This document shows positions 1 through 33,395 of a stretch of 33,395 nucleotides of DNA, one piece after another. Both the position numbers and the translations under genes were made by a program. How positions within the stretch are numbered: position 1 is the stretch's first letter; every line of letters starts with the position of its first letter. Below the pieces are notes generated by a model. The model saw only the letters and a list, made by a program, of their open reading frames with translations, searched no databases and was not told the DNA's origin. Source of the DNA: a virus; IMG/VR virus record IMGVR_UViG_3300030110_000895, positions 1-33,395 of that record; one strand, 5' to 3'.

Positions 1-1
1 A

Positions 2-52
2 TCTGAATGGAGATTGAAGGCATTATTTTATTTATTTAGAGGGGGTATGTGA
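2..52 (+). CDS. 3' end of an unidentified gene (partial)
   Basis: An open frame runs from the window edge to a TGA at 50-52, giving a tail that ends in RGGM. Its last codons contain the GAGGGGG ribosome-binding site of the next gene, and its stop overlaps the next start as TGATG. This is the same junction style as the following genes, so it is probably the end of another small early gene. Too little is visible to assign a function. Confidence 0.35.
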   Translation, partial: SEWRLKALFYLFRGGM

Positions 53-300
53 TGAGCCAATATTGTTGTGAAATGTGTAATGAAGAACAAGTAGAAGTTT
101 TTTACGAGCCAGATGTAAGACCTTATTTTATTTTCTGTTCTCAAAGTTGTATTAACAAACACTTAATAGATATAGAACAAGGAGAGTGGGATCATTATGA
201 GGGTGGAAACTTACGACTTGAATATGCTAACGAAATAAAAAATAATTGGAAAAATTTGCATATACAAAAACACATACAAGAGGAGGTGTCAGATGAGTAA
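52..300 (+). CDS. small zinc-finger-like phage protein
   Basis: This 82-residue protein begins MSQYCCEMC and has a second cysteine pair, FCSQSC, around residues 30-35. The pattern CxxC...CxxxC suggests a small zinc-binding module of the kind found in phage early proteins. I chose ATG 52 rather than GTG 49 because the GAGGGGG motif is properly spaced from it. The gene overlaps the next one by 8 bases and its last codons carry that gene's ribosome-binding site. Function unknown; a role in host takeover or DNA binding is only a guess. Confidence 0.7.
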   Translation: MSQYCCEMCNEEQVEVFYEPDVRPYFIFCSQSCINKHLIDIEQGEWDHYEGGNLRLEYANEIKNNWKNLHIQKHIQEEVSDE

Positions 301-427
301 AACATATATAGTAACTGCAAGTATAGAAATAGAAGTATGCGATTGTAAAAATGAGTATGAAGCTATTGACCATGCAACAGACCTAATAGATTTAGGTAAC
401 ATAGAATTTGAAACAGAGGAGGTGTGA
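293..427 (+). CDS. 44-residue hypothetical protein
   Basis: The frame opens at ATG 293 inside the end of the previous gene, directly after GGAGGTGTCAG, and reads MSKTYIVTASIEIEVCDCKN to a TGA at 425-427. The hydrophobic-alternating N-terminus followed by an acidic helix-like part (EYEAIDHATDLIDLG) resembles the small early phage proteins that begin with a beta hairpin and then a helix. Its final codons, GAGGAGGTG, form the ribosome-binding site of the next gene, which supports it being translated. Function unknown. Confidence 0.65.
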   Translation: MSKTYIVTASIEIEVCDCKNEYEAIDHATDLIDLGNIEFETEEV

Positions 428-428
428 T

Positions 429-683
429 ATGACAAGCGAAGAAATAGATAAAATTATTGAAGATATGAAATATAAAAAATATTTCAATCTTAACAAAATA
501 GAAAAAGACTTATTAGATAACTATGATACTGATTTAAACACTTGCAATAAGTGTGATGTAGTTGTAGATAGTGCAACCGAACTATACTGGCAAGGAGATT
601 GTGCAGATAGTTATTATAAGTGTATGGAGGGATATGATGCCCTATGTGATGATTGTTTTGGGGAGGTGTCAGATGACAGTTAA
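429..683 (+). CDS. cysteine-rich hypothetical protein
   Basis: An 84-residue acidic protein starts at ATG 429, one base after the previous stop. It carries CNKC near residues 38-41, further single cysteines, and CDDC near residues 73-76. Two CxxC knuckles suggest a treble-clef or rubredoxin-like zinc site. An upstream in-frame ATG at 408 would lie inside the previous gene and lacks the GAGGAGGTG motif that precedes 429. It overlaps the next gene by 11 bases. Function unknown. Confidence 0.65.
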   Translation: MTSEEIDKIIEDMKYKKYFNLNKIEKDLLDNYDTDLNTCNKCDVVVDSATELYWQGDCADSYYKCMEGYDALCDDCFGEVSDDS

Positions 684-879
684 AAAACAAGAATTATATG
701 TAGCTATAAATACATTAACTTTTTGTCTGCATGACGAGGACGGAAACGAAGTTTTAAACAAAGACGGAACTACCAAAGAATATTATCTTACTTATAAAGC
801 TAGTAAAGGTTTAGATTGGTTTGTAGAGGGATTAGTTCCAACAGATTTAGAGGAGGTATGTAATGAGCCAATATTATAG
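673..879 (+). CDS. 68-residue hypothetical protein
   Basis: The start is ATG 673, directly behind GGAGGTGTCAG, a 15-base junction identical to the one before the gene at 293. The longer in-frame opening further upstream is out-of-frame sequence inside the previous gene. The protein (MTVKKQELYVAINTLTF...) has no recognised domain; it looks like a beta-rich small early protein containing a GNEVLNKDGT turn. It overlaps the next gene by 17 bases. Function unknown. Confidence 0.6.
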   Translation: MTVKKQELYVAINTLTFCLHDEDGNEVLNKDGTTKEYYLTYKASKGLDWFVEGLVPTDLEEVCNEPIL

Positions 880-1165
880 CTATGCCTTTAAAAATGGAAT
901 AAAACAGACTTATATTGATTGGGAATGTGATATGTGGGTACATACTAAAACTTTAGAGGACTGTTGCCGAGCTGAGCTTGGTGAATCAAAAATATTATAT
1001 TTAACAGAATGGTTTATACCAAATTTATCTAAAGATAATCCTTATATAAATGTTGCAGAATCAGAAGATGAGGAAATAAATGGCTATCATGAAACTTTAA
1101 ATGTATATAGAAAAATAAAAAAATCAATAGATTGGGAAATAGCAAAAGAGGTATCTAAACAATGA
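863..1165 (+). CDS. 100-residue hypothetical protein
   Basis: Starts MSQYYSYAF at ATG 863 behind AGGAGGT. The DNA across its start (855-875) matches that of the first complete gene (44-64) at 20 of 21 positions, so the two genes share a start module although the proteins diverge after a few residues. The body is acidic and tryptophan-rich (DWECDMW, SIDWEIAKE). No domain recognised. The stop overlaps the next start as ATGA. Confidence 0.65.
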   Translation: MSQYYSYAFKNGIKQTYIDWECDMWVHTKTLEDCCRAELGESKILYLTEWFIPNLSKDNPYINVAESEDEEINGYHETLNVYRKIKKSIDWEIAKEVSKQ

Positions 1166-1239
1166 GCAACCTGTTTATATTTGTTTTAATCATCTATGCG
1201 TTGCTTTGGATATTTCATAATCCACATGACGAGAAATAA
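1162..1239 (+). CDS. 25-residue single-pass membrane microprotein
   Basis: Beginning at ATG 1162 (ATGA overlap with the previous stop), the frame reads MSNLFIFVLIIYALLWIFHN then a short charged tail to TAA at 1237-1239. Residues 4-18 form one transmembrane helix. Size and position are typical of tiny phage membrane peptides, but no function can be given. The start is supported by stop-start coupling and by GAGGT upstream (1149-1153). Confidence 0.45.
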   Translation: MSNLFIFVLIIYALLWIFHNPHDEK

Positions 1240-1423
1240 ATACCACATAAAGATAGTTCCATTTAACCCAGTAGAGCATGACTTACAACGATACCCAAAT
1301 ATTGATGAAGTAGGCTTTACTGTTGGTTATTTGGTCTATCAAGACAACCAACACATCAAATCAGCTTGGTTTAAATCCTATAAGAGCCTATTCAAGGCTT
1401 TAGATGTTTTCTTGAACAATTAG
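1226..1423 (+). CDS. 65-residue hypothetical protein
   Basis: The likely start is ATG 1226 (MTRNKYHIKIVPFNPVEHD), overlapping the previous microgene by 14 bases; a longer version from 1196 would read through that gene's membrane helix in another frame. The product is basic with aromatic residues (SAWFKSYKSLFKALDVF) and may be a small DNA- or protein-binding factor. It is the last gene of this plus-strand cluster and is followed within 20 bases by a terminator hairpin. Function unknown. Confidence 0.6.
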   Translation: MTRNKYHIKIVPFNPVEHDLQRYPNIDEVGFTVGYLVYQDNQHIKSAWFKSYKSLFKALDVFLNN

Positions 1424-1440
1424 AAGTAATTTGCTATATT

Positions 1441-1472
1441 CGGACTAAGGCATAGTCTGATTTTATATTTTT
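1441..1472 (+). terminator. intrinsic terminator of the early cluster
   Basis: CGGACTA at 1441-1447 pairs with TAGTCTG at 1453-1459 (seven pairs, one G-T) around a five-base loop, followed by ATTTTATATTTTT. This fits a rho-independent terminator for plus-strand transcription. The minus strand lacks a T-run after the hairpin, so it would not stop the opposing unit cleanly. Confidence 0.7.
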
Positions 1473-1498
1473 ACTTCTCAATCTCCTCTAAAAGTTAG

Positions 1499-2080
1499 TT
1501 ATGCCTTTTTATCTTCTTCGCTTTCTTCTTCGTTATCTTGATCTGGTAGATCCAGCTCATCAGACTTATTTTCTATACTAGCTTCAACAACATTACCCAT
1601 AAGCTGAGATAATCTAGCTTCCACTTCGTCCCGACTCATTTGATCTACCTTCCCGAACATAACTTCTTTACGATCAACAATTAAACCCCCGACTTTGAGC
1701 AGTGAGTTCTGAGCAGATATTGCAGCATTAAATGACCCCGATTCAATAGCCTTGTCCCGAATATCATAGAGGTCTTGCACGGCCCGATCATAGTTAAGTT
1801 CATACTTCTTCTTAGCCTGGTTCATAAGATAATTATATTCCTTACGAATAATAGGCTTGTTCATAAGTTTATTGGCCATTTGACGAGGACTTGTATACCC
1901 AGCTTTGTGAGCACACTCTACTAAAGATAAACGAGGATTATTGACTGCAATCCAAATAAAGTTGCGTTGTCGTCTGTTGAGGGAGTTATCGAGATTACAA
2001 TACTCTATGGGAGCTTCTTCTTCAGAAGAGATTATAGGTTCATATTCTAAGTTATTTTTTCTATATCCCATGTTTTGCAT
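1499..2080 (-). CDS. terS: probable terminase small subunit
   Basis: A 193-residue protein. Residues 35-80 (NRRQRNFIWIAVNNPRLSLV, then an AGYTSPRQMANKLM helix) form a helix-turn-helix like that of small terminase subunits, which bind the packaging site. A coiled-coil middle (about 85-150) would fit ring assembly, and the C-terminus is a strongly acidic tail (SDELDLPDQDNEEESEED). The family usually runs 140-200 residues. The large subunit is not adjacent: downstream lies the convergent early cluster. It ends a minus-strand group but is separated from it by a 224-base regulatory-looking gap. Start taken at ATG 2080; ATG 2071 is an alternative, and neither has a strong ribosome-binding site. A different HTH regulator cannot be excluded. 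Confidence 0.55.
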   Translation of the reverse strand: MQNMGYRKNNLEYEPIISSEEEAPIEYCNLDNSLNRRQRNFIWIAVNNPRLSLVECAHKAGYTSPRQMANKLMNKPIIRKEYNYLMNQAKKKYELNYDRAVQDLYDIRDKAIESGSFNAAISAQNSLLKVGGLIVDRKEVMFGKVDQMSRDEVEARLSQLMGNVVEASIENKSDELDLPDQDNEEESEEDKKA

Positions 2081-2304
2081 ATTAGAGTAGGCGTAAGTTT
2101 TTATTAATACCTACCCCCACTTTACCCTAAAGTGTATTGTGAGGATACTTGAAGAGTGTAGATCTAGTCAAGTATTATCTCAATTATTTAACTAAGTTTA
2201 CTTATTCTCTTGTGACAAAAATGAAAAAAATACAATAATCCCGAAACCCGCATTCTTATCATGTTTTTAGCTGTCATGACAAAATGACAATAATAGACAA
2301 TAAT
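2081..2304. promoter_or_regulatory. 224-base non-coding region with inverted and direct repeats
   Basis: No convincing gene. It holds three symmetric elements: CACTTTA-CCC-TAAAGTG at 2118-2134; ATACTTGA (2145-2152) facing TCAAGTAT (2168-2175); and the palindrome TGTCATGACA at 2272-2281. The last is followed by direct repeats TGACAAAA, TGACAATAA and TAGACAATAA to about 2304. This is the largest gene-free space in the window and is a candidate operator, origin or packaging-site region. Confidence 0.6.
2142..2171 (-). promoter_or_regulatory. candidate sigma70-like promoter for terS
   Basis: On the minus strand, TTGACT (2171-2166) lies 18 bases from TATCCT (2147-2142). Both hexamers overlap the arms of the perfect inverted repeat at 2145-2152 and 2168-2175, as expected for a repressible promoter. 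The symmetry also gives a plus-strand match, TTGAAG (2149-2154) and TATTAT (2173-2178), so direction is uncertain. Confidence 0.4.
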
Positions 2305-2544
2305 CTATTTGTTGGCAGATTTGTCAATATATTGAGCTAAAAGTTCATCAATTAACCTAGCAACCTCTTTATCTTCAAACTCTTTACTTACTTGTGCGAT
2401 ACAAAAACTTAGGCTTGCTAGGACGATATTCAAACGATCTTCGCCTCTATAAACCATGTTTTCAACCATACCATCGAGTCTGGAAATAACTTCTTGTAAT
2501 GTGGGTTTGCCCATCTTGTCTTTGATTTCTACAATCTTTGGCAT
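2305..2544 (-). CDS. 79-residue hypothetical protein
   Basis: A small, mostly helical protein (MPKIVEIKDKMGKPTLQEVI...) with a predicted amphipathic helix pair and a segment RLNIVLASLSFCIAQVSKEF. The gene at 3063-3263 across the divergent promoter has a similar stretch (RLNIAIWQCGVAIKEL), hinting at distant relationship. Its stop abuts the repeat-rich non-coding region. No domain recognised. Confidence 0.6.
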   Translation of the reverse strand: MPKIVEIKDKMGKPTLQEVISRLDGMVENMVYRGEDRLNIVLASLSFCIAQVSKEFEDKEVARLIDELLAQYIDKSANK

Positions 2545-2576
2545 TCCGCATCATAACACGATAATTTGTAATACTG

Positions 2577-2768
2577 CTAATCTCCCATCTGTGTTAGCCT
2601 AGCTGGTATTACCTTTGTCCAATTACAGTCATCACAACAACGGCCTGAGTTTACAGGTTCAGCATTGTTTCCATGCTCCCAAACAACCTCTCCGTCATCA
2701 TTTCTAAGTGGCTTTATAAAACCATTACATATACTGCATTTAACCTTTTCCATTTGTATTACACTCAT
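2577..2768 (-). CDS. zinc-ribbon-like conserved phage protein
   Basis: This 63-residue protein has CSIC (residues 11-14) and CCDDC (44-48) separated by a loop with WEHGNNAEPVNSGRCC, then VIPARL. That arrangement is a known small conserved protein of marine cyanophages and related phages, presumably a zinc-binding knuckle protein of unknown role. The ATG at 2768 overlaps the previous stop as ATGA, so I prefer it to the TTG at 2777. Confidence 0.75.
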   Translation of the reverse strand: MSVIQMEKVKCSICNGFIKPLRNDDGEVVWEHGNNAEPVNSGRCCDDCNWTKVIPARLTQMGD

Positions 2769-2968
2769 ATTGGGCAACCTGGACCATTGTCCTCATCATA
2801 AAAATTAATGATGTCCCCTTGTGGATCATAACATTTCATACCCACATTGATTTTGTAATACTTGCTGTATGCATCAACCATAGAGTCTACTTTCTTACTG
2901 TTATAGTCGTCTGTAGCCTGTTCATACGATAGACGCATCATCATGTATAAATCGTTTGTTCTTCCCAT
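2765..2968 (-). CDS. 67-residue hypothetical protein
   Basis: First gene of the minus-strand group, starting at ATG 2968 behind a good GGAGTGAG ribosome-binding site. The protein is acidic at its end (GDIINFYDEDNGPGCPI) with a helical N-terminus (YMMMRLSYEQATDDYNSKK). No domain recognised. It is divergent from the gene at 3063, sharing a short promoter region. Confidence 0.65.
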   Translation of the reverse strand: MGRTNDLYMMMRLSYEQATDDYNSKKVDSMVDAYSKYYKINVGMKCYDPQGDIINFYDEDNGPGCPI

Positions 2969-3005
2969 ATCTCACTCCTTATAAATAATAAATGGTTACT
3001 TATGG

Positions 3006-3035
3006 TTGACATCATACAGAAATAAATGCAATAAT
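3006..3035 (+). promoter_or_regulatory. sigma70-like promoter of the recombination cluster
   Basis: A perfect TTGACA at 3006-3011 is followed after 18 bases by AATAAT at 3030-3035, matching the -35 and -10 boxes of a host housekeeping promoter. It sits 28 bases before ATG 3063 and between divergent genes, so it most likely drives the plus-strand cluster 3063-5249. Confidence 0.65.
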
Positions 3036-3062
3036 ACAAACTCATTTATTTGGAGAAGTAAA

Positions 3063-3263
3063 ATGGATAAACCTAAATTAGACGTAACTGCTATTATGGA
3101 CGAAGTAATCAGTTACACAAATCCCTCAAAAGAGGACTATGAACAACAACAAAAACAAGACAGGCTCAACATTGCTATATGGCAGTGTGGTGTTGCTATC
3201 AAAGAACTACAGTCTATCGTAGATGATCTATCTAAATTAGATGTAGACAAGGAAGCATCATGA
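3063..3263 (+). CDS. 66-residue hypothetical protein preceding the exonuclease
   Basis: ATG 3063 is preceded by TTGGAGAAGTAAA, a clear ribosome-binding site; the in-frame opening further upstream lies in the promoter. The product MDKPKLDVTAIMDEVISYTN... is helical and acidic with a glutamine-rich turn (EQQQKQD). The stop overlaps the exonuclease start as ATGA, so translation is probably coupled. It may assist the exonuclease but no family is recognised. Confidence 0.65.
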   Translation: MDKPKLDVTAIMDEVISYTNPSKEDYEQQQKQDRLNIAIWQCGVAIKELQSIVDDLSKLDVDKEAS

Positions 3264-4144
3264 GTAAGTTACCAGATATGCTAGAGGATCTACCACATAA
3301 AAAGATAGGCGATGCTTATTACTTTCCAAACATGAGTAATAGCTTTTATCACAATGGCCCTGGCATATCTTCTTCACACATAAGAAGATTTAGTCAAAGT
3401 CAGTTACATGCTTTGGAAGAAGTAATAGAGCAGACACCAGCTATGACCTTTGGATCTGCGGCACATTCGTTAATTGTAGAAGGAGAAGGAGCATTTTTTA
3501 GTGATGTAGTAACTATCACTGGATCTCCATATACCAATACTAACAAAGCTCTTAAGAAAGAAAGTCTTGATAAAGGTCTTACTGTTATCAATGAAAAGGA
3601 CAAAGATACCATATATAGCATGCAAAACAGCTTAGTAACCGAAGCGAGAGCTTATCTAAATCCAGATAAAGAGTATCCTAGCTCTTTTGATGCACCCTAC
3701 GAGGTGTCAATATTCTGGTATGAACAAGATTTGCTATGTAAGACTAGAGCTGACGTAGTTTTGAATCCGTTTGATAAACCACACGGGGAAAATGCCATAG
3801 TGCTTGTAGATTACAAAACCACTGCTGATTGCTCTGTTAGGGGATTTACCAATTCAGTTAGGCGGTACTCCTATGATCTACAAGCCGCATGGTATAAGCG
3901 TGGCTTTGAGCGTGCTGGGTTTCAGGTGCATGACTTTGTGTTTGTAGCACAAGAAAAGAAAACACCTTATGCAAGTAAAGTATTTAAGATGAACCATACT
4001 GACATGGAAGTAGGTTGGAACTTCTTAAGTGATTACTTAGAAGAATACAACAAGGTAGTCTGGAGTGGTGGCAAACAAGCAACCATATACAACAGTCCTA
4101 ATGTTGTTGAGCTTGATACTGGTAACTTTTACAGAGAAGAATAA
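3260..4144 (+). CDS. RecE-like PD-(D/E)XK exonuclease
   Basis: A 294-residue nuclease of the RecB/RecE fold (similar to the DUF3799, phage exodeoxyribonuclease VIII group). Visible motifs are GSAAHSLI (His69), an acidic residue in the YEVSIFW strand (Glu148), KTRADVV (Asp165), VDYKTT (Asp184, Lys186) and YDLQAAWYKRGF (Gln208, Tyr212). These are the metal-binding and RecB-motif positions. The enzyme would degrade one strand of double-stranded DNA ends to leave tails for annealing. A Sak4-like ATPase and an SSB-like protein nearby on the other strand complete a recombination set. Length fits the family and the start is coupled to the preceding gene. Confidence 0.85.
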   Translation: MSKLPDMLEDLPHKKIGDAYYFPNMSNSFYHNGPGISSSHIRRFSQSQLHALEEVIEQTPAMTFGSAAHSLIVEGEGAFFSDVVTITGSPYTNTNKALKKESLDKGLTVINEKDKDTIYSMQNSLVTEARAYLNPDKEYPSSFDAPYEVSIFWYEQDLLCKTRADVVLNPFDKPHGENAIVLVDYKTTADCSVRGFTNSVRRYSYDLQAAWYKRGFERAGFQVHDFVFVAQEKKTPYASKVFKMNHTDMEVGWNFLSDYLEEYNKVVWSGGKQATIYNSPNVVELDTGNFYREE

Positions 4145-4145
4145 G

Positions 4146-4313
4146 GTGACCAAATGGCACGGCGGTAAAGGTAGCAAACAAAGACCCAAGGATCCTGACA
4201 AGTGGGATAAAGCCTGGGACAAAGTATTTAAAAAAGAAAAACCAGACATAACCAAACTTAAGAATGTTTGGGAAGAAAAGTCTACAAAGAAGGAAAAACA
4301 AAATGAAACTTAA
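4146..4313 (+). CDS. 55-residue lysine-rich hypothetical protein (GTG start)
   Basis: The most likely start is GTG 4146, two bases after the exonuclease stop (TAAGGTG); the in-frame ATG at 4065 lies within the exonuclease. The product VTKWHGGKGSKQRPKDPDKW... is extremely basic and hydrophilic, ending KKEKQNET. It overlaps the next gene by 11 bases. A small nucleic-acid-binding role is possible but unproven. Confidence 0.55.
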   Translation: MTKWHGGKGSKQRPKDPDKWDKAWDKVFKKEKPDITKLKNVWEEKSTKKEKQNET

Positions 4314-4509
4314 TTTTAAAGCAGCAAAACAAAATACTAGATTGGTAACTTTTAAAGTTGACCCCACTACAAGTAAAAACTTAACATCACTTAGAGCTTT
4401 GTATTCAGAAGAGGCTAAAAGAAGAGTTACTACTGGTGAAATTGTTAAGCAACTTATCAATCTACATCATGCAGATGTATTCAAAATGGAGAAACAAAAT
4501 GACAGTTAG
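4303..4509 (+). CDS. 68-residue basic hypothetical protein
   Basis: Starts at ATG 4303 behind GGAAAAACAAA and reads MKLNFKAAKQNTRLVTFKVD. A short strand followed by two helices (SKNLTSLRALYSEEAKRRVT, TGEIVKQLINLHHADVF) resembles a ribbon-helix-helix DNA-binding protein, with VTFKVD as the possible DNA-contacting strand. Length fits that family. It overlaps the next gene by 11 bases. The fold assignment is inference. Confidence 0.6.
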   Translation: MKLNFKAAKQNTRLVTFKVDPTTSKNLTSLRALYSEEAKRRVTTGEIVKQLINLHHADVFKMEKQNDS

Positions 4510-4702
4510 TGAATTAATACAAGAATTACAAACTATTGAGAACAAAAATGCGATTGTCTACCTAGTATCTGGCAAAGAAGACTATCGCAAATCTAGTTTT
4601 AACCATAGAAGTACAAAAGTAAAATCTACACATGAATTTACTGGTAAAGATACGGGTTATGAACACATGCAAGGTATATTTATTGAAGGAGAAACAAAAT
4701 GA
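4499..4702 (+). CDS. 67-residue hypothetical protein
   Basis: Begins at ATG 4499 behind GGAGAAACAAA; the longer frame from 4436 is inside the previous gene. The protein (MTVSELIQELQTIENKNAIVYLVSGK...) starts like many small phage proteins with a helix MTVSELIxxLQ followed by a beta strand, a pattern also seen in short capsid or replication accessory proteins. No firm family. Its stop overlaps the next start as ATGA. Confidence 0.6.
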   Translation: MTVSELIQELQTIENKNAIVYLVSGKEDYRKSSFNHRSTKVKSTHEFTGKDTGYEHMQGIFIEGETK

Positions 4703-4821
4703 CAAAAGCTAAATCAAAAAAAACTCTTGTATATGAAAATAAATTATTAAATTTAATGGTGCATCACAAGGTGTATGACAAAAAAAAATTAATTAAAAAG
4801 GAAAAACAAAATGACAGATAA
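4699..4821 (+). CDS. 40-residue lysine-rich microprotein
   Basis: A short frame from ATG 4699, behind GGAGAAACAAA, reads MTKAKSKKTLVYENKLLNLM and ends KKEKQNDR at 4821, overlapping the next gene by 11 bases. It contains 13 lysines in 40 residues. It shares the start cassette of its neighbours, the main evidence that it is translated. Function unknown. Confidence 0.45.
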   Translation: MTKAKSKKTLVYENKLLNLMVHHKVYDKKKLIKKEKQNDR

Positions 4822-5032
4822 CGTAAACCACCCCCCACACTATAAGAAAGGGTCTATTGAGTGTATAGACGCAATAGAATCAGCTTTATCTTTTGAAGAG
4901 TTCAAAGGATATTGTAAAGGCCAAGCATTTAAGTATGTATGGCGAGAAGATCACAAAGAAGCCAATATAGAAGATATTGACAAAGCTATTTGGTATCTTA
5001 CAAGACTTCGTAACAAGTTGGAGAATATGTAG
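4811..5032 (+). CDS. DUF3310 phage protein
   Basis: A 73-residue protein that begins MTDNVNHPPHYKKGSIECID and continues through GYCKGQAFKYVWREDHK and IDKAIWYLTRLRNKLE. NHPxHYxxGxxECIDxI and FKYxxRxxxKxxxxxDLxKAxWYLxxL are the hallmark of the DUF3310 family, common in phages and sometimes annotated as a nucleotide kinase-like protein without proof. The full family length is present. It lies in the recombination cluster and its stop overlaps a GTG start (TAGTG). Confidence 0.85.
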   Translation: MTDNVNHPPHYKKGSIECIDAIESALSFEEFKGYCKGQAFKYVWREDHKEANIEDIDKAIWYLTRLRNKLENM

Positions 5033-5115
5033 TGGATATGATTGATATGAGTTTTTTTGGAGTTGTAGCACTTTGCTTGCTATTTATATTTGCTTTATTA
5101 CAGGATAGAAAATGA
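5032..5115 (+). CDS. 27-residue membrane microprotein
   Basis: From GTG 5032, overlapping the previous TAG, the frame reads VDMIDMSFFGVVALCLLFIF to a TGA at 5113-5115; ATG 5038 or 5047 are alternative starts. Residues 8-23 form one transmembrane helix with a short basic tail (DRK). The stop overlaps the next ATG as ATGA. The coupling on both sides is the main support. Confidence 0.4.
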   Translation: MDMIDMSFFGVVALCLLFIFALLQDRK

Positions 5116-5249
5116 CTATAGAAGAAAAATTAGAAGAGTTAGATAGACTAATTGCATACATAGAATCTGTGTTGAAAGAAAAACAAGACGAAAGGTTTTG
5201 TTTAATTGCAGAAAAAAAGGGGCATGAAGCCCCTAATTCACATCACTAA
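5112..5249 (+). CDS. 45-residue hypothetical protein
   Basis: ATG 5112 overlaps the previous stop; the product MTIEEKLEELDRLIAYIESV... is a short acidic coiled-coil-like helix followed by a polar tail. Its last third is encoded across the hairpin that terminates the opposing minus-strand operon. It ends three bases from that operon's last gene. Function unknown. Confidence 0.5.
   Translation: MTIEEKLEELDRLIAYIESVLKEKQDERFCLIAEKKGHEAPNSHH
5212..5234 (-). terminator. intrinsic terminator of the SSB/Sak4 operon
   Basis: On the minus strand AGGGGC (5234-5229) pairs perfectly with GCCCCT (5223-5218) around a five-base loop and is followed by a run of T (plus-strand A at 5212-5218). It lies 19 bases past the stop of the SSB-like gene and inside the opposing gene 5112-5249. 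Confidence 0.8.
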
Positions 5250-5252
5250 GCC

Positions 5253-5720
5253 TTAGAAAGGCGGTATTGCTTCCTTAGGCGGACTCATGTCAGAGTCAGC
5301 TTCAGGCAAATACAATCGGATTTTAGTCTTCTTAGTATTCACAACACCATTATCACCCTCAAACTGATCATCTATTTGTTCAGTCTTCAACACTAAGTTT
5401 TTACCAACAAAGTCGCCATGATTCTCTGGATACTTTTTAAATCCAACAGCTTTAGTAAGCCTGGTAAATATCTCCGTGCTTATCCTTTTGTTTTCTTCAT
5501 TGGTAGCCCAAAGGTTATACCATTCGTTATGATCACGATACTTACCGCCATCAAGCTGAAATGTAACCTTAAGCGTATGATTACCTGCTTTAGACTTGTA
5601 TTTGTCTGTAGCAATAACCTTTGCGTTGTGTTCACCATCTGGTGCTAGAGGTGTGCCACTAGATGACATTTCCTCTAAGTTATCAAAAAATTCTACATCA
5701 CCGAAATCAGACATTTGCAT
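5253..5720 (-). CDS. single-stranded DNA-binding-like protein (DUF669 type)
   Basis: This 155-residue protein has an OB-fold-like pattern: GEHNAKVIATDKYKSKAG, TLKVTFQLDGGKYRD, then NEWYNLW and a strand NLVLKTEQIDDQF. It resembles the phage DUF669 group of SSB-like proteins that sit next to Sak-type annealing proteins. The C-terminus is acidic, then ends PPKEAIPPF, echoing the D-D-D-I-P-F tip of bacterial SSB that recruits partner enzymes. It overlaps the Sak4-like gene by 14 bases, so both are co-translated. Assignment rests on fold pattern and context. Confidence 0.65.
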   Translation of the reverse strand: MQMSDFGDVEFFDNLEEMSSSGTPLAPDGEHNAKVIATDKYKSKAGNHTLKVTFQLDGGKYRDHNEWYNLWATNEENKRISTEIFTRLTKAVGFKKYPENHGDFVGKNLVLKTEQIDDQFEGDNGVVNTKKTKIRLYLPEADSDMSPPKEAIPPF

Positions 5721-6429
5721 CTCCCATATTGTCGTTAGTTAATGTAAACCCTAACTTTTCAATTAGAGCACTCACATCTGGCTTTTCAAAACTTTCAAGT
5801 TTGCCACTACGATCTTTAGCTTTGTAGCCTTGACCAAAAGTGGTTTGTAGCCATCTGGTTTGGACATTCTTACCGTCCTCGTCTTGATCTTCTATAATAC
5901 GAAGAGCAAGCACTTCATCAAAGAAATATGTAATTGATTCTCCAAGCTTAGTACCCACCATCTTTGGTGCATGTCTAAGTATGCCATCGTCATTTACTAT
6001 ATCTTCTTTACATAAAAATAATACATGCATGTTTAGATCTCTAAAAGCACGCATTAAATTTGTTACAGATTCCTGGACATTACCATAAGCCATACGTGGA
6101 TCTTTGCTACGAGATTTCTCCCATGTCAATAAGATCTCGCTTATTTCAGAAACTGAATCTAAGCACACTGTGTCATATTGTAATTTACCAGACTTCAAAG
6201 CATCGTGTAGTTCCATAACCTCTGATGCTTCTTTTACTTCAATAGCCTCTACGTTGTTTGCATCTTTAATAGATAACAATCCAGCTTCAGCACTTATAAC
6301 AAGTACTTTGCCTGGACAAGTTTTGGCTAATGTTGTTTTACCCGCTCCAGCCATTCCATATACCAAGATTTTTGCACCTTGGTCTTGAACTAACTTTTGC
6401 GGAGATACTATTCTATTTGATAATTCCAT
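5707..6429 (-). CDS. Sak4-like RecA-fold ATPase (single-strand annealing protein)
   Basis: A 240-residue ATPase with Walker A GMAGAGKTT at residues 25-33 and a Walker B strand YDTVCLDSV at 85-93, followed by a conserved PRMAYGNVQ segment and MHVLFLCKED near 134-143. This is the phage AAA_24/Sak4 layout, a reduced RecA core that promotes DNA annealing together with SSB. The gene starts at ATG 6429 behind GGAGATAGAG and is directly followed by the SSB-like gene. Together with the RecE-like nuclease it forms a recombination module split over two strands. Confidence 0.8.
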   Translation of the reverse strand: MELSNRIVSPQKLVQDQGAKILVYGMAGAGKTTLAKTCPGKVLVISAEAGLLSIKDANNVEAIEVKEASEVMELHDALKSGKLQYDTVCLDSVSEISEILLTWEKSRSKDPRMAYGNVQESVTNLMRAFRDLNMHVLFLCKEDIVNDDGILRHAPKMVGTKLGESITYFFDEVLALRIIEDQDEDGKNVQTRWLQTTFGQGYKAKDRSGKLESFEKPDVSALIEKLGFTLTNDNMGDANV

Positions 6430-6526
6430 TCTCTATCTCCTTTAAATAAAAATTAACTTGCATATTATATACTATTTATCTACAATGTGTAATTATTTTT
6501 CGCATAAAAGTTACGAGGAGAAAAAC
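6430..6526. promoter_or_regulatory. divergent control region upstream of the HTH gene
   Basis: This 97-base AT-rich gap separates the Sak4-like gene (leftward) from the HTH gene (rightward). For the plus strand, TTGCAT at 6458-6463 lies 17 bases from TACAAT at 6481-6486. A minus-strand promoter is not obvious. The adjacent HTH protein is the natural candidate to bind here. Confidence 0.4.
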
Positions 6527-6871
6527 ATGGAAGATACTAATAGAGAAGATCTAGTATGGCAAGCAAACTATTATCATAGAATGAAGTCATTATCATCACA
6601 AAAACTTAAAGAATTTGAAACACTTGGGGTCAAACCTAATCATACCGACAGAGTTGTTAAAAGATACACTCTAAAAGAATACATTGAGTTCCTTGGACAG
6701 AAGAAAGCTGCAGAGGATTTTGGTTGTTCAGAAGCTTCATGTAAGTCATGGAGATATGGTTATAGGCAGCCTACTATTAATCAAGCCAAACAAATTATAA
6801 AAGCTACTGATGGCAGATTAGATTTTGAATGCATCTATGGATCAGTAAATGATATAGCACAAGAAGCTTAG
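6527..6871 (+). CDS. Cro/C1-type helix-turn-helix protein
   Basis: The likely start is ATG 6527, behind a strong GAGGAG; longer in-frame starts at 6458 and 6485 lie over the promoter. The 114-residue product has a central HTH: YTLKEYIEFLGQKKAAEDFG, then CSEASCKSWRYGYRQPTINQ and AKQIIKATDGRLDF. The spacing and RxPTxxxAxxIIxATxGxLDF ending are typical of Cro-like phage repressors. An N-terminal helical part (about 45 residues) could dimerise. It may control its own divergent promoter region, but in a phage without a visible integrase it is more likely an early-to-late timing factor than a lysogeny repressor. Confidence 0.7.
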   Translation: MEDTNREDLVWQANYYHRMKSLSSQKLKEFETLGVKPNHTDRVVKRYTLKEYIEFLGQKKAAEDFGCSEASCKSWRYGYRQPTINQAKQIIKATDGRLDFECIYGSVNDIAQEA

Positions 6872-6872
6872 T

Positions 6873-8996
6873 GTGTTTCAGCTTAATATTACCGAGGACG
6901 ATTCATCCTTGGAGCAAGCACTCGCCTACTATGATGATGGCTATAACGTAGTTCCTTTACAAAGATCTAACAAGAAACCACCATCTTTTCTAGGTAGTTG
7001 GGAGCAATACAAAGAGGTAAGGCCTGCTAGAACCCTTGTAGAATCATGGTTTAAGGGTAGGGATAACTTACAAGTTGCATTAGTCTGCGGTAAGTTTGTG
7101 GTCGTTGATGCTGATTCGCCAGAGGCTATGGACTGGGTTGAGAACAATATGCCTGCTTGTCCATTCAAAGTTATAACTGGTAAAGGTATGCATTACTATT
7201 ATAACAATCCACAAAACTATACTACGTTTGCAACAAGAAGAACTGCAGAAACACCCATTGAAAGATTAATAGATATAAGAGGTGTTGGTGGTCTTATCAT
7301 AGCACCTTGGAATAGACACGCTAATGGTCAAGTATATAAGCCTGTAACTTTTGCTGATTGGAAAATACATGACCACAATGACTTACCAGACTTTACAGAA
7401 ATTGAGTTTCAAAAAATTACAGGTGTACCAAAAACAGAAACAGGAGTACAAACTGCACCATTTTCACTTGATGGTGTTATGGAAGGATCTAGGAATGATG
7501 GAGCTGCAAGGATAGCTGGATACTTAATATCTAAGAACGTTAATCTACAATTTGTAAAAATATTTCTGCAGAATTGGAATAAAAATAATAATCCTCCATT
7601 ACCACAAACAGAGATAGATAGCGTTGTTGAGAGTGTAAAAAGCACTCACGATAGGAAAAATAGAATCGCACCATTATTTATCCAAGCATCAGAAAGCATA
7701 CAGAAACCAAAAGATTTATTCAACCCACCAGGATTACTCAAAGACATGTTTAAGTTCTGTGAAGAGATAGCACAGGTGCCACAACCAGAACTATCATTAA
7801 TAGGTGCACTGGCACTAGCTAGTGTTACTTGTGGCCGTATATATAGAACCAACATGAATAACTTTTCTTCTATGTATTTCATGGGTATAGCTAAGTCTGG
7901 TCAAGGTAAAGAAAACATTAAAACATTTGTAGAAGGTGTGTTGAATGCTAGTGACCATGAAAAGCTAATTGTAGGAGATGGCTACACCTCAAGTGGTGCT
8001 GTGCATTCTGTATTAAAGATGAGGCCAACACAGATAACCATAATGGATGAGTTTGGTAAAAGACTAGAAGCAATAGGTGCATCAACCAATACTAATAGAG
8101 AAGATGGTATACAAACACTTATGGAAGCATGGGGTCGTTGTCATGGTACTTTGCGACCAGATAACTACTCACTTATGAATGTGCAAGAACAATACAAAGA
8201 AATGATGATGAATCGTGTGACACATAAACCAGCTATTACACTGGTTGGTTTGTCAGTGCCTAAAAACTTTTACAAAGCGTTAAATGGTGGCAGGATTGCA
8301 GACGGGTTCCTAAACCGTTTTGTAGTTGTTGAATCTACAGAGCCGAGAAGAGTGGGTGAGCTCAAAAGATTCACATCGCCACCAACCTCTATTGTGAACT
8401 GGGTAAATTATATTAGAAGACAAAGAGGTACCATGAGTGATTTATCTCGTGATAATGCAGAGCTTGACCTAGATCAAATAGTATTAAACTTTGATAGAGA
8501 ATCAGAGGAGATACTACAAGACTTTGCACGAGAGATAGTTAAACGACAAGATATACTAGAAAAAGATAACCTAGAGCCACTTCTAAGCCGTTCTAAGGAA
8601 AAAGCTATGCGTTTGTCTTTGTTATGTACTTTAGCAACAAATGCAGACGCTAAAGCCATTACAGGAGATGTAACACGTTGGGCTGTAGATTTTATTAGAT
8701 ACTACGACTTATTATTTATAGAAGCCTGTAGAGATAAGGTGGCCAGTAGTGCAACAGAATCTAAGATTAAACAAGTATTATCATTTATTAGATCAAGAAA
8801 TGGCGAGGGTATATCTAAACGTGAAGTAGATAGACACGAACTATTTAGAAGTATGAAGTCTTATGAAGTAAAAGAGATTATTGAAAGGCTTAAGAATGCA
8901 GGGGAGATACAAGAGGTTGAGATTAAAGTTGGTGGTAAAGGCAGACCAGCAAAGAGGTTTGTTGCTGTTGATCCTACTTTCTTTGAAGACAACTAA
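6873..8996 (+). CDS. primase-polymerase/helicase replication protein
   Basis: A 707-residue multidomain protein beginning at GTG 6873, two bases after the HTH gene. Residues 15-165 form a Prim-Pol domain: VVVDADSP (Asp79, Asp81), GMHYYYNN (His107) and DIRGVGGLIIAP (Asp134). A small PriCT-like helical part (EGSRNDGAARIAGYLI) follows near 205-260. The middle is a DUF3987-type ATPase with a modified P-loop, KSGQGKEN, and Walker B ITIMDEFGK. The C-terminus is a winged-helix-like segment ending in a basic GKGRPAKRF. It would prime and unwind phage DNA. The product ends at a TAA that overlaps the opposing late unit's last stop. Confidence 0.8.
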   Translation: MFQLNITEDDSSLEQALAYYDDGYNVVPLQRSNKKPPSFLGSWEQYKEVRPARTLVESWFKGRDNLQVALVCGKFVVVDADSPEAMDWVENNMPACPFKVITGKGMHYYYNNPQNYTTFATRRTAETPIERLIDIRGVGGLIIAPWNRHANGQVYKPVTFADWKIHDHNDLPDFTEIEFQKITGVPKTETGVQTAPFSLDGVMEGSRNDGAARIAGYLISKNVNLQFVKIFLQNWNKNNNPPLPQTEIDSVVESVKSTHDRKNRIAPLFIQASESIQKPKDLFNPPGLLKDMFKFCEEIAQVPQPELSLIGALALASVTCGRIYRTNMNNFSSMYFMGIAKSGQGKENIKTFVEGVLNASDHEKLIVGDGYTSSGAVHSVLKMRPTQITIMDEFGKRLEAIGASTNTNREDGIQTLMEAWGRCHGTLRPDNYSLMNVQEQYKEMMMNRVTHKPAITLVGLSVPKNFYKALNGGRIADGFLNRFVVVESTEPRRVGELKRFTSPPTSIVNWVNYIRRQRGTMSDLSRDNAELDLDQIVLNFDRESEEILQDFAREIVKRQDILEKDNLEPLLSRSKEKAMRLSLLCTLATNADAKAITGDVTRWAVDFIRYYDLLFIEACRDKVASSATESKIKQVLSFIRSRNGEGISKREVDRHELFRSMKSYEVKEIIERLKNAGEIQEVEIKVGGKGRPAKRFVAVDPTFFEDN

Positions 8997-11900
8997 ACTA
9001 TTGGCCTACCAGCAACTTGCTCTGCAAAGTCTATACGTTCTTGAGATAGTGGATCTGTTGGTGATTGCATAGGTTGAACATCTGGTAGCTGTAGTTCTGA
9101 GGTTTTGAGTGGTGCAGTAACTTGTTCTCTTAGTTGTTGAAATATATTAAGACCTTCATCTGCTTGTTGTTGTATATCTTCATCTGTAATACCAACTGCA
9201 GTTTTACCTGTTTCAAAACCTTCTTTTACTAAATCAACACCAGACTCTACAAAAGACCCATCAACCATTCTAACACCATATTGTCTTGCTGCTCTTTCCA
9301 TCATTTGTATCATTTGTGCTATGGAGCCTGGATCTCCTTTAGTTAAAAGACCAACAAATTTAGGACTACCTAACAGACCACGAACAATAGTTAATCCAAG
9401 CAAGGCAGGCAATGTTTGTAAGGGTGCAAAAACAACAGCAGCACCAAGTCCCGCAGCTACCAAACCACCAGCACTACCACCTCTACCTAACTCGCCTTTG
9501 GTCAATACATCTACTTCTTTTTGAAAATTCCTCAAACCTCTAGTAATCTCTTTTCCAAACATAGCTTCTAAAGTTTCATCACCATAGCTGTTTAATGCTG
9601 TTTCTAGATTACCTGATTTAAAAATATCGTTAATCTTTCCTTTGCCATTAAAATCTACAGATCTTTTTAGCAGCTTCATCATGCTTGCTTGTTGTATGCT
9701 TTTGAAAACATCATCATCTACAGTGCCTTTTAAAGTGTTGATTACAGATGCGTTGCCAGGCCTAAATAAAGTATCAGTAGTAGCTTCTATACCTTTTTCA
9801 GGTAATTCAGATATTGCTCTGTTGGCTCTAAATTTTAAAACTTTTTCTGATTCATTAGCTAAGTTAGTTAGGCCTCTTATAAATGCTTTTCCTTGATCAC
9901 TTGCATCTAAACCTATATTAGTACCTGTAAAATCTTCTACAAGATCACGAAGATCTGCTGGTTTTAAATTTGGTTGTACTCTGTTTAAATTTCTAATAGT
10001 TTCTCTTACAAGTCTACCAGTTGTAATTCCTTGTGCATTTCTGAAAAGCTCATCTATTTTACCTTGTGCCGCCATATCTCTATCAAAGTTAAAAAACTGT
10101 CTAGCAAATGTCGTAAAGTTTATTGTTTGAGTACCACCATCTGTTGCTTTATATATAGCATCATCAAAAAACTTTTTCTTAAGTTGTGCTTTTAATCTGC
10201 GTTCTGTTACAGCTTCATCTGCTTTATTAATAGATTTGAGATATTCATCATAATTTCTAGTGGCTTTAAATATATCCTGTAAATCTTTTGCAGATCCACC
10301 TAAAAAAACTTTTTGATATATTTCATCAGGTGGATGTGAGCCTCTTGATGCGTTAGATATTATTTTTTGTATATGCAAGTTATCAAAAGGTTGCATTCTT
10401 TTTGCATTAGTTTTATTTGCTTCTCTTAATAATTCCAGCGAATCTTCAATTAATTTTTTATCTTGCTGTTGAATGGTAATGCCTTGTCTTTTTAATCTGG
10501 TATTAATCTTCTCCATAGATTCTTTTGCTAAATCAGTCATAATGCTTTTAGGATTATCTCTACCATATGAATCAATATATCTTTTTAAATCGTAAAGCAA
10601 TTCTCTTTGTGGCGATGCTCCAGGTGCTTCTGTAATATAAATATCTAAATCTTTTTGTAAGTTTCTAATTTGAAACAAACTCAATCCTTCACCTCTTGAT
10701 GCTTGACCAGGTGCAGTTTGTCTTATCAAATCTGAATACAAATCATCTAACTTATTGATGATGCCGCCTTTTACCAGAGGATCCTGTATGCTTAAATCAT
10801 AAGCTGGAAAATCATCTTGAAAAGATCTTATTCTTAATAATGATTTTTCAAAATATGTGTGTGCAGTTTCATTAATGGTTGCGTTAATTGCAGTTGCTAT
10901 ACCTGCTTCCTCTGGAGATTTTCGTATAAAATCACCAGTTGCTCTACCAACACGCTGCAACTCACCAAAATCATCTAACTCCAATTTGAAAACACTTCTC
11001 ATGTCTTTCATCATGTTATCGACTTCTTTATACTTGTTACCCATTTCCTTAGTAACAAAAGCTCTAGCTGTAGATACTGTTTCTTTTATTGTTTCGCCAA
11101 ATTCACTTCTGCTTGGTATCATTCCATAATTACCAACTTCTAAGGCATCTACTTGTACTTCATCTAATAATTTTTCTAATCTATTAGTAACATCTGTTTC
11201 TGCTTTTCTTAAGCTTTGCATTTTTTCATTGATGGATTTATCTAATCTACCTTTTTGTGACGCTGATATATATGAATCTAACGCTGCTTGTTCATTTTTA
11301 ATTCCTCTCATAACATAATTAAGTTCTGCCATAAGATAGGAAGCATTTGCTTTGTCCCTGTTATTACCAATAACTTGCTCAGCAATACTTTGTGTTCTTC
11401 CAGGCAACATTCTTTCTAGTGATTGCTGTGATGGTATGGCACCTGTCGTCTTGTTCATTTTCCAATCAAACTGTTTTACTTTGCCTTGTTTTATTGCACG
11501 TTTTATTTGACTTTCAGTGGCTTCTTTACCAAGTTCCATGTCTAATTTCATGACATCATCTACTGATCTATTTTGATTTTGTTGAAATAATATTCTTTTA
11601 TCTCGTGGGGCTGCTCTAGCACCTAGAAATGTGTTGTATAGCTTAAATACACCCTCACCAAGACCTTGACCTATAGTACCAAATGCAAATTCCTGCATAT
11701 ATAAATCGTTGATTTCATCTCTTTTTTGTAATTGAAAACCTTGTTGAGTTTCTACTACTTCTTCTTCTATAGCTTTACCCGCAGCACTACCAACACCTGC
11801 TCCAAACATTCTAGCCATAACATCTCTTTTGCCAAACAAATGAGTAAGACCTTTTATAATTCTTAGTTGAGGTACAAAAGCAGTCATCATACCTATGATA

Positions 11901-12394
11901 GGGCCAGCAACTCCTGCCATATCTGATAAGTCGCCTGTACGTAAATTAAAATCATTTTCATCAATAACAGTATTTAAGTTTATTATTGAGCCGTCAGTAA
12001 GTGTTTTTGTTTTTATTAAATTTTCTAAACCAAGTTGTTTCATACCTTTTGGTGTAAGTGCAATTTGTCCTTTAGTATTTCTAGTAAATCCTTGATCACC
12101 AACTTCATTTAACAACACATTTTCTTGTTCTATTGGAGTGTCAGAGTCTTGTGTTTTCTTTAGAATATTTAAAATTGCCCTATCCTGTTCTTCTGTAGTT
12201 TCGGCTAAGGCTAAATTTCTTCTAAGTTTTTTATCATCAACTCCAGTTTCGTAATCAAAAAACAATTCGTCATAAAATGGGGACATAGCACCCTGAGCTA
12301 TTATTGCTTTTACTTTTTTTCTAGCTTCTTCTGCTGTGTTTGCTTCTACAGTTTCTATTACACCTGGAGCAATTTCTACATCAAATATTTGCAT
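8993..12394 (-). CDS. large virion protein, possible internal/ejection protein
   Basis: At 1133 residues this is the last and largest gene of the late unit. The N-terminus (MQIFDVEIAPGVIETVEANT, then AEEARKKVKAII) resembles the short ubiquitin-like opening seen on phage internal virion proteins. Glycine- and methionine-rich hydrophobic stretches lie near 155-215 and 977-1010 (VAAGLGAAVVFAPLQTLPAL); between them are long charged helical regions. Long, helical, partly hydrophobic and at the distal end of the structural genes is the pattern of podovirus ejection proteins that form a channel across the cell envelope. No enzyme motif was recognised. The assignment is inference from shape and position. 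Confidence 0.55.
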   Translation of the reverse strand: MQIFDVEIAPGVIETVEANTAEEARKKVKAIIAQGAMSPFYDELFFDYETGVDDKKLRRNLALAETTEEQDRAILNILKKTQDSDTPIEQENVLLNEVGDQGFTRNTKGQIALTPKGMKQLGLENLIKTKTLTDGSIINLNTVIDENDFNLRTGDLSDMAGVAGPIIGMMTAFVPQLRIIKGLTHLFGKRDVMARMFGAGVGSAAGKAIEEEVVETQQGFQLQKRDEINDLYMQEFAFGTIGQGLGEGVFKLYNTFLGARAAPRDKRILFQQNQNRSVDDVMKLDMELGKEATESQIKRAIKQGKVKQFDWKMNKTTGAIPSQQSLERMLPGRTQSIAEQVIGNNRDKANASYLMAELNYVMRGIKNEQAALDSYISASQKGRLDKSINEKMQSLRKAETDVTNRLEKLLDEVQVDALEVGNYGMIPSRSEFGETIKETVSTARAFVTKEMGNKYKEVDNMMKDMRSVFKLELDDFGELQRVGRATGDFIRKSPEEAGIATAINATINETAHTYFEKSLLRIRSFQDDFPAYDLSIQDPLVKGGIINKLDDLYSDLIRQTAPGQASRGEGLSLFQIRNLQKDLDIYITEAPGASPQRELLYDLKRYIDSYGRDNPKSIMTDLAKESMEKINTRLKRQGITIQQQDKKLIEDSLELLREANKTNAKRMQPFDNLHIQKIISNASRGSHPPDEIYQKVFLGGSAKDLQDIFKATRNYDEYLKSINKADEAVTERRLKAQLKKKFFDDAIYKATDGGTQTINFTTFARQFFNFDRDMAAQGKIDELFRNAQGITTGRLVRETIRNLNRVQPNLKPADLRDLVEDFTGTNIGLDASDQGKAFIRGLTNLANESEKVLKFRANRAISELPEKGIEATTDTLFRPGNASVINTLKGTVDDDVFKSIQQASMMKLLKRSVDFNGKGKINDIFKSGNLETALNSYGDETLEAMFGKEITRGLRNFQKEVDVLTKGELGRGGSAGGLVAAGLGAAVVFAPLQTLPALLGLTIVRGLLGSPKFVGLLTKGDPGSIAQMIQMMERAARQYGVRMVDGSFVESGVDLVKEGFETGKTAVGITDEDIQQQADEGLNIFQQLREQVTAPLKTSELQLPDVQPMQSPTDPLSQERIDFAEQVAGRPIV

Positions 12395-14322
12395 TATTCT
12401 TCTGCTAAAGTTATTTTTCTTCTTTGTGCAGTTACATCAGCATATTTGTTTGAATAGTCTTTGCCAACAGGTAAGGCACTAGGATCCTTTCTGAGTGCTG
12501 CAATATAATTTATTAGACTTGCATTATTCTCAATTAGACTTATACCATAATCTCCTTCCTCTACTGCAAAAGTAAAGTTAGTTTGTAGTCTATTTTGTGC
12601 TGCTTGTATGTTGGTTAAAACACTTCTTTCAGTTAAAGATAATGTTTCAAGAACTTCGGTAGGATTAGTTCCTAATGTAAGACTTCCAACTAATTGATCA
12701 ATGATTTGTCTGTCTAAATTAGATATGGTTTTACCAGATTCACCAAGAATTTCACGAATGTTTGCTTGTTTAATATTATTGAGCAAAACTTTTGCTCTAG
12801 TTCTTGGGGCTAAATCTTCAAATTTTTTGCCTGTTTTACTTGGTTTACCATCTAAATCAAAAAATACACCTACTTTTTCTGTAATTTCAGCAATAAACGC
12901 TGCTGCAGATGCTGTATCCTCATTTAAAACAATTTCTTGCACTCTTTTTATAGTAGTCAAGGTATTGCTGCCACTTACTACTTCATTGTAATCAGCGTTC
13001 ATTTCTTGTGCATTAGTTCTTAATAATTTTTTTAGTGCAGTATCTGGTCCACCTTTTTCTGCTATTTCAGCTTTCTTTTCTTCTATAGCTATAAGTTTAT
13101 CCATTTCAGCTTTTCTTTCATCAGCAGCTATATCTCTTGCAGCTCTTTCTTCTGCAGCTTTTGCAGCTCCTAATGCAAGCCCAGGTCCCATTTGTCCTGA
13201 CTCTACTAATCCAGCACCGACATTTCTTATAAAGTTTAAGAATCTGTCAGAGCCAAAGAATCCAGGTTCATTTAATTTTTTGTCTACTGGATTACGTGGT
13301 GCCTTGTTAAAATACTCATCTGGGTCTATGCCACGTTTTTCTAATGCATCAATTATTTTTACTTGTGCTTTGACTTGTTTTTTATTTTCATCAAGTGCAT
13401 CCATACCTGGTAGTTTTTCTTTACCTATTTCAAGCTTTAATTCATCTGGAGATAGACCATCAAATTTATCAATTGTTTCTAGTAAGCTGTCAGCTTCTGT
13501 TTTATCTAGGTTAATGCTTGGCTCTTGTATATCATTAAGTAAACTTGTTATTTCATCTACATCTATATCTGCTGGTCTTTGTATATCTTCTTCAGCAAAC
13601 CTTTTTTCTAAATCTATTCTTTCTTGTTGTAGCTCATCTATCATAGGAGTAATTGGATCTGTGTATGGATCAAAAGTCGGTCCAATAAGCTCTTGAAATT
13701 CATCATATTCAGCTTGACCAACCTTACTTCGCATATCTTCATCACGAAAATCAAAAGTACTTGTATCCTCAACTACAGGAACAACAGGCTCTTCAGGTAC
13801 AGTTATGCTTTGCAGCATAAACCTTGCTCTATCAGCGTCAGATGGTATAACTGATTCGCCCATTTGAAAACCAAAAGGTTGTCCTAATCTGCCTTCGCCT
13901 TCAGGTAAAAATCCAAATGACAAATCACCACCTGCTTTTTTTAATGGTTCAATACCTGTAATTTCACCAGCAGCTCTTATGCCACCACGTATGATTGGCT
14001 CAAATTGTCTTGCAACACGAAAACCAACATCAGCTATATTAGTTCCAATATCTTCACCCATTTGAAATGGTCCTAATTGTGGTGCATCTGTTTCCTTAAA
14101 GTTTTGTAAAATTCTTTGGACTTCAGAACCTTTTTGTAAATTTTTATCAGATAAAATCTTGTATGGGTTAAAACCCATTTGAGTAATAAAATCTGGTTTG
14201 ATGTCGTAAATTATTGGTTGACCTGTTTCAGGATCAATCGTGCTTAAATCTCTAATTTGATATGGACCTAAAGTATTAGATGCCCCACCAGATTGAAACA
14301 TTCTTCTATTTAGAAAATTCAT
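12394..14322 (-). CDS. structural protein, acidic and helical
   Basis: A 642-residue protein coupled to both neighbours by TAATG junctions. The first 150 residues are glycine-containing and polar (GPYQIRDLSTIDPETGQPII), the middle (200-330) is strongly acidic and helical, and a Gly/Ala segment (VGAGLVESGQMGPGLALGAA) near 370-390 precedes a charged coiled coil (RAARDIAADERKAEMDKLIA). The C-terminal third is helical and basic-ending. It lies between two other large virion-type proteins, so an internal or tail-associated structural role is likely. No family recognised. Confidence 0.5.
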   Translation of the reverse strand: MNFLNRRMFQSGGASNTLGPYQIRDLSTIDPETGQPIIYDIKPDFITQMGFNPYKILSDKNLQKGSEVQRILQNFKETDAPQLGPFQMGEDIGTNIADVGFRVARQFEPIIRGGIRAAGEITGIEPLKKAGGDLSFGFLPEGEGRLGQPFGFQMGESVIPSDADRARFMLQSITVPEEPVVPVVEDTSTFDFRDEDMRSKVGQAEYDEFQELIGPTFDPYTDPITPMIDELQQERIDLEKRFAEEDIQRPADIDVDEITSLLNDIQEPSINLDKTEADSLLETIDKFDGLSPDELKLEIGKEKLPGMDALDENKKQVKAQVKIIDALEKRGIDPDEYFNKAPRNPVDKKLNEPGFFGSDRFLNFIRNVGAGLVESGQMGPGLALGAAKAAEERAARDIAADERKAEMDKLIAIEEKKAEIAEKGGPDTALKKLLRTNAQEMNADYNEVVSGSNTLTTIKRVQEIVLNEDTASAAAFIAEITEKVGVFFDLDGKPSKTGKKFEDLAPRTRAKVLLNNIKQANIREILGESGKTISNLDRQIIDQLVGSLTLGTNPTEVLETLSLTERSVLTNIQAAQNRLQTNFTFAVEEGDYGISLIENNASLINYIAALRKDPSALPVGKDYSNKYADVTAQRRKITLAEE

Positions 14323-16091
14323 TAACCGCTTCCTTGTCTAGGAGCTACAGCACCATAAGCACTAAATGCAGCTCCTAATCCTGCTGCTGATGGATCTGTA
14401 GGCATACCATACTGTGAATCTATTTGTGTTCTTGATCCTTGATAACCAGGTAACATAGAACCAATCTGTCCTAGGACACCAAGAGGACGCACTTGTTGTC
14501 CCATTTGTTGTTCAAATATTCTACCCAATCCAGTTTCAGCAATGCCTCTACCAGTTGTACCATAGCCTGATAGCTCACCTCTCTGACCTCTTCTAAGTTC
14601 TTCTTGTGTTCTACCTAGTCCTGTTAATTGACCACCAAAACCAGCTAACTGTTGACCTAGATTAGATGCAGCACTACCTCTGCCTACACCGATACCCATA
14701 AGTCCTTGAGCTCCAGTTCTTTTTGCTTGTTGCTGTCTTGCAAACTCACCAAGTCCAGTTGCTTGTGCACTTTGGAATCCTTGTGATCTAATACCACCTA
14801 ATGCTTTTGCTAGGCCTTCACCTAAATCTCTTCTACGTTCTTCTGCTCCAAGTCTAGCCCTACTACCACCGAAGGCACCAGCACTTATCTCACGAGCTCT
14901 AGAAGCTATATCTTGTTGCTCACCAGCTTTCATTACATCTTCAATAGTTTGTTGTACTACTGCATCCTCAAAAGGATTGTAGAACTGTTGTGTCATGCTA
15001 GGGTCGTAAGCACCCATAGTATCTTTATAAATATCCTCTGCCTGTGTGTAATATGGATCTTGTAGCTGTTCAGCTCTTCTTGATTGCTGTATTGCTTGAT
15101 TAACTAAATCTCTGTTTTGTTGTAAAAATGGTTCAAAACCACCAAGACCTGCTACAGCTTGTTGTCTAGCTAATAATTCTAGTGGAGCAAGTCCTGCAGT
15201 TTGTTGTAATGGTACATCACTACCAATCAGGTTTGCTCCTGCTTGTTGTAGTTGATTGTAAAAACCTGGTGAATCTGCTGTGCCAAAGTATAAAGACCTC
15301 AATAATGGGTCAGTTATTACTTCAGACGCTTTTTGTTGTAACAATACAGGATCTATAGGTGCAACAGGCATATCTACAGACATATTAGGATCTGTAGAAG
15401 TTGTAACAGGCTCTGTGCTCATAGTTGAATCTGTGACAGTAGGTTGTATAACGGGGTTTGTTATATTAGATAGTTCATCAGTAATACCTCTGGTATCTAT
15501 TGCTCCTGGAGGAGGAGGAGGACCAAAAGCTGCTTTCTCTTCCTCTGTAAGTGGTACAGGTGCATTTATTTCTTGTCCAATTAAACTTGGTTCTGTCATG
15601 CCATCACCTACTACACCTATTTGATTCTGCCTTTGTGCCACTTCAAATGCAAGAGGTGATGGCGGTTGTTGTAAGATGGGTTGTATTGGAGGGGGTGGCA
15701 CAAAAGGAATACTAGGGCCTACTGGCAAACTTTGCATAATAGGATCATCAAGCCTCTCTATAGACATAAAATCATCACGCTTGGGTGGTAAAGGCATTTT
15801 TTGTAAAACTGGTTGTATTGGTTGATTTATGCCACCTATGCCACCTATTGATGGTGGTCTTTGTGGGATTATACGAGGGTCAACAGGAGGTAAAGCTGGA
15901 CCGCCTACTACTGGTGGTCGTGGAGTTGGAGGTATAGGTGGACCAAAAGGGCTTGGCTGTTGAAATATACTTCTTTCACCTGGTATATCTAATCCAGGCT
16001 CTCTTAATATTGGTCTTACGCCCATAGCAGAAACTGGTCTACCAATAGGTGACATAATTTGGTCCCTAAATGCTTGTGATAAAAAGCCCAT
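14322..16091 (-). CDS. proline/glutamine-rich structural protein
   Basis: This 589-residue protein has a low-complexity, proline-rich N-terminal 200 residues (PFGPPIPPTPRPPVVGGPAL and similar). A helical central part contains QQTAGLAPLELLARQQAV, and the C-terminal 170 residues are rich in Gly, Gln and Arg (FGGQLTGLGRTQEELRRGQR). Such proteins sit next to ejection-type proteins in marine podovirus-like genomes and are probably virion components. Coupled by TAATG to both neighbours. No catalytic motif seen. Confidence 0.5.
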   Translation of the reverse strand: MGFLSQAFRDQIMSPIGRPVSAMGVRPILREPGLDIPGERSIFQQPSPFGPPIPPTPRPPVVGGPALPPVDPRIIPQRPPSIGGIGGINQPIQPVLQKMPLPPKRDDFMSIERLDDPIMQSLPVGPSIPFVPPPPIQPILQQPPSPLAFEVAQRQNQIGVVGDGMTEPSLIGQEINAPVPLTEEEKAAFGPPPPPGAIDTRGITDELSNITNPVIQPTVTDSTMSTEPVTTSTDPNMSVDMPVAPIDPVLLQQKASEVITDPLLRSLYFGTADSPGFYNQLQQAGANLIGSDVPLQQTAGLAPLELLARQQAVAGLGGFEPFLQQNRDLVNQAIQQSRRAEQLQDPYYTQAEDIYKDTMGAYDPSMTQQFYNPFEDAVVQQTIEDVMKAGEQQDIASRAREISAGAFGGSRARLGAEERRRDLGEGLAKALGGIRSQGFQSAQATGLGEFARQQQAKRTGAQGLMGIGVGRGSAASNLGQQLAGFGGQLTGLGRTQEELRRGQRGELSGYGTTGRGIAETGLGRIFEQQMGQQVRPLGVLGQIGSMLPGYQGSRTQIDSQYGMPTDPSAAGLGAAFSAYGAVAPRQGSG

Positions 16092-17161
16092 TATGCTTTA
16101 CCTATATCATTATAGTTTTCAAATACTTTCATAAGTTTGTCCATGTTCTTTGCACCTTTTTGTCTGTTTGGTTTGCCACTAGGTATAATTTCTAATCCTG
16201 TTTCTGTTTTAGTAATTTTAAATCCACCTAAACCATTGTTAGCAGCAGAGGTCATTACAAACTCACCATCACTTAACATAGCTGGTATATCGTCACTTGT
16301 ACCTGTTCCTGGACCTACCGAAGGGCCACCCATACGCATATCTAATTCTTGTAATCCACCCATAGCAGCTTTTCTTATGCCTAAATCAAAACCGCCATAT
16401 GTCTGTTGAGGTACTAAATCTGGTCGGATAGATGTTCTTATATCTTGTAAACCACCTTGTTTTTTTTCATAATCAGATTTTACAGCTTTACCATAAGCAC
16501 CAGCTAATAGAAGTAGTGGTAAATTCATTCCACCACCTTGTGAGGTAGATCCAGTGGCACTTGGTATTAATCCAGGAAAAGCTTTTGAAAGACTTGACTG
16601 TATGCCTGATCCTACTGGCCCCAGGGTAGAACCAGTTGCACTGCTAAAAAAACCACCAAAAGGTTTTGTTAACCCAGTTGTAATTGCAGAACCATAGTTA
16701 CCTGGCCCTGCTGTCATACCTCCAGCAATTTGTGAAATACCAGGAATACCAGCACCTGCTACAGTTTGTGCAAAATTTGCTAATTTAGGAAATTTAGCTG
16801 CTGTAAGACCAATTTTTGATCCAAGTCCTCCTAACGCTCCACCAAGGGCTGTTCCAACTCCAGGTATGAACATAGCAACTGGTGCAACTTTTTTAACAAC
16901 CTTTTTTAATTTTTTACCTAGTTTTTTCAAGAACCCAAACTCTGCCATACCAGTAATAGGATTTATAGACATGCCTTGACCAACAGTATATTCATTAGGA
17001 TCTAGCCCTGCAGACATCATTTCTTGTTCTATAATTTTTTGTGTTTGTGGAGAGATTACTGGTGGGACAACCATTTCTCCTGGTGCTACGTGGGCAAGCA
17101 TGCTGTCTTCTCCTCTTCCTAAACCTGCTATGCCTTTACCTGAGTTATCTATTCTATTCAT
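16091..17161 (-). CDS. glycine-rich hydrophobic virion-associated protein
   Basis: The preferred start is ATG 17161 (MNRIDNSGKGIAGLGRGEDS); TTG 17167 is an alternative with slightly better spacing from AGGA. The motif LAHVAPGEMVVPP near residue 25 and the related DDIPAMLSDGEFVMTSAA near residue 300 are each a short 'stop-before-publicity' type motif recurrent in marine phage structural proteins and tape-measure-like proteins. A lysine-rich patch (KKLGKKLKKVVKKVAPVAMF) is followed by a Gly-rich membrane-like segment (PGVGTALGGALGGLGSK), suggesting membrane insertion or DNA contact during ejection. No enzymatic function. Confidence 0.5.
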   Translation of the reverse strand: MNRIDNSGKGIAGLGRGEDSMLAHVAPGEMVVPPVISPQTQKIIEQEMMSAGLDPNEYTVGQGMSINPITGMAEFGFLKKLGKKLKKVVKKVAPVAMFIPGVGTALGGALGGLGSKIGLTAAKFPKLANFAQTVAGAGIPGISQIAGGMTAGPGNYGSAITTGLTKPFGGFFSSATGSTLGPVGSGIQSSLSKAFPGLIPSATGSTSQGGGMNLPLLLLAGAYGKAVKSDYEKKQGGLQDIRTSIRPDLVPQQTYGGFDLGIRKAAMGGLQELDMRMGGPSVGPGTGTSDDIPAMLSDGEFVMTSAANNGLGGFKITKTETGLEIIPSGKPNRQKGAKNMDKLMKVFENYNDIGKA

Positions 17162-17168
17162 GCTCAAA

Positions 17169-17876
17169 TTATTCCTGTAAACATTTTAACCAAAATACTA
17201 ATAAGTATCTATCTCCTGATTCTACTGCAAGTCCCCTGTGCATGTGCGTAAAACTAGGAAAAATAAGAGCGTGGCCTGTAGGTAATGGCTCGACTGTACC
17301 ACGTTTTAAAAACTCAGTTCCGCCACCTTTGTACTTTCCAGTGTTCAAAGGAACTACCATACTAATATCAGCACTTGCATCATGATGCCAAGCACCTTGT
17401 TTTTTATCCCTTAAATTATAGTTGGCTATTTGTATTCCACCACTATCTACGTGTCTGTTCCAAATATTCAAAAATACAGGATTTCCTATAGTATATATCG
17501 TTTGCATTAAAGATTGAAAGATTTGGGGGCAATTATCTTGAAAAGTTATTTCTGGTATTTGCCGTAAATTATCCTCTTCTGGGTTAGGATTAAAGCCAAA
17601 GTGTGCCTCTAAGTTCTTCATTTCATCTAAAAGTATGTCGCAAAACTTTTCTGAAAAAAATGGTAATGTATAAACATCTTTTAGTGGTTCTTTGATTATT
17701 TTGTCTAGTTTTGTGTCTTGTCTAGGCTTTGTGCCACTATCTTCGTAAAAGTTTACTATTGGTTGTATTGAGCCTTTGACTGCATCAAAAGTGTCTTTTT
17801 GGATGTACCAATCAGCAGGATAGGTAAGCAAAAGGTTTTTAACTTGATAGTTTAAATTTTCTGCTGTATTACTCAT
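17169..17876 (-). CDS. 2-oxoglutarate/Fe(II)-dependent dioxygenase
   Basis: A 235-residue protein whose C-terminal half is a prolyl-4-hydroxylase-like double-stranded beta helix. WHHDAS gives His164-x-Asp166, FPSFTHMHRG gives the distal iron ligand (His213), and GDRYLLVFWL gives Arg223 for the 2-oxoglutarate carboxylate at the expected ten-residue distance. The conserved GGGTEF turn is also present. It would hydroxylate a protein or small-molecule substrate; phage homologues are common in marine genomes and their substrates are unknown. It is coupled to its neighbours (ATGA upstream) within structural genes, so a virion protein is a possible target. Confidence 0.8.
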   Translation of the reverse strand: MSNTAENLNYQVKNLLLTYPADWYIQKDTFDAVKGSIQPIVNFYEDSGTKPRQDTKLDKIIKEPLKDVYTLPFFSEKFCDILLDEMKNLEAHFGFNPNPEEDNLRQIPEITFQDNCPQIFQSLMQTIYTIGNPVFLNIWNRHVDSGGIQIANYNLRDKKQGAWHHDASADISMVVPLNTGKYKGGGTEFLKRGTVEPLPTGHALIFPSFTHMHRGLAVESGDRYLLVFWLKCLQE

Positions 17877-18199
17877 AAAGTGATGGTTATATTACCATTA
17901 GTTTTAACAGAAACTTCGCCTAAGTCTGATGCCATTTCAAACCCTTGAGGCAATGTTCTATCACCAATATCAACCCATTTGTTACCTGTATATACTTGTA
18001 ATACACCTACAGTAGTATTCCATATAATGCTGCCATCATTAAATTTAAGTGTATTTTTTTCTGCGTCACTTATCTGTCGGACATTATCAAGATCTACAGC
18101 ACCTAAATTTATTTCTAGTATTCTTACTAATCTGTTAAAAACATCAGATGTAACCGTATCATTAGCTATGGGTAGTTGTGTTTGTAACAACTTACTCAT
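17873..18199 (-). CDS. 108-residue structural-region hypothetical protein
   Basis: Starts MSKLLQTQLPIANDTVTSDV at ATG 18199 (ATGA overlap with the tail protein) and is beta-rich, with NDGSIIWNTTVGVLQVYTGN and WVDIGDRTLPQG. The 'IIWNTTVGVLQVYTGNKWVD' pattern is typical of small tail-fibre or baseplate accessory proteins that carry a carbohydrate-facing beta motif. It lies between the tail protein and a dioxygenase. Role inferred from pattern only. Confidence 0.5.
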   Translation of the reverse strand: MSKLLQTQLPIANDTVTSDVFNRLVRILEINLGAVDLDNVRQISDAEKNTLKFNDGSIIWNTTVGVLQVYTGNKWVDIGDRTLPQGFEMASDLGEVSVKTNGNITITL

Positions 18200-20064
18200 C
18201 TTCTACCGTCAGATTTTATATCTATCCTTGTAGCTCCTAGCCTCCATCCTATTGATAAATTACCGTCATTAGTAGCGTCATCATCAGATTCAAATCTCAA
18301 TGCTATTTGCCTAGATCGGCTTCTTACAAATGCTTGTTGTGTAGACGAGCTTATTGCACTTGTTGAATTAGTAGCAAGGCTATCGCCTGGAAAGTTTCTT
18401 GTTTTTAAAACTACATTCACGTTGCCGCTATTATCATCTTGTATAAATTTATAGTCTGGTATGATTCTTTTTATAAAAGAAAATTGTTCTCCATCTCCTA
18501 TATCAAGATCAGAACTTTCTATAAATACGTTTGTCATAGGAGAACCATCATCATTAAATCCAAGCTCTTGTTGATACAAGTATCCACTACTTACAGCTCT
18601 TGGGTAGTTTTCAATGCCAGAGTCAAGCCAAGCCGTTCTTGATAGTTGTCCGTAGAACCAAATACCCTCTACATAATTGTATATAACATATCTATCTACT
18701 TCGGTTGCACTACTTGAGCAATAGAACCAGCCTACTTCACTTTTATCTTTAATGGTAAAAGCATTTATTTTAAAAGATTGCACAAGATTAATATCGTTAA
18801 ATACATAGTTATGCACTGAACAAGGCAAAGTTTGTACGCTACCATTATATGAATAAAAATTATTATAGCTCATCCAGTAAACACCACTTGGAGTTGTAAC
18901 TGCAGCTTTAGGACCAATCAATCCTGTACCTTCATTTATTAGATTTATTCCAAACGTAAATGGTGGTCCAATGAACTGCATACTATATAAAGCTGTATCA
19001 GTCCAAACTAATATTTCTTGTCGTGCTTTTACACCACCAATAATAGATGAGCCGCTTGACAACCTTAATGAACCTGCAGTGTTCGTTGACAAGGGCTCAA
19101 AATCTAAAGCATTTTCTTGGTCACTAAATGCTATGAGCATAGGATCTACAGTGCCAGTTCTCGTAGAACCAGATATAGGATCTGCACCTAAAACTATTAG
19201 ATGCCTGTCTTTTTCAGAGGTAATTACTTGTAAACCTTTGGTAGGCACTAAATTTGCACCTGATATACCAGATAACTCTACAGCTCTAGTGCTTACGCCG
19301 TTATTTTCTGTCCATTTAAAAATACCTGCATTTCTTTGATTTATCATTAAATCTTCACCAAAGTTATCATGTGTCCAAATTCTAAGTTGGTTAGTATCAC
19401 TTAAAGCAGATGTGCTACCAAAGGCACCTGACCCCCATCCATTTAGTCCCCAACCTGTACCAGGAACATAAACATCCAAACCTACATTTACTTGATAAGC
19501 ACCAACAACAGATGATCCACCATTGCCACTGTCAGATGCATTTGCAGTAACTGTAGTCCCAGATGTATCTTTGGCTTCTATAGTGTAACTATTAGCGTTT
19601 ACTATGGTTGCTATTTGATATTCTTGATTTAAAACAGCAGCAGTAACGTTACCGCCAAGACTTGCAGACCCTGAAAATGTTACAAAATCATTCTGTACTG
19701 CACCATGTGCGGTATCTGCAACTGTAATTGTAGCGTCACCATTTGATGCAGAAAATGTTACATCTCCTGCTGATGTAGTAGATCGTATGGGCGTAATATC
19801 GTTAAAAGAACCACCAGCTTCTATATAGTATTTAAAAGTTGTGCCTAACCCTAAAAATTTAGTACCACCTAATGAAATCCACGAATGCAAAGCTCTTGCT
19901 GTGCCAAGATAAGTATTTGATGTTAATTTACCCCAACCACCAAACTTTTCTGGTCTGCCTTTACGAAATCTTACAAGATTGCAATCAAACCAACCGCCTT
20001 CATTATCGTAGGCTGTTCCTTCTCTATTTATGCCTGGTCTAAATGTAAGCTTCTGCAACGGCAT
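18196..20064 (-). CDS. tail/stabilisation protein
   Basis: This 622-residue beta-rich protein opens MPLQKLTFRPGINREGTAYD followed by NEGGWFDCNLVRFRKGRPEK. That opening is a widely conserved signature among marine podovirus-like phages, in a protein resembling the P22 gp10-type packaged-DNA stabilisation or tail accessory factors. Repeated aromatic/Gly strands in the body suggest a beta-propeller-like fold. An Ig/fibronectin-like insertion rich in Thr and Ser lies near residues 100-190. It ends one step from the lysozyme stop. The family link is recalled from similar sequences, not computed. Confidence 0.65.
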   Translation of the reverse strand: MPLQKLTFRPGINREGTAYDNEGGWFDCNLVRFRKGRPEKFGGWGKLTSNTYLGTARALHSWISLGGTKFLGLGTTFKYYIEAGGSFNDITPIRSTTSAGDVTFSASNGDATITVADTAHGAVQNDFVTFSGSASLGGNVTAAVLNQEYQIATIVNANSYTIEAKDTSGTTVTANASDSGNGGSSVVGAYQVNVGLDVYVPGTGWGLNGWGSGAFGSTSALSDTNQLRIWTHDNFGEDLMINQRNAGIFKWTENNGVSTRAVELSGISGANLVPTKGLQVITSEKDRHLIVLGADPISGSTRTGTVDPMLIAFSDQENALDFEPLSTNTAGSLRLSSGSSIIGGVKARQEILVWTDTALYSMQFIGPPFTFGINLINEGTGLIGPKAAVTTPSGVYWMSYNNFYSYNGSVQTLPCSVHNYVFNDINLVQSFKINAFTIKDKSEVGWFYCSSSATEVDRYVIYNYVEGIWFYGQLSRTAWLDSGIENYPRAVSSGYLYQQELGFNDDGSPMTNVFIESSDLDIGDGEQFSFIKRIIPDYKFIQDDNSGNVNVVLKTRNFPGDSLATNSTSAISSSTQQAFVRSRSRQIALRFESDDDATNDGNLSIGWRLGATRIDIKSDGRR

Positions 20065-20065
20065 A

Positions 20066-20509
20066 TTAGACCTCGTGCCACTCTTTACCTTCGTATAACA
20101 AAGCTTCTGCTTCTCTGCGTCTTACTAATCCTTCTAAAACTTTACCGTTAGCTTTGTTCCAACGTTTCATTTGTGGAGCCACTTCATCATATTCTTGGTT
20201 ATTTAATTTTTTTAACATAGTTGATGAATTAAGATTACCAGCACCAAGATTAAAAGTCCAAGATACCAAAGCATCAAATTGACATTGAACCATTGATCTG
20301 TGTACTGCTTTATTTACAGCTTCTTCAAACACTTCTAAATCTGTCATTAAAAGGTTTTCTGCCTCTTCTTGTGTAATAGTATCGCCTTCTTTTACATCTT
20401 TAGTAGACCCATAACCTATTGTCCATACATCTGCTGCACATTTATAGGCTTCAAGTTTACAACCCTCAAACTTTTTAATTAAATTAATACCCTCTTGTGA
20501 TATTTTCAT
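20066..20509 (-). CDS. GH24 lysozyme (endolysin)
   Basis: The start is ATG 20509 behind GGGAGAATAAT; a longer frame from 20572 overlaps the spanin gene and adds no domain. The 147-residue product is a phage T4/P22-type muramidase. FEGCKLEAYKCAADVWTIGYG supplies Glu15, Cys24 and Thr30, spaced E-8-C-5-T, the known Glu-Asp/Cys-Thr catalytic triad. The C-terminal LVRRREAEALLYEG signature is intact. There is no N-terminal signal or anchor sequence, so it needs a holin for access to the cell wall. It follows the spanin pair directly in the lysis cassette. Confidence 0.92.
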   Translation of the reverse strand: MKISQEGINLIKKFEGCKLEAYKCAADVWTIGYGSTKDVKEGDTITQEEAENLLMTDLEVFEEAVNKAVHRSMVQCQFDALVSWTFNLGAGNLNSSTMLKKLNNQEYDEVAPQMKRWNKANGKVLEGLVRRREAEALLYEGKEWHEV

Positions 20510-20510
20510 A

Positions 20511-20894
20511 TTATTCTCCCTTTTTAGTTGTAGTAACTGTCCTATAATACACAACAACGTCTTTAAGTTCACTTATATACCTCTTTAGTTCTTGCATATT
20601 GTAAGCCATAACCTCGTAATCAGGTATTGTCATAGCTAAAAATACAAGCTCTCCCTCTTGTTCTTCTATGATTGCTAGTTGTTCGTCTAAGTTTTCAGGT
20701 GTTACTACAATCCACATAGGTTCTTGCAGATTGATTTCTCTCGGCATAACAGGCTGCACTATCTGTCTATCTAGTGGTTTAGCTGTTACTTCTATTTTTT
20801 TAGTCGGTAGCAGACTGCAACTGCAAGCCATCATCAAGATCGTCAACGACAACGCTGATTTTCTCAATATCTTCCATGATGTGTTTTGTGCCAT
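20511..20894 (-). CDS. outer-membrane spanin lipoprotein (Rz1-like)
   Basis: A 127-residue protein with an N-terminal signal (MAQNTSWKILRKSALSLTIL) running into MMACSC, where Cys24 or Cys26 would be lipidated. The gene starts inside the upstream coiled-coil membrane gene in another frame, overlapping it by 95 bases. This overlapping arrangement is the hallmark of Rz/Rz1. It would anchor in the outer membrane and join the inner partner to fuse membranes in the last step of lysis. The lipobox is imperfect (Met at -3), which leaves some doubt. It is longer than classical Rz1. Confidence 0.7.
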   Translation of the reverse strand: MAQNTSWKILRKSALSLTILMMACSCSLLPTKKIEVTAKPLDRQIVQPVMPREINLQEPMWIVVTPENLDEQLAIIEEQEGELVFLAMTIPDYEVMAYNMQELKRYISELKDVVVYYRTVTTTKKGE

Positions 20895-21195
20895 TATTTA
20901 TCTTCCTTTCCATTTCTGTTGGATCAGCTAATATTTTAGCTGCTAGTTCATAGTTTTGTATAAATTGTGTATATCTATTTAGTTCTCTTTGTGCTGCTTG
21001 GCTTTTTAGAGATAGTTCATTCATTTGTGTGGTTTGTAATTCAAAGTCTGCTTGTATAGATTTTATTGCTTCTTCTTGCGTTGCTATAGCACCTTCTAAT
21101 GCTAAATTATTAGCAGCTAATGTTTTGTTTTCGTTAAATAAATAGTAAGTTGTAAAACCTAAAAACAATATTATGCCTATGAAAACTTGTTGCAT
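20800..21195 (-). CDS. inner-membrane spanin (Rz-like)
   Basis: 131 residues with one N-terminal transmembrane helix (FIGIILFLGFTTYYLF, residues 4-19) and a long periplasmic coiled coil (residues 22-105). This N-in, C-out topology with coiled coil is the i-spanin type. Its downstream end embeds the start of the lipoprotein spanin in another frame. It sits just upstream of the spanin partner and lysozyme in the transcript, as in lambdoid lysis cassettes. The family is recognised by topology and context, since Rz proteins share little sequence. Confidence 0.75.
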   Translation of the reverse strand: MQQVFIGIILFLGFTTYYLFNENKTLAANNLALEGAIATQEEAIKSIQADFELQTTQMNELSLKSQAAQRELNRYTQFIQNYELAAKILADPTEMERKINNGTKHIMEDIEKISVVVDDLDDGLQLQSATD

Positions 21196-21428
21196 TATTC
21201 ATCCTCCTCAATAATGTAGTTAAGGCCAGTAGCACTTCTATATTCAATTAACTTTTTATCTAAAGTTCTGAATTTAAGATGTTTTTCTTTTTGTATAAGT
21301 ATTTTTTTTGATATGTAGGTCTTATCGTCAGTGTCACCATATTCTTTGTTGAAAGATACAGTAACTTTGTATCGTGTTTCAAATAAACTAAGAATCCAAT
21401 CGTAAAGTTTTTTTATTTTTTCTTTCAC
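21195..21428 (-). CDS. 77-residue conserved marine-phage hypothetical protein
   Basis: The preferred start is GTG 21428, overlapping the holin stop as TAGTG; a longer frame from 21482 runs over the holin gene. The product VKEKIKKLYDWILSLFETRY with YKVTVSFNKEYGDTDDKTY and KHLKFRTLDKKLIEYRSATG resembles a small protein recurrent beside lysis genes of marine cyanophages and pelagiphages. It has an amphipathic N-terminal helix and a beta-rich rest. Function unknown; lysis regulation is a guess from position. Confidence 0.65.
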   Translation of the reverse strand: MKEKIKKLYDWILSLFETRYKVTVSFNKEYGDTDDKTYISKKILIQKEKHLKFRTLDKKLIEYRSATGLNYIIEEDE

Positions 21429-21610
21429 TATACAAATCTTGATAAAACTAATGAAACTAAAATAAATGGGTAGACTGCCCATATCATATTTTCTAGTTTA
21501 TCAAAACGTTTGGCTCCATCTTCTAATCTTTTTTCAATATTAGCATATCGTATAGAACACTCTTTTTCATGTGTTTCTATTTTATTAATAGCTTCTCTGG
21601 ATGTTGTCAT
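21428..21610 (-). CDS. holin-like protein (XhlA-type topology)
   Basis: Sixty residues: a charged coiled-coil N-terminus (EKECSIRYANIEKRLEDGAK, RFDKLENM) and a single C-terminal transmembrane helix (IWAVYPFILVSLVL) with a short basic end. The order, coil then one helix, and the length match the XhlA-type holin-like proteins found near endolysins. Its start overlaps the cyclase stop by four bases. It is the best holin candidate in this cassette, although small membrane proteins at 26363-27323 are alternatives. Confidence 0.65.
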   Translation of the reverse strand: MTTSREAINKIETHEKECSIRYANIEKRLEDGAKRFDKLENMIWAVYPFILVSLVLSRFV

Positions 21611-23361
21611 ATAATTGTATAAATATTTATAGATTTTTCTTTTCCTTTTACTTTGATGCTTTTTAATTCTTTTAAAGTAATTTGTTCACTAAAGCCTTTA
21701 GATTTAATAGTATCATAACCTATTACAATATCTTCTCCAACTTCCTTAGTTGAGCTCTCAAGTCTAGCTGCAAGGTTTACCGCATCCCCTATAGCTGTGT
21801 AATCAAACCTAGTTTCACTACCCATATTACCAATAACTGCATAACCGCTATTGACTCCTATGCCTATTTCTACATCTAAATCAGCCATTTTTATTTTGTC
21901 TTGTATCTCTTTAGCACATAATACTGCTGAAGTTTCATGTCCTGGCAGGTCAATAGGAGCATTAAATATGGCCATCATAGCGTCACCTATGTATTTATCT
22001 ACCATACCGTCATATCTTTTAACGGTATCAGCTTGTATCGTAAGAGCCTTATTCATAATCTCAGTGACCTCCTCTGGTTCTAGTCTTTCAGACAAAGCTG
22101 TAAAGCCTCTTACATCTGTAAACAAGAATGTGCAGTATCTACGCTCACCACCCAGCACCAAAGAACTAGGGTCATCTTGTAGTTTTTTAACTTGTCTAGG
22201 ATCAAGATAATGTTCAAACTGTTTCTTAATCTGTTGACGTAATTTGTATTGTTGTCTAAACCGTAAATAGAATGCTATAGATCCAGCAATAAACTCTGAT
22301 AATAATGTCCAAGATACATCTACTAATAAACCTTTTGTAATAAAGTAGTAACCTAGACCACCTGTGCCAACCATTAAAAGAGTAGCTACGCTTATGCCCC
22401 AGGTTATACCAAGTAAATGTAAAGCAAACCATACTAAGGTAACAAATATAATTAACATGCCTAGTTCGGCAGCTAATGCCCAGTCTGGTATGTAAGGACT
22501 ATCTTGTATAAGTATTGATTCAGCTAGAGCTGCTTGAATTTTGTGAGGCTCTAATAAACCAACAGGCGTAGCAATTTGTGGCATGACTCCGTTAGCCGTA
22601 ACCCCAACAAACACAAACTTACCATTTACTTCCATCTCTTTTAGATTAGTTTGTGGTGTATCAACCCAGCTTATCCACTTACGGCCAAAGCTATCTGTCT
22701 TGACTGGAGGTATACCTTTTATTGATATTTCTGATATACCATTATCATTAGTTTTTATAATGTATGTTTTTACTCCAAATAAAGCTTTATATATTTGAGT
22801 GCCAAAACTTGGTATCCATTCGTTATTAGGTGTTTTGACCAAAAGAGGTATTCTTCTTACAAGTTGATCTATATCAGTGGGAGCAATAGCCAAACCCTGT
22901 AAGGTGTGATTGGATAAGAGAAGTAGGTTCTGCTTCACTCCCGTGCTTATTATACCACCATTATTGTCCCCAAGCACAACAGTCCCAGGTGTTTTAGGAA
23001 AATTACCTTTACCGTCTTCAAACATAGCTATAACAGATGGTGCGTATCCCAGAGATCTAGCAAAGTCTTCATCTCCACCCATTCTGTCTGCTTGCGGAAA
23101 AGATATAACCCAACCAACACCAAGAGCACCTTTGCCTAGTATATCTAATTGTATTTGTGCTAATCGTTTTCTTGGTAGTGGATAACCACCCTCACGCTCT
23201 ACATCTTCTTCTGTTATGTTTAGTATTGTAAAATTACCAGATTCTTGCGGTGTTTGTATAAGAGCATCAAAAGTTTTAAGCTTTAGTATTTCTGTTGGAG
23301 TACTTTGAAATAATAATGGTAAGGCTAGTATTATAACTACAGGTAATAATAGTCGTTTCAT
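21607..23361 (-). CDS. CHASE2-domain membrane adenylate cyclase (class III)
   Basis: A complete 584-residue sensor cyclase. An N-terminal helix (1-18) precedes a periplasmic CHASE2 domain (about 25-290), with FDALIQTPQESGNF and LPRKRLAQIQLDILGKGALG. Three closely spaced transmembrane helices follow at about 298-366, and then a cytoplasmic class III cyclase domain (400-584). The catalytic set is intact: metal Asp416 (FTDVRGFT) and Asp460 (DKYIGDAMMAIF), purine Lys456 and Thr522 (DYTAIGDAVNLAARLE), transition-state Asn529 and Arg533. Lys/Thr predicts ATP rather than GTP. It would make cAMP in response to a periplasmic signal. The upstream gene encodes a FecR protein, its usual bacterial neighbour. 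ATG follows that stop directly (TAAATG). A full-length, intact sensor cyclase in a phage late operon is exceptional. Confidence 0.9.
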   Translation of the reverse strand: MKRLLLPVVIILALPLLFQSTPTEILKLKTFDALIQTPQESGNFTILNITEEDVEREGGYPLPRKRLAQIQLDILGKGALGVGWVISFPQADRMGGDEDFARSLGYAPSVIAMFEDGKGNFPKTPGTVVLGDNNGGIISTGVKQNLLLLSNHTLQGLAIAPTDIDQLVRRIPLLVKTPNNEWIPSFGTQIYKALFGVKTYIIKTNDNGISEISIKGIPPVKTDSFGRKWISWVDTPQTNLKEMEVNGKFVFVGVTANGVMPQIATPVGLLEPHKIQAALAESILIQDSPYIPDWALAAELGMLIIFVTLVWFALHLLGITWGISVATLLMVGTGGLGYYFITKGLLVDVSWTLLSEFIAGSIAFYLRFRQQYKLRQQIKKQFEHYLDPRQVKKLQDDPSSLVLGGERRYCTFLFTDVRGFTALSERLEPEEVTEIMNKALTIQADTVKRYDGMVDKYIGDAMMAIFNAPIDLPGHETSAVLCAKEIQDKIKMADLDVEIGIGVNSGYAVIGNMGSETRFDYTAIGDAVNLAARLESSTKEVGEDIVIGYDTIKSKGFSEQITLKELKSIKVKGKEKSINIYTII

Positions 23362-24480
23362 TTAATCACTCTGAGTGATAGTAATTACACTATCACTACC
23401 TCCATTAACTTTGATTATATTAGAAATACCATCTTGAATCAAAATAACCGTATATGCATTATTGCCATCTAAATCTACTCTTACGCTCTCACTTACCTCT
23501 CTTCTCAGACTTATAACACTACCTGTAATAATTGCAGTTATTTGTGTGTCAGGATCTTTACCTAATAAAGTACCAGATATTTGTGTGCTGGTAGCTTGTG
23601 CTAATTGGTCTTCTTCTTCAGCTATAGCTAATGCATCTAGTACATTTAATAAATCTTCTAAATAATTTACATCAAGATAATTTATGTCTAGTTCTGTAAA
23701 CTCTAAGCTATCTTCTTTAAGGTAATCTTCTGCAAGAAAATCTATATCTAGGTCATTAAAGTCTAAAACACTATCTGTTTGTGTGCTTGTAGATTCCTCT
23801 TCTATAACTACCTCTTCTTTAGGTGGTGTAACAATAAGCATATTGTCTATAAGGTCTAGTGTAAGATCTAATATAACTGGTTTAGTAGGAGCTGACTCAA
23901 ATACGCTTACTGTAGTAGCTTCATACGGTTTATTAAGTAAAACAGTTCCCATAGCAGTAACTACCTCTATTTCGCCACTAGAAAGCCCCAGAGCGTCTGG
24001 TAGCAAAATAATTAGACTACGCCCTAGCTCATCAACTGTAGCCGTAAAATCAGTCCCACGTATAGCTATGTTAGCTGTTGGTGTTTTTAAAGTTATGTTT
24101 TGTTTATCTATACGGTTAAGATTACCTGTAATAAACCTAGCTGTACCAAGACCAAAGGTAAGGGCCATCTTTGCTTTTGACGGGTCAGGATCGTAGATGT
24201 ACTCATCAATAACTAACTCACTAAATTCTGTAAGTTTAACAATAGAGTCATCAAGAAAAGTGATAGCCATTCTGCCGTCTTTAGTAATAGCTTCGTCATT
24301 ACTTTGAATAGCAAACTTAAGGTTTGCATCATAAGGTTTATCTCTTAGGATTTGTGCTGAACCGTTTAGCTCAGATATATCTCCAATATCAACAGCTTGT
24401 GCTTGTACCTTGGTCGTTTTGAACGACACAAACAGTAGAAGCGGTAGTGCCAGATACAGATATAATTTTGAGCCAGTCAT
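23362..24480 (-). CDS. FecR-domain periplasmic protein with curlin-like tail
   Basis: 372 residues with a signal peptide ending AQA at about residue 29. A FecR domain spans about 33-195, including the diagnostic strand ITLKTPTANIAIRGTDFTAT. A strongly acidic region (235-292) has imperfect LDI(D/N)(F/Y)L repeats. The last 34 residues read like one curlin repeat: NAYTVILIQDGISNIIKV then GGSDSVITITQ, with Asn341, Gln349, Gly351, Asn354 and Gln370 at curlin spacing. FecR proteins relay periplasmic signals; here the partner is likely the adjacent CHASE2 cyclase. Start ATG 24480 overlaps the amyloid candidate by 92 bases, the length of its own signal peptide. Confidence 0.8.
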   Translation of the reverse strand: MTGSKLYLYLALPLLLFVSFKTTKVQAQAVDIGDISELNGSAQILRDKPYDANLKFAIQSNDEAITKDGRMAITFLDDSIVKLTEFSELVIDEYIYDPDPSKAKMALTFGLGTARFITGNLNRIDKQNITLKTPTANIAIRGTDFTATVDELGRSLIILLPDALGLSSGEIEVVTAMGTVLLNKPYEATTVSVFESAPTKPVILDLTLDLIDNMLIVTPPKEEVVIEEESTSTQTDSVLDFNDLDIDFLAEDYLKEDSLEFTELDINYLDVNYLEDLLNVLDALAIAEEEDQLAQATSTQISGTLLGKDPDTQITAIITGSVISLRREVSESVRVDLDGNNAYTVILIQDGISNIIKVNGGSDSVITITQSD

Positions 24481-25117
24481 TATCTAATGTACTCAGTTGT
24501 GAAATGTTAAACGTTCTTGAACCACCTGTGTGATCTAAATAAAAGTAACCACCTGCTGAAGCTGTAACTCCAGTACCAGTATATGTAACTGCGTTATCAT
24601 TACCGTCTATATCCATAAAGTTAGTTGCACCATCAATGTTAATGTTTGATGTTACTTGGTTGTTGTTACCTTGTATGATCCAATCTAAATCTAAACTTGC
24701 TGCTAGAGCAGTTGTACCTTGATTAAGTGTAAAAGTATTACTATCACCTGTAACTGCTATGTTTTGATTAGAACCATTAGAACTGTATGTATTTGTTGGA
24801 TCTACTTGGATGGTAAAAGTATTTGTATCGCCAGTAAAATTGTATAGTCCAGTAAAGTTATTAGCCAAAATGTCACCAAGAAACTTATTGGTATCACCAA
24901 TCATATTAATATCAAGTGTCATAGAATTGCCGTCTAAATCAAAAGGCGTAAGACTTCCCGCTGTAGATTGCAGACCACCTATTAAGTTTGATATACCTAA
25001 TTGTTCCAGATCTATGTTAGCTCCAGTACCAGACTGATCTACATATATTTCGTTGTCAGCCGCGAATGTTGTCAATGCACTCAGCATCACAACTAGGCTC
25101 ATCAATATCTTCATCAT
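24389..25117 (-). CDS. curlin-like secreted amyloid candidate
   Basis: 242 residues with a signal peptide MMKILMSLVVMLSALTTFAA cut near AFA|AD. Directly after it comes a canonical curlin-type pair: IYVDQSGTGANIDLEQLGIS with Gln28-x-Gly30, Asn34, Gln39-x-Gly41 and Asn44. Thereafter a motif G-(D/N)-x-N-x-(F/V) recurs: GDTNKF (74), GDTNTF (96), GDSNTF (124), GNNNQV (150) and GNDNAV (172). Asn, Thr, Gly and Asp dominate and lysine is scarce. The C-terminus has Cys230 and a terminal Cys242. Placed immediately downstream of csgF and csgG, it is the expected export substrate, either subunit or nucleator. GGAG lies upstream of ATGATG, so ATG 25114 is an equal start. Curlin by pattern, not by computed profile. 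Confidence 0.75.
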   Translation of the reverse strand: MMKILMSLVVMLSALTTFAADNEIYVDQSGTGANIDLEQLGISNLIGGLQSTAGSLTPFDLDGNSMTLDINMIGDTNKFLGDILANNFTGLYNFTGDTNTFTIQVDPTNTYSSNGSNQNIAVTGDSNTFTLNQGTTALAASLDLDWIIQGNNNQVTSNINIDGATNFMDIDGNDNAVTYTGTGVTASAGGYFYLDHTGGSRTFNISQLSTLDNDWLKIISVSGTTASTVCVVQNDQGTSTSC

Positions 25118-25955
25118 TTAATTCTACTCCTTCATTATCGTTTTGTAAAATCCAAAAACTTTTTTTATATCCTTGATTTATTATTTCTAAAACTCCACCT
25201 TCTATCGCTTTCATTAGTGCTATGGTGGATGACTCGTTTCTAGCATTACCAAGTTCTATTTCTACAAGCTCTGTACCTGCTTCTATAAACCTAAATACAT
25301 CTTCTGATTTACCGTAACTAAATATGGTTTTACGGCTAAGAACTTCTAACAATACTTCACCTGTAGCAACAGAAACCATACGCATACTAACCGTTATGTT
25401 GTCTTCTCTATACTGTACGCTATTGCCTATACCAAGATACCTAGCACCTATACCACCAGATTCTAGGTTGGCTTCATAAGATATAACAGCTCCTTCAATT
25501 AATATACCTGCAAATAATAACGGCCTAAGTGCTTTCTTTTTCTCATCTTCTGTAGCAGTTTGTTCTCTAGCACTACGAATTAACTGTCTTTCTTTTGTAA
25601 GGTTATCTAGTCCTACTCGCTCTACAACCCTGAAAAACTTGCCATCTCCTGCATGTTTGAGTGCTCTGATCAGTAATGCATTAGGTTGTTGTGTGATTGC
25701 GGTACTAAATAAAGCAAACTCGCTGTTGCTTTTTCTTTGTCCTGTTTGATCAGTAAAAGCAGTCGGATATACAGCTACAACAGGACTAACTTTAGGTATA
25801 GGTGCTTGTTTTAACTCTACAGATTGCAGATCTTGTATGTTTACAACGTTTTCAGCAGAAAACCTTTGCTCGTAGGTGTCTTCAAATTGGTCAAATATAG
25901 AACAACTAGAAAGTAAAAGTACCAATAGGTATTGTGATTTCAGTAACTGTGCCAT
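25056..25955 (-). CDS. csgG: CsgG-type outer-membrane curli secretion pore
   Basis: A clear CsgG, 299 residues against 277 for Escherichia coli. The lipoprotein signal ends LLLSSC with Cys18. The conserved core is present: LIRALKHAGDGKFFRVVERV, LDNLTKERQLIRSAREQTA, LIEGAVISYEANLESGGIGA, RYLGIG and MRMVSVATGEVLLEV, followed by FSYGKSEDVFRFIE. In E. coli it forms a nine-subunit outer-membrane channel that exports curli subunits. Of the E. coli constriction residues Tyr51, Asn55 and Phe56, only the Phe appears kept (here ALFSTA). The C-terminus is extended and acidic with two cysteines. It overlaps csgF by 50 bases and the amyloid candidate by 62. Confidence 0.95.
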   Translation of the reverse strand: MAQLLKSQYLLVLLLSSCSIFDQFEDTYEQRFSAENVVNIQDLQSVELKQAPIPKVSPVVAVYPTAFTDQTGQRKSNSEFALFSTAITQQPNALLIRALKHAGDGKFFRVVERVGLDNLTKERQLIRSAREQTATEDEKKKALRPLLFAGILIEGAVISYEANLESGGIGARYLGIGNSVQYREDNITVSMRMVSVATGEVLLEVLSRKTIFSYGKSEDVFRFIEAGTELVEIELGNARNESSTIALMKAIEGGVLEIINQGYKKSFWILQNDNEGVELNDEDIDEPSCDAECIDNIRG

Positions 25956-26418
25956 CTGCTTCCGTTATCTTAAGGGTTAGTGTTACGCCATCGCTAGTAT
26001 ACTCTATAGTATTACCTTCTAATGTTATGGTGCCAGAACTTTGTGGTGTTTCTCCAAACAGATTATTTACTAGCTGTCTTGATAACTCAGCATATACTCT
26101 TGATTCAAGATTACGCATAAACCTAGCTAATGTACTATTTTCTTTTTCTCTTTCTATCTCATCTTGTAAAGCTTTTATTTCTTCTTTAATGGTTAGTTTA
26201 CGAGTGTATTCTTGGTTTTCTATAGTAAGATAATGTGAAGAAGTGCCTATGCCATTAAAACTAGGCGACTTAAATTTGTGTACTATTTGATCTGCTTTTA
26301 CATTTATAGCAATAATACCTACAAACATAATTAGACCCATAAACATTATCCAGGCTAATATTCTAGTTTTTGCTGCTTCTTCCTTTATTAGCTCTTGTTT
26401 TGTCATTTTCTTTTTCAT
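25906..26418 (-). CDS. csgF: CsgF-like curli assembly factor
   Basis: A 170-residue CsgF relative. After a 19-residue charged start and a hydrophobic helix (ILAWIMFMGLIMFVGIIAIN) cut near VKA|DQ, the mature part begins IVHKFKSPSFNGIGTSSHYL. This matches the F-(R/K)-x-P-x-F-x-G segment by which E. coli CsgF inserts into the CsgG channel. Next come a charged coil (residues 77-98), the helix LARFMRNLESRVYAELSRQL and a beta hairpin end, SDGVTLTLKITEADGTVTEI. The coil is extra relative to E. coli CsgF. ATG 26418 follows GGAGTTAA. CsgF normally couples the pore to the surface nucleator. Confidence 0.85.
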   Translation of the reverse strand: MKKKMTKQELIKEEAAKTRILAWIMFMGLIMFVGIIAINVKADQIVHKFKSPSFNGIGTSSHYLTIENQEYTRKLTIKEEIKALQDEIEREKENSTLARFMRNLESRVYAELSRQLVNNLFGETPQSSGTITLEGNTIEYTSDGVTLTLKITEADGTVTEITIPIGTFTF

Positions 26419-26638
26419 TTAACTCCAATACAGTATTAACTTTCTCTTGTAATCGTATCATATCTTGATCTAACAGGCGAAGTTGGTCAGTTAGCCGTAT
26501 AATTGTTTTTTTCATTTCTGATACAGCAGGGTCTATAGTATTTGTAATAGTTTGCCAAACAAAGTAAACAAAGTAACCTAAACCTACTACCATTATGGTC
26601 GTAAAGCCAAACTTCTCTACTAATACAACTATGTCCAT
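26363..26638 (-). CDS. small membrane coiled-coil protein (paralogue 1)
   Basis: 91 residues: one transmembrane helix at about 9-30 (FGFTTIMVVGLGYFVYFVW) and a coiled-coil domain (40-80) ending in a basic tail. It aligns with its upstream neighbour: (M)xVxxL(V/I)EKxG, GYF(V/I)(F/Y), (N/D)xD(M/I)IR(L/I) and the closing xxLxL are shared, so the two are tandem duplicates. The type is common in marine phages and could be a holin, antiholin or pinholin partner. Start overlaps the neighbour's stop. Confidence 0.6.
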   Translation of the reverse strand: MDIVVLVEKFGFTTIMVVGLGYFVYFVWQTITNTIDPAVSEMKKTIIRLTDQLRLLDQDMIRLQEKVNTVLELNEKENDKTRANKGRSSKN

Positions 26639-26931
26639 TAATCACGTCTAGCGTCTATCTTACCGTCTTCTACAAAGTTTTCTGCTCTTGCTATTCTATC
26701 TAAGTCTGGTTTTAAATTTAAAGCACTTGATACTGAAGTATCTATTCTTATGATGTCGTTGTTCATTATTGATGCTCTTGTGATAAGCATCTTAGTTATA
26801 CCTTGTATTCCTTTAATATCACTTACAAGATTACCCATAAGTTGTTTCATAATAAGAAATATGAAATAACCCATAACTAGACCGCCTGCTATAGGTAATC
26901 CGACCTTTTCTATAAGGTCAAATACTTCCAT
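26638..26931 (-). CDS. small membrane coiled-coil protein (paralogue 2)
   Basis: 97 residues with a transmembrane helix at about 11-30 (LPIAGGLVMGYFIFLIMKQL) followed by a coiled-coil domain with IMNNDIIRIDTSVSSALNL. It shares the N-terminal VxxLIEKVG and the DIIRI block with the adjacent gene at 26363. Coupled to both neighbours by stop-start overlap. Function unknown; membrane position next to csgF and lysis genes suggests an envelope role. Confidence 0.6.
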   Translation of the reverse strand: MEVFDLIEKVGLPIAGGLVMGYFIFLIMKQLMGNLVSDIKGIQGITKMLITRASIMNNDIIRIDTSVSSALNLKPDLDRIARAENFVEDGKIDARRD

Positions 26932-27323
26932 TATTCTTTATTAGCTTCGCCTTTGAATGACTTGCTAGAACCTGATGTTCCTGCATATAAGCCAAACCAA
27001 GCCGCTCCTGCACCTACAACAATAGATATAAGGCCTGATTGTTCAAAGCTTGGTGACTCTAATGCCATAAACCAAAATGTTGTGTAGTAAAGCAAATACA
27101 TATAAACACTCAAAAACATTCTTGGAAATATTCTCCAGGAATCTACAGCTTGTGCTAGATGTATAACCTTTTGCCAAGGATTAACATTAGTTGTATCTTC
27201 TAAATCCCTTATTTTATCTTTAAGTTGTGATATTTCTTGGATCATAGCCATAAACTTATTGAGATCCATCTCAACTTCATTACGATCCATATCGCCGCCA
27301 AACCTTCCTTGTCCATCATTCAT
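26931..27323 (-). CDS. two-helix membrane protein with coiled coil
   Basis: 130 residues: a polar Gly/Asp-rich N-terminus, a coiled coil (18-45: MDLNKFMAMIQEISQLKDKI), then two transmembrane helices at about 70-90 (FLSVYMYLLYYTTFWFMAL) and 97-115 (GLISIVVGAGAAWFGLYAG) and a basic tail. Topology and position suit a holin-type or envelope accessory protein. It shares no clear sequence with the two downstream membrane proteins. Overlaps the thermonuclease stop by one base. Confidence 0.55.
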   Translation of the reverse strand: MNDGQGRFGGDMDRNEVEMDLNKFMAMIQEISQLKDKIRDLEDTTNVNPWQKVIHLAQAVDSWRIFPRMFLSVYMYLLYYTTFWFMALESPSFEQSGLISIVVGAGAAWFGLYAGTSGSSKSFKGEANKE

Positions 27324-27703
27324 TAGTAATCACCCCATACTTTTGTTTTTTTGCCGCCGTCATAAACTACAGCATGTCCTTCTTTTATTAATATTTTACA
27401 AATATCTTTACCATCTTCTGTATATGGTATGCCAATTATGCGTCCATATTTTCCTTTACCTAAAGATTTAACTTTAAAAGTACCGCAACATAACTCACCA
27501 AGCCTAGCCTTTGCAGCTAACCCTAGTTTTTTTTCAGCAAGATCGCGTGTCCTAGATTCTGGTGTATCAATACCGCTAAGTCTTACTCTTTGCTTGTGTA
27601 ATTTTACATCAAACCCTAGATCCAAAATACAATCAAACGTATCACCATCTACAATACGGTCTAATGTTGCGTTATATACAAAAGCATCTGGCGACTCAGA
27701 CAT
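27323..27703 (-). CDS. thermonuclease (Staphylococcal nuclease family)
   Basis: A 126-residue nuclease with all catalytic positions of the SNase fold: VDGDT (Asp19, Asp21), QRVRLSGIDTPES (Arg41, Asp46, Thr47, Glu49) and GKYGRIIG (Arg88). The C-terminal LIKEGHAVVYDGGKKTK loop fits the family. Calcium-dependent cleavage of DNA and RNA is expected. No signal peptide is visible, so it should act in the cytoplasm, probably on host DNA. Its start overlaps the upstream stop as TAATG. Length is close to a minimal SNase domain. Confidence 0.9.
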   Translation of the reverse strand: MSESPDAFVYNATLDRIVDGDTFDCILDLGFDVKLHKQRVRLSGIDTPESRTRDLAEKKLGLAAKARLGELCCGTFKVKSLGKGKYGRIIGIPYTEDGKDICKILIKEGHAVVYDGGKKTKVWGDY

Positions 27704-27858
27704 TATTTAGACTTTTTAACTCTTTTTGTTGTATAAGCTTCATTTACATTAGGTGTTGATTTATCATCAGCAACATAATGTCCTTTTTTATTTCTAGCTC
27801 TTACTTCAACTTTGTGTGTTCCAGTTATTTTATCTACTAAATTACTCCACCAGCCCAT
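27703..27858 (-). CDS. 51-residue basic microprotein
   Basis: From ATG 27858 to a TAA at 27705-27703 the frame reads MGWWSNLVDKITGTHKVEVR, then a lysine-rich end (TKRVKKSK). ATG lies one base into the preceding TAA (TAATG) behind GGAGAAATA, and the stop overlaps the thermonuclease start. Coupling on both sides and a strong ribosome-binding site make it a real gene. Function unknown. Confidence 0.65.
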   Translation of the reverse strand: MGWWSNLVDKITGTHKVEVRARNKKGHYVADDKSTPNVNEAYTTKRVKKSK

Positions 27859-28016
27859 TATTTCTCCTTTGCTTTGCCTATGTTCAAAGCTAACATGTCA
27901 ATAAGTTTATATAATTTACCAATCCATAAATCGTCCTTTGGCGTTGGTGTACTAGCAGCTATTAAACTGCTTATAGTAACAATAGCTGTTACCCACATAA
28001 TTATTTCTACAATCAT
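27858..28016 (-). CDS. 52-residue membrane protein
   Basis: ATG 28016 (ATGA overlap) begins MIVEIIMWVTAIVTISSLIA, one transmembrane helix, followed by ASTPTPKDDLWIGKLYKLID and a basic end. The helix plus 'TPTPKDD..GKLYKLIDxLALNIGKAK' tail is a familiar small membrane protein in marine phages, with a holin-like length. Stop overlaps the next start (TAATG). Function unproven. Confidence 0.65.
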   Translation of the reverse strand: MIVEIIMWVTAIVTISSLIAASTPTPKDDLWIGKLYKLIDMLALNIGKAKEK

Positions 28017-28222
28017 TTTTTATCCTCTGAAAGATCATTAGTTTGTGATTTCATACTTTCAGTTAAAGCTTGTTTATACATATTTAAACTTGGCTGTAAC
28101 TCATCAATCTCAAATAAATGCTGGTTTATTTTTGTTGTCAAGCTTTGTATATGTGCTTGAAAACTTTTTTGTTCAGGCGTAAATTCTACCTCAACGGTTT
28201 CTTTTTTTTCGGCTTTTGCCAT
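28013..28222 (-). CDS. 69-residue coiled-coil protein
   Basis: A lysine- and glutamate-rich start (MAKAEKKETVEVEFTPEQKS) is followed by a long helix (residues 20-50), like small phage proteins seen beside lysis or tail-fibre genes. Coupled to both neighbours. No domain recognised. Confidence 0.6.
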   Translation of the reverse strand: MAKAEKKETVEVEFTPEQKSFQAHIQSLTTKINQHLFEIDELQPSLNMYKQALTESMKSQTNDLSEDKK

Positions 28223-28926
28223 TATTGCACCTCCTCAGGTGTTGGTTGTTGCACATCCCAACAGTTTAAGTTGGATGCGATTGTTCGTCTTTCTCCTTCA
28301 CCTTTGAAGGGATAGACCATGTGTTGTAACCAAGAAGGGAATATTAATAACTTTCCTACTTCTGGGGTCATAACAAATGATTGAGCTGGTTTTAATCTTT
28401 CACTATCTATAACAGATACTTGTCCGTATTGAAACGCTATACATCCGTCTGAATGTCCACTTTCGTTGTATAGAGAATAAGTTGGTGATTGTGCATTAAC
28501 ATTACCTATTTGTGGTGGTACTTTAGTCCAAGCTGTTGTGGATATACCCATAAGAGTTTTAGTGCCGTGATCATGTATTGGGTTGTAATCACCATCATAA
28601 CTATGTACTGACCAAGTTTCGTCTATCTGAATTTGTTTAGGGCCTTTAAAACTATTACCCGAAGCAGCAAAATGATTAATATATTCAACACCAAGGCTGC
28701 AAATAAAATTATTATACTCAACCATTCTTTGATCATTGTGATCTAACAGTAACTGTTCTCCTTTATCTATTTGCCCTACTAAAGTATTAGCTAATGATTT
28801 TTTGTTTTTATCATGTTTATACTCGTCCATATAATCATTTACGCTATCAATCATGTCTTGTGGCATTTGTGTTTCTAACACATATACCGCAGGCATAGTA
28901 TGGATCTGAAAATCGCCTTCAGCCAT
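28222..28926 (-). CDS. 2OG-Fe(II) dioxygenase (2OG-FeII_Oxy_5 type)
   Basis: A 234-residue enzyme with YNPIHDHG (His118, His120), a GCIAFQYG strand and LIFPSWLQHMVYPF with His202, followed by GERRTIASNLN with the 2OG-binding Arg. The 'IFPSWLxHxVxPF..G..R..IxxN' ending is typical of this marine phage and bacterial dioxygenase group. Substrate unknown. A second, differently organised dioxygenase lies at 17169-17876, so the genome carries two oxygen-dependent modification enzymes. Context: between tail-fibre accessory genes and small membrane proteins. Confidence 0.8.
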   Translation of the reverse strand: MAEGDFQIHTMPAVYVLETQMPQDMIDSVNDYMDEYKHDKNKKSLANTLVGQIDKGEQLLLDHNDQRMVEYNNFICSLGVEYINHFAASGNSFKGPKQIQIDETWSVHSYDGDYNPIHDHGTKTLMGISTTAWTKVPPQIGNVNAQSPTYSLYNESGHSDGCIAFQYGQVSVIDSERLKPAQSFVMTPEVGKLLIFPSWLQHMVYPFKGEGERRTIASNLNCWDVQQPTPEEVQ

Positions 28927-28928
28927 AC

Positions 28929-29273
28929 TTAACTAGGTACGCTAAATGCTTGGTCTGGTGTACTTTCTACTGGTGGGTTAGTTATAACGCTATCTACTTG
29001 ACTAGCAAATATTGTATCCCAATGTGATACAGGGCATATTGCCACTAAGTCAGCATTAGACCAACTACCTTTAGCTTTTAAAGTAAAGTTAGTGGTTGTA
29101 TTACCATCTAAGTCTGTAACAGATTGTTCTACTGAAGTGCTAAAAGTTGAAGTATAGTAAGTGCTATCGCCCTCGCTATCATTCTTATACGTCATTTCTA
29201 TTTCCCACTTATCTACTTTACTAGATGAGTTTACATAAGGTACGCATTTAGTTATTGCTTTTGTTACTGCCAT
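28929..29273 (-). CDS. 114-residue hypothetical protein behind the tail fibre
   Basis: Starts MAVTKAITKCVPYVNSSSKV directly after the tail-fibre stop; beta-rich, Thr/Ser-rich with WEIEMTYKNDSEGDSTYY and TDLDGNTTTNFTLKAKGSWS. This is a recurrent small protein in marine tailed phages near tail-fibre genes. It ends PVESTPDQAFSVPS. Function unknown; tail or fibre accessory is likely from position. Confidence 0.55.
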   Translation of the reverse strand: MAVTKAITKCVPYVNSSSKVDKWEIEMTYKNDSEGDSTYYTSTFSTSVEQSVTDLDGNTTTNFTLKAKGSWSNADLVAICPVSHWDTIFASQVDSVITNPPVESTPDQAFSVPS

Positions 29274-29274
29274 T

Positions 29275-32200
29275 TTATTCTCCTTTTAAAGTTTGTATTT
29301 CGGCTTTTAATTCTTCTACTTGTGTAGAAAGTTCTTTTACTGCATTTACAAGATACCAAGTTATGTTATCAGGATTTACAGTCTTTACTCCTGTTGATTG
29401 TTCTTGTACGACATCAGGTAAAATTGTTTCTATTTCTTGTGCTATAACTCCTAACTGTATGCCTTCTTTATCAATAGCTGCATGAGTTGGAATTTCTGTT
29501 ATTTCATCTTCAGTTTTGTACTCAAAGTTTCTAACTCTTATATCTTTTATAGCATCAAGACCAATAGTATTATCTACAATATTCTTTTTAATTCTTTGAT
29601 CAGAAGTTGTTGACCAAGATGATGAATTATTACCTTGATATACACCATTACTTGCACTTATAAATCCAGTATTATTACCTTTACCAGTTTGTGTAGAATT
29701 TGCTGTAGCAAGTACTAATTCACCAGAAGCATTACTAGCACCTGCTGCTGCTAAATAACCCATGTATATATTAAAACCACCATCTACTAAATTATTACCA
29801 GCTATATTTCCACCGATACCTATATTATATGAACCAGTAGTAACTGCATTAATAGCATTTAAACCAATTGCTATATTTTGTCCACCAGTAGTAATTGCGA
29901 TACCAGCACTTTCACCCATTGCAACATTATTTGAACCTTCTGTAACTGCTGTTAAAGCACTACCACCAAAAGCACAATTATTATTTCCTGTAGTATTACT
30001 TCCTAAAGAATCTTTACCGACTGATGTATTTAGAGAACCAGTTGTATTAGTAACCATTGAATTTAAACCAACAGCAGTATTATTACTTGCAGTTGTATTT
30101 GAAGATAATGCTTGTAAGCCAACAGCAGTGTTACCAGCACCAGTTGTATTAGCTGTTAAAGAACCTTTACCAACTGCTGTATTATTATCTGCTGTAGTAT
30201 TAGCATCTAATGCTGCTGCACCTACTGCGACATTATTAGCACCTGTGGTGTTTACTTTTAATGCACTTTCACCAATTGCTGTATTTGAAGAAGCTGTCGT
30301 ATTTGCACTTAAAGCTACAGCACCAAGAGCTACATTATCGGCTCCTGTCGTATTTGCGTCTAAAGCTTGATAACCAATTGCCGTATTATTTCCACCTGTG
30401 GTATTTGCTGCTAAAGCACTCGTACCTACTGCTGTGCCATTATTAGCTGTAGTGTTTACACGCAAAGCGTGTAGTCCTAATGATGCATTATTTTCACCTG
30501 TAGTAGTAGACTCTTGTGATTGATACCCAACTGCTGTGTTACTACCTGCTGTTGTATTAGATTTTAAAGCATCTTTACCTACAGCTGTATTCGCAGCACC
30601 TGTTGTGTTTGCTAACAATGCATTTGCACCTATTGCTGTATTGTTACTAGCTGTAGTGTTATTAGCTAAAGCATCATGTCCAATAGCTGTATTTTCAGTT
30701 CCTGTGGTGTTATCTTCCATAGCAAAAGTACCCACAACTGTATTTTTAGCACCTGTAGTGTTTACTCCTAAAGCACTATGTCCGACTGCTATATTTCTAT
30801 CTGCTGTAGTATTTGCATCTAGTGCTAATGAACCGACTGCTACATTAAAAGTACCTGTAGTGTTTGCTGCTAAAGCACTTGTACCTACTGCTGTATTACT
30901 TGAAGCTGTGGTGTTAGCAAACAAAGCATCTGCACCAACGGCTGTATTACTTGCACCTGTAGTGTTTGTTTCTAAGGCTTGATAACCAAGACCAGTATTA
31001 AAATCGGCTGTAGTATTTGCTGCAAGAGCTTCTTTACCTAATGCTGTATTACCACCACCTGTAGTATTTGCTAATAAAGCTGTAAATCCAACCGCAGTGT
31101 TATTTGATGCTGTTGTATTAGCTTCTAATGCAGCAAAACCTACTGCTACATTTGATGTGCCTGTAGTAGTAGCTTTTAAAGAATCAGCACCTATAGCTGT
31201 ATTATTTGATGCAGTTGTTAGAGCAGTAGCTGCTGATTGACCTACGGCTGTATTGTTTGAACCAGTTGTTATAGCATCACCTGCTAAACCACCAATAAGA
31301 GTATTGTCTGTGCCTGTGGTTATTGCATTACCTGCAATATGTCCTATTGCAACATTAAAAGAATCTGTAGCTGTTGTGAAGTTTTGATTAGCTAATGTCC
31401 CCATACCTACTGCAACACTTTTGCTGCCTAAAGTATCAGTTGTTAAAGATTCTTTACCAACAGCAACATTAAATGAACCTTGTGTTAAAGCATCTAAGGC
31501 TGATGCACCAACTGCTGTATTTGAAGCACCTGTAGTGTTTGATAATAATGCTAAATAACCAACTCCTGTATTATTTCCTGCTGTAGTATTAGCATTTAAA
31601 ACACCATGTCCAATTGCTGTATTAAAAAAACCTGTTGTATTTGATTCTAATACTTGTGAGCCTACACCTGTATTATTTGTTCCAGATGTTAATGCAGCAA
31701 AAACACTATCGCCTAGTCCTGTATTATTAGAGGCACTTGATAAAGTTCCTGTACTTGCATTTTGACTAATTAAAATACTGTCTACAAAATTAGTTGTATC
31801 AGCTTTTATAGTTACGCCATTAATTGTACTTGAAGCTGTAATAGCTCCAGTTACTCCTAATGTGCCACCAACAGTCATATCATCTGTTACGGTTAAATCA
31901 TCTTGTACTTTAAGATCTACAACGCTAAGACTAGCAAAAGCATCTACCATAGCTGCTCCTGATCCTGCTCCGTCTGAATAAATTGCTTTAGTATCTCCAG
32001 GTGGTATAGTAATATTTGCTCCACTGCCTTGAGAAATAATTATATTTTGTGATCCAGAAGTACCATTTTCAATAAACCAAAGCTTAGATACGGTATTAGG
32101 GCCTATAGTAATAGTACAAGCACTATCAAGCGTGCCTGTGTATTTTAAATAAAGTGATCTACCAGGATCTGTTGATCCGTCTGCTATTGTTGTTGTATGA

Positions 32201-32349
32201 GTGTCAGCGTTTGTTGTTATTGCTTCTGTACCAAAACTAAATGCTTCTGCTATAAGCTCTAAATTAGTATTCGTAGAGGTTCCCCAGGTTCCTGACTCAT
32301 CACCTGTCGCTATCTCTTTTAACCTTAAATCATTTACATAAGTTGCCAT
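29275..32349 (-). CDS. tail fibre with S74 self-cleaving chaperone
   Basis: 1024 residues. Residues 1-45 (MATYVNDLRLKEIATGDESG...) form a virion-attachment region typical of marine phage fibres. Residues 209-870 hold about 38 repeats of 17 residues (consensus NTAVGxxALxANTT(G/A)xx), predicted to form a trimeric beta-roll shaft like bacterial YadA heads. From about 910, TTSDQRIKKN begins a Peptidase_S74 intramolecular chaperone: Ser916 and the Lys five residues later are the self-cleavage pair, with EYK, LGVIAQEIETILPDVV and a C-terminal coiled coil. The chaperone folds the trimer then releases. It probably recognises the host surface. Repeats are described separately. Confidence 0.85.
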   Translation of the reverse strand: MATYVNDLRLKEIATGDESGTWGTSTNTNLELIAEAFSFGTEAITTNADTHTTTIADGSTDPGRSLYLKYTGTLDSACTITIGPNTVSKLWFIENGTSGSQNIIISQGSGANITIPPGDTKAIYSDGAGSGAAMVDAFASLSVVDLKVQDDLTVTDDMTVGGTLGVTGAITASSTINGVTIKADTTNFVDSILISQNASTGTLSSASNNTGLGDSVFAALTSGTNNTGVGSQVLESNTTGFFNTAIGHGVLNANTTAGNNTGVGYLALLSNTTGASNTAVGASALDALTQGSFNVAVGKESLTTDTLGSKSVAVGMGTLANQNFTTATDSFNVAIGHIAGNAITTGTDNTLIGGLAGDAITTGSNNTAVGQSAATALTTASNNTAIGADSLKATTTGTSNVAVGFAALEANTTASNNTAVGFTALLANTTGGGNTALGKEALAANTTADFNTGLGYQALETNTTGASNTAVGADALFANTTASSNTAVGTSALAANTTGTFNVAVGSLALDANTTADRNIAVGHSALGVNTTGAKNTVVGTFAMEDNTTGTENTAIGHDALANNTTASNNTAIGANALLANTTGAANTAVGKDALKSNTTAGSNTAVGYQSQESTTTGENNASLGLHALRVNTTANNGTAVGTSALAANTTGGNNTAIGYQALDANTTGADNVALGAVALSANTTASSNTAIGESALKVNTTGANNVAVGAAALDANTTADNNTAVGKGSLTANTTGAGNTAVGLQALSSNTTASNNTAVGLNSMVTNTTGSLNTSVGKDSLGSNTTGNNNCAFGGSALTAVTEGSNNVAMGESAGIAITTGGQNIAIGLNAINAVTTGSYNIGIGGNIAGNNLVDGGFNIYMGYLAAAGASNASGELVLATANSTQTGKGNNTGFISASNGVYQGNNSSSWSTTSDQRIKKNIVDNTIGLDAIKDIRVRNFEYKTEDEITEIPTHAAIDKEGIQLGVIAQEIETILPDVVQEQSTGVKTVNPDNITWYLVNAVKELSTQVEELKAEIQTLKGE
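29740..31725 (-). repeat. coding tandem repeats in the tail fibre
   Basis: About 38 tandem copies of a 51-base unit code for N-(T/V)-A-(V/I)-G-x-x-A-L-x-x-N-T-T-(G/A)-x-x. From the ninth copy the residue after TT strictly alternates Gly/Ala, giving a 102-base super-period, with breaks at copies 19/20, 26/27 and 33/34. One copy (7) has a four-residue insertion. Bases are diverged between copies, so the array is old rather than newly expanded. Confidence 0.9.
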
Positions 32350-32352
32350 ATT

Positions 32353-33114
32353 CTATGCTACCTCTTCCCAATTTGGAGTTTGTGTTTCATTTATTTCAGC
32401 AAAGGATGAACTTTGGTCAGTATTTATATTAGCATAATTTTTTGTTTGTGTATCATCTATTAGCGACCAAACAAATACATTACCTAAAGATCCAGTAGCC
32501 TCAACTCCTGTAATACTAATGTTTCCTTTAGCTGTTGTGGTAACAGAACCTACATCACCTGTTGCACTAACACCATCAATACTAAACTGTGCGTTGTGAT
32601 GAACAGTAACAGATCCTACTGCTGAAGTAGCTGCAACCCCTGATATAATTACATTAGCCTCTCCATCTACATCCACACCAACACTACCAACAGATCCTAC
32701 GGCTCCTGGTGCATTAGCAACAGCATCTCCATTAACACCAACACCTCCGATAGCAGACGTTGCAGATTGTCCTGTTGGTACTATATTTGCTTTTGCAACT
32801 ATAGATATAGTGCCTAAAGCACTAGTTCCTACTTGCGTAGATGGCGTAATATTTGCTTTTGCTACAACGGTTGGTGTGCCTACAGCAGATGTTGCTGATT
32901 GACCTGTAAGAGTTAGATTAGCTTCACAATCAAAAGTAGGAGTGCCTACTGATCCAGTTGCTGATTGTCCTGTTGGAATTACATTAGCTTTCGCTACGAT
33001 AGTTACGGAACCAACAGCACTTGTTGCTGCTAATCCTGTAAGGGTAACTGGATTTGGCTCTCCCCAAGTATTAGAACCCCAGGTTCCTCTACCCCAACCA
33101 GTTATATTAGCCAT
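32353..33114 (-). CDS. repeat-rich tail protein
   Basis: 253 residues. A Gly/Trp start (MANITGWGRGTWGSNTWGEP) is followed by nine copies of about 22 residues, consensus (V/I)xxTGxxATSAVGSVTxxAKAN, then an acidic Asn-rich end (NINTDQSSSFAEINETQTPN, WEEVA). The GWGRGxWGxxxWG opening is familiar from marine phage tail or baseplate proteins. Short Val/Thr/Gly strands suggest stacked beta-hairpins. It lies just upstream of the tail fibre and may form part of its attachment. No catalytic motif. Confidence 0.6.
   Translation of the reverse strand: MANITGWGRGTWGSNTWGEPNPVTLTGLAATSAVGSVTIVAKANVIPTGQSATGSVGTPTFDCEANLTLTGQSATSAVGTPTVVAKANITPSTQVGTSALGTISIVAKANIVPTGQSATSAIGGVGVNGDAVANAPGAVGSVGSVGVDVDGEANVIISGVAATSAVGSVTVHHNAQFSIDGVSATGDVGSVTTTAKGNISITGVEATGSLGNVFVWSLIDDTQTKNYANINTDQSSSFAEINETQTPNWEEVA
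32464..33048 (-). repeat. 66-base coding repeats
   Basis: Nine tandem units of about 22 residues (66 bases) lie inside the tail protein; two units vary to 24 and 20 residues. The unit reads TGxxATSAVGSVTxxAKAN. Confidence 0.85.
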
Positions 33115-33125
33115 CTTTGGCTAGA

Positions 33126-33395
33126 CTAAGCTATTCTGATAATAGCTGTACTGGCTGCTGCTGCTGGGAAAACAATAGTGAAATCACCTGCTGTGGATGT
33201 TTTATCGCCACCAAAGTCTATAGTAGCGACAGATTTATCACTATTAGTGTCGTTATAAATCAAACAACCTCTTGCTGTTACTGTTGCTGTTCCAAATGTT
33301 AAATCAGCAAAATCAGTAAAACCTGTAGTACCACCGCTTGTCGGTGCAACTTTAGTTAAAGCGGCTCCTCCTGCTGTGTAGTTAGTACCACTTAC
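33126..33395 (-). CDS. structural protein (partial, C-terminal 89 residues)
   Basis: The frame enters from the right edge and ends at TAG 33128-33126. It reads YTAGGAALTKVAPTSGG, FADLTFGTATVTARGCLIYN and DKSVATIDFGGDKTSTAGDF, finishing FPAAAASTAIIRIA. This strand-rich pattern is a recurring small structural protein of marine tailed phages, found upstream of the GWGRG protein. The N-terminus is outside the window. Confidence 0.7.
   Translation of the reverse strand, partial: VSGTNYTAGGAALTKVAPTSGGTTGFTDFADLTFGTATVTARGCLIYNDTNSDKSVATIDFGGDKTSTAGDFTIVFPAAAASTAIIRIA

Follow-up and report, generated by a model that had tools for sequence, protein, structure and literature searches.

Phage-encoded curli are known, yet unexplained. 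Wittmers et al. 2022 (PMC9599517) described a curli module in podoviral and myoviral pelagiphages, and in that report and in Zaragoza-Solas et al. 2020 (PMC7029224) it begins with one or two "histidine kinase" genes, followed by genes for CsgF, CsgG, a curlin-type protein, a FecR protein and an adenylate cyclase, with CsgC, CsgD and CsgE lacking. GenBank records of the Pelagibacter phage HTVC008M and the Methylophilales phage Melnitz hold the same genes, in the order tmB, tmA, csgF, csgG, curlin, FecR, curlin 2, cyclase. The stretch of DNA analysed here (the window, 33,395 nucleotides of a viral IMG/VR record) shares this order and fits the arrangement csgF-csgG-csgA/B-FecR-(csgA/B)-AC given by Wittmers et al. 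An earlier note on this DNA had proposed that the complete set with substrate and cyclase might be undescribed; it is already published, and the window adds another carrier to a gene set reported from other ocean phages. The phage of the window is a podovirus and only a remote relative of HTVC023P (33% for one structural protein), and no near DNA match to the window was found among phage records. HTVC008M and Melnitz, in contrast, are myoviruses, carry an extra curlin gene that separates FecR from the cyclase, have their module away from the spanin and lysozyme genes, and encode CsgG proteins 45-47% identical to that of the window. The host of the window's phage would be SAR11 if one goes solely by where related modules occur, in Pelagibacter phages from culture and on a contig of a SAR11 MAG.

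The type VIII systems of bacteria (E. coli, Alphaproteobacteria) share CsgG, CsgF and the curlin repeat family with the phage module. Unlike these systems, the window lacks CsgE and a CsgD-type domain, as the earlier note had seen: a domain search of the window gave no match to CsgE (PF10627), a gate that such systems do not always have, to a LuxR-type (GerE) domain or to a cNMP-binding domain. Capture by phages of a ready-made bacterial csg-FecR-cyclase operon was considered and rejected, since neither FecR nor a CHASE2 cyclase was detectable near the bacterial csgFG loci examined. No combined bacterial operon was found in the literature on curli, FecR and CHASE2.

All five proteins of the claimed island are encoded by open reading frames at the positions originally assigned, on the minus strand like every other feature located below, and lie within the lysis cassette in the order csgF, csgG, curlin, FecR, cyclase. 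CsgF (170 aa, 25906-26418; PF10614, 3.2e-16) has an N-terminal hydrophobic segment followed by the CsgG-plug motif FKSPSFNGxGTSSH, in which F49, P52, F54, G56, G58, S60 and H62 are invariant or nearly so within the family; the plug segment aligns weakly (E 0.074) with the E. coli CsgF of 6L7A. The outer-membrane pore CsgG (299 aa, 25056-25955; PF03783, 1.4e-45) has a lipobox, LSSC, whose lipid-bearing Cys is kept in 152/153 aligned rows, and the whole protein aligns with structures of CsgG from E. coli (5.9e-67). Wherever contigs cover the region, CsgF, CsgG, curlin and FecR occur together (155/155 and 69/69 loci), and independent contigs with the same gene order show that the window is not chimeric. 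Median dN/dS ranges from 0.10 to 0.18 across the five proteins, and gene order, intact catalytic residues and low dN/dS are kept over hundreds of loci. Computation establishes gene identities, conservation and purifying selection, as it does the module exchange described below.

The secreted substrate (242 aa, 24389-25117), which has a signal peptide, was one of two proteins, with CsgF, for which the earlier note had required a profile match. On its own the window's protein has no significant Pfam match, Curlin_rpt included. Its orthologue in Melnitz, however, scores above the Curlin_rpt cut-off, 6/24 members of its family match Curlin_rpt, and a profile built from the phage family retrieves the curlins that adjoin bacterial csgFG. 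The AlphaFold model is all-beta (pLDDT 78.6, pTM 0.74) and its best BFVD matches, to viral proteins named "Curlin associated", reach TM 0.65-0.70; against the PDB it gave generic beta-helix matches only, none with E < 0.001, so that no solved structure matches it significantly. Because of the Melnitz orthologue, the phage-family profile and the matches of the model, we assign the protein (median dN/dS 0.10) to the curlin family, an assignment made through its relatives rather than through a Pfam match of its own. Pore, plug partner, secreted substrate and cyclase are each supported by family matches.

The FecR-domain protein (372 aa, 23362-24480; PF04773, 1.6e-8) consists of a signal peptide, the FecR domain (matched by 35/35 relatives), a disordered linker and a low-confidence beta C-terminus. 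The earlier reading of this C-terminus as a curlin-like tail was not supported: Curlin_rpt was matched by 0/35 relatives, profile comparison gave a probability of 0.9%, and AlphaFold placed the tail at pLDDT < 60. The likeness is a Q-x-G ... I-x-I-x-Q pattern seen by eye only. A part in fibre anchoring or sensing is more likely for this protein than one as an iron regulator.

Immediately before csgF lie two small paralogous proteins with a membrane segment and a coiled coil, tmA (91 aa, 26363-26638; phrog_18771, 2.7e-25) and tmB (97 aa, 26638-26931; phrog_18771, 9.8e-25). tmA orthologues stand immediately upstream of csgF in HTVC008M and Melnitz, tmB is 46% identical to its orthologues there, and a member of the family is found upstream of CsgG in 155/155 loci. 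A dN/dS of 0.53 obtained for tmB is unreliable, as two paralogue groups were mixed in the set. The pair occupies the place of the published histidine kinases and, in contrast to that description, neither protein has a Pfam match to a kinase domain. Judging from these sequences, the published "histidine kinase" genes are probably tmA/tmB-type proteins and the kinase name an over-annotation.

The lysis-cassette setting of the module was correctly recognised. Downstream of it lie the inner-membrane spanin Rz (20800-21195; phrog_739, 4.9e-12), the overlapping outer-membrane spanin Rz1 with a lipobox (20511-20894; phrog_812, 1.4e-11) and a phage lysozyme (20066-20572; PF00959, 1.1e-50), together with p95 (21195-21482), a small protein whose N-terminus has a single hydrophobic segment and which is conserved between cyclase and Rz in some loci. 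The text of Wittmers et al. 2022 mentions no lysozyme, endolysin or holin. The holin also claimed for this region is less clear: the two candidates, p60 after the cyclase (60 aa, 21428-21610; a coiled coil and one C-terminal membrane segment by hydropathy, with a weak match to phrog_1193 "hemolysin", E 0.044) and p130 upstream of the module (130 aa, 26931-27323; phrog_10198, function unknown, 1.4e-21), match no holin family. A staphylococcal-nuclease-like protein (27323-27703; PF00565, 5.4e-13) also adjoins the slot bordered by p130.

The csg block occupies an exchangeable cargo slot between the holin-like gene and the spanins. Among 80 contigs of sister phages, 30 have the csg module in the slot beside the holin-like gene, 33 have an alternative module and none has both; the gene following p130 is tmB in 27/80 and altA in 25/80. 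Well-supported tree branches force at least about nine exchanges between the two modules, and close contig pairs have clean flanks around the exchanged module. The N-termini of the alternative proteins are signal-like, and Asn makes up 18% and Thr 17% of altA. Homologues of altA and altC also occur in Mosig. Two contigs first taken for empty sites, L356 and L369, were discarded as such: in L369, and by its altC also in L356, the alternative module lies across p130, on the opposite flank. In the available parts of PMC9599517 and PMC7029224 no mention of this Asn/Thr-rich module was found, and its repeated swap with the csg block within the lysis cluster, the two never occurring together, looks new.

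We hypothesize that the window encodes, among its lysis genes, a curli-type (type VIII) secretion module that makes extracellular fibres or matrix, and we regard this as the probable reading. Late expression, assembly, secretion and fibre formation, as well as the role of the module, are what we infer. CsgG would form the outer-membrane lipoprotein pore, which CsgF would plug and guide with its conserved N-terminal segment. Sec would carry the curlin-family protein to the periplasm and CsgG would let it out, after which it would most likely build a matrix or beta-solenoid fibres, both on infected cells and in the lysate. FecR, always found with curlin, would anchor the fibres or sense them, and the CHASE2 cyclase would be an optional add-on. 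Family matches, the curlin fold, constant co-presence, the dN/dS values, module exclusion and exchange, and synteny in other phages support the fibre reading. Against it stands the lack of clumping in OM43 cultures infected with Melnitz (PMC9004378). CsgE is absent, the curlin of the window lacks a Curlin_rpt match or a significant solved-structure match of its own, and the aligned CsgG does not retain the Tyr51/Asn55 constriction of its E. coli counterpart; these observations also weigh against fibres.

The earlier note had also offered a pore that aids lysis, and for Melnitz it has been proposed (PMC9004378) that CsgG times lysis as a pinholin-like or depolarising pore, with curlin incidental. 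The position of the module between the holin-like gene and the spanins in the window's lineage agrees with this, but the csg core block can be missing while lysis genes remain: contig L400 lacks csgF to FecR yet has the holin-like gene, spanins and lysozyme, and alternative-module phages without csgG likewise retain their lysis genes. Moreover, the module is away from lysis genes in most myoviral-type loci, curlin and FecR are always retained with CsgG under purifying selection, and CsgF retains its CsgG-plug motif. As a lipoprotein pore, CsgG belongs to the outer membrane and not to the inner one. We therefore consider a lysis-timing pore unlikely, and favor an extracellular-matrix or adhesion role since the csg block alternates in its slot with an unrelated secreted module.

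Equally improbable, in our judgment, is signalling as the main purpose, in which FecR and CHASE2 would sense the state of periplasm or fibre and the cyclase would reprogramme the host via cAMP. The cyclase (584 aa, 21607-23361; PF05226, 1.1e-25; PF00211, 1.4e-18; Pseudomonas CyaB 3r5g, 9.7e-28) is intact, as claimed: the class III catalytic set is complete, with D416 and D460 for metal, K456 and T522 for substrate, and N529 and R533. Among 91 sequences D416, K456, D460 and R533 are invariant, N529 is kept in 89, and residue 522 is S, T or D. The pair also exists on its own outside phages: FecR adjoins a CHASE2 cyclase in 4/31 bacterial-genome loci, counted within short flanks of 1.5 kb. The proposed periplasm-to-cAMP unit is nevertheless doubtful because the cyclase is dispensable, being present in 63/69 loci and missing in 6/69 that keep FecR (69/69), and because, if SAR11 is the host, its relatives nearly lack the corresponding proteins. 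In the family of the SAR11 MAG, represented by 118 genomes, cNMP-binding domains occur in only 5 and class I cyclases in none, and class III cyclases are matched in 3 (2 above cut-off, both on phage-like contigs); the window itself encodes no cNMP-binding protein.

Both PMC7029224 and PMC9599517 suggested that CsgG is a channel by which the infected cell takes up large nutrients or cofactors, and the lack of the CsgE gate would suit this; we find it quite improbable, as it leaves unexplained the universal curlin, CsgF and FecR and the exchange with another secreted-protein module. That the genes were captured as a bacterial operon and now have no function is most improbable of all, for although Alphaproteobacteria have csgFG operons, the selection and conservation seen over hundreds of loci speak against it.

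Returning to the fibre reading, related phages fill the slot with an unrelated secreted module, and the selected function would therefore lie outside the cell, in adhesion or aggregation, in host capture or in keeping rivals out. More tentatively, and with rather less confidence than in the fibre reading itself, we propose that the lineage has a dedicated lysis-cassette slot for exchangeable "extracellular matrix" modules, functional alternatives made late that would render infected cells or their lysate sticky, so that progeny meet hosts in dilute seawater. Genome size limits, instead of equivalent function, may account for the mutual exclusion.

For the biology of these phages, the published idea of cAMP regulation loses ground if SAR11 is the host, its family being almost devoid of cyclases and cNMP-binding proteins. 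Natural losses, of the cyclase or of all but the small membrane proteins, tell core from accessory parts of the module. The swap at one site provides a comparative handle on curli function, insofar as either of two distinct exported-protein sets can fulfil whatever purpose the slot has.

On the minus strand of the window, transcription runs from tmB (26638-26931) to tmA (26363-26638), paralogous membrane coiled-coil proteins, and on through CsgF (25906-26418), CsgG (25056-25955) and a secreted protein of 242 aa (24389-25117), then a FecR protein (23362-24480) and lastly the CHASE2 cyclase (21607-23361), with p60, p95, Rz, Rz1 and lysozyme following on the same strand in that order. Adjacent genes overlap by ∼50-90 bases from tmA through FecR. 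The five-gene block described in the earlier note is thus in place, with Pfam matches for CsgF, CsgG, FecR, CHASE2 and the cyclase, and Rz and Rz1 are backed by PHROGs matches. Since this gene order is repeated in contigs of other samples, L003 (taken from a 44-kb contig) among them, with most proteins at 70-98% identity, the window is not chimeric, a possibility which that note had raised. The window also encodes a 1024-aa fibre (29275-32349, minus) that carries numerous repeats of the NTTGxxNTAVG type and, at its C-terminus, a peptidase S74 (endosialidase chaperone) domain. Near the module lies a 2OG-Fe(II) oxygenase (28222-28926, minus; PF13759, 2.5e-15). In the cultured Pelagibacter phage HTVC008M a phytanoyl-CoA-dioxygenase-domain gene immediately precedes the csg block.

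Close CsgG relatives are encoded in 417 viral-contig stretches, and 194 HTVC008M-type relatives were found in viral contigs. The neighbourhood survey suggested earlier revealed that the module genes recur together: CsgF and a tmB-type protein upstream in 155/155 fetched loci, and downstream curlin and FecR in 69/69 and the cyclase in 63/69. The cyclase is lacking in L086, L213, L232, L237, L242 and L245, where spanin or lysozyme genes follow FecR in all but L213, and no cyclase without FecR was seen in the fetched loci. The core block is csgF-csgG-curlin-FecR, with tmA/tmB and the cyclase as accessory parts; median dN/dS for the five module proteins is 0.10-0.18. Some module-bearing contigs sit inside bacterial MAGs (L086, Maricaulis; L087, Neomarinimicrobiota; L088, Flavobacteriaceae; also L089-L091 and L097), and are probably phage contigs binned with their hosts or mis-binned.

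With p130, the holin-like gene immediately before tmB, as anchor, a scan returned 80 contigs, of which 30 carried csg, 33 an unrelated module, none both, and 17 neither (several of these incomplete). The exclusion is significant (Fisher p 2e-8, for contigs that extend 2.5 kb or more beyond p130), to be interpreted with some caution as the contigs are not independent, and it could also be due to genome-size limits. The alternative module of these sister phages (L383:10384-14067; L390:10302-14112; also L386, L394, L410 and others) encodes altA (∼374 aa, signal-like N-terminus, 18% Asn, 17% Thr), altB (∼750 aa, signal-like N-terminus) and altC (∼120 aa, membrane and coil). The gene directly after p130 is tmB 27 times and altA 25 times among these contigs. 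On a p130+Rz+Rz1 tree (65 contigs) the csg label requires 11 changes and the alternative label 10, at least 9 being forced by well-supported branches. Close pairs display clean replacement of one module by the other: L030 (csg) and L386 (alternative) share 91% as far as p130 extends and 84-94% beginning at Rz, and a single site is seen in three states, with csg in L257, the alternative module in L394 and tmB-tmA alone in L400. L399 and L400 (10381-10925), with tmB and tmA but no csg gene between p130 and Rz, are natural absences of the core block that separate tmA/tmB from the secretion genes. Three Pelagibacter phages in culture, HTVC023P, HTVC202P and Mosig, have homologues of altA and altC on either side of a different middle protein; in HTVC023P these genes immediately precede one for a peptidase M15. 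None of the three was among the CsgG search matches in phage records.

The window CsgG can be aligned along its length with that of E. coli. Of the E. coli constriction residues Tyr51, Asn55 and Phe56, the first two are replaced and Phe56 is retained, and hence the phage constriction may be unlike that of E. coli. A CsgG relative also occurs in OR851715.1, a record of only 1499 bases labelled “Salmonella phage” that is probably host DNA. CsgF retains an FxxPxFxGxGxSxH motif, in a segment that aligns, weakly, to CsgF of 6L7A; the matching E. coli segment sits inside the CsgG barrel. The retained motif speaks against the suggestion in PMC9004378 that phage CsgF may have stopped pairing with CsgG.

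The 242-aa protein, for which the earlier note claimed a curlin-like nature, is itself without a significant Pfam match, but is taken as a curlin-family substrate through its family, orthologue and fold. Curlin_rpt is matched by 6/24 family members (E 0.1 or better), the orthologue in the cultured Methylophilales phage Melnitz is above the cut-off, and the phage-family profile picks up proteins adjoining bacterial csgFG that are strong curlins (2.9e-56, 6.7e-13, 2.6e-30). AlphaFold predicts an all-beta stack (pLDDT 78.6, pTM 0.74). Among viral models its top matches are three proteins that bear the name “Curlin associated”, with TM 0.65-0.70 and E values as low as 1.3e-5; a PDB fold search gave generic beta-helices only. 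The Melnitz record (MZ577097) has two annotated curlin-associated repeat proteins (7734-8453 and 9512-10528), with which Pfam concurs, contrary to the paper's text, which describes a phage without csgA and csgB (PMC9004378).

The “curlin-like tail” of FecR has only a visual resemblance in its favour. AlphaFold models the FecR domain well, then gives a disordered linker and a C-terminus of poor model quality. The CHASE2 protein is likely an active adenylate cyclase, since it has D416, D460, K456, T522, N529 and R533 (four of them invariant across 91 sequences) and its closest relatives of solved structure include Pseudomonas CyaB (3r5g). FecR adjoins CHASE2 cyclases in 4/31 bacterial loci with short flanks (L119, L126, L134 and L140); the csg genes are absent within these short stretches, and a stand-alone signalling pair is possible. 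In the class to which a Sphingomonas genome belongs, 7/385 genomes have a CsgF match, and phage-derived profiles found neither FecR nor cyclase near bacterial csgFG (13 stretches, two being the same locus). The phage module therefore unites two units found apart in the examined bacteria. As for the proposed cAMP-signalling unit, the cyclase residues are intact, but if SAR11 is the host there would be hardly any known receiver: cNMP-binding domains occur in 5/118 genomes of the family of a Pelagibacter MAG and are absent from the window. Within that set no class I cyclase was found and class III cyclases were matched in 3/118, two above cut-off, both on phage-like contigs, one of which also has FecR, spanins and lysozyme; CsgG, too, occurs in these two genomes and in no others of the set.

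In the account of Wittmers et al. (PMC9599517), csgF is preceded by one or two histidine kinases. At that place the window, HTVC008M and Melnitz encode products of about 90-115 aa, with one membrane segment each in the window's tmA and tmB. Because a kinase-domain search of these small proteins gave no match, the name is probably an over-annotation, judged on the genes of these three phages.

The complete set, which the earlier note thought possibly undescribed, has already been reported (PMC7029224, PMC9599517, PMC9004378), and no clumping was observed in one culture experiment (PMC9004378). In the accessible parts of these three papers we found no mention of the exchange slot. As far as checked, what is new is modest: that slot, the division into core and accessory parts, the missing cAMP receiver and the correction of the kinase name. 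The window adds a member, from a lineage of podoviruses that has no close phage record. The module, probably expressed late, is best read from its sequence as serving curli-type secretion and fibres in a role outside the cell, the main new argument being that its slot exchanges with another secreted, low-complexity module.

Follow-up and report, generated by a model that had tools for sequence, protein, structure and literature searches.

A diverged curlin-type repeat protein in the type VIII secretion cassette of a marine virus: a candidate fibre subunit

Phage curli modules and the cassette of the window

Wittmers et al. 2022 described a module in pelagiphages that comprises CsgF, CsgG, CsgA/B, FecR, and an adenylate cyclase, and csgE, csgC, and csgD are missing from these phages (PMC9599517). 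Homologues of the protein studied here have been deposited from two phages: that of pelagiphage HTVC008M as 'curlin minor subunit CsgB' (AGE60350), and that of methylophage Melnitz as 'curlin associated repeat protein' (QZI94830). Several purposes have been proposed for phage curli modules, including aggregation or capture of sibling cells, which is speculation (PMC7029224), exclusion of or shielding against competing phages, or import, which is likewise speculation (PMC9599517), and a role of the CsgG pore as a pinholin that times lysis (Buchholz et al., PMC9004378). Among bacterial CsgA proteins, a degenerate-repeat class has been described (PMC10192328).

The window (i.e., the whole 33,395-base marine virus record analysed here, which is a fragment) contains an intact open reading frame, with an ATG start and its stop included, that encodes a phage curlin-type repeat protein, referred to here as X. 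X and its neighbours are arranged as follows:

21607..23361 (-): CHASE2 + adenylate/guanylate cyclase, 584 aa (Pfam)
23362..24480 (-): exported FecR-domain protein, 372 aa (Pfam); its tail, 23365-23484, weakly resembles one curlin repeat
24389..25117 (-): X, phage curlin-type repeat protein, 242 aa (ORF, homology, motifs, selection, predicted fold)
24389..24480 (-): overlap of X and the FecR-domain gene, 92 nt; C230, C242, and the QGTSTSC tail of X, with the FecR signal peptide in the other frame
24413..24517 (-): X C-terminal degenerate curlin repeat, aa 201-235, with invariant Q207 and Q233 (alignment to the HTVC008M end ...VDITQSGIYDN...IDIIQRD)
24575..24898 (-): X middle rungs, aa 74-181, with five G-(D/N)-x-N-x-hydrophobic arcs and Q mostly lost (motif counts)
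24968..25054 (-): X N-terminal curlin repeat, aa 22-50, NEIYVDQ-SGTG-ANIDLEQ-LGIS-NLIGGLQ (best Curlin_rpt match, 24995-25057)
25058..25117 (-): X signal peptide, aa 1-20, nested in the csgG 3' end (62-nt overlap, 25056-25117)
25056..25955 (-): csgG, outer-membrane curli export pore, lipoprotein with an LSSC lipobox (PF03783, E 1.4e-45)
25906..26418 (-): csgF, pore-associated curli assembly factor (PF10614, E 3.2e-16); 50-nt overlap with csgG
26363..26931 (-): pair of small proteins, 91 and 97 aa, each with a membrane segment and a coiled coil; HTVC008M has a homologous pair ahead of its csgF

The position of X directly after csgF and csgG, which the initial annotation had pointed out, is borne out by the Pfam matches of both upstream genes; the FecR-domain gene and then the CHASE2-cyclase gene lie downstream. 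Nearly every locus that is long enough to cover the cassette has this order. The pelagiphage systems of Wittmers et al. have the same order, also occur in marine pelagiphage-like viruses, and also place a single curlin protein right after CsgG. Unlike those systems, the window lineage yielded no DNA polymerase A match and no second curlin gene: neither a PolA match nor a second match to Curlin_rpt appeared in seven related contigs, including two of 57 and 60 kb. Since PolA matches were absent from these seven contigs, the window lineage may be a sister lineage of the phages that Wittmers et al. selected by PolA. The two contigs of 57-60 kb have terminase, portal-like, and capsid genes in common with HTVC023P.

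In 58 of 65 loci of the X lineage, the FecR gene directly adjoins the cyclase gene (0 or 1 nt). Myophages have a second, longer curlin after FecR; its N-terminal domain is PA14 in HTVC008M and a different, unannotated one in others. Four of these second curlins (L082:9768-11093, L093:7769-9262, L098:7828-9276, and L147:7767-9167) have swapped N-terminal domains and a common curlin-repeat body with a C-terminal cysteine pair.

As in pelagiphages, csgE, csgC, and csgD were not found among the cassette and neighbouring proteins of this fragment when these were scanned against Pfam. The 91- and 97-aa proteins ahead of csgF, each of which combines a single hydrophobic segment with a coiled coil, are also present in HTVC008M and Melnitz as conserved proteins. 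The 'histidine kinase' of Wittmers et al. may correspond to them; a Pfam scan recognised no kinase domain. The phage CHASE2-cyclase shares 31-36% identity with its counterparts in HTVC008M and Melnitz. After the cyclase gene, at 20066-21195 (-), lie a small membrane protein with a coiled coil, an overlapping open reading frame for a lipoprotein-like product (i-spanin/o-spanin-like), and a phage lysozyme, such that the curli cassette adjoins a lysis cassette in the window and in many relatives.

Curlin-type repeats and predicted fold of X

An IMG/VR scan for close relatives of X returned at least 80 loci, and the dN/dS of the X core is about 0.08 (67 distinct sequences; pairs among 40), which indicates strong purifying selection. 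Since a bare open frame is weak evidence, it is this conservation that argues for a real gene. By eye, the N-terminus is hydrophobic and signal-peptide-like (MMKILMSLVVMLSALTTFAA, then DNEIYVDQ), in agreement with the secretion initially proposed. X is low in lysine and arginine and rich in N, G, T, and D, as are bacterial curlins. Judged from its sequence, X is a real, conserved, curlin-type secreted subunit.

The published curlin kernel reads N-$-Psi-$-Psi-$-Q-X-G-X-X-N... (PMC10192328). X has one full copy of N-$-Psi-$-Psi-$-Q-X-G-X-X at its N-terminus, and the start of the protein, initially read as two half-repeats, is indeed curlin-type but consists of one complete a+b repeat (N22-EIYVD-Q28-SGTG-ANIDLE-Q39, QX10Q) and the start of a second repeat at N44. 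Taken alone, the two N-terminal QxG motifs are modestly above chance (shuffle p 0.03), and the N22, Q28, G30, Q39, G41, and N44 columns are invariant among 22 homologues. Farther along, the strict G-(D/N)-x-N-x-hydrophobic turn occurs five times (aa 74, 96, 124, 150, and 172), compared to a mean of 0.34 in shuffles of X, and five copies were reached in 0 of 2000 shuffles. The arc motif X-G-X-X-N likewise occurs 5 to 7 times versus 0.3 to 0.7 in shuffles. Since the G-(D/N)-x-N turn is the kernel arc X-G-X-X-N, both motif types of X represent one repeat from which Q has been lost in mid-protein. Thus, the five to six turns of the initial annotation exist as five copies and are part of the same repeat rather than a separate motif. 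Our data indicate that X is built from a single repeat type, canonical at the N-terminus, degenerate in the middle, where most rungs lack the glutamine ladder, and Gln-bearing again at the C-terminus. X was correctly set apart from E. coli CsgA, as it fits the 'degenerate repeat' class of bacterial CsgA (PMC10192328), with which it shares a kernel present in X as one full copy, rungs of about 22-28 aa, a predicted beta-solenoid, and T8SS partners; compared to this class, X has lost most Q, falls below the Pfam cut-off, and is not matched by a bacterial-curlin repeat model.

We found that X scores 14.7 bits (E 0.0015) against Pfam Curlin_rpt (PF07012) in a six-frame search, which is under the gathering cut-off of 20.7 bits, and hmmscan against Pfam did not list X for this family. 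Nevertheless, X is the sole Curlin_rpt match in the window and in each of the seven related contigs in such searches. The Melnitz homologue scores 26.0 bits, above the cut-off, as do second phage curlin subunits (33.1 and 21.8 bits). tblastn from X reached the Melnitz and HTVC008M homologues (3e-10 and 1e-8, respectively), a lineage profile matched the HTVC008M homologue at 1.2e-9, and the reverse profile matched the window at 1.6e-10, with reversed-sequence controls at noise. The hhalign probability of X against the second-subunit alignment is 98.8%, with both profiles composition-biased; the homology of X to curlins, as far as sequence comparison goes, leans more on the reciprocal profile searches. 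X of the window scored 0 bits against a repeat model built on curlins of Sphingomonas, Dokdonia, and further bacteria. Since direct identification from bacterial curlins fails, the link between X and curlins runs through the myophage homologues. A PDB sequence search with the X profile returned nothing meaningful; the second-subunit profile returned curlin chain 8c50 (1.2e-4). For the HTVC008M homologue, the best weak NCBIfam match is CsgB (0.0017).

The HTVC008M and Melnitz homologues occupy the orthologous position and have the N-terminal repeat NDIYVTQSG... and the arc and Gln columns in common with X; they differ in being about 28% identical to X and in ending ...IIQRD/ISQTD without the QGTSTSC tail or the cysteine pair. 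Given these annotated homologues and the same module in Wittmers et al. (PMC9599517), the initial view of X as a candidate new subunit is not supported in respect of its newness. The comparisons place it as a degenerate-repeat, diverged member of the phage curli subunits known since 2022.

AlphaFold2 with 22 homologues predicted an all-beta solenoid for X (pLDDT 74, pTM 0.71), the outcome anticipated for a stacked curlin. The top BFVD matches to this model are 'Curlin associated' phage proteins (TM 0.72-0.74, probability 1.00). Foldseek against the PDB gave no significant match, none having an E value below 0.28, although a missing match excludes nothing. The solved structures that align best to X are generic non-polymerising beta-helices such as SufB, and solved curli structures were absent among the chains aligned by VIA. 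On the AlphaFold2 model, X is predicted to have a curlin-like beta-solenoid fold, and beta-solenoids are common in proteins that form no fibres (PMC10192328).

Gene overlaps, a cysteine pair, and the FecR-domain protein

The two cysteines noticed near the end of X, C230 and C242, are present within CV(I/V)QNDQGTS(T/L)(S/G)C in 79 of 79 close relatives among the matches listed. A cysteine in the last 40 residues occurs in 0 of 76 myophage-type X copies. Since C230 occupies an outward-facing kernel position, an intramolecular or intersubunit disulfide is possible.

In 71 of 74 loci, the overlap that encodes this tail has a length of 92 nt. Within it, the X frame varies less at synonymous sites than it does in the core (pS 0.31 vs 0.54), as expected for dual coding. 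The csgF/csgG overlap is 50 nt in 68 of 69 loci and the csgG/X overlap is mostly 59-95 nt; in myophage cassettes, neighbouring genes mostly overlap by less or are separated by gaps. CsgF, CsgG, X, and the FecR-domain protein each have their N-terminal export signal encoded within the 3' end of the preceding gene, with overlaps of about 35-56, 50, 59-95, and 92 nt, respectively, mostly unlike myophages.

In the FecR-domain protein, the N-terminus resembles a signal peptide and precedes the FecR domain, which makes an iron-responsive anti-sigma role doubtful. The tail of the protein, 23365-23484 (-), reads ...YTVILIQDGISNIIKVNGGSDSVITITQSD, with both Gln invariant among 20 homologues; Y343, Q349, I366, I368, and Q370 are its conserved positions. 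Scored as a curlin repeat, the tail beats shuffled controls in 93% of lineage copies and 18% of myophage copies, and hhalign gave 1 to 4%. We regard a curlin-like repeat at the end of this protein as possible and treat it as a lead. We found no published description of the lone curlin gene, the 92-nt overlap that holds the cysteine pair and the FecR signal peptide, or the curlin-like FecR tail.

Candidate roles of X

We consider it probable that X is the fibre subunit of a phage type VIII secretion (curli) module, exported by CsgG/CsgF and stacking into curli-like fibres. The gene and its order, its conservation, its signal peptide, its homology to Pfam-recognised phage curlins, and the predicted solenoid are directly supported. 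Its export route, polymerisation, and extracellular location are inferred by analogy with the curli pathway. Sec would first carry X into the periplasm, where it would stay unfolded until it crossed the host outer membrane by way of the phage CsgG/CsgF pore. Outside, X would adopt a beta-solenoid fold with about eight rungs, and such solenoids would stack at their ends to give curli-like fibres on the infected cell. Since X is the only curlin-type subunit found in the lineage, it would have to be the main subunit, and nucleation could be provided by X itself, CsgF, or the FecR-domain protein. Virion tail-fibre identity was set aside given the signal peptide and the operon.

The Gln ladder stabilises curli stacking. 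Its loss from the degenerate middle rungs of X favours a curlin-derived beta-solenoid that does not polymerise and acts as a secreted or surface monomer, locked by a C230-C242 disulfide, in the role of adhesin, cap, or shield. The conserved cysteine pair and the 7-aa tail right after the last Q could cap the open edge, and the nearest solved folds are non-fibrous beta-helices. We nevertheless think a monomer unlikely, as the canonical kernel is kept in the N-terminal repeat, strict linkage to csgF-csgG remains, and a curli fold is likewise predicted for bacterial CsgA of the degenerate class (PMC10192328). Quite unlikely, in our view, is that X is a minor, CsgB-like nucleating subunit whose bulk fibre protein is encoded elsewhere, as is the second curlin of myophages. 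The annotation and NCBIfam match of the HTVC008M homologue, together with that longer curlin after FecR, speak for a nucleator; the abutting FecR and cyclase genes and the lack of a second Curlin_rpt match in the seven related contigs speak against it.

The sub-threshold Curlin_rpt score of X, its 0 bits against the bacterial-curlin model, and the failure to find csgE and csgC among the proteins scanned count against a fibre subunit as well. Fibres are also questioned by the report that Melnitz-infected cultures showed no clumping (Buchholz et al., PMC9004378). These authors proposed the pinholin role, and the spanin-like and lysozyme genes that follow the cassette here and in many relatives fit a module in which the CsgG/CsgF pore helps time lysis, with X as plug, partner, or residual passenger. 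We hold this to be very doubtful: purifying selection on X is strong, and virions are far too large for the CsgG channel (PMC7029224). Furthermore, the lysis-timing proposal rests partly on the statement that csgA/B are missing from Melnitz (PMC9004378), which is contradicted by two Melnitz proteins that pass Curlin_rpt and by the GenBank annotation. X bears on a published disagreement between csgA/B said to be absent and two curlin-repeat proteins recognised by GenBank and Pfam.

If X does form fibres, the virus gives one of the ocean's simplest free-living cells a fibre system absent from the host, and aggregation and superinfection would be altered. As a compact candidate amyloid subunit that has lost most of its Gln ladder, X would also help in working out which part of the curlin motif polymerisation requires. 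A more specific version, which we consider speculative and rather improbable, is a viral curli system without CsgB, in which disulfide-closed X is anchored or nucleated by a FecR protein with its own curlin repeat, the two genes being locked by their 92-nt overlap.

The number of rungs varies among homologues of X, and two with extra repeats reach about 370-390 aa (L168:3602-4711 and L169:1589-2749). The contigs that carry them were binned as Rhodobacteraceae and Pelagibacter MAGs and are probably phage DNA. A genome scan with CsgG returned mostly phage-like contigs binned in MAGs, together with a few genuine bacterial curli loci.
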